Shown: positions 1 through 64,000 of the stretch, piece after piece
Position numbering within the stretch: position 1 is the stretch's first letter
Layout of the letters: each line of letters begins with the position of its first letter
Assembly (NCBI GenBank): GCA_021904315.1
Contig: CM038907.1
Coordinates: forward strand, 31,441,223-31,505,222
Origin: Sphagnum magellanicum
Lineage: Eukaryota; Streptophyta; Sphagnopsida; Sphagnales; Sphagnaceae
DNA: 64,000 nt
Direction of reading: 5' to 3'
Notes under the pieces: generated by a model
What the model was told of the DNA's origin: nothing
The model's database searches: none
The model's input: only the letters and a program-made list of their open reading frames with translations
Program-made: the position numbers and the translations under genes

Positions 1-716
1 TACAAATGTATATGTGCATGTGTATACATAAAAGGAAGCTATCAACAAATAGTCACATAATAAAAGCTGAAAATATATTATAAAGGTTTTTCACTCGTGG
101 AACTGTCAAAAGTTGGGTTGCATCAATTTCCCTGCTCTGGTCAGCATTCCACCATGACAGTCTGGATTCAGAGAGCACACTGCGATGAAGGAGAGTATAC
201 AGCATGCATGTGTTGTGTATACTCTCCTATATTATGATCACACATAAATCCAAGTTCCTGTATCACCCAGTTTGGACCAGGTTTGGACCATGCTGGATCA
301 CTACAGCCATCTCAACTGCTCCTCAGATTTCCTGAACTTCAAGACTGGCGGACACTGAGATGGGTGCATTTGCTGAAACCTTCTGCTTGTTCAGCTAAAT
401 CCAGCAATGTTTGCCAATGGTAAAATGATTGTAAAATGTTTCTGCAATTTTCAGCATTGTTACCATCTTTCAGATCTTGCCAATAGCTTGAGCATCTTGA
501 AGTATGCTGCTATGTGATATGTAGCCACATACAGTGCTTGAATTGAGTGTTGCGCAGGATGGCCAATTGCATGTAGTCAGACAAGGTTCAGGCTTATTTT
601 ACACCACCTTCTGCAATGTACCCTGCCAGTGAATTAGGTGCAAACTGCTGAAATTGCATCCTGAAACATTCTGAAACATTCACTTTTCCCAGAGTTGACT
701 TTTGCCAATGTTCTGC
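1..716. other. 3' flank of the minus-strand gene; no coding gene seen
   Basis: This stretch lies downstream of the stop codon of the minus-strand gene at 717 and should include its 3' UTR. I see no clear AATAAA on the minus strand; AATAAG occurs near 592-600. It holds the hairpin at 189-228 and a short duplication of the GTTTGGACCA type near 268-290. No protein-like open frame is visible. Confidence 0.5.
189..228. repeat. Perfect 13-bp inverted repeat (hairpin)
   Basis: The arms at 189-201 and 216-228 are perfect reverse complements (AGGAGAGTATACA) around a 14-nt loop. The hairpin lies about 500 bp beyond the stop codon of the minus-strand gene at 717-2372. It may be a small fold-back element or simply a palindrome; nothing in the sequence shows a function. 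Confidence 0.8.
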
Positions 717-2372
717 TTAAACAATGCTGTGTTCGAAACCTGAACAGCTCACAGAGGTGGTATTCTCTTCTCTGGGCCTTTGGGTCTCATCAAATGGCAC
801 ATCTTCTTGAACAAGGGGATGACAATCACCAGACTCAAGCCCATCACAACCACCTTCAGCAACTGTACTTGCCAAATAGTCACTTGAGAGTGCCCCAGTG
901 GTCACAAGCATAGATTCCTCTGTGCCACTGTGATCAAAGCCCTTAAGAAATGGTCTCTCCATTCCATCTTGAAACTCTTGCAAATTGATGGACTGTTGAG
1001 CTTGACGATGGTTCATTGCACTGGCAGAGGCAATAGACCCAAGCTTGTCAGCTCCAAACTCAGCACCTGAGCTCAGCAATAAGCCAGTTTCAAATGCACA
1101 AACCACATCCTCCGGTAAACTGGCATCATTCGATGCTTTGGGCTTTGAATTAACCAATCTTGCTGCCTTGCGAGCTGCCTTTGCTTCTTTCTTTTGCTGT
1201 CGCTTCTCTGAGGAGGAAAACAATACATGAGTCAGGATTATAAATCCATTGAGAAGAAAGTACCAATTGCAACAGCTCCTAAAGAAGATTTTCCAAAAAT
1301 CTATTGAGAAGAGAGTGCAAATGGCAACAGATCCCAAAGTGATTGGTTCTTTGGAAAACCATCCACAACATTGCCTTGACGTGATCTTATTGACTTCCAC
1401 TGTAATCTTACCAGTTGAGGTCTACTTCTGTCAAGGTTCAGAAAAAATCTCATGTCTCAAAAAGCTGATGAGCAGATCCTTACTTTCTTTCCGTCTGGCT
1501 TCAGACTTGGCAAAAAACTCAAGCCACTCATCAGCCAGAACAAACTGGGGATCCTCGCTATTGTCTTCTTCTTCAACATACTCCTCCACCCCTTCCTCAG
1601 CTTCCTCCACACCATGAAAATCCACCTGCAAACTCCTGAAATCCACAGAAGCTTTTGAAATGCAATCAGTTCAAGATGCAAAAAGTTGAAAACATCAGAC
1701 TGATCTCAGGAAGAGAAAAGAAGGGAGAAAACAGAAACAACCCATGTCTTTGCCAGCATAAAATTAATGGAAAGCTTCCTCTTGTTCACTCCAAAGGGAG
1801 CTACAGTGGATTCTTTTGAACTCAGTGGGTACGAAGAATCCTTACTGATCATAAAAGTGTTGAAGCTCAGGTTCCTCTTCCGCAGCACTGAACTTCACAG
1901 ATTGCAGCGGGATTGAGCCATCCACTGGCTGAGAGAAAGAGGTAGTACGAGAGTAATAAGGAGGAGGCAAAATAGATGTGAGAGCAGGTGGTGAAAAGAA
2001 GGCGTTATTCCATGCACCACAATGACGACATAGGAAAGGCTCTTGCCGCAGAGGAGGAGGAGGAGGAGGTCCACAAGGGAATTGTGGACATTGTGTGGGC
2101 AAGGACTTCTTCCCCAAAAAGAAGGGAAGAAGGAATGCAGGAAGATGTGGGGTTTGTACGCCATGGGGAAAGTTGAAAAGAGGAGGCAAAGAAGGGGGAG
2201 GAGGCGGCGGCAGGATGCAAGAGGGATAAGGAAGAGAATGGAAAGAAGGAGACTGATGGGAATGAAATGGAAAACCATGATGAGCAGAAGAAGCAACAGC
2301 AGCAGAGTGGGGTTTCTGATGGTGAGGATTGTTGCAACCAACAGCTGGAAGCTCACTACTCACCTCTGCCAT
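717..2372 (-). CDS. Uncharacterised proline-rich plant protein (3 exons, 389 aa)
   Basis: Three exons on the minus strand join in phase: 2372-1846, 1635-1484 and 1207-717. Both introns start with GTAAGG and end in CAG. The start is the first ATG of the frame (2372); the open frame extends only five codons further, without another ATG. The protein has a Pro/His-rich N-terminal half with a polyproline run. A CRHCGAWNNAFFSPP segment follows, whose Cys-x2-Cys pair could bind a metal. Next comes an acidic stretch leading to DPQFVLADEWLEFFAKSEAR, which runs directly into a Lys/Arg-rich helix (KKRQQKKEAKAARKAARL, formed only after splicing). The C-terminal half is low-complexity. The DEW-EFFAKSEARR plus basic-helix block looks like a conserved plant family, but I cannot name it or give a function. 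The basic helix could be a nuclear localisation signal (inference). An alternative GTGAGT donor right after the start codon could give a different 5' model. Confidence 0.8.
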
Positions 2373-2580
2373 GACCAAAACCGGCAAGAGGAAGAAGAGA
2401 GACTGGCTCTTCAGCTACTTAGGGTTTACTCTTATATCATCAAGGGGCGAGAGGCTCTTCTAGCCTGCTGCTGCTGCACAAAACCGAGCAGCAACCAGAG
2501 GGAAACAAACCGCCCTAAATTGCCTCCCTCAGTCTGCAAAACCTGCAACAAACACTAAGACGACGACGACGACGACGACA
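2373..2580 (-). promoter_or_regulatory. Probable 5' UTR/promoter of the minus-strand gene
   Basis: This stretch lies immediately upstream of the minus-strand start codon and contains a trinucleotide microsatellite, (GAC)n, at about 2557-2580. It is less AT-rich than the DNA beyond 2820, as expected for a transcribed leader. No TATA box can be assigned with confidence. Confidence 0.4.
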
Positions 2581-2819
2581 GTAAGTGATCTTCGAGAATT
2601 TCTTCTTCTCCATCATAGAAGACAGAATTTTACCACTAAATTCTGAAACTCAAATTCCAAATTCTCACACCACAAGACACCAAAAGATTCACAACCCATC
2701 TGCACATCCGATCGCTGCAACAAGCGCGATGCGAATTCGTCTCCTTCACGGCTTCTCCCGTGCGCTCGAAACAAAGCAGGCGAAGGATCTACTAAACACT
2801 AAATCCTCAGCTCACTAAA

Positions 2820-3090
2820 TTAGGGTTAAGGTTTAGGGTCCCAATTAGGGTTAGGGTTTAATATGAAACAATTCACATTCAAATCTCCTTCTTTTTCTTA
2901 ATTAAGTTAATCTAAATTAAGTTAATTTAAATTTAATTTAATTAAATTAACCTTTTCCATTTGTTGGTTCTTGGCTGTATTTTAGGGGAGAGACTAATGA
3001 CAAAGACAACTCATCTCATTAATTAGGGTTAGGGTTTAGGATTTGTAAAAGAACCCTTTCACACTTAAACCCTAAACCCTAAACCCTGTA
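2820..3090. repeat. Interstitial telomere-like motifs (TTTAGGG / CCCTAAA)
   Basis: Several TTAGGG/TTTAGGG units occur on the plus strand at about 2820-2862 and 3024-3040. Three CCCTAAA-type units follow in the opposite sense at about 3066-3088. TTTAGGG is the plant telomere unit; short runs of it also act as telo-box promoter motifs. The opposed orientation within 270 bp is visible directly. Whether this is repair-inserted telomeric DNA or a promoter cluster is open. Confidence 0.7.
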
Positions 3091-3289
3091 CCTTTGGATT
3101 TGTTGGTTCTAGCACTGTAATGGGAGAGACTAATTAAGGAAAATTAGTTTCACTAATTTAGAGTTAGGGTTCAAGGTTTTGTAAGAATCAATTTCACACA
3201 CAATCCTGGTCACATTCCAACCAAAAAAAAACAAAATTAACAAACAAATATAGATTTCATATTTTGCTTGTTTTAAACTTTGTTATGGT

Positions 3290-3356
3290 AGAATTACATA
3301 TCACAATATTATAGTAGAAGATGGAAAAATATATAATTTTAAAAATTTTAAAAAGG

Positions 3357-3403
<47 letters not shown>

Positions 3404-3447
3404 TTTATTTATTTATTTTGTCAATGTGGAAACTGACCCTAGGCTAT
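3290..3447 (+). repeat. Dispersed repeat, copy 1 (partner at 8094-8232)
   Basis: This segment and 8094-8232 share a block around TATTATAGTAGA-GATGGAAAAA, then an AT-rich middle, then the nearly identical GTCAATGTGGAAACTGACC and its flank. The order and spacing are conserved, so the two are copies of one unnamed element. Copy 1 has gained the (AT)n run at 3361-3395. Confidence 0.7.
3361..3395. repeat. (AT)n microsatellite
   Basis: Uninterrupted AT dinucleotide run of about 35 bp in AT-rich intergenic DNA. Confidence 0.95.
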
Positions 3448-3731
3448 TGTAGTTTGCTTCAATTTTTTTGAAAAAAGAAAAAAAGAAAAGAAAAAAAAAG
3501 CTATAGAGCCCTCTCTAGTTCCAGCCCCATATCTTTCTCATTTTCACTCCATTTTGAGTGATTTAAAACCGAATGAGGGGTGCGCCAACTAGGGCTTTAC
3601 AAACCTTTTTTTGTTTTTTGTTTTTTTTTCCTCAAATTTGTGAAGTAGGTGGGTTGCTAAATTGTGCACAAGAGGATTTAGCCAAATTTGGCTACTTTTT
3701 TTTGGAGTCTATTCTCTAAATATGGTGAATC

Positions 3732-3734
<3 letters not shown>

Positions 3735-3763
<29 letters not shown>
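3735..3763. repeat. (AC)n microsatellite
   Basis: Uninterrupted AC run of about 29 bp. Confidence 0.95.
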
Positions 3764-3767
<4 letters not shown>

Positions 3768-3881
3768 AATAATAATATTAATTAATTTTGTAATAATTTG
3801 GAGTGTCATAATAAATAATTGTGTGCAATTTGTTCAATTCATCCATAAGACTTTCACTAAGCAAGTGCACTACAAAATTAT

Positions 3882-3911
3882 CCATCATCATCATCATCAT
3901 CATCATCATCT
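3882..3911. repeat. (ATC)n microsatellite
   Basis: About ten CAT/ATC trinucleotide units in a row. Confidence 0.95.
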
Positions 3912-4224
3912 ATGTCATCAATTTCATAACTTGAACAAATATACAATAATAAGCATACAATCCAAAAAAAAATTAAAATTAAAATTAAAAATGGTTGTGG
4001 ACAAACTTAAAAAAAATTTAAAGACTTTTTAGAATATGCAAGTTTCCATGTTGGGTATTTCAAAAATGAAAAAGTTTTGCTCCTTGAGAGAGGCATTCCA
4101 TTTTCATAAAGCTTGATATTGTTTTTTGAAGATACCTAATTTATGGGTAACCCACCAAGGTAAAAAACACTACTAAACAAGAGCAAGGAATTTTCATAGT
4201 GAAGTGAACATTAAAATTTTAAAC

Positions 4225-4225
4225 A

Positions 4226-4261
<36 letters not shown>
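4225..4261. repeat. (AAT)n microsatellite
   Basis: About twelve AAT units in a row. Confidence 0.95.
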
Positions 4262-4631
4262 CCATTAAATAATTATGTGTGAAGGGGGTTTTTTTTTAAT
4301 GTTAATTTACAATTAATTTTCAACATAATTAATTGCAGTTGGGGAAGGTTAGTTTTTTTTTTTTTTAATCCCCTCAATGTTTCTTTCAAAATCTTTGAGC
4401 ATTTTGGGTTTTTCTGGAAGAGAAGCAAAAAGTGCTTATCTATCACAAGGATTACTAATCTCTTTTGCAATTTTTGCTTATATCAATTTCTCTGCATCAG
4501 TTTGTTTTTGCAGTTTTCTCTTTGGATTTGCAGAGTTTTTTTCAACATAGAATCATAATGTTTGTTTGTGTATGGGAAGTGTGGTAACAAAATTTTATGC
4601 CAGATTTTGTTTTGTCAATTCTATCTTATAA

Positions 4632-5040
4632 GATCAGGATTGTTTGAACATCCAATGAATGCATTGTTGTTTCTGGAGCAAATTGTGGAAAACCCATTTT
4701 GAGTAATGATCAGAGATATTGAGGTGAGAAACTCTATTGCAAAAAAAACATTTTTGGTTCTTTCAATTTCCAGTCAAATCTGGATGAAGCTTTATAATAC
4801 TAAGAAGATGCAAAGGAGAGGTGTGGTTTGAAGTGTTCTAACAAATGTAAATTGTTGTGTCAATTCATGATCAGATTGTTTGGACTACAGATGCATTGTT
4901 TCTGGAGCAGATTAGAACCAATTTTGATGTGGTCAAGATTGAGAAGCTCCCCATTGCAGAAACACTTTTGGTTCTTTGATTCTATCAAAATTCGGAAGAA
5001 GCTTATGAACATGAGAAAACACAAGGAGGGGTTAGTTTTA
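4632..5040 (+). repeat. Diverged tandem duplication upstream of RSP11
   Basis: Copy A (about 4632-4829) and copy B (about 4869-5040) align along their whole length. Both start with GATCAG-ATTGTTTG, pass through GTTTCTGGAGCA and TTTTTGGTTCTTT, and end in a GAGG-GTTAGTTT/GAGGTGTGGTTT block. Small indels separate them. The duplication lies 300-700 bp before the RSP11 start codon, so it may be part of the promoter or 5' leader (inference). Confidence 0.75.
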
Positions 5041-5339
5041 TCTGTCATTTATCTCCTTTCATATAATATATGTTTCATCTCAGTTGCAGTGCACATGAAC
5101 AAATTTCTCACTAATTCGGGAATTCGTAGTTTCCATTTGGCAAGAAATATTTCTGGCATGGAGTTTGCATGCACTCTTGAAATATACTTTGCATCTCTTG
5201 AAATTACAAGGAGCACCATGCCAATTGCAGGTGTACGTACACAGATTTGTTGTTGCAGATATAGTTGAGAAACTTTGGCTCAAGCAACAGTGATGAGTTG
5301 TGGATAGAAGGAAACTGAGAAGGAGGAATTAGGGCAAGA

Positions 5340-5990
5340 ATGTCAAAGTCTTTGTTAGATCAGGAACCTATATACTGTGTGGAGCAGATCAAGATTCCTA
5401 ATGGCTTACCAGTTTTGCTCAAAACATTTGCCAAGGAAGTGATCCGAGCGCAGCCTACAAATCTGGAGGATTTTGCCCTCAAATACTTTCAGAGACTTGC
5501 CACAATGATCAAGCTGGACACCACAGCTCCACCACCAAGCATGGATCAGCTCATAGAACTATTTGGTGCCACAAAAGATCTTGAATACATCAACCAGAAG
5601 CCCCTTGCAGAGATGGCAGCGCATGCTGGCATCAATGCTGTAGCTGTTGAGAATGTATTCAAGCTTGCAAACTTTCCTTCAGATCTGGTAGATCCCAAGG
5701 AGTTCATTGTGCTGCTTCTCACAACTACCTGCAAGAGCTTCATAGCTGTGATGAGAGGTATGTTCAAGCTATTTGGTGCTAAGACTGGGGAGAAGCTCCC
5801 AGTTCCCTTATTCTTTGTGCTGGTAAACCATCTTGCCAAGAGGGACAAGGAAATCAAGAAAGAAACCATTGCTAGATTGGAATTGGATGTCAAGACTCTC
5901 AAGAAATTGAAGGAGGTGAGCATTGATGATATCAAGACCAATCCAATCATGCTTGATTATTTCAAACCTGACAAGACGCTGCTTCTGTAG
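5340..5990 (+). CDS. RSP11: Radial spoke protein 11 / ropporin-like (RIIa domain), 216 aa
   Basis: An uninterrupted 216-residue frame encodes an RIIa dimerisation/docking domain at about residues 12-50. Its signature is QIKIPNGLPVLLKTFAKEVI followed by RAQPTNLEDFALKYFQRL, the ropporin/ROPN1L/RSP11 variant of the PKA regulatory-subunit domain. The rest is helical with no membrane segment, and the length is close to that of animal ROPN1L. In this family the domain forms a four-helix bundle that docks the amphipathic helix of RSP3 in the axonemal radial spoke and helps regulate flagellar beating. Land plants keep axonemes only in motile sperm, so expression is expected in developing antheridia (inference). 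The gene appears intronless within the CDS; 5' UTR introns cannot be excluded. An intronless coding region could also reflect a retrocopy, but the frame is fully intact. Confidence 0.88.
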   Translation: MSKSLLDQEPIYCVEQIKIPNGLPVLLKTFAKEVIRAQPTNLEDFALKYFQRLATMIKLDTTAPPPSMDQLIELFGATKDLEYINQKPLAEMAAHAGINAVAVENVFKLANFPSDLVDPKEFIVLLLTTTCKSFIAVMRGMFKLFGAKTGEKLPVPLFFVLVNHLAKRDKEIKKETIARLELDVKTLKKLKEVSIDDIKTNPIMLDYFKPDKTLLL

Positions 5991-8900
5991 CATTGTTGGT
6001 ATGTATATCAACCATAATCCTTGTTCCACACTTTACTGCAGCAAGATTTTTTGCACCATGTTGGCTTTGTTTATGTCCAGTCTACATATTGATCACCTTG
6101 CATTCTCTCAAAATCAATACCAAAAGTCACATTATCCTACAACCCAACCTGAGTGAACTAAAGAGATCAAAATTTGCAACATTCCTACAAGACAATTGAC
6201 GGCTTGGTGTTGCAAAAGCTGGGTTATATCTAGCAGAGAATTATGCCAATTGTGCCCTGAATTAGTTCAGTTCTATTATAATGAAAGCACCAGGGTTTAT
6301 TTCATGTTTTCTTTTAGGTTTTCTATTGCATTTGTATGTGGCATACATAAGAAAAGCTTAATAGTTTGCAACAATGAGCTCGAGATTAAATCATTTTCTT
6401 CCAAACATGACAAATGTTCTCATTACTTACAGATGTTTTGTTTGTCATAGGTTTACAACATCCCAAAGCATCTGAAGTTCCAGTTCTTTGAATTCTCTAA
6501 TTAAGTTGATGTGTTGATGTCGGACTTGAAGGCAGAATCTGGGAAACTGTTGTTGAGATCCAGATAGGAGTTTCAATGAAAAAAAACTTGCCAACAGCAG
6601 TCCAGTCTACATCTGATCTGTGGATAATTGTCGTCCCCAGAAAAATCATTGGAATTAGGGTGAGTGCACAATTAGGTATAGAGAAGCTCCCTTCTGTCAC
6701 TTCTCCACACCAAATTTTTTGATGGGTTTTGCAGCACAGTATTTAATGATTGAAACTAATCCAGTATTCTCAATGAAGATTCACATATAAACATGTTTGT
6801 AATTGAAACAACATCAGCTTTTGTTATGACTTCGTGTGTCCATCATCTACATATGAACCTCCAAACACAAATAAAGCATTTGGAACTCAATCATGGAAAT
6901 GAATCTTCTTTACTCTGTTTGCTGCCAAAAGAAGCAGAACCCCCTATATGCATGACCCTGATCCTTGTCCTCCTTGTGACCACATACACATTAAAAGCAT
7001 GTGCAAAATACTCTTGCAGAAATGGTGTAGATACTAACACCAACCATCTCAATTTTATCATTTCTTAGCCATTTCAGATTCCATGTCTCTAATTGTAAAT
7101 ATTAGTAATATACAAAAAGCTCAAACATCAAATGAAATTAATGACTTAACAGCAATCAAAATTGCTGTGACACAATAGCATTTTAGCAAAAGGAATGACA
7201 TGGTGACTGCATGGTTACAAAAGACTCTCCTTCACATCTCACATCTGAAACAGCTGCTCAGCAGCACATGCAACAAACTCTCAACAGAACCCGAGTCAAT
7301 ATTCCACAACCCAAAAACAAAAAACAAAAGAAAAACAAGAGATTCAATCCACATATCAGATTGCTAACCACATGGGGTCCATCCAGGATCCAAAGTTTAA
7401 AGACTCATAAAAGCCTTGGAAGTTGGAGCCCATGAGAGGGAGGGCCTTCTTCAATGATGACCGACAATAGCCATGCAAAATTAAGATCCATTGGTCTTCA
7501 TATCCCTTTGCCAGCGAGAGCATGTGCTATGCTGTTGTGGATCCTTGCAGAATTCATGTGTGTGCAATGATTATGCACAGTTTCTTCAATCTTATTACAC
7601 TTACTATCATTCTTCTTGTTTGGACAAGAGTAGGCTCAGTTGATGATAACTCTAACTTAATATTCATGGCAAACTAGCTCTCCGCTACCTTATCAAGGAT
7701 TTTTTAAAATTGTGCAAAGTTCTGAGGGTATCTCTGATCAAAGGATTCACTAATATCCTTCACAATATTTTTTGATTTGGAAGAAATAATTTTTTTGAAA
7801 ATTTCAACAATTCTGAAAATAATATAATTAGTGTCGAATTGGCCAAGGTACACTAGGGTATTTTGTAGCTTGTCAAAGCTTTTGTACACAAAGGAAAACA
7901 AAGTGCACAAGTAAATGTGCTTAGAAACCTTATCTATAAATAGCGACCTTACCCTAAGGTCACCAATTTTGTCATTAAATAATTCCTCACAATAGTGAAA
8001 TGAAATTTTGTGGAAATATGAAGTTGACATGTTGAAAATCATCATACTTATTATCATAGGCTACATACACTTTTGAATAATTTCATTACTCATAATATGA
8101 CTATACTATTATAGTAGATGATGGAAAAAAATTAATTATTTCAAACGTTAAAAATGAATTCATTTTTTAAAAATAAAATAAAATAAAATAATTTGTTTTG
8201 TGTCAATGTGGAAACTGACCTTAGACTATGATATTATTACACATTGAACTCTTAGTTCGATCAAGAAAATTAAGACCCAAAAAAAAAATTCAGACCCAAC
8301 AAATCCAACAATATCATTGGCTTTAAAAAAATAAATCTTCAGACCTACACAACAACCCTATTCTGTTAAACATTGAAACTATTGATTCCGTTCTCTACCA
8401 TTTCCATTGATTCTTTAAAATTCTCACAAATCTATCAAACCCTATTACACATTTCACTCTTAGTTCACTCACTCAAAACAACTAATGAAAAAAAAATTCA
8501 GACTATAAAATCGAACAATTTCATTGGCCATAACATTTTATTTTTTGCACATTTACACACAAAAATATTTAATCCCCTCTGTATGTATATTAGTGTACTA
8601 ATAATTTTAATCCTTGTCTATATACAGCCAATTAAAAACTCAATGATGAGGAGGAGGTTGCGTATAGGTCTCGAAATGAGGTTGGAAGCTCATCTTTGTG
8701 TTTGGGAGGTTTGATGGGGAATAATAGGCCATTGTGAACAAACAAGAGAGGTTTGAAAAGTTTGCATGTAAACTAGAAGAAAGGGAAAGACAAAACAAGA
8801 TTATTTTTCAGGTTGGAGTTTAATATGTGTGATTTGTCGTCATTTAAAAAGGCTTAGTAAATAGGCTATGTACATAGGATGGGCTGCTTTTTTTCATCCG

Positions 8901-9840
8901 GCTCCTCACCCTCTATTAATCAACATAATATTATAGTGAACGTTTTTTGGTTGTTAACCTTTGGTTTTTTTTTTTTTTTTTTTCCCTTGGGCCTTTTCTT
9001 CCAATCTTGACCTCAATACTACCCTCCCACATAGTTACCCTACAAACCTAGCTATCCTAACTACCTTCACACCTAGTGATAGTCTTTTCCTTCCTAACAC
9101 CCCCAGATTTCACTATCCCATAGTGGCTCCCTTCATTTTTGCAAAAGTAACAATTCTAGAGCCTTTTAATGGTGTTTGAACATTCACACTTTCATACCTC
9201 CCTTCCTAACATCACCCACTAACATGTTTTGGACATCACGAACAATCAACCATAAACCCTCTTTGTTAATTTATTATTTTAAAATTTTCATCTTGGGTCA
9301 ATTTTCTTTCATCATAGTTATAGTTTCAAACTTTTCACGTCTGTGTGTTTTGTTGGGAGTTCCAATTGTCTCTCTCAAGCTCCTATTTCATGTTATGGGT
9401 TTTGTTCTTCGCTTGTCATCAATAGTTGCTCTTTGCAAACTCATGTTGTTGTGACTACAAATCGCGATTGTTAGGGTTTTACAAATTGTGTTTCTACAAA
9501 TTGTGTTCTCGACTCTATATTTTTTCTTAGTTGTTTTGCAAAATTTCAACAAACCAAATTACAAAGAACTCTAAATTTTGTGAAACTCCCATTTCAAGCT
9601 CCACCCTTGCTATTGCACCTCAAATTACAACTTTTTTAGATTTTTTTTTCACTCGCGTGGTTGTCATGAATCATCAAGATTTTGTGTTTCTAATGACCTT
9701 CATTATGTTGTTGATCAAGATGTTACAAGAGGTGTTTCTTGCAAGTTAATTTTTTTTCCAAATTGACTCCCTTGAAGACATAAAAGGTTCAATGCTCAAC
9801 TCTAGGTATATATGTTCAATTATTTTCTACATTGCAAGAA
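5991..9840. other. Intergenic AT-rich DNA; no gene recognised
   Basis: The first ~700 bases after the RSP11 stop are probably its 3' UTR and flank. The rest is AT-rich, with short chance frames only. It contains the second copy of a dispersed repeat (8094-8232) and a poly-T run at about 8966-8984, which could be the tail of a minus-strand retroposon. A minus-strand open frame at 7704-8057 (117 codons) matches no family I know and has AT-driven composition. Confidence 0.5.
8094..8232 (+). repeat. Dispersed repeat, copy 2 (partner at 3290-3447)
   Basis: Same element as 3290-3447, in the same orientation. It includes TATTATAGTAGATGATGG near 8106 and GTCAATGTGGAAACTGACC near 8201, the best-conserved blocks of the pair. 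Confidence 0.7.
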
Positions 9841-9849
9841 CTTTGGATG

Positions 9850-10790
9850 ATGAGTGTTATGAAAGCATTGCTTAAAGATCTTGGTCATTGGGTGAAGCCT
9901 CGTGGTACTACATGGTTTTCTAAATTTCTTTTGACAACATACAATGAAGATTGTTAGGTAGAAAGTTTTCAACTGACTAAATATTATTTGTTTAAAATTG
10001 TAGAACAACTATGACCAACATCCAAAACAAGATACCAAATACAATAAAACCATTCCTATGCATATTCAAGTTTATTGTGCGTTCTATAAATTAGTTCAAG
10101 GTGCAAACTTTCTAGTTCTTCTAGTGAGCTTTTTGCAATGGGAAAATTGATTATGTTTCTTACTCTACATGAATTCGTCAATGTGGTCAATTTTGTTTAC
10201 AAAGGTTTGACATTTTAGCCTCAAGGTCCTACCATGATCCTTGTTATGGAACAATTCAAAAAGTGGTGTGGTCTTCCTATCATGTAAAATGTTATCAATG
10301 GAATTCATATATCCATCATAAAACCTCAAGGTTGTTTTGCAAAGGATTATTATTATCACAAAACAAGGGGCTATAGCATCGTGGCACAAATCATCATTAA
10401 TCACAATAAAAAAATTATTAACAATTTTGTGGGGTTTCAACCACTCAAGGGTATTGTGCAAGTCTTCTTTGTATGAAAAAACTCAACACCATGGGTTGTT
10501 TGAACTTGGTAGAAGATCTTAGAATGGGTTTCCCCCCTTACCTACTAGGTGACAAAGGGTACCCATTGATTTCATGGATAATGACCCTTTAGAAAGAAAA
10601 GGGCCAACATTTTGTTTTAGAACTTCTCTACGATAGGAAACATAAATGGGGTTATTCAATTGTTGAAAATGGTTTTGGCATACTTAAGAAGACTTTCCGA
10701 GAATTGTCGACAAAATCTAATTTGAATGTGTCCTTCATACCAAATGTTTTCATTTGTTGTATTTTACACAACATGTTTTGGTCTTAAACA
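9850..10790 (+). mobile_element. PIF/Harbinger transposase remnant (DDE_Tnp_4), decayed
   Basis: Reading across frames and stops gives the order of blocks typical of plant PIF/Harbinger (HARB1-like) transposases. They are: WVKPRGTTWFSKFL near 9889; FKKWCGLP near 10250; INGIHISI-KP near 10290; DYYYHKTRGYSIVAQ near 10347; SRVLCKSSLYEKT in another frame near 10457; YLLGDKGYPLISWIM near 10540; ENGFGILKKTFRELS near 10663; and CCILHNMF near 10757. The first catalytic Asp (IDG in the family) is Asn here, while the second Asp (LLGDKGY) and the Glu (ENGFG) remain. Several stops and at least one frameshift make it non-functional. I could not assign terminal inverted repeats. Confidence 0.82.
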
Positions 10791-11130
10791 TAATCTTCCA
10801 TTCAACAATTAATGATAATTATTGAAAAATATGATGTGTAAATCAATTTGGAAACATACATGGCTAACAAGTTGAATGCAAATCTAGAAGAACATGAAGT
10901 CCATAAGATTAAAGGGCAAGAAAAATCTAGAGATGTGCTACATATAAAACTATGTGTTTTCTTTGAATAGTAGAGAAATGCATCATGAGTAGTAAAGAGA
11001 GTTTGATTTATAACCTTTCCCCATATCAATTTATTTGATTGTCAAAGTTTAATCAAATTTTCATGTTGTCTTATGTTGTTTTCAATTACTTATTACTAAA
11101 CAAATTCTCCAAGTTGTCAATTCATATCCT

Positions 11131-11279
11131 TACTACAAAATGTGGGTGTAGTTCTTTAATCCCCACTCAGTGACCCAATGAATTCATTACATTCCCACTA
11201 GGTCCCATTGAATGGGACCAGTGAATTCGCTCAATATCCATTAAAATCTTGTGACATACATGATGCATTTTGTTATAAT
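11131..11279 (+). mobile_element. Small MITE-like element, copy 1
   Basis: This ~149-bp segment starts TACTACAAAATGTGGGTG and shares its first ~95 bp with 12531-12677. It contains a 19-bp palindrome at 11201-11219 (GGTCCCATT-G-AATGGGACC). The TACTACAA start resembles CACTA termini, but its far end is weakly matched, so the family assignment is tentative. Confidence 0.55.
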
Positions 11280-11321
11280 GTATGTGTGTTTAGTTATTGG
11301 ATTCAAATTAGAATGTTCTTG

Positions 11322-12260
11322 TTATTCCAATAGATTAATTCCCATGATTAGTTGTGTGTCATTAAACTTCCCATAATCAATTGTTATATTGGCAAACTTC
11401 CCATAATCAGTTGTTGTCTTCCCATAATTCCCAATATCCATTGTTAAGTTCCCCAAAATGTTAGTATCCTTGCTAAATTCATCAATATCCTTGTGTATTG
11501 TGGTAATGTTGACACCTCCATTTTTGTTTTCTTTCATTAGCACCATCCCCATGATTTCTATTAAACTAAATATTATTTTCACCATGTTCATTTTCTCTCA
11601 TTAAGGACCTTGGTTTTGGTTTTCAAGAATTCCAACTATTTTTCAAAGTTAGTTTCGTGCATTTGACATTTTTTCTTTGGATTTTAAATTTTGTTTCCTC
11701 CATAATCATGTTTGACTCGTGCATCTTGTCAAGTGTGTTAATAAGCATATGATTCCCCTTTTGTGTTACTTCTACCATGTTCTTGTGTGCAAATGAAAAG
11801 GAACATTTGATAATTATGTTGCCGACATTCCAAGATCCGTTGCCTAAATGAACTTCTTTGTTCATTGAATTTGGTGGTGTGCGAAACTTTGGTGTAGGGG
11901 TGTTGATTGGAGTCTACATTGTGTTGCCATTCACAAGTTTAACTAATTGCAACTTCCACAAACAACTTTGAATGAACAACAAGTGGTGTGTGAAGTGTCC
12001 AGTCACAAATGTCATTCATGAAGGTCTAATGCCTTACTTTAGAACAACAAAAACAAAGTTAAAAATTCAACAAAAACCTTGAAATAATTTCGCAATTTTT
12101 TCAACAACCTTCGATAAGTTAGAATTAATACCCCAACGCTAGTTATAGTAATTTCAAATTCTGAAGAAGAGAAAGATATTTTGTTCACCAACTTGTTGTT
12201 GAAGAATAACCACATGAAACATCTGAATGGGAAATTGAAAAAGAGGAGGAATTGTAACAA
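11322..12260 (-). pseudogene. Degenerate minus-strand coding remnant, possibly Harbinger ORF1
   Basis: Minus-strand fragments read EVTQKGNHMLINTLDKMHES then NMIMEETKFKIQRK (within 11623-11865), followed by repeats of a DYGKF/GNYGK unit (within 11322-11591). PIF/Harbinger elements carry a second gene for a Myb/SANT-like protein with a helical Met/Glu-rich C-terminus. The position next to the transposase and the convergent orientation fit that, but the match is weak. It could instead be an unrelated AT-rich frame. Confidence 0.3.
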
Positions 12261-12530
12261 CTATTCATCAGTGAACTTATTATAGAAGTGTTATTTGACA
12301 AAAAAATCCTATAAAAATTGGTCAGAATCACTATTTTACAACATCTTATATATTATGTGAAGTTTATGATAAAGAGGAAAGGGAAGGTTATTGTGGAAGA
12401 GCCAATTGTGTATGATAAACCTACAAAAACCACCCAACATTTAAGGTGAAGGAGGTCCAGATGATGTTGTGATGAATTAAGATGGAACCTACTTAATACA
12501 AATGGGTGAAATAAGTTGATTTGGAAACAT

Positions 12531-12677
12531 TACTACAAAATGTGGGTGCAATTAACTAATCCCCATTCATTAGACTAGTGAATTCACTACTTTTCAACTA
12601 GTTCCCATTTACTTCAATGAATTCATTCAAAATCTAGTGAAATCACTTGGTGTATAGGGACACCTTCTGTTGTAGTG
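12531..12677 (+). mobile_element. Small MITE-like element, copy 2 (CACTA-like ends)
   Basis: This ~147-bp segment is homologous to 11131-11279. It starts TACTACAAAATGTGGGTGCA and ends in TTCTGTTGTAGTG, whose reverse complement begins CACTACAACAGAAGGTG. The ends are therefore imperfect inverted repeats of the CACTA type. It has no coding capacity. Confidence 0.6.
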
Positions 12678-12866
12678 AAAGGCTTTTAAACATTCAATGG
12701 ACTACTCCAAAAAAGGACTTGTTGAAGGAGTTTTTGTAAACTTGGGAGGCCATAAAAGATGGTTAAATCAAAGATCAAGCATAAAAGAAAAAAACTATCA
12801 TTGACTATGTACTAATTCATGAACAACTTAACATTTCTTATGAAAAAGTTGTTTATGCTACAAATA

Positions 12867-13503
12867 GGGCAAACCCATCCTTGGGTGGGACCACTAGGAA
12901 CCACCTCAAGGAATGGTTAAGAACCAAAAACATCCAAATCATTTTTCTATGTTTTTTTTGTTAAATGTTTTTACAATTATAAATTATTATTTTTTCATGG
13001 TTATCAATTGCATGTTATAATATATGGCTTCAAATTTATTTGGGAATTTAAAATTTAATTTTTTAAAAAAAATTTACATTCCTAATTAAAATTGCCCCTT
13101 AAAAAATCAATAACCTCAACTTTGGAAATTCATAACTAAATCATATTTAATCAATTAATTTCGAAATAAAAATAAAAATAAAAAAACTTCCAAAATTACC
13201 TTAAGAAAAAAATTCATAAAATTTTATTAAATCATGTTCCAAATTTGTGTTTTTTGACCAAAAATTTCAAGGAAAAAAAAACATTACATTCTTAAATTTT
13301 TTTTAAATGTAAAGAACATCAAAAAATACAATAGTTTTGATATTATTGAAAATTTCAAAATCTATTGAACCTAATAAATGTCATTATTTAAAAATTACAA
13401 AAATGTTGATTTATGTGTTTCCTATGATTTTTCAAAGTTTGATGGGTCTAAAAAAATCAAGGTGTGACATTCCTAGTGGTACCACCCAAGGATGGTCTTG
13501 CCC
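12867..13503. mobile_element. 637-bp non-autonomous DNA transposon with ~35-bp TIRs
   Basis: The left end starts GGGCAAACCCATCCTTGGGT and continues through GGGACCACTAGGAA. The reverse complement of the right end starts GGGCAAGACCATCCTTGGGT and continues through GGTACCACTAGGAA. The termini thus match over about 35 bp with few mismatches. Both sides are flanked by AATA (12863-12866 and 13504-13507), a possible 4-bp target duplication. The interior is very AT-rich and non-coding. I do not recognise the terminus. Confidence 0.8.
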
Positions 13504-16500
13504 AATACCTCAATCATAGAAGTTGAAATTGCTTTGAAAATAATTATGAACACCAATGCCTTTGTTGAAAATGAACAATGGAATGTGATGCTCATGAAGG
13601 AAGAGTTTCATCTTCAATTTGCAATTATCCTATAAATCATTTACCAAAGGGAATGGTTGGCTTTTTTCAACACCCATGTTACCATCAAGTTTGATTTGGC
13701 AAATATAGCCCAAAAAATCAAATACTATTTTATTGTGTTAATTGAAATGTTAATAAAACTTACTTAGTGGATAGACCACCAAAAACAAATGTAACCAACT
13801 TAGCAACTAATAGTAGCAAAATTGCGACTTGTTTTTCATGACCGGTTATAGTTGTTATGTTCAAGAAGTGGTTTCTTTTATCTATAATGACTTCACTAAA
13901 CATAACAACCCAGGATGAACCTATACTAACAATAACTCAATCTAAACAAGTTGTTGAAAAACAAGGAGTTTCACCCAAACTTATCACCAAGGAGCAATTC
14001 TTAAAATAACAAAGGTCAATGTAATCTATAGTTGCTTCACCTTTACATGTACATCAATCCCACATGTTGAAAACGAATACATAACCACCAACACCACAAG
14101 ATAGGTTAAATCTTGAACCTATTACTTTTCCACTTAAGGAAAAACAAAACCCTATTCAAGGGTTCTGATTATTGAATCAAAGGATGAAAAAGACCCATTT
14201 AGAAAAGGTTGGTTGTGTGAATAAAACAAAAACCACAACCAGAACAAGTTAATTTTGAGGAAGAACATGAAACCAACACAAAATAAATATTTATAGTTTT
14301 TAAAAATGTTTTACCTATTAAACTTGTAGTTTCATTTATGTGGAGGTTAGAGAACCTGCTTTTGAAGTATTTCTACCAAAACATCCTATAGTAAAACCAC
14401 CAACTTAAAAAACTCATAGTCTTTTACCATTCTTGAAACTTCAATATGTATCAATCCTACAAAGAACTTGAGGCACATTAATGTGTTATTTACACAAGCT
14501 ACCCAAAATGCTAACACCTAGTTAGAAATCTTGGAAAGATTCACCAACATGAATGTTGAGTGTGATGAAACCAATAAGAATTTACAAGAAAATAGGTAGT
14601 TAGTTACATTCTTGTAGCCTAAAATTGACTATTGTGCAACAAACCTTGAAGAAGCAAAAAAAGGAATTGGTTGTAATCAAAGGACAATTGGCCAAGATTC
14701 AAATTAAGAACCACAATTTGACCTTGAGGGTGATTCAAGTGGAACAAGATGTAAGGAAGACTAATAACTTGTAACAAGAGTACAATGACTTTAATTAACT
14801 CAATTGGAAGACCCGGAATGACTTGAAAGTAGTATAAATCAAGCACGAGTAAATGACCAAATATTACAACAAGAGAGAACCATAACTGGTCTACAACAAA
14901 CCTATCAAAAGTAGTAGGAGCAACTTGTTCTAGCTAACATTGAGTTGGAAAAACAAATGAAGACTTTATATGCTCAAATCTAGGATTGAACTTGGCAAAG
15001 GTATAATTAAGCAAATCAACCCAAGCCTTACATGTTAGAATGCAATATAACAAGTTGAAGGAATTAGAAGAATTGTTGCTAAATAATACTTTACTCAAGG
15101 TCTAAAGTTGGGCTTTGGGGGATAAGAATCTTAAATGGAAGGAATGGTGGCAAATAGTGCAAGAATTCACAAAGGAGCAGATCCATGAGAATATGGAGCT
15201 AGTATGAGCTAATGAATAGGTCTATCAATTAAAATTATAAGCTTATCAAATTACCTTTCTAGATTTCAAGCATACCCCACCTATTTTTATACCTATTGAA
15301 ATGGGAATCAATAAAGGAACATGTGCAACATCATCAACCTTAGGATATGAACAAGGTGAACAACTTAATGTAACCACCAAATTAAGTACTCCAATCAGAG
15401 GAAGAACATGTTTAAAGCTTTTACCTTCTCTTTTACTAGTTGTGACCATTGATGTAACTTTTGAGGTTACTATTGAACATGCTACTACCCCCTCACTAAT
15501 GGTTATTAGTAAAGTAGAACCATTAAAATTTGTATCTATTGTTATACCCTTGACCCCACTTTAGAAAGGTGTAGGTCAATAAATCATTTTCATTTTTAGC
15601 ACACCCCATGCATTGAAGGTATTTACTACACCTACAACAACCTTTGTTGAAACACGTGTTTAATAAGTTTGCAATAAAAACCAATATCCAATTCCTAGAT
15701 AATGTTTAACTTGTGAAAGAAATTCATATTAAACCAATTGAGGAAATTGCATAACAACTTGTTGAAATAGTTAAGATTGTTTACTAAACTTCAAGCTAAA
15801 ACCTAGATTTTGTTTGTTACAAGTGATAGAACCTAGCATGTGATAAAATTTGATAGGTGATAGGTTAACAACAAATAGGTACTTGTTAATAGGCAATTAA
15901 TTTTTGAAAATTTTGGATTGTTATTATATATATTGGCTAGTTATTTAAATGGTCTAATTAAATTGATTATTTTGAAATTAACAAGCATAAGTAGGACAAG
16001 AAAAAGAAAAAAAGACTTCAAAGTTCTTCTTTTTTGTTTTTTTTTTTTTTCAAACATGAATGGAAAAATTCTACATTTGAAAAAAAAAATAGCAACTTTT
16101 GAATGTATTTTGTTTGAAAATTTTGATTCATACAAATAATTAGAGTTTTCTTTGTTGTATGTCCTTGCTATTGTACAAATCAGAACTTGCTTTGGAAGTA
16201 GAAATTACAAAAAACTTTGATGGGAATCATAAAAAATCCCATTAACATTTGGTGACCATGTAGTGGATCGCAATTGTAAGCACTAGTGTTTGTTTTGTTA
16301 ATGAAATCCTTGGGGATCTATAAAAGGTACACCAAGGTCAATGCTTTCATTCCTATATTCATTAACATAAATGATATTTTTGGGATTTGAACCATTGGGA
16401 TTAAAAGTGGTGTTTGTTTGTTTCATGATATCCCTAACACGAATTGGGTTTAAAATAGGCCTATTTCCCATGAATTCCATCATCTAGTCATAAAAATTCT

Positions 16501-16684
16501 TGTGAAAAAATCATGGGAGACAAAAAAAAACTTTATCTTATGGGCTTAATGTCCAATATTCTTAGTTGTGGCTAGTCCCTAACATGTAATCAATAACTTT
16601 CTTGAAATCTCCTATGATTAACCCCCACTTGTTTTTACATGCAAGGTCATTTCTTGTGTGTTGTGATTATTTTGTAACCACATG
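13504..16684. other. AT-rich intergenic DNA with decayed coding-like fragments
   Basis: Plus-strand translation shows short protein-like pieces broken by stops, for example NEQWNVMLMKEEFHLQFAI near 13569 and Glu/Lys/Gln-rich coiled-coil-like stretches between about 14490 and 15200. They suggest an old, heavily mutated gene or transposon protein that I cannot name. No intact frame longer than about 90 codons is present. Confidence 0.35.
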
Positions 16685-17545
16685 TGACATGCTCCCAAAC
16701 TCCTCGATAGACTCAAATGTAAGTCTAAAGTGAAAAAATAGGAAGAGTAAGGAATTAGGGCACGCTCCTTAATTCGCAGCACTTTGGGGGTAAAGGGGCA
16801 TGCTGGAGCTTTGAAATGGGACTAAAATGAATGACAAGTGATCAATCATTCACATGAACTTGCACAAACCAAACAAAAAGTTGGTTAGTGCATAGCTATA
16901 GCACTTTTGGTGTTAAGACGAGCCATGGGCAAACTCGGACTCACAAAACTCACCACGACGCAAACTTGGGGGAAGCCACCACCTTCCCCCTTATAGTATA
17001 CTCTGTGGCTGGCCACATGACCAACATCCAAATGGCATTTTGTCTTGGGACTCCCAAGTGGGAGTCCTGAATTCCCAAAGTTGGGACTCTTGCAAGTTTG
17101 AGGGCCCATAACTTTGTCTATAGACCTCTGATTGAGATGAGGTCTCAAGCAAAATTGTAGCCCTCGTTGCGAGCTTTCCAACAGTATGTGGTATGCCATT
17201 TGCACGCAAGGACATCGAGGTGATTCCCGACTTTTAGTGGTCAAGAATCAAATTGTCTATTTGATTTCTGGCCCTTCTTTTGGCCATAACTTGTGTTTCA
17301 AGTATGTAAATGGGTCATACAAGCCCATTTCAGACATCTATGTTCTAAGAGCTTTCCAATGATATAAGGAACGTTTCAATTGAATGAGTTTTGACCCCTG
17401 CAATTTCTTTCTAAAAATTCAGGAGTTCATTTAAGAGTGTGAAAGTTCATTCCCTTACACTCTTTTCGCACTCTTGGGCTTAATCTTGGCCCGCACCTTT
17501 GCAAACCCTTGCCTTGGTCGTGAACCCAAGGCTAGGGTTGCGATG
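16685..17545 (+). mobile_element. Old LTR copy (same family as 56884-57704)
   Basis: The segment aligns end to end with the young LTR at 56884-57704. It starts TGACATGCTCCC against TGACGCGCTCG. It shares a block with AACTTGGGGGAAGCCACCAC, the CTTCTTTTG-CATAACTTG block and GAGCTTTCCAA. It ends in GGGTTGCGATG against GGGTTGCGACA. Many CG sites of the young copy are TG or CA here. No coding capacity and no clear target duplication are left. Confidence 0.75.
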
Positions 17546-17827
17546 ATGACAAATGTTAAAATCTTCTTTCACTTTACCACAACAATTTCAAACATGTCTC
17601 ATGGGTCAATTTTAGCCAAGGTTGCTATATGTTCATCACGTTTCACCTTCATAAGAGTAAGAAACTCACCATGCTCCCAATTAGGTTGTCTTGGTTTCTT
17701 ATTTGAACCTCCAAGGATATGCATCTGAATTGGAGGAGGTAGTTTTTTTGTTGCCCTTGCTTTTCTTTTTTGATGCATCTTTGTCATTATAGTTGTGTTA
17801 GGTTTTACATTCAATTGGAAATAATTT

Positions 17828-18058
17828 AATACAATTTGATGCTACATTAATCTAATAATTTGGCAACTATATTTAAATAGAATTTGATGTTGTAGGAATT
17901 TGGCAACAACTACTATAATCAAATGCAATTTGATGATAGGAATGTGGTAGTTCAATAATTATAATTTGATGTGGCATGAATCTAGAAGTTGAACAATTAC
18001 ATTTTGATATAATTTGATGTTGCAAGAATCTAGCAACAACTTGAATAATTACATTGAA
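17828..18058. repeat. Degenerate tandem array, ~50-bp unit
   Basis: About five imperfect units of AATTTGATGTTGCAAGAAT - CTAGCAACAACT - AATTACA occur in a row. Confidence 0.6.
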
Positions 18059-18879
18059 TGCTTCCAGGTGTAAAACATGTTTAATAATTGTTACATTATT
18101 AAAAAAATTCTTATTTATTTTTTTGTGATGTTCATCTTCAATTTTTGTTTGCTTCTAATTCTTTATTTATTCAATTCAATTGCAAATCATTTTACCTTCT
18201 TTAGGTGTTTCATTTCAACTATCCAAGTTGGAGGGGTTGAATTGGGACATGCCCATGCTTTTTTGATGTCTTCTTTTGTGTGACCTTGTGTGTGCAAGTT
18301 TTTTTTAATCCATGGTCCATTGTTAGTTGGCTTGTATGGACCACTATTGTGGTTTGTTTTTGATTATGCAAGCTTGCATTTTGTAGTGATGTAGTGTAAT
18401 GATGTAGTGATTGTGGAGCAAGGTAATGAACAAGAAATTTTTTTGTAGTGATAGTTATGAAGAGATTCACATGGTGATAGTAGAGGAGAAAGGACACAAA
18501 CTTCCCACAACAATGGCAAGGAGATGCCTAGAGAAAAATTATTTGGATTTTACATACATTGAGTTATAGGCTTAGATTTTGCCTTCCTACGTAACATTTA
18601 ATTTTTTGATAAAAAAATTTCAATTTTTGAAGATTAAGTTTTAATACACAAAGGGCTTAACATTGCCCTAACACCACATGTTAAGAAAGCTACCACATCA
18701 TCTTTCTTGTTAATGAACATTTCATATGTGAATTGTAATCTTGATTTGTCCCTTGTAACTTAATGTGCACTTAACACCAACTATGAAAGTTCCTTTATTG
18801 ACTTAGCTACCTTATTCACCTACATATTGGCCCTACCTACCAACTACAACCAACCCCCCTACCTATTTATTTTCTATCA

Positions 18880-19225
18880 TTTATTGACTAAACCTTTACC
18901 TCTTTGGCAAAACTTTTTTTTGGGACTAAACCTTTATTTTTTGACAAAACTTTCCTATTCCATGGCTAAATATTTATTTCTTGGCTCAAGACCTTTATAT
19001 CTTCTTGGTTAAACCTTTTTTTTCTTGGTTAGATTTGTATCATTTGGCATCACATTTTTATTCCTTAACTAAAACTTTTTTCGACAAAACCTTTATATCT
19101 TCCTGGCTAAATTTTTATCCTTCAATGAAATGTTGATCTCTATTTGATTAAACTTTTATTGTTTGGCAAAACCTATATCTTCTCATGGTTAAAACTTTGT
19201 TTCTCAACAAAATTTCTTTGTTTTT
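18880..19225. repeat. Degenerate tandem array rich in CTAAACCTTTAT / GGCAAAACTTT
   Basis: About ten imperfect 30-40-bp units alternate GGCTAAACCTTTAT, TTCTTGG and CAAAACCTTTATATCTTC variants. The array is AT-rich and non-coding. Confidence 0.6.
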
Positions 19226-19760
19226 TTTATTAAAGGTGTATTTTGAGGTTTGTAGATAGTTAGACACCCGTAATATGTGCTTCTTTTTCATTCTATTGAT
19301 ATATGCTTCATACATTTATTAAACGCTCAACATTTGTGTGCAAAAACTATGATACCATGAAAAATGGGTTTCTTATGATTTCCATACCAAATTTTGAATG
19401 CAAAGTCTATGATGTATAGGCATTCAATATTAGATATATGCCCTCCAATGAAAAGTGTATGTATGTATGTCCATGGCATGATTTTCTTGGCTTTTCATTA
19501 TGTTGTTGTCATCATCATAGGTAGTACAGGATGAACCTCATTAACTTGTCTTGTAAATGCTTGGTTTTCCGTAGTAAACTAGGTTACTTACTACTTACCC
19601 AAATTGGGTAAATTATTGTTACCTCTTCCATTGCGCCACCCAATAAAACAAAAATAAAAATAAAAAACAAGAAAAAATAAATTTCATGAGATGCAAAAGT
19701 GTCTCAAATAGGTACCCACCTCATGGAGGGGTTTTAGCAATGCCCCCCTTGGAAGGCAAA

Positions 19761-19792
19761 CCCCACCCCCCCCCCCCCCCCCCAACCCCCCC
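19761..19792. repeat. Poly-C tract
   Basis: The tract is almost pure C for about 32 bases, with two short A interruptions. The minus strand is G-rich and could form a quadruplex. Length may be affected by sequencing error. Confidence 0.85.
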
Positions 19793-20532
19793 AATATAGA
19801 ACTACCATAGTTCCCTTTACCATTCTAGCATCTTTTTGACTTTTTTTTCCTTTTTTTTTTCCCAATTTAATGGTAAAAATAAAAATTTCCTGAAATTTTG
19901 GTAGTTGAGGTGGGAGAAAAAAAAATGCCATGTAATTTTGCATTTCTTAAGCACACCCCACAATCAAAGCTTTAGTGTAAGCAGTCCGTAATAATGTTAA
20001 ACAAATTTTGTAGAATTTTTGATAGTGCAAACATCTGATTTTGAGAAATTAAAATTAAAAAAATAAAATTTTGAAAATAAAAATAATTAAAAATAATTAA
20101 AATTGAAAATAATTTAATTACTGCTCGAATGGTTAAGGTATTACACTAATCACGTAAGAACTCGAAATATATTTAATTCCCAATATACACCCACCTATGT
20201 AGATAGATTCTAAGAGAACGGGCAAAGTGTACACGATTAAAAGTGTGGTGTTATTGGGAACAATTTGTGGGAACAATTGAGGAAGTTTGATGAGAATCCT
20301 TGGGAACTCAATGGGAACACATTTGGAAGCTCAATAAATAAAAAAAGAAATCCCTTTACCCCAACCCTCTCTCTAAACCCCAAAAGAAAAATAAAATTGA
20401 GCTGCCCTCTAATGAGTGCATGTTGAGCCTTCTCGTTGACAACATGTAAATTATATGGTCCTAATTATAGTCCTAAAATTTTTCATTGCAAGGAGGGTTA
20501 GTGGGTAGCAAGGTTTGAATTTCTTGAACCCA

Positions 20533-20577
20533 TTATTGTAATTAAAACATTAAAACATTGTGTTTTAATTACAATAA
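20533..20577. repeat. 17-bp perfect inverted repeat (hairpin)
   Basis: Arms at 20533-20549 and 20561-20577 are perfect reverse complements (TTATTGTAATTAAAACA) with an 11-nt spacer. The arms are AT-rich. It is probably a fold-back or MITE relic. Confidence 0.8.
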
Positions 20578-22265
20578 ATTTTCATGCCTTATTATTATTA
20601 TTATTTTAATTTAAAAAATTAGTAATTTTTTTTTACATTAAGCATGTTGATTTTTTTGGCCTTGTCTACCAAGGCCCTTAAGGATATTGTGTTTAGATTC
20701 ATTGCAAAGTATATAGGAGCTTAATGCATTTTGGGCCCTAGGTAATAATAGTAGGTCTATTATTATATAAGGATTTTGGAAAGATGATATTTTGGCTTGT
20801 GTTGAAACTTGAAATTAGTTACAGAGTTATATAATATAATATCTTGAAGGATTTTGGTTTCTTTTAGAGGATTTTTTTGTAAGATTATATTTTTTTGCAT
20901 GGTGAAATATTTGAATTTCGATAATTCTTCTTTTGCCTTAAGATGCTTTTTAATCGTAAATGGCAAGGGCACAATGTGACACAACGCTTGTTTTTCTTTG
21001 TACTGTAGGCCCTAAGAAACATATTGAATAAGTAAAGGGAAGGACCTCCTGAAAGGATAGACGCATAATCTAGAAGAACCTTCACTTACTGCAACAATAA
21101 CACGTTTCAAAATAGAGATCGCCTGCGCACACACGTTATAACATCATTAACATCTTTTGCTCATAAAAATTTGTGCAAAATTGAAAGAAGATGGCCTTTA
21201 GTGCGCCTTTCGCTCTTCATGCCATGTTGACATATCAATGAGAAAAACTTGTCCACTTATTGGTATAATAAACATTTAAAAACTATCCAAAAACTCTCAC
21301 AATTAGAGGAAGAAATATGTCCATAGAATGCCAATTGCGATAAAAATTTGTCCTTTGTTTGAATCATGACTATTGTTGTAACCTCACAACGAACTATACC
21401 AAATCAACTTGAGTGAGGTTGACAATGACAATGTCTACCAACATCAACTGGTTAGGATAAGTTTTGATTGGTGGAAGTTATTTTGCTAGCCTAGTGGCCA
21501 TCTTTTTATTTATTTATTTATTTTCTTGTTATACTTTACTAGGGGGAAAAATCTACTCTAGTTTAGGTAGGGGCGGGTTCTATCTTTTAGGTAACCAAGA
21601 CTTTTAGCAACCATAGAGATAGCCCCTTCCCCTATACTCGAGGGCAGTAGCCCAAGAGACCCAGGACATGCCCTCAATCACATGCCTTCCCGAAGATAAA
21701 TACCTAAGAGCTTTTTGATGTGGTATTACCTTACAAATTTATGTCCATTTGGGACGAAAGAGTCCATTAAATGAAAGGTAGATCATGGAGGATAGATTGT
21801 CCTCTGGTACTGGCAGCATGCCACAAACTTGGCCAGGGTGACTGTGTTCGTAGTCTGCATGAGCCCAGCAAGAGTGCTTGTGTGGGTGGAAAGACTCATC
21901 CACCAAACAGAATTTACATTAAAAAGCACTGAAGGCCACATTCCACCTGGTGATTATTAGAAACCGGAACAGACCTCTGATGGTTATTAGGGCGGTTCTT
22001 AAGATTCATAACCATGATTTTCAAAAATCAATGACCTGGTTTTGGTATAGAAACCACACTTTCTCTCAACTTGAAAACATCAAATAACCGGCCATGAAAA
22101 TGACTGGGTTCCCCCCCTCCCTGCTTCTTGCATGATAACCGCAGGTTCTTTGAGGGGTTTTTTGAAATAACCGGGACCATCAGTTATGGAGGGTTGTTGA
22201 TCAATTCCAGAGTGGCACACAATCACCATCATCACTTGTGCTTTGAGAAAGCCCCAATGTAAAAT

Positions 22266-22942
22266 ACTAAAGGTACATTCACACTTGGTGTTAGGGACTC
22301 TCTCTAGTGTTGAGTCCCCTAACACCATGCTAGTCATTTAGGACTTACACCTACTTACCATCTGAATATCTATATATGATGAAGGAAGGTAGTTTGTTTT
22401 GTTTTGTAGTTTATGAGATCCCCCCAACCCAACCCAACCCAACCGGGATGCTTCAGATCTTGTTCTTGGTGTCTTTGGAAAGCTCTCGATGAGGAGGGGT
22501 GCAAGGGCTTGGTTCCATGATGTCTGGACTTGTGGTGCAAAAGTTCTTGAATATTGAATGATTTTTTCACTGAAAGTTAAATTAAATTAAATTGTAGCTG
22601 AAAATTTCAGAGGAATTGGAATGTGCCTTTGATGTTGTTGGAAAGATCTTGATGAGCCAGGATTTAATGGAATTTGTTTGGTAAGATTTATTTGGATTCA
22701 GAATGTGGGAGATACTGATTTTTAAGTGATTTCTGCCACTGAAAATTCAAATAAATTCGAAAAAAAACTAGCTTTTTGAAGGGAAAATCAGTTGAGGACG
22801 TGGCAACACTTGGCCCACTGCACAGGTCACACTAGTTTTATGTTACATTCACTTAATAATATTAAGCTATCAGCCATGAACATTGGGTGCCACCTAGGAT
22901 GCCACCTAGATTATCATTTAATCAAGTGTGAATGCACCTTTA
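22266..22942. mobile_element. Possible inverted-repeat element (~677 bp)
   Basis: TAAAGGTACATTCACACTTG at the left end and its inverted counterpart TAAAGGTGCATTCACACTTG (minus strand, about 22923-22942) form ~20-bp imperfect termini. Just inside the left end is a hairpin at 22287-22326 with 14-15-bp arms (GGTGTTAGGGACTC type). No target duplication or coding sequence was found. Confidence 0.45.
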
Positions 22943-23095
22943 TAAGAGTGCAATGGCACTTGATACCTAGTGCCTTGGCTGAACAAGCAAGCACCCACAT
23001 TAGTACCATGATAAAAAACCTGAAAAAAATTCATCTAAATTGTTTCATCAAAATATTATAAATATCTCATGTGTAGAAACTAAGTCAGCGTCTTT

Positions 23096-23232
23096 GAGTC
23101 CAAATCTAACATTTCTTAGGTTTAATTTGGCCACCAAGAGGCTTCCCTCAACAACAAGGCGACCGAGTCCAAATCCAACATTTCTTGGGTTTAATTTGGC
23201 CGCTAAGAGGCTTCCCTCAAGAAGGCTAAGGT
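23096..23232. repeat. Two tandem copies of a 69-bp unit
   Basis: GAGTCCAAAT - TAACATTTCTT - GGTTTAATTTGGCC - AAGAGGCTTCCCTCAA is repeated twice with a few substitutions, starting at 23096 and 23165. Confidence 0.85.
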
Positions 23233-25399
23233 ACCGGCATGGGTGCTTGTTCACTCTCATCAACACTTAGTTACTTGGTGGGGAATTAATTAATTAATTA
23301 TTGTGCAATTTCTTTTTAGGGCCACCACCGTGTCTGTATTCCACTCTTTCTCCGCCTCATCAGAGTAAACAGACCATGACGGGACAGATGGATGACCAGA
23401 CGAATGGACGGATAGATGATGGGACAGATGGATGAAATGATGCTTCATGACGTCCTTTACTATATGTAATTCTATGCATTTTCTGAATTTTTGCGAAAAA
23501 GAGGGCATGTTTTGTGAGGGGATTATGGAGTTGTATGGGGAATTTGGAGCTAGAAAGTGCACAATCAACCTTTTTTTTTTTTTTTCTGTACGTACATAGT
23601 TGAGTTTGGTGGAGAGATTCAAAGTATCCAATCATGAACTTATTTTAAAGATTTTATTATTATTATTATTATTAATTTATTGACTATCATAGTGCCTTTT
23701 CAGGTTCATCACTCAGGTGTTGAATAATTATTTTATTTTTCAAAATTCGTTTTGGCAATAAAAAAATTAATTTATGAAATTTTGGTAATAAATATAGGTG
23801 GCTTCTTTGGTAGGTTCCCTAGACTCCAAACCTCAAACATAATGAGACCAATTTTTGAAAATTATGTATTTTCCTTTTGTAAACTCCTTAAATTTTGACA
23901 TTTCAAACCAAATAATTAAAAAAAATTTGGGTCATTTTCAAAAATAATTTGACTATTGCCGAATTTGAAAAGGTACAATGGAATTTTCTCCCAAGTGCTA
24001 TGCAGGGTTTTGTTTGGGTCAATTTTGTGGGTGTACCCACAATGGCCAATCATACACAAAAGGAATTAGCCAAATTTGGCTATAGGTCAAGTACCTATTG
24101 TCTATATAGGGGGATTTCAGATTTATTTATTTATCCTTAAACGGCCACTTATGCAGATTTTTAAGAAAATGAAGAAATCCTTGGTAGGAGTGTGCAATGG
24201 ATTTTTGTGTGCATCCAAGTGGTGAAAATTCTGTACATCCACCATCACAGAGTTTGCAGTAAAGTACCCCCCAAAATGGGGCTACTGGCTCCCAGTTTCA
24301 GCTAGACTAGGGACGAAACGAGAAGATGGCATGAAAATAGTACACAAGGAAAAAAAAAAGGGGGGACCAAACTACAACAATCACATTTCAAGTTTGCCAA
24401 AAAAAAAAAAAAATCACAAAAAAACATAACCCCAATTGATTTCGTCCTTTGATGTTGAAACTTAAAATTTTTTTATCATGAAAATTAATTTAAAAATAAA
24501 AGTTCAACTTTTTCATCTTGCATGTTTTTAAATATTACTTAATGTCAAAACATTTGGTGCATTAATGGTGTGAAACTTCATTTTTTTTTCTCTAAATAAT
24601 CGCTTTGCCCATTACATTTTAAAAGATGCCACAAATGTTATTTCAATGTGATAGAACAAAACAAACCAACAAATCATTGAATCACAATTAGCCAAAAAAG
24701 AAAATTTCAAGATTGACTAATAAGTAAATGGTAGCCTTTTTTTTTTCTTTTTTTGCAAAACTTCGAAATGTTTTTGGTTGTGAATTCCAAGATGTTTTTG
24801 AAAAAAAATCACCATATTTGTTTTACATGGTTGAATGTAAGTAGCAAAAATATATATATGGATGTTTAATTATTATTTTTTCATATTTTGTTGACAATCA
24901 AATTTGGTTAAATTGGCTCTTGGATGATTGTCAATTTGGCTACACAAAAAAAATGGAAAAAATAATTTGGGTAGTATGGTTCAATGTAATATGATTTTCC
25001 AGAATATTTTTGAAATATACACTTCAATATTTTTGTGTGTTTAAGTAATTATAATTCAATTTAATTGCATCCTTTGAATGTGAAAGAGTATATATAAAAT
25101 AGTGATTATCCAAGAAGGATAATGAAAAGACATAACAAGAAAAAAAATTGAATGATTATGCCATTTTATTTTATTTCGTTCTCTAGCTTGGTCGATGCAC
25201 ATTACACTTAGGTATGTCAAATGGGATAAATGAACACTATCAATTTTGTAATGGAATGCAAACTTAGATAGTGCTCCTTCATTTTCATAGTGAAAGAGAG
25301 AGGGTGTGAGAGCTTTGGGATGAAATTAAGATAAGTTTTTAAATTGATTTCATAATTATGTCAAATTACACAAGTCAAAAAAGATCTTGATAAGATCTT

Positions 25400-25970
25400 G
25401 ATTAGTGGAATTTGGAATCAAAATGGTGTACAATTGAAACTCACAAAACACATCACAACCTTGACCTAGGGATGGATTATCACTTTCTTGCCTATTATAT
25501 ATTTTGGAGTTCCTTGATAATGTTATGCTTGAATGGCATTTTGTCTGACTTGTGTTGTCAAGTGAAAATCTCAAAATTACGAAGTTATGAATCTTGTCAT
25601 TTTAGAGGTTCATAATTTTCTTGTTTCAACTCCAATTGGAAAGCTTTCAAAAGAAAAAGGCATAGCCTATGAAAAAGATTTTTTCAATAGTGTATCAAGC
25701 TTTATAACGAAAGCTAATTTGATTTGTGTATTGGACGTTTGGATGGTCAATAGTCATTTTGGTAATTTAAGTCATGACCGTTCAAATGGTGATTGTTGTT
25801 TTAAATTTCAAATTAGGAATGTGACATGACGCTAATTATTCACTTTTGAAAGCCTTTCAAATGGTTCAAAGAAAGCTCAATTTGGACAATTTTATGGCTT
25901 TGAAACCCTTTCCCAAAGTTTTTAGGACATTTCAAGACTCCCAACTTTAAAAAGAAGAATATACTAGAGA
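25400..25970 (+). mobile_element. Old LTR fragment (same family as 56884-57704)
   Basis: The block order of the family is kept: GAAACTCACAAAACACATCACAACC-type start, then AATGGCATTTTGTCT, the GGAAAGCTTTC block, and an end near TTCAAGACTCCCAACTTT. Divergence is high and ends cannot be placed exactly. Confidence 0.55.
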
Positions 25971-26313
25971 ATGTTAGGACTTACTCATTTGCATTTTCTC
26001 CCATTTATGAAAGTGTGCTTGAATGTTGAAACATTTTTGCAATTTTTTTTGTGTGATCATGTTCTATTATTAGTTGTGAACCTAAAGTTAAGCTTGGAAG
26101 ACTAAGTAGTGTTGGTGTTCTTCAACTTGCCAAATGTTTGCCAAATGTCATTTGGTTGATAGTTTATAATTTTTCAAAAGAGGGCATTATGTTTGTGATC
26201 TTCCAAACTACGAGATTATGTATTACAAACATGTTTTTATGTTTCCATTGTGTTCACATGTAATGATATTTTCATGTTCCCATATTCTGACAAAGTTTTC
26301 ATGATGTTCCTTT

Positions 26314-26445
26314 GAAATAATAAATTGCCCTTTGCATTCTCATGTTGTTCCTACAATGTTCATAATAAATTGCCTCTTGCATTTTATGTTGTTCCCACAA
26401 TTTTCATAATAAATTGCCCCTTGCAATGTTCTCATGTTTTTTTTT
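26314..26445. repeat. Three tandem ~47-bp units
   Basis: AATAAATTGCC followed by CTTGCATT and ATGTTGTTCC-ACAATGTTCAT occurs three times in succession; the third copy is truncated. Confidence 0.8.
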
Positions 26446-27932
26446 TTTTTTTTGGTGATTTCCCAATGGTTATCATATTCCCATGTTGTTCCTTTTGTCA
26501 TTTTAGGGCATGTCATAAGATTGTTCATAAATATTTGTGAGTTTAATGGAATGGATTTTTGTGTATTACAATGGTCAATTGTTTACCTATTTTATAATAC
26601 ATAAGGCAAAATATATATTATTACAAAATAACACATACCCTTAAAAAAAATTATAAAATGATTAAAAAGGTAGTTTGAATGTGACAATCTAACATAGGTC
26701 ATTTATTAGAAAGGGTTCAATTTAAAGTTTTGGATGAAGAAATTTTGAACACATTGTGGGAAGAAAAATGCCATGGCATAAAAACTACTATTGAATGAAT
26801 TCTTTTATATGAACGTAGACATGATTATGAAATTATTGTCAGGATGATAATTATGATGAATTTCACAACCATAGGCTTGAACATGACCCTACTCACTCAT
26901 GCACAAATTAAAAATTACGAACAATACCAAAATGACCCACAATGTTGCAAAGTGTGTTGCCAAAGGATAATTTTTCATGTCAAAACCATGAAAATGCAAA
27001 ATGACATGAAATATATGAAGATGATTTTTTAGGTTGTATTTAAGATTGGTTTTGATGAAAGTTGGGGGAATTTCACTAAATATATTTACATTTACTTAAT
27101 GATTGAAACTAGGTAAAATTCCATACAAGCTTCCATCTTACTATCATTGGTTTTTTTTTCGTTTTTAATTAAAATTTTGATGAAATTTATTATAAAAAGT
27201 TTAGCTGAATTGATGTTATAAAAATTAAAAATTTGACAAATTTCTCAAAAATTTTGTCCAAAAAATGGTGAAATTTTGCCAAAAGAAAACTAACTACCAT
27301 AATTCTTAGGCTCATTTGATAATCCATTGTCAAATAATTAATTAATTTTCAAAAAACTCAGTTTAACATGTATTTTAAAATAATTTTTATATTTAGCAAA
27401 GGTTAAGGTATTAAATTATATTTTTTGACAAAGAATGAATGTGAATTTGCTAAAAAAAATGGTGTTAATTGCAAGTTCATGAAAGGGGTTGAATAGTTTA
27501 TTGATGAACAATGAAATACGTTATTATTATATTTCATTAAGTTAGTACCCTTCTCCTGTGTAAATATTGAGTAATCACTTGATTTTTTTGTAAAAGTATT
27601 TGGTAAACAAGACCCATTGAACATGGAAAAAAAAACACAAGGGAAGAAATTATTTTTTCAAAAAAATTCAACAAAACTATTGAATATTTATATTTTTAAA
27701 AAATTCACAAAAAATGCATTTAATGTGGAACTAACCCAAGTACTACATGATATCAACCTAACAAAAGTTTAGGGAAATTTGGGTGTTTTTTTTAGTACCA
27801 TTGGAAAGCCCTTGATGAGTAGGGGTGTGTATCAAGGTAGTTTCATAAATTTTCAAACTTTTGGTGTTGGAGATATTAAATTTTGAACAATGTTTGTCAT
27901 TGAAATAATAGCCATAGTGGGTGTAATGTGTT

Positions 27933-28621
27933 GTTTTTTGTCCAAATATATTAAACTTTTTATAAGGTCACCCATCCCAATATTATTCCAATGACACATT
28001 GCTATGTGAAAAAATCATGTAGAAATTGATAATTAATTTTCAAAACACAAAGATATTTAAAAATTCAATAACTTTTTTTTTGCACCATTGGTTTGAAAAT
28101 TATGAAAGGACATAATCGTGCACACCATCTCATGAATAACTTTTGATAGTACCAAAAGCAAAATAGGGGCCCATGATTTGGGAAGGTTACAACATAGTCA
28201 CATCCTCACAAAGAGAACAAACAAACAAACAAAACAAACGAGTGTCATAATATATATAGACAAGTGGGCTTATGTTGTTGGTCCAAAAATATTAAACTAT
28301 TTTTTATAAAGTCCCTCGTCCCAATATATTTTAGTTGACGGGGTTTTTATTTTATAATTCTATGAAACCTTATTAAATTTTATTATGAAAAATAAAACTA
28401 ATTTCCAAAGAAAAAAATTCATTGTAAATTTAATAAATTTGGCTCTTTTAATTTAGAAATCGTGAAATGACAAACATGCACATTAGAGATTTCCAACAAT
28501 TTCAAAAATGATGGGGGGGAGGGGGGATGGTTTGAAAGGGTTGTGACATGATCATAATCCAATAAAAAAAAAAACCAAACACACCAACCAACAAACAAAC
28601 AAACACCTATTTTAATATATA
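27933..28621. repeat. Diverged tandem duplication of ~335 bp
   Basis: Copy A (about 27933-28257) and copy B (about 28274-28621) share the same order of blocks: GTCCAAA-ATATTAAACT - TTTATAA; CCCAATAT; GAAA-TGACA/GGACA-AA-C-TGCACA; GGTTGTGACATGATCA type; and an (AAAC)n end. Divergence and indels indicate age. Confidence 0.65.
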
Positions 28622-29099
28622 AATATGTTCAACAATATAGGCCACATCAATAAGATATATTAAAATGTTTTTAAAATATTTTTGAAATGAAAATAAATTA
28701 GAAAATATTAGTTAAATTATTTGATGACTTGTGTCACAAGTTTTGTTACACTTTCGTTAGACATGTGAAGAATAGTTATTGTGGATGATAAATGTCATTT
28801 ACATGATGAGAAGTAAGGTAAAAAATCCTATGCATGTGATAAATGAAAATGAAGATTATTCAGTGGAATAATGATCCAAATAGCTTGTGGGAGAAGAAAA
28901 AATGTTGTAGTTTGGAACTCAAAAAAATAACTTATAAGGAAAGTTTGGAAATAAATACATTTCATTTTGAAAGGTGAATTAAATTAGGTTAAAACTTGTT
29001 TCGAAAATGTGGACTTGTTTGAAGAATCTATGAATTTGAAACTTAATTTTATAAACAATATGAAAAAGATTGGTAGGTGGGTTGATGATCATTGTAAAA

Positions 29100-29345
29100 T
29101 CAAGAAATATTGACAATAAAATTGTTGAAGTTTAAGACATAATCATGTTGAAGTAAAAGCCTAAGTGTAACTATTGAAGTTAAGATTGCATTGTTGAAAT
29201 AAGGCGTAATTGTTAAAGTTAAGATTGTATTGTTAGAATAAGGTGTAATTGTTGAGGTTAAGATTGCAATGTTGAAATAAGAAAGCATAATAGTTGAAAA
29301 AGAGAGCGTAATCTTAAAATAAGACTTAAGAACACTTGTTGAAGT
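29100..29345. repeat. Older tandem array, ~48-bp unit
   Basis: Four to five imperfect units of GTTGAAATAAG-CGTAATTGTT-AAGTTAAGATTG occur in a row. The unit resembles half of the ~100-bp satellite that starts 280 bp downstream (GAAATAAGAATGCATAATGTT), so the two arrays seem related by descent. Confidence 0.65.
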
Positions 29346-29622
29346 TGAAAGCAGAATGTTTGTTTTCAATGTGCTAATGGATTGTTTATCGTCTCCTTCA
29401 AAATAACAATTCCTATTCCACATATGAAAAATATGCTTCATAAAGAAACAACCGAAAGATGGTTGTCAAGATGGGTCTCTATTGAGCTTTTAGCTTGTTT
29501 ATACATAGGTCATGAAAAAAGAGAGACAAAGGAATTTTATTATGCCTTTAGCCTCTTTATACATATGTCATGGAAAGAATGGAATTGAATGATGAAATAC
29601 GATTAGGTATGGTTATATAGGA

Positions 29623-30510
29623 GGGGAACTACTTTTGAAGCTCAAGCTTAACTCAAGCTTAAGGTGTATTGAAATAAGAATGCATAATGTTGGAGTTAAG
29701 AATGTAAGTGTCAAAGGCAAAATAGGGAACTACTTTGAAAAGCTCAAGCTTAAGGTGTATTGAAATAATAACGCATAATGTTGGAGTTAAGAATGTAAGT
29801 GTCAAAGGCAAAATAGGGAACTACTTTTGAAGCTCAAACTTAAGATGTATTGAAATAAGAAATGCATAATGTTGGAGTTAAGAATGTAAGTGTCGAAGGC
29901 AAAATAGGGAACTACTTTTGAAGCTCAAACTGAAGGTGTATTGAAATAAGAATGCATAATGTTGGAGTTAAGAATGTAAGTGTGGAAGGTAAAATAGGGA
30001 ACTACTTTTGAAGCTCAAGCTTAACTCAAGCTGAAGGTGTATTGAAATAAGAATGCATAATGTTGTAGTTAAGAATGTAAGTGTGGAAGGCAAAATAGGG
30101 AACTCTACTTTTGAAGCTCAAGCTTAACTCAAGTTGAAGGTGTATTGAAATAAGAATGCATAATGTTGTATTAAGAATGTAAATGTGGAAGGCAAAATAG
30201 GGAACTCTACTTTTGAAGCTCAAGCTTAATTCAAGCTGAAGGTGTATTGAAATAAGAATGCATAATGTTGTAGTTAAGAATGTAAGTGTGGAAGGCAAAA
30301 TAGGGAATTCTACTTTTGAAGTTCAAGTTCAACTCAGGCTTAAGGTGTATTGAAATAAGAATGCATAATGTTCAAGTTAAGAATGTGAGTGTTGAAGGCA
30401 AAATAGGGAACTCTACTTTTGGAGCTCAAGCTTAACTCAAGCTTAAGGTGTATTGAAATAAGAGTGCATAATGTTAGAGTTAAGAATCTAAGTGTTGAAG
30501 GCAATATAGG
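29623..30510. repeat. Satellite array A: nine ~91/102-bp units
   Basis: Nine head-to-tail units each contain GCATAATGTT, near 29680, 29770, 29865, 29956, 30056, 30158, 30261, 30362 and 30467. Two length classes exist because some units lack an 11-bp TTAACTCAAGC segment. Units differ by only a few substitutions, so the array is much younger than the 29100-29345 array. It ends about 2.1 kb before the MOM1-like start codon. Confidence 0.92.
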
Positions 30511-30699
30511 GAGGGTATAAGTTACTAGTGTTAAAGTGGAGAAAAGAACCCTACAAAAAGAAAAAGAAAGAGGGAGAAAATGAATTATTATTAATAAAAT
30601 AATTAAAAAATGATAATTAAAAAAATAAAAGAAAAAGAAAAAAAGAAAAAAAAAATTTCCCTTCTTATTTTGACTCCAAATAATAGTGTATGATTCTTG

Positions 30700-31275
30700 T
30701 ACAGTTAACTGCTCAGCTAACCATAGTTAAGATAACTGCTCATGTTCCGTCTAACCAAAGGTTAGGTTGCAGATTCCTTGTAATCTTGTGATAATTGTAC
30801 ACTTTAACTTGGAATTTCCCACTCACCATAGTTTAGCTTAAATGGTGTATTCCAGCTAACCAGGGTTAGGTTGCAGAATCACATTGCAGATTCGTTGATA
30901 ACCACAGCAGCTAGTTGGAAGTTCGAACTCACGGACTAGTTAGTATAACTGTTAGGTTTGAGCTAACCAGGGTTGTAGGTTGTAGAGTTACGCTGCAGAT
31001 TGGCTGATTAATTACAGCTACTTGGAACTCACCGTGAGTTAGGATAATTGGTTAAAGTCCAGCTAACCAGAGTTAGGTTTGCAGACTCGTTGTAATGTAG
31101 AGTTACGTGGAAGTTCTAACTCTTACCATAGTTAAAAGGATTACGGTTACGCTCCAGCTAACCAGGGTTCGGTTGCAGATTCGGCGTGTGATAATGGACA
31201 GTTATTTGGGAGGTTCCAACTCACCGTAGTTAGGTTACCTGGTACGTTCCAGCTAACCAGGGTTGGGTTGCTGGC
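30700..31275. repeat. Satellite array B: six ~100-bp units in the MOM1-like promoter
   Basis: The core CAGCTAACCAGGGTTAGGTT recurs with variation near 30751, 30852, 30961, 31060, 31155 and 31250, with a seventh partial copy near 30709. Spacing is 95-109 bp. The unit is unrelated to array A, has more balanced base composition, and stops at the putative transcription start region of the MOM1-like gene. GGTTAGGTT resembles plant MYB-binding sites, so the array could be a multi-site promoter (inference). Confidence 0.85.
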
Positions 31276-31549
31276 TGGAATGTTGGGTTCCTGGCGCGCG
31301 CCCGCTCGTTTGTTCGGTTCGCTGTTTCTTCTTCTTCGTCGATGTCTTCGTCGCGGTCTGGCAGCAGCGCCCCATCTCCGGATCCCATTTACGGTTAGTC
31401 CCCGAGCCTTTCGGTGTCTGGTTTTGAGCTTTTCATCTCCGTTGTCTCCTGCTCTACCTGATTGCTTTTGGAAGATTTGCATTTGGAGGTCTGTCGCGGT
31501 TTCTATGCCCTTTCTTGTGAGAACAAAGCGAGACAGCAAGAAAGAAAGA

Positions 31550-31584
31550 ACGAGAGAGAGAGAGAGGGAGAGAGAGAAAAGGAG

Positions 31585-31630
<46 letters not shown>
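31550..31630. repeat. (GA)n microsatellite in the 5' leader
   Basis: About 80 bp of nearly uninterrupted AG/GA with a few GGG and AAAA interruptions. GA runs bind BPC/GAGA-type factors in plants; that role here is inference. Confidence 0.95.
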
Positions 31631-31632
<2 letters not shown>

Positions 31633-32004
31633 GTCAGGGTACGGAGTGAACGACGGTTGTTGTACGTCTCTGCTTCTTGTTGTCTCCTTGGTCTTTCTTT
31701 TGTTTTTGTTGTGTGCGCTTTTGTGTTTTGGTGAAAGAGAGGATTAGTTGTCTGTCTGTCTGTTGCAGTCGTCGGGGTTTTCAGTTTTGCGTTTTGTGTT
31801 TTCTTTTGCAGTTACGTTTGTTGCTAACTGCAAATAAAACAAGCAGAAACTGTAATCGGGGGTAAGGAAGGGAGCGGATAACAAAATTGTTCTTCACCAA
31901 GAAGAACCGGACGCAATTGCGGTGAACGGGAAAACACTTTGTCTTTGTGAATGTTGCTAGAAAAGCTGTTGGCGGTTGCTGTTGCGGAGTGAATCCATTG
32001 TTCT

Positions 32005-32009
32005 TGAAG

Positions 32010-32039
<30 letters not shown>
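32005..32039. repeat. (GAA)n microsatellite in the 5' leader
   Basis: About eleven GAA units lie upstream of the coding start of the MOM1-like gene. Confidence 0.95.
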
Positions 32040-32040
<1 letters not shown>

Positions 32041-32652
32041 TCTTCCTGAGACGACGACAGCGGCAACAGTTGCGAGCGAGCGCTTGTGTGAGCAGCTTAC
32101 GTACACGAGTTTGTGAGGTGTTGTGGAGCCGGTAGCTGTCAATGGAACCACCGCCGGCTCTTGACGCCAGGTACGTACAAGCTTCCTCTTCGCAAAATTC
32201 TTGTTACGCTGGCGATTTCTGTGTTTTCTTTTTTTGCTTTTCTTTTGCTTTCCTCCTTTTCCCGTAACCAGGATTCCTTGGACGAAGCTTCGGAGCACCA
32301 GAACTAGGGTTGTACGACGCTGGCATTTCCCGTCAATGTCTTCTTCTTCCTGTCTTTTGCATTCTTGTACGCCTTCTTTGAGACTAGTTCTTTCTTGTGA
32401 GGTGTACTTTCCCGGGAGTGAGCTTCGTCTGAGGTTTACTCACAAGAATTACAGCCATCCTCTGCTTAAATTTGTATTCTATAAGACAAGGGGTTCGAGT
32501 TTCCTACACTTTGTCAAAATGCAGGAGTAGCAGGCACGGTTGGATCCTGTACAATGTAGTACATTCTACCTTTGGGGTGGTGTTGTATGTCCTCTTCCAA
32601 AAGCAAAGCTATCCCCTTGTTGATCTGGTGGTCTGTGGGGTTCTTTTCATAG

Positions 32653-35600
32653 ATGGATGTAAGGGCGGAGCGACAAACAGATAGACATTGCATAATCGAG
32701 GGATGGCAAGCGGAGGAGGATGAAGATGTGGACATAGAGTTTTCACAAGAAGATGTGGATGGTGCAGATGAGGCTGGCAATCAGGCGGCTGCGGCTGCTG
32801 TAGCACCATCTCTGACAGGTTTTTGCATTCTCTATATGGGGGGGGGGCCTCAGTGTGAAGATGGGTTTGTAACAATCCCAGTATTGTGAAGCACGACAAG
32901 GATAGATGAATTCTGTTAATTCTAACCTGTCAACTGTTTTTTTGGAATCTTCAGGTGTAGCAGCTCGAGATGTGAATTTTTCGGGGGTGGATTCCTTTAC
33001 TGCATTTGGCCCTGAGCAGCATACTTTAGGGCCTTCACAAACTAGGGAATGGTGTAGAGTAGATGATGTTAATCTTGATGCTTTGGTGGAAAGACGGTCT
33101 TCCAGTTGGAAAAAGCGTGAGTTGGAGTCACATTGCTCACTTAGGCAGTTTGATCAGTGTTTAGGGTCACTCAAACAGTCATCTGACAGGAATGCCAATG
33201 AAGCACACAGAGGATTTGCGTCAGAGGCACTAGAGGAATCTCAGGGTCATAATCATATAATTACCATGCAGGGGAACTCATCTTTTAGGCGAGTGAGTGC
33301 AAGGGAATTTCCAAGCAAAAGGGCAGGCAAGTCCAGTCACTCAAGAAGCTTAGCAAGTCAGTCTGAAAGTGCTAGTGTTTCTTGGGTTGACAACAAGGAG
33401 GCAGTCATTGAAAAGAGTGATGAAAAAGAAGATGCCAAGCGAAGGAAAAGTGTGCAGGTCAGTGAACATTTCTCTAGTTTTAGAGGTACTGTGACCTTTG
33501 ATAGTGTGTCAACTCTATGTAGTCCTTGTATGTTGTAATGCCATATATGTTAAACCCTTTCTAGTAGTTGTCTCACTGTAATGTGATGTTTAAATTTGTT
33601 GTATGGGTTTTGGCAGATTGTTGAAAAGTGGAAGGGAATAGAGATGGAGCATCCATCCTCTGCAAGGATCAAAAGAGGGACGCGAAATAATGATATGATC
33701 CCTTGGAGTGTCATGAATCTTCTACCTGGCAAAAGACCAGTGGACATTAAATCGAAGGATGCTAGTGTTGATAATGAGAAAAGGGGTTCCCTGGCAAAAA
33801 GAAAAGAAAGGTTAAAGGAGAAACAGATGGAAATCCAAGAAAAGACAAAGAAACTTGTGGGAAAGGAGAAGGAGGTTTCATTGATGAGGTTTAATGGAAA
33901 AGTTGTCAGGTCTGTTGAAGACCGAAGCTTACAAGACAGAAGAAAGAATGGAAAGTTGTTTGGGAAAAGAAAGTGCGATAGTCAATCCTCTTTTGCAGCT
34001 GAGGAAGAGGTCAGGAAAAAGAAGGGACGCGTACATGATCAAAAGGAGCAGGAACTGCATGAGAATCCTTTAAATGGGAAGCGAAGGGGAGTAGTAAGCC
34101 CCTGGAATAGTAAAGAAAGAAGTCCAAAAAAATGTCGTCGACAGGTCAACAGAGCTGACATTCATGAAGATGGTGCTGAGGATAGTAGAGAGCAGGAGGA
34201 GCTACAATGGAGAGCTGGTCAGAAATTAGATGGGAAGGGGAAGAAGGCCTCAGGTGCCAAGGCACTGCCACCAGATTCAGGAAAGGAGAAATTTGCTGCA
34301 TATAGCATTACAGGTTCAGCAAAATGCAGGAGATTACCTGGTCAAGATTTTCAGAATGATAATCTGCAGGAGTATCTACATTATCCTGGTAATGAATTTG
34401 GATGGGGAAATCTTCCCATGATGTTTGGCAGGATGAACATGTGGTGCAAAAAGTCTGAGGGTCATAGCTTGTAGGTCATGAGCTGTCTATTCTGCTCATG
34501 AGTCATGGAAGCGTTATCCTTTTGAGGCACCACAAGGAAGTCTGTTTTGCTGAGAGTTGCTGAAACTACTGTGGGACATGGTCATGCAGAGGAGGGTGCA
34601 AGTGCAGCACCGAGCAGTAAAAGCAGTGACAAAGCAAAGAAACACTTGGTGGTTGATATTTTCAGTGGGATGGGAGATACAATTGGTGACAATTTGCCAC
34701 AAGGAGATGGTGAAAGATCAATACCTGGCCATGTTTCAGACTGCAATGTAATGAGAAAGTGAGTTCAATTTCTTTACAGTTGCAGGTTCACCAATTGTTT
34801 TCATAGTTTTGACCAGTTATTGATGGTGAGCAGACTTGAGTTAGTGCATCGGCTGCTACATGTTTACATACATAGCTTGCCACTAGTACCTGAGATGATT
34901 CAGAACGTGTCCATGGGTTCTCAGGGACATCATAGTTGTGATTGCAGGGTCTCTGTGAAAACAGACACCAACAAGAAGGTGGCAGGCTGTGTTCACGATG
35001 TTCCAGATGTGGAAAATTGCAAGGGAGCAAAGGTTTTGATCTTTCTCTGTCAGTGTGCACAGTTAATTGTTGTTCGATTTTGAGTTCCATATTTTCTTGG
35101 TTTCACCAGTTGACTGTCGCAGGTCATAGTAGATGCATCACTGTTTGTGGTCTCTTGAATCTGTTTGATGCTTTGCTATTTTTGTAGGCAATTCAAGAAG
35201 ACCTGTATTGCAGTTGAAGATCTGCATTTCTGTCCATCAGGACTCTTGATTGACTATGTATTGGGTTGCCAAATTTACAGTAGTTTAGTTCTACTGCTCC
35301 AAGTAGGACAAACTTTGAAACTTGTATATTGTGATTCAGGATAGTGAAAGGCAGATGGAACCTTTGCCCAATGTGGAAGAGGATGGTAGCAATGAAACTC
35401 TGGTGCATCGAAGACTGGTATGGATTAAGGTTTGTTCAACATCTTTGTGGTCCAACAATGTTGTTTGTGTTGTGACATGTTGCTGGATGCAAAGTGGTCT
35501 TCCCTGGTTTAGGATCTTCTGTTATGTTCCAATACTGTGTGGAATATAAGGCTGGACAACATGACAGTATTCAGAGCTTGGGTGGAATGTACCAAGTTTT

Positions 35601-38600
35601 TTTTTGAATCTCAGTGTAGTTTGTCTTCCATAGGGAAAATTCAACAGCCACTCATTTTGTAGCAGATTGTATTGTTGGTTGAAACAACAGTTCTCTCATG
35701 TGTTATGAAGGTCAGGCCTTGTAAAGGTGTCACAAAGCATTCTACAGAAAAAATGCTGTTAGCAACTGACATTTTTTGGCATAAGTGAATGATCATGGAC
35801 TATTTTTGCCCAGGTGGATGAGGACGGACTTTGGTGGCCTGCAAAACTTGTTGCAGAGAAGGAAGTTCCATTGAAAATTCTGAAGCAAATTTCCATGGGC
35901 AAGGGAAAATTTGTGTCCCTTTTCCAACCTGAGAAGGGATTGCAGCAATTCCAGACTGTGAGACGAAGGTTAGTTTTGTTAACATTTTCCCATATCCATA
36001 GCTAAGAATTGGAATGTTTGGTTTCTTTCTTGTTTTGATTTCTTGCTTCCCAATTAGGAGAATTTTTTTGAATCATGGTTGACCTACAACATCTGCAATT
36101 TTCGTTGCAGTTGTATGCGTCCTTTTGAGCCGTTCTATGACAGCTGTAAGAGTCTGAAGGCTAGCCCTGATTTCAAAGCGGCAGTCAATGAGGCCCACAA
36201 TCTGCTGTGTACACACTCTGCACTGGGTGTTAGCTTGGGTTCAGCCAGATGTGAAGGAGACAAACCCATTCCAGTAGAGAAAAACAACGCAGCTGAGGGA
36301 GAGGTGCCAGTTTTTGAGGGATCACAGTCAAGCAAGTTCAGGGATGGGGGTATACATACCAAAAAGCAAATTGTACTTGCTTGTTTTGCCAAGTCAAGTA
36401 GCACTTCAAAGTGTGAGGGTGACAACAACTCACTGCAACGTTCTGCAACTGGAATTATGGAAGAAGCAATGGATGAGTGTGAGAGATGTGAGGAGAAATC
36501 TGGTGGAGAGGGGTATATTCGAGAAACTGAAAGCACTGGCGAAATCCATGAAGTAGGCTATGACATTGAGTCTAGAGTGAAAGTGAGGACTGGAATTTTG
36601 ATTCCTAATAAGGATGTGTCTGAGAAGAGGAAGTCTGCAGAAGACAGGGAGGTGACTGATGCTGAGAAGGGCCACCCCATTTCTGAGAATGTTCATCTAG
36701 ACAATAGAAAGGTGCAGCTGGACATAGAAATTTTGCCAGGAAAGAGGATTTTAGCATATGACATTCCAAATGAAGAGCTGTGTCTTCAGAATGGTACTGT
36801 GCTCAAAATTGATTCCCAGTCTCTGGGAGAAGCTTTAAGTAAAAATAATACAGGCAATATTCCACATGATTGCATACGGAAAGTGGGAGTTAGCAATGTC
36901 AGATCTAGGTTTCCTAAATCTGGAAAAAGTTCAAAAGGCTTGGAGTTTGCAACACTGAACCAATCCAGCGAGTTTGCAAAACGGTTGAAGGATACTTGGG
37001 TTCGGGAGTATGATGGAGATGAGTTTCCTGAGTTTCTGAGGATGAAATTTGTTGCAGCATGTATGGCAGAGGAACAGGGATATGTAGTGAACTGGGCTAT
37101 GGAACATTCTCGTACTCTTAGCAAGGGGTTGAAATATGTAGCTTGTGGAGAGAAACCAGGATTAAGCGTTGCTTATCACAGGTTTCTGGTTGAGCTCTTA
37201 CAGAAGGTAGAGGATGGACGAGGGGATAGCTGCAAGCATGTTCAATGCAACCATCAGGTGCAATCATCTCATCTTGTAGATGCGAAGTGCCAAGAGGAGA
37301 AGTTGGATTTGCCTGAGTCTAATCCCTTGTGTCAACAATGCAAGATTGGTGGCGAGCTACTGTAGGTTATCTCTCATTGTTTTCCTGCAGTTATATTGCA
37401 ATCTGCATGTAGCTTTAGGAAGGCAACATAGATATTGTGGATGCATGTGCATTGAGTAATTTTGTAATGATTTTGTGGACATGAGTGAGTAGTCTAGATC
37501 TATTTTGCAGAAATATAAGGATTGTTTGCAGTTGGTGTGGTAGCAGGAGTTGCAGGAAGACATACCACCTCAAGTGCCTTGACCCTCCACTTGATGACAC
37601 GAGCCATGCCAATTTTTTCTGTCCAAGCTGTTCAAAGAATGGTTTGGTGGAGAAACCTCCTGTCAGCCAGGGTGAGAATGGCTGTGATCAACATAAAGAA
37701 CAAGAGAATGGCATGGCTAGGTACTTTAGCTTCCATACCTAAGTCCCCTCATATGTCCCTCATACTTCACAATTTTCTGCCATCTTGCATCCTAGGTTTT
37801 GTGGTGGATCCAACTTTTTCCTGAGTGCTGGTGTGTGGATGCTCGCTTGCCTCTGCTGCCACAGAATAGGCAGTTTTGGTGAAGGGGAGAATGGTGATGT
37901 CACACACAAAGCAGGATCAGCTAAACTGGTGGTTGCAAGGAAAGACTTCGTGGTGGAGTTTGATGTTGGAAACAATGATGATATTGGCACAGTGCAAAAA
38001 CTTTGCAAACCTCCTGATTCAACATCTGGTTTACAACCCTCAAAGATAAGGCGATCAAGCCCCATCCAATTGGTAAACAAGGATGAGCGAAGTGGCAGCC
38101 GCTGTGAAACAAGCCTCTTGCAAGCAGGCTGTAGGGATGTTTCATTTGTCTCCTCTGAAGCTCTATCTGCAGATGCAGAGCTAGAGGAAGGGGAAATTGC
38201 TCCAATTAGGAGGTTTCGTTCTTGTGAGGCTCCAGAAAAGGCACCAGAGGGTCTCTTGAAGATGCACTCCACTGGAACATCACCAGTTATAAATCAACGC
38301 ATGTTAGGCTCTTCTGAAATAGCAGTTGATAGACATACAACAAAGGAGAATGAGGGGGATCAAAGTCAGCCAGAAGAATCTCCCACTAGTGATGACCACA
38401 ACAGTGTTTGTGAGGAGTGTGAAACTGGAGGAGAACTAATGTAAGTCCTAATCCTTTGGCTACTGATTTGCTAAGATGGTTTGTGCTACAGATATTTTCT
38501 TTCTTGCTCATTTTATGACCTCCATTTTGATTGTTGTTGTTGGTCTCTTGTTGTTGGGTGTCGGTATCTTTGCATCAGTTTGTGTGATGGACAAGGGTGC

Positions 38601-41600
38601 AGAAATGTGTACCACAAGGAGTGTCTAGTGCCTCCACTAGCAGCAGTTCCTTCTGGGGAGTGGTTTTGTTCATCATGTGAGATGAAGCGGAAAGGTAGTG
38701 TAGTAGAAAAGATTTGGGGGATGCGGGAGGTGGCGACTGGAGCTCTGCCTACAGAGTCAATTGGTTGGAAGAGTGGCACTTGCCATGGTGTGAGTCATGC
38801 AGAAACCATGGATGAAGATGTGGAGGAAGATGAGGATGAAAATCTTCCTTTGAGTGCCATTTTCTGTAGAGACTCCAGAGGATTTAGGAGTGAGAGGGAT
38901 GGGATGGATATTGATCCTGATTTGTCAAAAGTGGGGAACAAAACCAGGCTTCAACTTGAGGATTTGCACTCCCAGCTTGAGGCTGAGGCTGTGGGAGGGA
39001 AGGAGTACTTTGTGCAGTGGAAATTATATTCCCATGCTCACAACAAATGGGTCCCAGAAAGGGAGCTGGAACAGCTGGCACCAAAAGAGCTTGCTTGGTT
39101 TAAGAAATCGGCAACACAAGGACGTGTAATCTTTCATCATTGACCTTATGCATTGTTTCCATAACAGCAGATGCACACTTGAAATCCAGACAGGTAGGAG
39201 TTCTTAATATATTTCTAAGGGCTACTAGGCTGAATTGCAATGTGTCATATTTTTGTGTGATCATCAGGTGGATGAATGGGAGTCTGATTGGGCTCAGCCA
39301 CAGCGTGTCATCCAGAAAAGGTTCATGGTTCAATCTGAACAGTTGCAGGAAAGATGTCTGTGCCCACAGGATGAAGATTGTAGAGTGGAGTGGTATGTGA
39401 AGTGGAAGGGTCTGGGGTATGAGCATTGCACCTGGGAACCTATGGATAGGGGTGTTCTTGCAACACCCATAGCAGCAAGGCTCTTCTCTGATTTCAAAAA
39501 TTGGGAAGATGCTGCAAGACAACGTACCACACCTGAAAGCGCAAAAGAGGTACAAAACTCCACATGGGTTAAGATGCTTACAAGAAAAGAATTCTTGAAG
39601 TATTCTGCATACTAACCTTAATTCAGAACCATTGCTGTGTGTCCCAATGAAATTACTACTGTTTTTTGGAAGGTTTGCAATTCAGACTACAGAAGTTAAA
39701 CCGAGGTTGCTTTCTTTGAGTTGGGAAAGGAACAATTCCAGGTTGGAAGAATAATGAAGGCCTTGAGGTCAATTATACTTAGCTGTTGTTGTTCTGCATG
39801 GGGTTTAGGCAGAGAGGCTCAGGAAGAATCCATTTGTGAGTGTGGAGTCTCAACCAGGTTGGAACTCTTTTGAGCCGTTGCCCCCTAACCAGCTGGATGC
39901 ATTGAATCACGTATGTGGATGGTGGCGGAGTCACAAGAATGGCATCTTGGTGTATGAGGCCAGTCAGGTTCAGAATCTGAAACCCGATTGTTCATCCTGT
40001 ATCTTATTCTGATCATGGTTCTGCTTTTGTTTATACAAACTATAGCATAGGTAATGGTGAGTTTTGTCAGAATGTAGCATAATTATCTGGGGGGGAATTT
40101 GTAGTCATGTTTTCAGTGGGCTGAGATTTCAATTGAAGGAAAAGCTTAAAGGGTCAATTTACTGCTGGTTAGCACACATGCATGATATGAAACATGGTGG
40201 TTTTGACAATTTATACACTTTGCATGTGATAGATACTGGCTATGAACCTTGCTACCTGGTTACAAGGAGTTTCCAGTGTCTGCCTGTTTAGGGTTCCTGT
40301 CTGGTTCTGATTGATTTTGTTGGAATGCAGGAGAAAATTGTCACAACAGCTCTGTTTGTTAGGACTTTGGTCAAAGGTTTTCAAGTGGTCCATCCCATCC
40401 TGATTGTGGTCAATGTGGCACTTGTACAAAGCTGGGAACGAGAGTTACATCTGTGGGCTTCTGACGTCAATGTTGTCAACTATGCGTCAAAGAATGAAGA
40501 GGCAAGAGAAATCATCCGGCGAGTGGAGTTTAACCTTAACTCTGGACTATTCAAACCAGAGGTGGTTCTTACCACTTTTGAAGTCTTCAATAATGTAAGT
40601 GTTCTGACATAATACTGTGTTGTTCAGCTGACTAGTCTGCATTTTTGAAGATGGATATAGGATGTGTTTGCCATATTGCTATGGCTTGTGCATGTAAGGA
40701 ATTACGCTAGAGAAATAATATGTTATCAATCCAGGATATGGAGATCCTGAAGAATCTGGAATGGGAGGCTTTGATAGTTGATGAGGGTTGGCGGCTGCAT
40801 CCACAAAAGATATATCACCCCTTCAGCCAGCTGAATTCTGCATTTCGGCTCCTGCTTTTGAGCGAACCACCCAAGGTATATGCCATCTTTTATGCAATTC
40901 CAATCAAATGACTCTGTCTGCCATACAGCATTTCAGTATCTTTTGATGTTTTTGATAGACTCTTTTGCTTGGTCCATGCTGAGCACAGGGTCTATGACTG
41001 TATGGCTACCACACAATCTTAAATGTTTTAAATTATTTACCGCTCTTGGAGTTGGCCATGTTTTGCTGAACTGGCTTGCTGTGGTGACTGCATGTTCCTT
41101 GCTACATACGTTAGGACTCATTTTGGCTTATTTCTCTTTGGCTGCCATAGTTTTTGGTTTTAAAGTATTTCTGCTGTTGTACTGTTTGGGCTATTAAGTT
41201 TGACCTGCCTTTATGCCATTCAATTTGGTTTATTTTTGTTTCTTGCTGGACTTAAGTGTAATGTCTTCCTCTATTTCCAAATATGGTGGGTTTGCACTCA
41301 AGCTGTGCTGTTATGATCAGTGCATCCTGAGCCAATATTAATGTTGATTGCTTAAGGCTACCCTTTTGTTTGCAAGCTGGGCAAGCTTTGCATGCAACAG
41401 AGGGAGTTAATATATATCTTGAAAGGTTGGATTTGCAGGGCAGTCAACTAAGTGATGTGGGTGAGATAAGTCTTATCCTTTTGGTGGGTGCTGGTCAGTC
41501 TACTTGAACCATTTGGTCAAGTGAACTGACAGAGCTTGGGTCTCATTGTTCTCTCTTGATGCTGATTATAGGGAGTTATCATTTGTTAGTCCTTGGAAAA

Positions 41601-44600
41601 TATTTTTACATATGGCTGGGAGCGAATGTTGTGCCTGGTTTTTCTGATCAATGGATTTCCTGCAGGCCAATGTAGAGGAGATGTCTCAGGTTGTTGGATT
41701 TCTTGAGCCAGACAAAAGCTTGTTAATTCATGGACACAATGAAGCTGCTGATATGACAGAACTTCAAACAACCTTGAATGGACGTTTGCTTGAATATGTG
41801 CAAAACAACTGTCTCAGAGAATATTGGGTACCAGTGGAAATGACCCCATTGCATCTTCGCCAGTACTGTGATATTCTTGTTCAGAACTACCCCAACCTTG
41901 TTCGAAACCGCCGTGACCAGTTCTCTTCTCAGATTCCAGATGTTGTTGTGAAGCTTCGTCAGGTAATTTCCTTCACAAACGATTTTGCATGCTTGGGTAA
42001 TTTGCCAGAAAGAGTGCTCACAGGACAAATCTCTGGCTAGTCTGTAACTTGTTAAGATGGATGAGGACTGTGTTGTAAAAGATAGCATTCTAATGGAATG
42101 TGGATTTGTGTGTGACAGTCATGCAATCATCCCTTTTTGGCAGATCCTACACTGGAAGGACGCATGGGACACAACCTTTCTCCAAAGGAGATTCTTAATG
42201 CTCACATTCAAATAAGTGGCAAGATGCAATTGCTTCATCTCATGCTCCCAATTCTTAAGACCAAAGGCCGTCGCATTCTTATTGTCTCTCAGGTGAAATT
42301 TTGCATGCTTCCCATCCCATGAAATCCCTAGGAAACTGCAGCAGCACCATTGATACATATGTTGTCATGTCTCTCAATTGCCTCCATTTTACATATTCAT
42401 TTCATCTACATGGGCAATGCCCTGCATCTATTCCTGTGTGCAGGAAACAAGACAATTGGATATTCTTGATAAGTACATGCTGCAGTTGTTTGGGGCAGAC
42501 TCATATGAGCGGGTTGATTCAGATGTTGCTGTAAACCGCAAGCAGCTTGCCATCCAACGGTTCAATTCTGAAGCTTCTAAACATTTTGTGTTCCTCCTCA
42601 AAATGGGTGTTCACATTGTGTTGAGGGATGTGCAACTGGCAATTATTTACGACAGTGATGGGAACCCATCAAATGATACGCGGGCATTGAAGAAGGTTCA
42701 TAATGAAGGGGAGGGAGGAAGCAGGCCCCTCACAGTGTTCCGCTTATACACGCGTTTGAGTGTGGAGGAGAGTGTGTTGATTCTTGCACATGACAAGAAG
42801 ATGCCCATGGTGTTTTCAAGTGCACCCATCAATAGTAAGGCATGCCATAAAGTCCTGATGAGATGTGCAATTGAGCTGTTTCAGAGATATGATGAAGAGG
42901 TGTCAAGTGTCAGTGGGCAGATTGAAAATCAGTGTAAAGGGGATATCTCACAGGATGCATTGCCCAAGGGAAGCATTGGTAGAGTCATATATGATGCAGA
43001 GAGGGTGGAAACACTTTTGGATGCGGCATTCACTTTGGAGAGTTTCTTGAAGGATATCCAGGATGAGCTTTTGCAGGCCATTTTGATGCCCAGGGACAAG
43101 AAGGCCCCTTTCTTCAGGGATTATGAGGGTGAACCCTTTAAGATGGATGATGGAGAATCTGTAGAGAGATTTTGGGCACCAATTCTGAAATGGAGATATG
43201 AGGATTGGCAGGCTAAGGAGGTACACATGATTTTAGGTGAAATTGATGCTTTCATGTGTTTTGAATACACAGAAGGGTAGGCTAGGAGAGGCTGAAGTTA
43301 TTTATTTTATGAATGATTGTCTTTCTTTCGTTTGTTGGCAGGTGAAAGCACTAGGAAAAGGGCATAGGGAGAGAAAGCGGGTGACATATAGTGAAGGCGT
43401 TTTGGCATCTGCAGCCTATTCTAAACCTCAAGTGGCAGAGGATCAAGAAGGATGCCAAAGGAGGCGTAGAAGACCAACCAGTGATGATGGTGCCCATGAA
43501 ATTGACTCTGGGGATGTTGTGTCTGCTGATATGCTGCCTCTACATGCAGAGACTAATCAGGTGGCAACGCAGCACGACACACTTAAAGAAGAGGTTCCTA
43601 AGCCTGCGGTGACAACTGAAGCTAGAGATGGTGGCCATGAGACTCCCTCAAATCCAACCATCACTGTCCTGAGAGACAAAACTGTTGCAGGAGTTGACCA
43701 ACAAGAAAGGAAAATTGCTGGACTGAGAAAATCAAACATCCATGCAACAAAGTCTTTGCTTACAACCCTTTGCCAGACTCTGCAGTTTGCTGTATGATAC
43801 AAAAACTCCTCTATTTGGGCACAATCTACGTCCTCATCTGTCTTTCTTCATTCTGGAAGATATAAGTTAGACCATTGTGTTGCCTTGGAATTTATGCATG
43901 CTATCCAATTTGAATATCAACAAATTTTGCTTTTTCTTTTGGTCCAGTGGCTCTCTGACCTCTTATTCTTGCTATCTTTTGCTTCTGGTCCTGGTTCTTC
44001 AGGCCACTGAAAGACTGCCATGTGATCCACTGTTCCCTACTTAAATGCGAGTATTTCCAGAGTTATTTTTGTTGTGCTGATCAGTGCTTTTTGGTCTGTG
44101 AGACTGTGGTGAGGAACGTTGATGATCTTTTTCTGTTCTTCATTTTGTTCCATTGACCATCGAGCTCTGAGCAAGATGGATCCTCATCTCACTCCTGGTA
44201 TCCTCCTAATAAAGATGCAATTCTGCTTTCATGTGCTCCTATTTTTCTAGTAATCATAGCATTTGGTTTTGTGTCTTGCAGGAAAATGTCACAACGCATG
44301 CACATCTGCTGCTGGGGCACATTATTCAAGTTAAACCTGAGTGTTTCGCTGCCGAGACACCTCGTGAAGGCAAAATCGCTTTTGCACTTGCTGTGGTATA
44401 GACTTCATCTTTTGAACTGTGTTCATCTTTGCATTGTTTCTAGTGCAAACTTTTATGTGTGATCAGATAAAGTTTCAATTTGTTACGAGCTCTTATCTTT
44501 CTTTTGACTTGTTGTTTCGGATGGTTGTGATATTTTATTTTAATGCTTCATTCATGGCAATTGCCTAGTTCTTGGGTTCGTAACCAGTTTGCAAGTGGTT

Positions 44601-47600
44601 GTGGGAGAAGTCTCATTAGGGTCATGTGTGGTTTGGTGTTTTACTACTTATAACTTCAGTGGGTGTAACTGGCCAAACCACTCTCTGAATGTGAAACCTA
44701 GGGGGCTTTGCATCCTTGGGGAATAAATTGGCAACCAAGCTGGTCCAGTTGTGGTTGTTAGGGGTCCATGACACTGTACTGCTTATTGGCAGATACTACT
44801 TTTTTTTGACAAGGGAGGTCTTGAGTGGTTTCTTAGTAGAGGATCCTCATGGAGCCAAACTAAATCATGGTTTTGTGGCTGCAGTGTTGGTTGGCAGCAG
44901 ATGACTTGCTTGTGGTTGTTGACAAGTCACAAAGCATTGTGAAGACAGAAGCTGCAATGAATGTTATGTATGATCATTCCCATCTTGAGCAGTTTTATTC
45001 CATGGTGAAAGGTGTGTGTGAGAGCTTTAGGAGACCATTTGCAGTGCAGTTAGCAATTGCTGGAGCAGCTGATCTGATCTCGATGCCCTTGCCTCAAACT
45101 CAAGCTTCAATAATGAGATCCAGAGCTTCCGTGCAAAAGCTTGGGCCAGCTCCCACAGCTGAGAAAGACCCTCCAAAGTCTATAACAAAACCAGAGTCTT
45201 CATCTCAGGCACAGTTATCCCGAGCAGAAGTAGTGGAACCAGCAGGTGCCTCAAAGGAGCTTGATGTACAACGGGTTGTTTTGCCTCAGCACTTGCTGGA
45301 TGCTGAAATTGAAGTTCGATTAGTGGTGTCAGAGTCTCCTACAGAATCTGTGAAGGCGTCTGGGATGCCTGCATCGTGCTCTGTTTTGCAGCAAGAGCCT
45401 GAAACATTGCCTCAGGACCAGCTACATAATCTGCAAGTATCAACTCCTGCAGATACTGTGCGTGTACTGGCAGAGGCACAAGGGGTTGGAGTGCAGTTGG
45501 CTTTGGAAGGAACACAAAATCAACAGCCTTCTCCAAAATCCTCTTCTGGGCAGCAAGGCTTACAATCCCAGCAGACATCCTTTCCATCTAAAGTACCAAA
45601 ACCTATTTCTTTAGTGTGTGTGGTGGAGTCTCCAGCTGCAGTCCAGGGACTTTCAGCACCTGTGCATGCCCCAGAAGTACCAATGCCTACAACAGAGTTG
45701 GATGCAGGCCTACATCCATCATCACCTACTTCACAGGCATCAGTTCCTGAAACTGTTGAGACCCCACCAACGGATCTGCATTCAGTTCATGGGGGCCAAG
45801 CAGAACCAAGACTGCCACATGCTCTGACTACTTCATGTCACACATCTCACCAGTTACCAGAACCCCAAATGGTTCCTCTGTCATCACAAGTGTCACCACG
45901 TGATCTGCAGACTGAAAATCCACAGCAAGTGCCGATGCCAGACACTCCTGCTCTTTTGCTAGAGAAACTGCAAGCAGATAAGGTAGTTTTCATAACAGGG
46001 CAAGCAAAGGAGATTGAGCAGTTTGGGCAACGATCAGATAGTGAGCTTGCAGAGCTGAAGAGGCGGCTAGATAGTGCATGTGCCAGTATACGTGCCACAC
46101 ATCCAAATCCTGATTCCATGATAAGGGCACAGCTTAGCCTCTATGACATTGATTCAAGGACACTAGTGCGGCAATCGGCAGAGCAGAGAAAAGCCCTTGA
46201 GATCCGGCAACGTGCTGATTGTGATAAACTCACCGAACTTCATAGAATGCAAAAAAAATTGGCAAATGGTGTGCCTTCTGAAAATGTTACAACCCTCTCA
46301 GCAGCAGTGAACACTCTCAGGGAGTATTACAAGGGACTTCTGACCCCCAGGCCTCAGGCAGCTGCTTCTTGTAATAGAGTTCAATCGCCTCAGGGCAATC
46401 AGGCTTCTCAAGCTTCCTTACAGCAGTATCCACAAGTTCTGCCACAGGGTAGACACCAGGCAAATGAATTTGTGTCTCAACAATCAGCCCCATCGCAGCA
46501 AAGGCAACATGAGAGCCAAACATGTGTGGGTGGTTCAGCTTCACCAGCTACATTAGAGCCTGGTTCAGGTGCTTCTTGTCAGACTCTTTGTTCACCACAG
46601 GGCAATGTGGCTTCGCAAGGTTACTCACGGTTGCAACCACAAATTTTGCCACAGAACAGAGGCCAGGCAAATGGGCATGGGACTCAAACTTCAGCCACTA
46701 CACAGCAAAGGCAGCATCCAACCACCCACATACATGTGAGTAATTCTGCTTCAGTGGCTAGATATCAACCTGGTCCTGCTTCTGCGCATGATAGGCTTCG
46801 ATCACCACTGGGCAATGTGGGTTCTCAGGCCTCCTCACGACTGCATACACAGCAAAGACACCATTCAGATATCCAAACATGCATGGGTAATTCAGCTTCA
46901 CCTGCAGCTTCACTGTCTGCTGAGGCTATGCATATGTTGAATGAGAATCATATAGCAAGGCGTGATTCTGTGCCCAATAATCAATGGACTCCACAAGTTC
47001 AAACTCTGCCTGCAGTGACCAATATCACGTCCACAGCTTCCCAAAATCTCCCTGGGCCTGTAACAGAATTTAATCAATCCATGCGAAACCGACCAATGAC
47101 AGTTGGTGTCACTCCTGCAGCTGTTTATTGTCCATTGCCGGTCCTGACACAAGCAGGTTGTGATCAAATCGTTCAGACTGCACCAATGTCCATCACTGTC
47201 ACATCCACAGGTGGTCAAAATCCCCTATCTGTTGTGCCCCAAACAGCTGGCCAGAATGGTTCCCAATCCCACTCTGGTCAACATCAGAGAGGCCATCAAG
47301 TTTCGCAAGTGGGTCTTTACCAAAGTGGTCAGCAACAGGGGCAAACTATGAGCAGAGGCCCTTTTGCCTCTACTGTCTCTGTTGGAGCTGCACCAAGGGG
47401 TCCTAGCCATGCACTGGTATGTGGCCAACAGCCTAGCCTTCTCAGTGATCTGTGCAAATCTTTGGCAGACTTTTATGCAATGATGAATCCTTGGTGCTCA
47501 GTTTTCCATATAGCTTCTTTTTCTAGCGGCCTCAGGCTTTGAATAAGATTCACCTGATGCCGCTACTGCTAAATTTAGGTGGATGATTTGTCCTGAGCAC

Positions 47601-50517
47601 ATTCAAGGCTACTGACGAAGGAGGCTTTCAGGGTGAAAAGTTCAGTCCTCCTGCACACTTATAGTTCCAACTGTAGATAGGAGGGCAGTATGGATTGTGC
47701 CACTAGGCAAAGCCTTGGATGTGAAAAGACACCTTAAGGAGTCACATTGATATTTCAGAAAATCCAGTTTGAATTGTTTCTTCAAACAGGTTGTATGTAT
47801 AGCAGTTATTTAATATTTGTGGCTTTGGGTGAGGTGTTTACAGACTGCAGGTGTCCCTCGTTCATTGCCTGACCCTCTCTTGAGAGAACAAGAGAAGCTG
47901 AAAAGAGAAGTGGAAAAACTCAAGCATGGATATGAGGAAGAGGTGAAGTTCTGAAACTGTCACAAAAGTCTCTGTAACGTGGTCTCAGATTGGGTACAAT
48001 GATTACTTGGTAGATCAGTTGAAAATGGAAGTCTAAAATGTTTTTATACAGATCTCACTACAATGAACACAGAGACATGTCTTTTGGTGATTTAAAAAAA
48101 TTTCCATGTCTGGCATCATGTGGAATGTTTCTGCATTATTTTGCTAATAAATTAGATTGTCAGAATCCAAGACAAATCTAACTGGCTTTGGACTCTAGCT
48201 CTTACAAGTTTTTAGTTTTGTGAGAGGCAGTTTGTTGAGGAAACTGCCTGCCAGTTTGTCTAGATCAGGCACTTGTTGGTGGTGTTATCTGTCAGCTTAT
48301 CCTGAAGGATGTTTGCTAACGCCAGCTATTTAGAATGTGATTTATGTGAGGATGAAGAATATGAGATAAGGTGCAATTCAACTCTGGTGTAGTAGGGGAA
48401 GACATGAAAGCTAGACTAGTAACTGACTCTATTTCTTTGCTTGTTTTGATTTGTTACCTCTGTCCAAAACTGAAGTGCTGTACATTGTTTTGATAGGAGC
48501 TGATTATATTGTTGGGTTTCAGGCTAAGAAGATCAAAGCAGAATACACCAGGGAGGCAGAGTTAATACGCAAAAAGTATGAGTCTTTGCTGCTGAAGGAA
48601 CATCATTCATTTAGCCTAAGACATCAAGAACTGCAACGGAATATTGCCAAGGTGGACTGCAATCGCCAATTGGTGGAAGCACTGAAGGTTCGGGAAGACT
48701 GTGTGTTGCAACCAGGTAGAACTAGTCCATTGCCCTAATAAATTACTGCTTGAATTGTATTTGACCCTCTTGCAAGTCACATATATCTTAGACAAGGTGA
48801 ATAAACATGGACATGTCCTTGCAGATGTTGCAGTTCGAGTAGGAGCAGTGCCAAATTCAATGATGGGTCTACAACAAGGCCCATCTTTCTTCAGTCCGCA
48901 GCAACCTTGTCAGCAGTCCTCTTCTGTTGGTCAGATGCAAGGTGGCCACACATCAGTAAGCCGGCCATCAAATTATGCTACTCAGTGTGTGAGCATGTTC
49001 AGCAATCCTTTGTTGTCACAAGGTATGAACTCGCAGGTGACTTTGAACTTCACTTGTATTTTACAAGGTCAGTTGCATGAGATGGTACTTTTTTGTGGAA
49101 GGATACATAGGTTGAAGACGCTAGCCAAAGCTAGTGTGCCTTAGAACCTCTTCCCTACACGACATGGCCACAGCCCCATTGTGTATTGAAGGATAAATAA
49201 CTATAGGGCATCCTGATCCTTTCTTTGATTGTTCATTTAGAGTTGTCCAGCTTGCAAGTAGTTGTCAGTTAGACCCAACAGGTGAAATGCTAAATTTAAT
49301 CAAGGTTTGTCAACCTAGTGTTGATTGTCACAGATTGAACCATCCAACCAGAGTGTAGGAATCAATGAATGAGTCTCAGGAAGGATTTTTCGACCCTACA
49401 TGGCCATTCTTTCACCAGAAACAGTAGCATCCGTCCTTGTGGGAGGCTAAACTGTGGGATCACACATGATCTCTTGATGGCTACCTGAACAGAGTAGATT
49501 TGATATGTTACCCACCCTTTATTGTTTTGCTAATTTTCATGAGGCATCTTCAGGGTTCTCTTGCTGATGATTTGTGTTTGGTTTTCATGGGACAATAGGG
49601 TCCACAGGCATGGTAATTGGCCGTCCAGTTGTAAATGTTAGCAACCGTATGGCTACTGGTTCCTATACAGCTGTTGGCAGCCCAACCGTGCCTGCCACAG
49701 CACCTCCTCCTCAACTGAACTTATCTTATCCTTCTGTTTTTGAGGCTATGCATTGGAACACTGGCCATCCAGGTGAGCATAACTAAGAATCTATAAGAGT
49801 TCTTAGTCAATAGTGTAGTATGTTGCAGCCTTATGATATATTGTGAAGGTGATTGAACATGGGGTGGTCCATAGAAGGTACTGAAAGCACATTTGGGGAT
49901 TGTTGGTTTAGGCTGCTCAAACAGATCTATCTTTTTTTGTTTTACGTTACATACAGTCTTGAGACTGAACAGGGTACAGAATTAGAGATGTGATTGAACT
50001 CACAGAAAAGGTGCAAATACCATGCAATCTGTTACTTGATCCCTGTAGTAAGAGTAACACTGTTGTGTGCTGGTGTTAAACAGCTGGCAGCAATGGTATG
50101 TCTCTGTCTTCGGTGCCACTGAGTCGTGCTGCTCATCAGAATCCAATGCAACATGGGACAATCACGAGTAATGGGACATTCCAAATGGAGGTACCCAGAC
50201 ATACAGATTTTTTACCGAGTTCTGAGATACGAAGACAAGCCTCAGGAATGAATAGAACCACATCAGTGCCCATTATGGCTGGAGGCGCATCTCCCAGTAC
50301 AGTTCCTAATGTCTCTCAGACTCCTGTAGCAGTGCCCACTGTGGCAAGCCCAAGGGAAGCCACAACATTCTTTCATGGGGTCACAAGGGAGAGTCAAACT
50401 CCACCATTGGATTCTCCACCACCTGTGCATCTTCCCCTTGTGAACAGTGCAAGTGCTCCTGTGCAAGAAAGGCCCATGAGTGTCATCTATTTGACAGATT
50501 CAGATGAAGAAGAATAA
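32653..50517 (+). CDS. MOM1: MOM1-like CHD3-derived protein: PWWP, 2 PHD, 2 chromodomains, dead SNF2 helicase, CMM2 (~3,600 aa)
   Basis: About 26 exons join in phase: 32653-32818, 32955-33457, 33617-~34388, ~34557-34758, 34948-35032, 35340-35429, 35814-35968, 36111-37361, 37511-37720, 37865-38440, 38579-39125, 39268-39549, 39809-39967, 40331-40594, 40735-40875, 41666-41962, 42119-42292, 42444-43220, 43342-43791, 44282-44395, 44885-~47450, 47851-47942, 48523-48715, 48825-49022, 49599-49772, 50084-50517. MOM1 is a nuclear factor that keeps transposons silent downstream of DNA methylation and descends from CHD3 remodelers. Three things tie this gene to MOM1: the degenerate helicase, the ALAV-CWLAADDLL segment after it (matching the LCWTAA region of MOM1), and the CMM2 coiled coil. 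Unlike Arabidopsis MOM1, it keeps PWWP, PHD and chromodomains. A stop codon directly precedes ATG 32653, so this is the first possible start unless an upstream exon joins at the TTCATAG acceptor. The intron near 34.4-34.55 kb and the long-exon donor near 47.45 kb are uncertain. Confidence 0.88.
35340..36140 (+). other. PWWP domain of the MOM1-like protein (~res 590-660)
   Basis: Spliced exons 35340-35429, 35814-35968 and the start of 36111-37361 read RRLVWIK-VDEDGLWWPAKLV, a spacer, then GKFVSLFQPEKGLQQF and RPFEPF. LWWPAK is the PWWP signature and the rest fits a five-stranded barrel. PWWP domains bind methylated histone tails and DNA. All three junctions keep phase. Confidence 0.75.
37327..38690 (+). 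other. Two PHD fingers of the MOM1-like protein
   Basis: PHD1 (about res 1065-1120) reads LCQQCKIGGELL, then IVCSWCGSRSCRKTYHLKC and FFCPSC. PHD2 (about res 1327-1375) reads CEECETGGELILCDGQGC, YHKECLVPPL and WFCSSC. PHD2 has the canonical C4-H-C3 spacing; PHD1 has a longer gap before its third Cys. Both are split by an intron right after GGEL, in the same phase. CHD3-type PHD fingers read the histone H3 tail. A Ser/Glu-rich linker (37865-38400) with ELEEGEIAP separates them. Confidence 0.9.
38990..39549 (+). other. Tandem chromodomains of the MOM1-like protein
   Basis: Chromodomain 1 (about res 1475-1520) includes EYFVQWKLYSHAHNKWVPER. Chromodomain 2 (about res 1545-1590, second exon) includes RVEWYVKWKGLGYEHCTWEP. 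Both have the WK-x-W aromatic pattern of CHD proteins. The exon junction 39125/39268 is in phase 0 and joins them directly, as in CHD3/PICKLE. Confidence 0.88.
39809..43220 (+). other. Degenerate SNF2/CHD3 helicase module, predicted inactive
   Basis: The order of SNF2 motifs is kept but their catalytic residues are not. LPPNQLDALN replaces the Q-motif region. Walker A (GxGKT) is replaced by GILVYEASQEKIV across the 39967/40331 junction. Motif Ia (ILIVVNVALVQSWERELHLW) is preserved. The DEAH box is VDEGW (40777-40791). LRQSCNHPFL and the RILIVSQ-ETRQLDILDKYM motif IV are clear. In lobe 2, motif V is shortened to KMGVHIVL and the arginine-finger motif VI (QxxRxxRxGQ) is replaced by LKKVHNEGEGG. 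IIYDSDGNPSND is retained. All junctions are in frame, so the fold is probably maintained without ATPase activity, as in MOM1. Confidence 0.88.
46366..46920 (+). repeat. Three in-frame ~70-residue Gln/Ser-rich repeats in the long exon
   Basis: Inside exon 44885-~47450 the blocks SPQGNQASQAS, SPQGNVASQGYSRLQ and SPLGNVGSQASSRL recur every ~210 bp (about 46387, 46596, 46806). Each is followed by QQRQH-SQTCVGGSASP-like text. They are coding tandem duplications (about res 2900-3085) in a disordered linker. Confidence 0.85.
47851..48715 (+). other. CMM2-like coiled coil of the MOM1-like protein
   Basis: Exons 47851-47942 and 48523-48715 join in phase 0 to give PLLREQEKLKREVEKLKHGY, then KKIKAEYTREAELIRKKYES and HQELQRNIAKVDCNRQLVEA. 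The heptad pattern and the RKKYE - L core match CMM2 of MOM1. In Arabidopsis, CMM2 self-dimerises and binds PIAL SUMO-ligase-like partners. This segment (about res 3254-3350) is the strongest evidence that the gene belongs with MOM1 rather than with ordinary CHD3 proteins. Confidence 0.78.
50479..50514 (+). other. C-terminal SUMO-interacting motif
   Basis: The last residues of the MOM1-like protein are SVIYLTDSDEEE followed by the stop. A hydrophobic V-I-x-L core followed by Ser/Asp/Glu is a classical SUMO-interacting motif. The position at the very C-terminus makes it accessible. Binding has not been shown here; this is motif inference. Confidence 0.65.
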
Positions 50518-52744
50518 TCATGGCCTTGTTTTGCTGCAGTTGTGTAGATGAATCAAAGCACCTTTTTTTTCATTTTGTGAAGCTCCTCACTCCTGACAAA
50601 GGTCCATGGGACTCACTTCTGTGAGAGAGAAAGAGGAGAGAGAAGTCTACCCCAAAATGTATTCTTTCTGACAAGACAAGCATCTTGTCACTCATGGGTC
50701 TTTTCCCCAGTAGGTCAGGAACTTGGTGCCTCCAACTTTACATTGTTGTACATCCGAGTTCGAGATATAATTCTTGTATCATATGGCCGAGATGATCAAA
50801 GCAGGATAGTTGCAGCCTTCTCATGTCAAACCCACCAACCCCACCTGTTCACACAGATAAAATGCTGATGGCTAGAGCTGAGGAACTGTGGCTTCTCTAC
50901 TGACTCGTTTGTCATACATCCAATTGTCATAGTGGGGAGCAATGGCAACAAGTCATTGCAATACATGATGAAGGTGATCGTCTGTTACTTTGTGAGCATC
51001 ACTCACAAGATGCACCACTCTATCATCCTTTTCTTGTTTGGTCTTTTGTGTGGCTGCAAGTGACATAACAGCAACCTTCAAAGTTTTGTTGTGCAATGTT
51101 CTCTGTGATCTCATAGAAGATGTTCATGCTGCAGTCAAAAGTTGTCTGTTGCAAGATAACTGTCAGGTTGCTTATCAGCTTGGTTTATGGAGAATATCAG
51201 GTGATCACCATTTTTGGGGCAGCAGGTTACTAGAACACGACTTGATGGTGAAGGTGAGTCATTTGAACTGAAATTCCAAACTTTCTGTCTTCCTTAATGC
51301 TTGACCTAGCAAGTACTCTTTCAGTTTTGCTTCCCTCTGTAGTCACATGTCAATCTTCATGCTTCCAGTTGCTGGTGATTTAACTTCATGAAGCTGGCCA
51401 TGGTGCAGATTCTGTGGGTGTTTTTGTTGGGCTCTTTGTTTGTGTTGAATAAGAACCGTGCACACCTGCTCTAGGTAACTTTCTGACACAATTAAGAGTG
51501 GTGGCCAAAACCATTCTTCTAGATTTACTATATGGATTATGCTTTGAGGATCTCCTTTTAGAAGCTGAAGTTCAAGCAGTGGTGGGGCTTCAAAATGTAG
51601 GAATTTTTCGATTTTTGGGATTTGATTCATGTATTGAAGTAACATGGCAATTTTTCTTTTTGCCAAATGATAGATTCATAATAGAGTGCCAAAAAGCAGT
51701 TGATTTGAAGCCCTAGAAGTGGTCTACTTTAGCAGTTCTTCCTCATGGCTGGCCACCTGCATCATCTTCCTTCAAATTGCAACATGCATATTGAAGAGTG
51801 TTCTCTGGTTTTTCTAGTTTTGTTCAGTATCAGCAAGAAATTTGGCTGTTGGGTTAGAGCTACAGTCAAGAGTTCTTAGCCTTCTGGTTTTGTTCCAAAT
51901 TAGTAAGGCTGTTGGGAGCTATAGTGAGGGTTATAGTGAGAGCTCTAAGTCTGAAGAAAACTGAAGTACACATCTAGAGACTTCTACACTTGGTGCTATA
52001 GAAAGTGTTGGCTAGCACGTGCCACTAGTGCTGCTGCCAAGATTGACAGGAATTTGCAGCTGTAAGGCATCATCAACAAGAATCTGGAGTGCCACTAACA
52101 GTATTCAAGGAGCAGCTGATCACTTGTTTTGAAAATTTGCACTAAAGCAGCTTGATAATCACTTACAGCGTTTGCACTCCTGACTTGCTCAAGCTCTTGT
52201 GAGGCTCAAGATTTTGCGTGCATGTTGAACGCTTTGGTGCCAGCTGCTTTTGGTGCTTGGGGACAGATTTTGTTCAGCCCTCCTTTGTGTCTCAAGTGGA
52301 GCCACCAAAAAACTTTGTTGGCATTCATTCTCCATCCCCTGTCGGTAATGGTGCTAAACTTCACCATCTTTTATCCTCTTTTAGCGAACATGGTTCTTGG
52401 TTAGCATAAGGCTTATGTGATTGCTGATGAAAGTTAGTGATTCCTGGCAAGTACTTGCTTAATGATTTTTTTTTAAAGTCACCATCCAATGTTCCATATT
52501 TGAAGCATAAGTTGATTTACAATGTGTATTATCTATTACATTGGAGAGGTTTAGCTTGGTAACAACCATTGTGTAGATAAGTTTGATTATCTTTCTCTTT
52601 CATTCTATGTCTTGCATCCCAAAAAAAAAAATGCAAATTTAGATATTTCATCTTGAACTCGTGTGAGAAAGATTTCACTCTTTCAATGGTTTTCATTTCT
52701 TTATTGAAAAGAAGTAGATTGATTGTCCATATACGACACATGTT
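50518..52744 (+). other. 3' flank of the MOM1-like gene; no further gene recognised
   Basis: Base composition stays gene-like to about 52440, so this could be a long or alternatively ended 3' UTR, or a decayed gene. The open frames (up to ~107 codons) show no domain. AT-rich DNA resumes after 52450. No clear AATAAA was found near 50517. Confidence 0.4.
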
Positions 52745-53370
52745 GGTACAAGTGTTGGTGAGTTATAACACTCCCAAGTGAATTTTCAGTTTGAAAAATT
52801 AGAGTCTCATAGTGTTTCAAATTTTCAAAACAAGGTTTGGGGATCAAACCTTATCTAAATTGGGCCTTTTTCTAAATTGTTGAAAAGATTTTGAAACATA
52901 GATATCCAAAGTGGGGTTGCATACCTCATTTAAATATCTGAAACACAAGTTATGGGCAAATGAATGGTTAGATTCAAACTAATAGTTGGTAGTCAAATTG
53001 TCAATTTCATTTCCAACCATTAAAACATTTGACATAAAGGTCAAATCGTTTTGATTAGAATGTGTAATATGGCGTTGAGAAGGTCTTTTGAAAGGCTATA
53101 CTTTGCCCATGAAAATTCTCAAATCAAAGTTCATATATGGGAATTATAAATCCACAAAGTAACAAGACTCGTGACTCAACAAGTTTGAAAAACTTCAAGA
53201 CTCTTGAATAAGTTTTGATAATTTATGCCATTCCAATGTAGTCCCCGTTGCCATGTATACAATATATTATAAGGTGAAACATGGTAACTCCTCCCAAATC
53301 TAAATTATGGTGAGCCATGTGAATGTGTTTTTCATGATTTTATTTCGACATCATTATTTTTCAATAATCA
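52745..53370 (-). mobile_element. Old LTR copy, reverse orientation (family of 56884-57704)
   Basis: Read on the minus strand, the segment contains TTTGCCCATAACTTGTGTTTC, AGATATCTATGTTTCAAAATC and an AAATTGACAATTTGACTACC block. All occur in the order seen in the copies at 16685 and 56884. The CG-rich parts of the young copy are AT-rich here. The ends are approximate. Confidence 0.65.
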
Positions 53371-56300
53371 CCTTGCTTTTTGGTTTTTACAACTTGATTT
53401 CGCTCTGAATTAAACCATGTGAGTTCATCTTGATCCCATCCTAAAGTTCTTAGACTTTTTTTCTTTATTGGAATTAAAAACCAAACCTTAGGTCTACATT
53501 TCATTGTAAGACCAAAAATCACTAGTGTTTTTTTACCTTGATACCATTTGACAAACCTTGGAGTGTGTCTTTATCTTCATTTATTGCACATGATTGTTCA
53601 AAAAAATGCTATAACTATTGTAATACTGAAATTACATGAATTTGAATGAAATTACTTTTACAATTAACAATTGGGTGTTACAACTAACAAACTAATTTTA
53701 CACCTTGTTTAAGGTTGGTATACATTTTTTTCTAATAAATGTTTTATATTTTGTTTTGCATTCTTCCCAAATTGTGTACATGTAGGATGAAATTTGCGTA
53801 GAATGTAGTGTGTAAAAGATTGGTATGAGCACTTAAAAAATTGTTAAGGTGAATTCAATTGTTTATCAATTGTTCCCAAAAATTGGGTCATTGTCACAAG
53901 CATCTTCATCATTGTTAGATTGACTTTATTTTTTATTAATTTAATTTTCCTAAAGTGAAATAAGCCTATTGGATTGGGGTTCATTTTTTTATCAAATATT
54001 AGATGCTAGAATTATGTTGGAAAGATTTAGAGTCATTTTGTTGATCATTTTATAACATTTTGATTTTTAATCATTACTTAATACAAATAAATTTCATGCT
54101 TTTCGAATCAATTTGTTCATGATGTTTAACTAGGTTTGTGGGCATAAGCATCACAACTAATCACCCTCAAATGTTTCACTATTAATTTTCTCCCACTTCG
54201 TGGTTCATGGAACATTCTTTTGAGTGGTTTACAAATGGATGTTTAAAAAAAATAATTAGCAATGGTCATAACTTTTAATGTTTCATATTAAATGGGGCTA
54301 GGTTGTGATGAGAAAACATGAATTTGGTTACCTTGACAATTGTGTAATTGAATTGCTCTACTATTTTGTGGTATTGGGATGTAAATTTACAATATGGAAG
54401 TTTGATGTTGAATTCTATGACTTGCTTCAAAAACTTTTGAGGTTTTTAAAACGTAAATTTACCTTCATTGGCATTCTATAAGATTAATCTTGATGTTTTT
54501 TGACTTTTTTTTCTGGTAAGAGCTTTACGTTATTTGGGCCTTGAAAAACATTATCCTTACTTATTCATAAACATGCAAATGGATGATTTGCAAAAAATTT
54601 TTTTATGACAACTCTGCTACAGGTTCATAACCTATATTGTCATTTAATTTCAACCTAAATTAGTCCTAATAGTTTAGTGTACCAAGGACATCCATATTTT
54701 TGGAAATGCTTCCTTATGTTGCTCGTCTTGCACACAATTTTTATTAAAAATGAGTTTTGTTTCCTTTTAATGTCATTACCTCTTAGACATGAGGTTGTTT
54801 GAATGATAAAAGTTTCACTTTTTTGGCACCTAAATGACCCAATCATTTAGGCCAAATGTCAAAATGTTTTCCAAAAAGAGTTGAACATTTTCCAACTCCC
54901 TCAATTAGGTGTCACATTGTAATTTGTAAAGCCAATTTTGTCTCAAAATAAATTTAACCACTTTCTTTTGGTTATTCTTAATACCATGTCTTTCTTATCT
55001 GTTAACTTAACAACATGGTATAGTAATGTTACCATGAAGTTGCTCTTGTTATTAAAAATGAATTTTGCCAATCCAAGGACATTTATTACACAAAATCAAC
55101 ATTTTTTCCTTCCTAATAATGTTAATATTCTTATATTCCCTCTTCCAATGGCTTCTTGATTATAATGATATTTCATGAACATCTTGACAAGTGGGGTTTT
55201 TTCATAATCTATTCACCACTTTTGTTCATGTCACCATCCCCAAAACTAATTTATCATATTGTATACCCAAAAGAATAGAAAAGGCAAACAAAAGTTTCAC
55301 CAATCCTTCATCATGGGCTTTGATGTTGTTATTCTAAGTTCACCTTTTTTTCTTCTAAATAGCCTTTTTTTGCACACTCTTTTGCCTAGTGACAAAACTT
55401 TTCATGATAGATACATGAGCTTTTGTTTATCTTTATCCTCTTTGTACTCGACTTTTTTCAATTGCTCATGAATTCAATGTAGTGGAAAATTGAAGAAACC
55501 CAACCCTTTTCTTTTGTTGCAAGTTATTTGTTTAACAATATGGTTGTTTATATGACTTTTGAAATGAATATCTTAATATCCATGGACTTTAACAAATGTA
55601 AAGAAATGAGGAAAAAAACTCATGACTTTCAAGCAAAGTAATCAACAAAACCTTGACCTTTAGCTCCACAAGAACGGGTGTTCCAATAAAATCTAGCTTG
55701 TTTGCCACAATTTCCAACTTGTTCAAGTGTTGTTTCATTGAATCACTTATATTTATTTTGAGAAGTGAGAAATTTCCTTGTCAAAAAAATTCATTGTTTA
55801 AACCTTTGTACTTCACATATCAATTTTGAGGGTCCTTTCATAACCTTTCAATAATAGCCTCCCTTCTCATGTTACAAATAATTAACTATTAAAAATAAAA
55901 TTTGTGCAATGAACTTGATTTTCCTTATTTTGGTAAGTGGACATTGTAGTTGTCTCATTTCTTTTTCAACTTTTTGTTGTTCCCATCCACCAAGTCCTCC
56001 ACCAAGCTCTACATTTCTCTAGCTTTTAACATCATCTCCATTTCAAACTTCTTAAGGTTGAAACCCTTCTTTCTAAACTTGTCCATGTAATTGAAGCATG
56101 AACACGTAAATACATAACCTACGAAATTTTACAATCCTCCACCATGACAAGACTAAAGTTCATATAATGAATAACAATGCAAAAAAAATTGAAGGCAAAA
56201 TTATTGGGATAGTAACGAAAGATTACCAAATTAAAAAAATGATTAAACAATGAATTCATATGAACCACAAAGTATTATATATATTATATACAAATTGAAC

Positions 56301-56883
56301 ATTTAAATCAATTTCAGTTTTAGTTAATAAAAATGTTGTGATATTAAAAATTTAAAGTTGAAAGAAATTGAAAAACATGTAAACACTTGTTATAAGTGTT
56401 AATGAATGTGTAGGGACTTGAAACTAACACATGTTACTACATAGAAATATAATTGTAGTATATTCTTTTTTTAAAAAGAAAGTTTTTAATTTTTTCTTAT
56501 TAATCTTGCATTCAAATGGCTTAACTATATTATTTGGTTTCATTTTTTTCATTTTTTCTCATGATTTTATTTGAACCTACTTTAAATGATAGAGCCATTA
56601 TGTAATCAATTGCTTGTTGAAGTAATGCAAAAATACTTGTTGAAGTTTTCCCTTTTTGTAATGCAAAATTATTTCAATGGCAAGTTGTAACAAGTGAACA
56701 TGCACCCAAGGATGCATTTCCAAATATGTGGATTCCCTTTTTATGTAAATATTTAAGAGTGTGAAGTTTCAAATTGAAACACATTTAAAAAAAATGAATT
56801 TTCAAGATTGTGAAAGTCCTTATGATATTGCAATTTCTTGACTTTAGTGTAGATGGATTAAGATGAAATGAATTATCCAATAG
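53371..56883. other. AT-rich gene-free interval
   Basis: I see no supportable gene. Minus-strand fragments around 54650-54850 and plus-strand fragments around 54940-55160 are short and unrecognised. They may be remnants of a transposon, but no motif supports a family. Confidence 0.4.
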
Positions 56884-57704
56884 TGACGCGCTCGTAAGTC
56901 CCTTGCTAGACCCACTTGAGGGTCCAAGTACGTTGAGTTGCGGAAAGTTGGGACTTGAGGGCCGCTCCCGACTTCCAGCACTAAAAGGGGGTAGAGGGAC
57001 GTGCTAGAAGTCCCGGGATTAGACTAGGAAGAGGGACAAGTATTATCTCACTCGAATCTGCATCCAAAACCAACCACAAGAGGGTTAGTTCACATTCGGG
57101 AACACCCTTGAGTGTTGGGACAAGCCACGGGCACTTGGACTCACTTGACTCATCACGGCCCGAACTTGGGGGAAGCCACCACCTTCCCCCATATAGTATT
57201 CTCTGTAGCTCTCCGCTGAGGCTACATTCAAATGGCTTTTTTTCCCGGGACTCCCAAGGAGGAGTCCCGAAATTGTCCCGGGTTGGAGTCCCGGGACTTT
57301 GGGAGCTCCTATCTCCCGGCTCCAACCTTCGATTGGAGTGAGGTCTAAACCAAAGTTGTAGCTCTCCTCGAGAGCTTTCCAACGTCGTGTCGCACTCCTT
57401 CAGCAAATGTCGGAAAGAGGTCGATTCCCGACTTTTTAATGGTCGGGAGTCAAATTGTCAATTTGACTCCCGGTCCTTCTTTTGCTCATAACTTGAGCTA
57501 CAGATGTCCAAATGGCACATGCGAGGCCATTTCGAGCATCTACATTTCAAGACCTTTCCATTGATATAAAGAACACCTCAATGCAAGGTGTTTCGACCCT
57601 TGAACTTGAGCTCTGAGTTTTCGGGAGTCCCGGAGGACTCCAACTTTCCACTTTTGGGGTTGTGAGTTTCATCCTCACATTTATCCCAAAGTGGGGTTGC
57701 GACA
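56884..57704 (+). mobile_element. Solo LTR with 5-bp target-site duplication
   Basis: The element starts TGACGCGCTCG and ends GGGGTTGCGACA, giving TG...CA termini of an LTR retrotransposon. It is flanked directly by AATAG on both sides (56879-56883 and 57705-57709), a perfect 5-bp duplication. No second LTR or internal coding region lies within the window, so it is a solo LTR left by recombination. It is GC-rich and CG-rich against its surroundings. It contains a 29-bp near-perfect palindrome at 57444-57472 and several CCCGGGACTCC-type inverted motifs. The superfamily (Gypsy or Copia) cannot be told from the LTR alone. The minus-strand open frame at 56981-57406 is a chance product. Confidence 0.88.
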
Positions 57705-59099
57705 AATAGTGTGAGAGTCTTCATGAGGTTGCAACATTTTAAGTTTGGTAATCATATGTGTTGAAGTGGAATGGATGTTCCAACATTGTTATCGTAAGGT
57801 TATGAACTTGCAACATTTTAAGCTTGGCATTGATGGATTGAGATGGAACGAATTTCATAACATTTTGTGACAATCATTGTCACATGCATGAGAATTATGA
57901 AGATCAATGATGAAAAAATAGACTTAAAACTAAATTTAAACACATAATATATAAACTTAAACAAAATCACAAAAGGCTAACAACAAGAACATCAAGTGTG
58001 CAAATAAAAATGCAAACAAACCTTTAATGTGATAAAACATGAAATATAAACACAAAAGGAATCTAATAAAACTATGGAACAAGATTGTATTTCATACTAA
58101 TGTTGAACATATTGAAGATAATGGGAGGTCCTACTTTTATTTGTACCCTTTGTGGACCTAGTTTGAAAAAGCTTTCATGAAGGTTTGCATGTGGCTATCG
58201 GGTACAGAACCTTTTTAAAAGACTTCCTAGTTACACGTGAATTATGAGTTAATAAGACTTAATTAAAAAAAACTAAGATTTAATTGTTCTTCAACTAAGA
58301 ATTAATTAAAAATGGATTTAAAAAACTTGGGAATAAATTAAGATTTAACTAAAAGTTAATTATAAAGGAATGAGGAGCTAATTAGAAGTGAATTGGAAGT
58401 TAAATGGGAATGAATATGAGTTAATTATAAGTGAATTACATGTTAATTATGAGTGATCTCTAGTGAATTACAAAATCATGAATGAAAATCCATGTGAATG
58501 AATTCCATTCATTAATTATCTGATCATGTTCAATGTTGATGTCTATGACATTCAAATTACATTTTTATCTTAACATTGATGAATAAAATTGAAATGAATT
58601 TTGCAACATGACAAACTTGTTGTCAAAAGGTTGTAACATCTTAAAATTGGAAATGAACAAAATAGACATGTTGATTTAAATTTGTTTTTGAATATTTGAC
58701 TAGTTAATTAATATAACAAACTTCAAAAAAACAAAGTCACCCACATCATTCATGAAAATATTCTTGGTGTGTGAAGAAAAATTAAAACTATTGATTAAAA
58801 TTTGAAGGTTCACACTTTACATCTCACTAAAAAGAGATTGTATGCATAAATTCAAGGTCTCACCATAATGCTTGTTTTGGTTGCCAAAATTGAAATTTTT
58901 TTTTACATTAATTATTAAACTTCAAGTGTCATGTATAGTTCATGTTGGCTAATTTCCATATATTTTGTGGGATTATAGATTTAGTTCCTTGAAAATAATG
59001 TAATATAATAGTTTGATGTTAAATTTCTTCTAGATTACAAACATAATTCTTCTCATGTTTTCTTCAAATTATTCATAATATGATTTTTTTTTTTGAAAA
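57705..59099. other. AT-rich gene-free interval with short repeats
   Basis: It contains a duplicated GTTGCAACATTTTAAG-TTGG block (about 57727 and 57808). A degenerate array of GTTAATTATGAGTGAATTA-like units runs from about 58230 to 58475. No gene is recognised. Confidence 0.5.
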
Positions 59100-59104
59100 G
59101 TCAA

Positions 59105-59765
59105 AGGTGAAATTACTAATTCAATTTTCAATTGAATCCAATTTGCATTTGAATTCTTTAGCATTTAAATGTGAGATAACTAACTCAATTTGCACTTAAT
59201 CCTTTCTCCCATGATGCAAGATTGCTAATTCAATTGATATTTGAATAACTTCTTGCATGAAAAGCCTTATGTTAGATTGCTATAAAGTTAATAATTCATA
59301 ATAGTTATAATATTTAGTTTCCATAAATTTTTGAATGATCACAAACTAAGAATTCCTCTCATGCTTTCTTCAAATTACATGTGATAATGTGAGTGTACAT
59401 TCTTTCATGAAAAGTTGAATGTGAGATTACTAACTCAATTTGCATTTGAATCTTTTCTTTCATGATGCAACATCATCAAGTTAATTGCATTTGAATCTTT
59501 TAAATTGTGATTCAAAATTGCTAACTCAACTTGCATTCAAATCCTTTTTCACATGCACAATTTGCTTACTCAATTGCATGTGAATCCTCTCTTTCATCAT
59601 GCATGAAATTGCTAATTCAATTTGCATGTTGAATCTTTTTCTCTTATGAAAAGTGTAATCCATCAAAGTGAAATTTTGCTATTCAATTGCGAACTCAATT
59701 TACAATTGAATCCTTTTTCATGTGCAAACTTCAATGTAAGAAATACTAACCCAATTGCACACGTT
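59105..59765. repeat. Degenerate array of CTAACTCAATTTGCATTTGAATC units
   Basis: About ten occurrences of a CTAA-TCAATTTGCA - TTGAATCCTTT core lie near 59115, 59180, 59227, 59431, 59477, 59521, 59565, 59611, 59690 and 59745, mostly 40-70 bp apart. The array lies about 0.7 kb upstream of MLH1. Confidence 0.7.
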
Positions 59766-59814
59766 GCCATTTGAAATATATAAATTTTAAACATTTGATC
59801 TACAATGGGATACA

Positions 59815-60042
59815 TTTTGTTTGATCTTGAATTTGTGCATTTGTGTTGAACTTGAGATCATGAATTTTGTTTGAAAGAATCTTGTGAAGGTTTGCAAATC
59901 TTGCAATTTCACAAGCTCCGTCACATTTTGTTTTTTTCATGTGTTTATGTTTGAGCTCATCATCATGAATGGCTGACGACGAAGAAGAAGAAGAAGGATA
60001 AGAAAAGAAGAAATCATTGGTGAAGGTTTGAATCTTGTAGCT

Positions 60043-60074
<32 letters not shown>

Positions 60075-60345
60075 CAACTTGTTTTTTTCATGTTTTTTAT
60101 GTTTTCGATCATCATGAATGGCTGAAGAAGTAGAAGAAGAAGAAGAAGAATTTCATTGTGAAGGATTGAAATTGAATCTTGCATCATCTCTCACCATGCA
60201 TTCTTTTGTTCATGTGTTATTTGAGATCATGCATGGTTGAAAGAAAATCTTATAAAGGTTGGAATCTTGCAGCTCCATCTCTCCATCCCATTCTGGTTCG
60301 TGTTTGAGGTCACGGAAGTGGTTTGAAAGAAAATCTGCACCCTAT
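59815..60345. repeat. Five degenerate tandem units forming the MLH1 promoter region
   Basis: Each unit runs TTCATGTGTTTATGTTTGAG, GATCATGAATGGCTGA, GAAAGAA, TGAAGGTTTGAATCTTGCAG, CTC-rich. Units begin near 59818, 59935, 60085, 60205 and 60295, with lengths from about 60 to 150 bp because of GAA and CT expansions (for example CT at 60041-60070). Two units open with ATGGCTGA-type start codons. The array runs to within about 120 bp of the MLH1 start codon. Confidence 0.7.
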
Positions 60346-60464
60346 TTTGTACTCTAGGTCATTCGGGAAAACAGAGACTCCGTGAAGAACCATGAGCGCC
60401 AAACCCTAGTTCTCGCAGAGACCTGGCAACCACCACCAGATCTTCCCGAGGGAAAAAAAAAACC

Positions 60465-63400
60465 ATGGAGCTGGAAGAAGCGGATGATGGAGGACAAGAA
60501 TCAGCGGCGCCAGCGCCAGCGCCGATCAGGCGACTGGAAGAAGCTGTAGTGAATCGAATAGCAGCTGGGGAGGTGATTCAACGGCCTGCGTCGGCACTGA
60601 AGGAACTTCTGGAGAATAGCTTGGATGCCGGAGCCACTAGTATCAGCGTCGTGGTGAAGGATGGCGGCCTCAAGCTCATACAAATCTCTGACAATGGCCA
60701 CGGCATTCGGGTATAAATTCTGTTGCTTTCTCTCTGTTTCTCTAGTGTAGTTGTCCATTCTTTGTTTTGCGCATCGCAAGAGGCATTTTTTTTCGCCCAG
60801 CAGCTACCAAAATCTGATCTATAGCTTCGAGAACTTTTTGTTGCCAGAGTGAAGATTTGCCGATCCTCTGTGAGAGGCACACGACGTCGAAGCTGCGGCA
60901 ATTTGAAGATCTGCAGAACATCAGCACTCTAGGGTTCAGAGGGGAGGCCTTGGCCAGCATTACGTTTGTGGCGCATTTAAGTGTCACAACCATGACTGAA
61001 GGCCAAACCCATGGTCACAAGTAAGTACTTGCCATCCGTTTTCTTCTCGAATTCTTCTTGTTTGGAAAGAGAAGATTCAAACCCTTGTTCGATGCAAAAC
61101 CCGTGTTTGGTCAGATTGAGAGCTTCTTCAAGCAAGCAAGCATGGTCCTGTACAACTGATGCATGCATGCATGTGGATGTTTCTTCTCTCTTTTGGCTCT
61201 TCTTGTGTGCAGGGTGACATACAAAGACGGGCAGATGGAGGGAGAGCCTCGTCCATGTGCAGCAGTCAAAGGAACCCAGATAACGGTGAGCAACAGTCAC
61301 TCACACACACACCCACAGACACACAGACACATACATACAGAGCCATTTTGAACCTTTGATACTTTGAATGTGAAGCTCTGAGCAGGAATTTCAATTGTGG
61401 CGGAGGTTTACAAAATGTGGAAAACATTAGCTGGAAAGTATACACTTTCTGCTTTGATGCTAAACGGATTAGGTTTGATGCATGTCTGCAGGTGGAGAAT
61501 CTCTTCTACAATGTGGCTGCTCGAAGAAAAGCCTTCAAAAATCCAAGTGAAGAGTACGGGCGCATTCTGGATGTTGTAAGCCGCTATGCTGTCCACAAGA
61601 TTTGTGCCAGCTTTTCTTGCAAAAAGGTAAAAATGGACCCTCCCTCCCCTGCAAAGAATGTTTCCAACAGCTTGTCTGCCCATTCTGTCTTTGGGTCTCC
61701 AAACAGGTCTTTTTGGAATGTTGGCTGAATGTCTATGTCAAAACTGCTGGGTCTGAACTTGCCCACTTTTTCTGTTTTGTTCCCAGCATGGTGACAATCG
61801 GGCTGATATTCACACAGTTGCCTCACCTTCACACACAGATGCAATCAGAGCTGTCTATGGCCCAGGAGTTGCACGTGAGCTGATTTCTCTTTCAGTGTCT
61901 GATGATGACCCATCGCGTGCCACATTCAAGATGCAGGGTTACATCTCCAGTGCCAACTATACCTCAAAACGAACAGTCATGGTTCTTTTCATCAATGGTA
62001 ATGCTATTGGCTCTGGGTAACTTGGTGCCAATTAGCCCTTCCACATTATTCATTTGTGTCACTGTAAGAATTTGTAGCTGACACGACAAACATAGAAATC
62101 AGACTAAAGGTGTTGGTAACAACAACTGTGAGCAGCTCAATGTGGACATACCATCCTTTGCTTCCTTTGTTGGATGATTTCCTTACATGTCAGTTCGTTC
62201 ATGTATGATGCTACATAACTTTGATAAAGAACTCAGTAGATTTGTTCATTGAGTTCACTGGGATTCTCCTTCCCATATTATGCTCTAGTCCCTTAGGATG
62301 TTGCAGTTGGATATCTCTGGGACACATCTCACTTTGCCCCAGAAGCATTTGACTGGATTGTGTATGTCTTTTGATCAAGACTAAGAATGATTCTGATTGC
62401 AGTGTCTTTTGTGTCTCATTGGCTGAAGAAATATTGCATTCTTCTCTGCAGACCGTCTTGTTGAGTGTGGGACACTGAAGAAAGCAATTGAGGTTGTGTA
62501 TGCAACGATTTTGCCAAAGGCTTCGAAGCCATTCATCTATATGTCAATTTCACTACCTCCTGAACATGTTGATGTGAATGTGCATCCCACCAAGCGAGAG
62601 GTACTTCTAACTCCTTCTGAGCCTCATTCATACTATGTGCACAATCAAGCCAATGTTGCAAAGCCATTGACTCCTTGGCCTCCTGTTGTTACCTTGTAGG
62701 TGAGCTTTTTGAACCAGGAAAGCCTTGTGGATAGTATACAACAAGCAGTTGAAGCAAAACTACTGGAGTCCAACAATACAAGGACCTTTACTACCCAGGT
62801 TTGTGAAATCTGAGAAAGCTCAAGTCTAGAGTCCGACAATGGATTGTGATAGTTACTTTGGTTATTTCACCAAAATCTAGTGAGTAGAAGGAAGTTTTTC
62901 ACATAGTTTGCACATGATTACAGTATCCATTAGTGAAAGCCAGCATTGATACAGCTACTTGGGTAGAACCTGAGCCTAATTCAGATCTGATCCACAAAAT
63001 TGGCTGACAAAATGAGTTGTGCAGACATTGCTTCCAGGAGCTTCACCAGCTGCAGACCAATTTGAAGAGGATAGGCCTTCCCCATCACCACCAGGTTTTT
63101 GTAACCATCCGACTTTAAGTGCTCCTTTCATAAAATGTGGAGCACAAGTGTGGGCACAGTAGTTACGATTGTAGAAAATCTGATAACCACATTTTGTAAG
63201 AGATTGCTGGAAAGAAAGAACACTGATTACTGTGTTTGTGGGGTTGAAGACAACTTATTGGACACTTCTTTTGCATAGAGATTTCTAAAATCAGGTTTGA
63301 TCGTATGGCAGTAACAATGCGTCAAAAAACACCAGTCAACATGTTGGTGCGAACAGATTCAACGAATCCTGCAGGCAGGCTGCATGCCTTTCTTCATAAG

Positions 63401-64000
63401 AAAAGGGATTCCATGGGTCTTGCAGAGACTGAAAATGAGCTTGCAGCAACAAGGTACTGTCTGGGAGTTCAGCAGCCACAGCATATCTGCAAATCTTAGA
63501 TGAAAGCTAGTTATCCCAGAGTTCGACTCTTACCTTCTTCCCACCTCATTAGTACTTTTGTTGTTGTTGAGACGGTGAAAATTATATCAGCATGCTTTGC
63601 AACATCCCCTGCTTGAACGACTGGTCTATGTGTGTGTCCATGTAGACGAGCAGTGAGACAACGGCGGAACCCAAAGGAGAGTGCAGATCTGACTAGTGTT
63701 CAAGAACTTCTTGCTGCCATTGATCGCCAGTGTCACTCGGGTGAGAACATTGTCATTGTACTTTCTTCATAAATGTGGTAACTGTTGGACCTTTGCAAGC
63801 TGCTATTACGATTGAGGTCACATGAATTATTTTGCAATAGAATAAGTTGATGTCAAATTAGAGAAGCTGGATTATGGTCTGTAATGTACAGAAAACTCAC
63901 ATAAAGACTCGTCAATGGCAGGTCTTTCAGAAATTATGAAGCACTGCATGTACATAGGCATGGCAGATGAGGTGCTTGCATTGGCACAATGCAAAACACG
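60465..64000 (+). CDS. MLH1: DNA mismatch repair protein MLH1, N-terminal part (window-truncated)
   Basis: Eleven exons join in phase: 60465-60710, 60848-61020, 61213-61285, 61492-61626, 61787-61997, 62452-62600, 62700-62798, 63025-63094, 63279-63453, 63646-63740 and 63922 to beyond 64000. The GHKL ATPase motifs are intact: [16 protein letters not shown] (catalytic Glu, Asn), [21 protein letters not shown] and KGTQIT. Then follow [29 protein letters not shown] and [11 protein letters not shown], which identify MLH1 rather than PMS1 or MLH3. The last exons ([20 protein letters not shown]) begin the C-terminal dimerisation domain that binds PMS1. MLH1 acts in the nucleus after MutS recognition of mismatches and in meiotic crossing-over. 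The start is the first ATG; it gives a short acidic/Ala-Pro leader before [20 protein letters not shown]. For exon 9 the acceptor at 63278 was chosen because the one at 63293 gives an immediate stop. Confidence 0.95.

Follow-up and report, generated by a model that had tools for sequence, protein, structure and literature searches.

Does a moss carry a protein that joins the chromatin-reading domains of a CHD3 remodeller to the silencing motif of MOM1? The question is raised by a locus in a stretch of 64,000 nucleotides of Sphagnum magellanicum (the window; chromosome C1). The original prediction had described there a PWWP domain, two PHD fingers, two chromodomains and a SNF2 module with a dead motor, in CHD3 order, followed by the CMM2 coiled coil of MOM1. 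MOM1 homologues have been reported from poplar, rice and Selaginella, several of them with complete SNF2, PHD or chromodomains next to CMM motifs; essential SNF2 residues were lost, and MOM1 was considered to be derived from CHD3 (PMC2507757, published in 2008). In that study, CMM2 was not found in the moss Physcomitrella or the green alga Chlamydomonas, and MOM1 was dated to the origin of vascular plants. The same dating of MOM1/CMM2 silencing has been given elsewhere (PMC3276543).

Exon proposals came from a small gene finder that had learned from long open frames in the same genome and in the window; after correction by hand they gave the following model:

32653..50517, + strand: predicted MOM1-type gene, coding region with the stop included, 26 exons, 3,617 aa
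32653..32818, + strand: exon 1, with the N-terminal motif [IV]IxGWxx[ED]EDExV[DN]I; its ATG lies right after a possible acceptor, ttttcatag

The hand-spliced model is a single open frame from the ATG at 32653 to the stop at 50515-50517, with zero internal stops and GT-AG borders at all 25 introns. When the gene finder was left free to split the locus, it returned one gene at 31.0-51.3 kb in all three settings, with exons and ends that varied. The motif of exon 1 was also found near the start of the gene model of a related copy on C8 and of the upstream model of another on C10. Confidence in the model is lowest at the start codon and in exons 4-5. Splice scores fall below zero at the donors of exons 8, 11, and 19 and at the acceptor of exon 4, and the coding score of exon 24 is slightly negative. 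Exons placed by the gene finder further 5′ (31280-32555) are rich in GA repeats and hold no domain, and were dropped; an alternative start chosen by eye (ATG 32143) was dropped as well, as it meets a stop via the best next acceptor. Upstream of the gene lies a tandem-repeat array with a unit of about 90-100 bases (29629-30578), and before the gene a CCAGCTAACCAGGGTT-type repeat occurs five times at intervals of 95-107 bases (30833-31271).

The locus might instead hold two adjacent genes, one CHD3-like and a separate one bearing the CMM motifs, that are joined only by the splicing model. Low splice scores mark the donors between the end of the SNF2 module and the MOM1 domain (-1.1 at 43791 and 0.3 at 44395), and the longest introns reach 790 and 580 bases. 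Against this, one frame runs through all junctions, and vascular MOM1 homologues have been described as single predicted proteins (PMC2507757). Evidence from the related loci, given below, also favors a single gene.

Matches of the predicted protein to PWWP, PHD, Chromo, SNF2-rel_dom, Helicase_C, and MOM1 all exceed the curated Pfam cut-offs. The reader domains are as follows:

35412..36201, + strand: PWWP domain, aa 611-698, three exons (PF00855, 1.3e-6, 29.2 bits against a cut-off of 25.6; 1.5e-7 on a separate piece)
37330..37625, + strand: PHD finger 1, aa ~1075-1116 (PF00628, 1.3e-8; by eye, none of the eight zinc ligands is missing)
38406..38678, + strand: PHD finger 2, aa 1329-1373 (PF00628, 3.4e-11; best PDB match CHD4, 6ryr, 1e-19)
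39000..39549, + strand: double chromodomain, aa ~1481-1616 (PF00385 in two stretches, 9.3e-14; 5.6e-14 on another cut)

Taken together, the two PHD stretches reach 4.8e-15 in Pfam. The HMM search of the translation suggested by the original prediction thus recovered PWWP, PHD, Chromo, and SNF2 through Pfam, and CMM2 was recovered through a PDB match (3VEM); the predicted order of the domains was borne out.

The motor and the domain that follows it were read as listed here, with the motifs taken from an alignment in which CHD1, CHD4, and one CHD3 from Sphagnum served as references.

39890..41824, + strand: SNF2 N-lobe (SNF2-rel_dom), aa 1644-1857 (PF00176, 7.8e-21)
39962-40339 (split), + strand: motif I, GLGKT changed to SQEKI
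40780-40791, + strand: motif II, DEGH/DEAH changed to DEGW
40861-41668 (split), + strand: motif III, GTPLQN changed to SEPPKA
42230..42713, + strand: SNF2 C-lobe (Helicase_C), aa 1941-2046 (PF00271, 4e-6)
42606-42623, + strand: motif V, GLGINL changed to GVHIVL, with three residues deleted
42681-42713, + strand: motif VI, QAxxRAHRIGQ changed to RALKKVHNEGE
43158..43395, + strand: DUF1087, a marker of CHD subfamily II, aa 2200-2238 (PF06465, 1.5e-8 on the uncut piece)

DUF1087 was seen only on an uncut piece of the protein and was missed by Pfam when the protein was cut at aa 2220. With it, the predicted protein holds the combination of PHD, double chromodomain, SNF2, and DUF1087 that marks a CHD3; the intact helicase motifs of an active CHD3 are not found. 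The motor appears degenerate at five motifs and is probably dead, as had been predicted. The copy on C8 shows the same pattern of decay (SQEKM, DEAR, SETLKM, GIHISL, RALKKVHFEGI). The lysine of motif I and the DE pair of motif II are kept in the window protein, and these could be taken as marks of a motor that still works with unusual motifs. Such activity is extremely unlikely given that the remainder of GxGKT, motifs III and V, and both arginines of motif VI are changed, that most of the changes are common to the C8 copy, and that the C10 copy has no detectable C-lobe.

Downstream of the degenerate motor, the predicted protein continues into a region of MOM1 type:

43729..45034, + strand: MOM1-like domain PF25029, aa 2350-2458, three exons (1.7e-11; 1.3e-12 on the uncut piece; 5.6e-13 in a third scan)
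45947..46354, + strand: a second coil-like stretch ahead of CMM2, conserved among the three Sphagnum copies (aa 2763-2898)
47868..48681, + strand: CMM2 coiled coil, aa 3261-3338, two exons (3VEM, E 7.9e-4; shuffle test)
50479..50514, + strand: SVIYLTDSDEEE, a SUMO-interaction motif resembling CMM3 at the very end of the protein (judged by eye; the models for C8 and C10 end alike)

From its position, the PF25029 domain is taken as CMM1. The candidate CMM2 was compared with PDB sequences, of which six matched at E <= 1. Arabidopsis MOM1 CMM2 (3VEM) was the top match (E 7.9e-4), followed by an apparently designed protein (E 0.086). Without gaps, 22 of 78 positions are identical to Arabidopsis CMM2 (28%) with a BLOSUM62 score of 86, a value reached by 0 of 100,000 shuffles (mean -37.2, s.d. 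18.0); the next best placement of Arabidopsis CMM2 on the 3,617-aa protein scored 30. Best PDB match and shuffles point to a CMM2 of the MOM1 family, at a low level of similarity. It has been shown that a double mutation of L1761 and L1765 broke the self-interaction of Arabidopsis CMM2 (PMC3276543); in the ungapped alignment the equivalent residues are I and Y. L1740, N1799, I1802, and L1806, which are located at either end of the coil in Arabidopsis and were mutated in the same study, are not kept in this alignment.

The protein ends in VIYLTDSDEEE, which was compared by eye with the Arabidopsis CMM3 SUMO-interaction motif VVCLS, a motif that binds SUMO in yeast and is dispensable for silencing (PMC6084981). 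The model endings on C8 (SLIYLSDSEDEQ) and C10 (VLIELSDSGEE) are similar, so that a CMM3-like end occurs in all three models. CMM1, CMM2, and a C-terminal CMM3/SUMO-interaction motif, the marks of the MOM1 family, would all be present in the predicted protein. The conserved coil-like stretch at aa 2763-2898 is 32-33% identical to its C8 and C10 counterparts. Its profile matched no Pfam family and nothing convincing in PDB (best E 0.34). Kinship of this stretch to CMM2 was considered and rejected, as Arabidopsis CMM2 scores only 24 there.

The likeness to MOM1 could also have arisen by convergence or chance, in a degenerate CHD3 that ends in an unrelated coiled coil. Coils match easily, and the similarity to CMM2 is modest. 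When the three Sphagnum copies were combined in a profile, 3VEM still came first but only with E 0.0045, which, against expectation, is no gain over the single sequence, and the best ungapped placement on the C8 copy scores only 26. This origin of the likeness is improbable nonetheless: the MOM1-domain match is a separate one and lies over its cut-off, the CMM3-like ending recurs in each model, the order of the motifs is the published MOM1 order, and no shuffle in 100,000 reached the score of the C10 copy (54), just as none did for the window.

A search of the genome with CMM2 gave five matches: the two exons of the window, C10:350628 (60%, 1.7e-16), C8:8329219 (47%, 6.9e-8), and a weak match on C16 (0.28). 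We found CMM2, then, at three loci, on C1 (the window), C8, and C10. The MOM1-domain profile, run exon-wise in six frames, gave its best values on C8 (E 0.18), C1 (0.20), C10 (2.2), and C19 (7.8), none of them over the cut-off and the window's own included; the same profile had no match in any of the 14 control genomes. At C8 and C10, chromodomain-SNF2 exons lie ~5 to 9 kb before CMM2, and chromodomain, SNF2, MOM1 domain (weak), and CMM2 follow one another within about 10 kb. The positions of chromodomain-SNF2 exons, MOM1 domain, and CMM2 indicate that all three loci keep the same order, with thin MOM1-domain evidence at C10.

Both paralogous gene models are rough. At C8, a single gene was predicted; PF25029 stays below the cut-off (0.026) where the model ends short, no PWWP was found in a Pfam scan of the gene model, and the PHD fingers were detected by tblastn only and are absent from the Pfam scan. 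At C10, the gene finder predicted two genes (297 and 2,328 aa) that part before the PWWP-like exons. These exons were detected by tblastn (53% over 49 aa) and are absent from a Pfam scan that covered the first 1,079 of the 2,328 model residues, less one cut-out stretch; neither a PHD finger nor the SNF2 C-lobe was found there by tblastn. The C10 copy (C10:345366-353000) has apparently lost the SNF2 C-lobe and kept CMM2, which parallels the loss of another part of SNF2 in Arabidopsis MOM1.

For the division of the window locus into two genes, the split at C10 might be taken as a precedent, though it falls before the PWWP-like exons. The gene finder holds a single gene at the window and at C8, and the same order and closeness of the domains at C8 and C10 agree with this, making two genes very improbable. 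The single gene of the original prediction is retained in what follows.

Fragments of the family occur elsewhere in the genome. Stop-bearing ones are found on C9 (8855500-8858973; three pieces, 74-84%) and C12 (14843192-14846476; three pieces, 74-83%) and are nearer to the window gene than the C8 and C10 copies are; within the largest piece from C9, four stops interrupt what is one single exon in the window. On C3 there are only pieces of the chromodomain region. With such fragments about, the window gene might be thought a decaying pseudogene too; this is highly unlikely, as neither a stop nor a frame break interrupts its 3,617 codons and comparison with C8 and C10 shows signs of constraint. 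Compared with C8, the two SNF2 lobes gave dN/dS values of 0.22 (N-lobe, 231 codons) and 0.15 (C-lobe, 250 codons), which are rough because dS is near saturation (1.4); CMM1 gave 0.47 over 54 kept codons, and for CMM2, dS was too saturated to give a value. Over all kept columns, which were chosen by local identity and so lower the ratio, dN/dS was 0.17 against C8, from 1,557 codons out of 2,652 aligned, and 0.22 against C10, from 1,000 out of 2,157.

The ancestry of the gene was studied in a SNF2 tree of 430 columns and 11 sequences, in which C10 was represented by its N-lobe alone and vascular MOM1 was absent, 3VEM being the sole vascular MOM1 sequence compared in this work. The three Sphagnum MOM copies grouped as a clade (100/100), with a branch length of 1.37. 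This clade joined, at 97.8/98, a Sphagnum CHD3 gene on C6 whose motor motifs are intact and which we take to be CHR4/PKR1-like; human CHD4 stood apart, and CHD1, ISWI, and SNF2 types split off at 99.9/100. When a twelfth sequence was added (a divergent CHD gene, C13), the join of MOM copies and CHD3 was recovered at 97.4/98. The original prediction had held that a placement with catalytically active CHD3 proteins would speak against it. The window gene indeed comes out sister to an intact-motor CHD3 (98%), on a long branch that only its two paralogues share; this position fits a derivation from CHD3 and is no sign of an active motor. A branch of this length invites tree artefacts such as long-branch effects. 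Tree and DUF1087 both point to a CHD3 ancestry of the window gene.

Based on the domain set, the decay of the motifs, the conservation among paralogues, and the tree, all read from sequence, the window very probably contains an apparently intact, CHD3-derived MOM1-family gene of a Sphagnum moss. Its nearest tree neighbor, the CHD3 gene on C6, shares with it the architecture PHD - chromodomains - SNF2 - DUF1087, as do PICKLE and human CHD4; the CHD3 remodellers compared have intact motor motifs and no described CMM motifs, whereas the window protein has decayed motifs and CMM motifs. Arabidopsis MOM1 (2,001 aa) resembles the window protein in CMM1, CMM2, CMM3/SIM, and a degenerate SNF2 remnant, but has lost the PHD, the chromodomains, and the first SNF2 lobe, all of which the window protein keeps (PMC2507757). 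Poplar PtMOM1 and Selaginella SmMOM1 resemble it in PHD, chromodomains, and CMM motifs, with a full SNF2 whose essential residues are mutated in PtMOM1 (PMC2507757). For PtMOM1 one PHD finger is named in that paper, against two in the window protein, and PWWP, which the window protein has, occurs nowhere in its text. The extra conserved coil-like stretch and the moss host are further points of difference from these two proteins of vascular plants.

The suggestion of a CHD3-MOM1 intermediate is consistent with the domains and the CHD3 origin; it is not a new kind of protein, as the hybrid as such is known since 2008 for vascular plants, with PtMOM1 and SmMOM1 as examples (PMC2507757). What is new is the moss lineage, together with a PWWP and a second PHD finger that lie outside the architectures in the text of that paper. 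Light-harvesting proteins of the genome also point to a moss. For one of them, with entry 9vfj set aside, 7xqp_9 (5.6e-102) and 8htu_9 (1.4e-101) led the best 60 of 98 PDB matches, and the next chain followed at 4.6e-68; two long chains of 9vfj scored higher (4.2e-113 and 7.1e-109). For an Lhca3-like protein, the first four of 40 matches were 7xqp, 8htu, 7ksq, and 6l35. The entries 7xqp, 8htu, and 7ksq come from Physcomitrella, with Lhcb9 as chain 9. Entry 6L35 is linked to photosystem I of a moss (PMC7884438). Among the open-literature matches listed (titles and abstract openings), no report of a bryophyte MOM1 or of a MOM1 with PWWP was found, and the gene may already carry some name in the automatic annotation of the genome.

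How might such a protein act? In Arabidopsis, silencing at the tested targets is kept when the SNF2 remnant is deleted and with reader domains absent (PMC2507757). CMM2 self-associates and binds PIAL1/2, and its tethering to the FWA promoter brings methylation (PMC10338684, the title of which names MORC6 as the link). It has been shown that CMM2 is enough where a locus is co-regulated by small RNAs, and that other loci need the entire MOM1 (PMC3276543). One PIAL each is given for Sphagnum fallax and Physcomitrium in Table 1 of PMC11371177, and the mentions of MOM1 in that paper concern PIAL. By analogy, PWWP, PHD, and chromodomains would hold the window protein on modified nucleosomes, and the SNF2 module, without ATP hydrolysis, would be kept as a structural part. 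CMM2 would dimerise and gather partners resembling PIAL-type SUMO ligases, and RNA-directed methylation and MORC proteins might then keep the locus silent; dimerisation, partners, and silencing are carried over here from Arabidopsis. The retained reader set would be expected to matter at loci outside small-RNA co-regulation. A role as a reader-bearing silencing scaffold without a motor is plausible for the predicted protein.

It seems rather likely that the MOM1 platform is older than vascular plants. A motor-dead CHD3 with CMM1-CMM2-CMM3 and full readers (PWWP, two PHD) would have been present in the ancestor of mosses and vascular plants; Physcomitrella would have lost its copy, or the probe was too distant, and Arabidopsis MOM1 would be the stripped-down remnant of a multi-reader scaffold. 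At 28% identity to Arabidopsis CMM2, a moss copy could well have been missed by the 2008 search, so that a loss in Physcomitrella is not established. If this is true, CMM2 at three moss loci would place the origin of MOM1/CMM2 before mosses and vascular plants diverged, and the moss would serve as a living system for testing reader domains and CMM2 together in one protein.

Two further genes were predicted in the window. At 60465-63772 (+ strand) we identified a putative MutL-type mismatch-repair gene (DNA_mis_repair, 2.2e-26), MLH1-like by eye. The other, at 724-5990 (+ strand), has a dimerisation domain of the RIIa type (1.6e-5). Flagellar proteins often contain this domain, which would suit a plant with swimming sperm.
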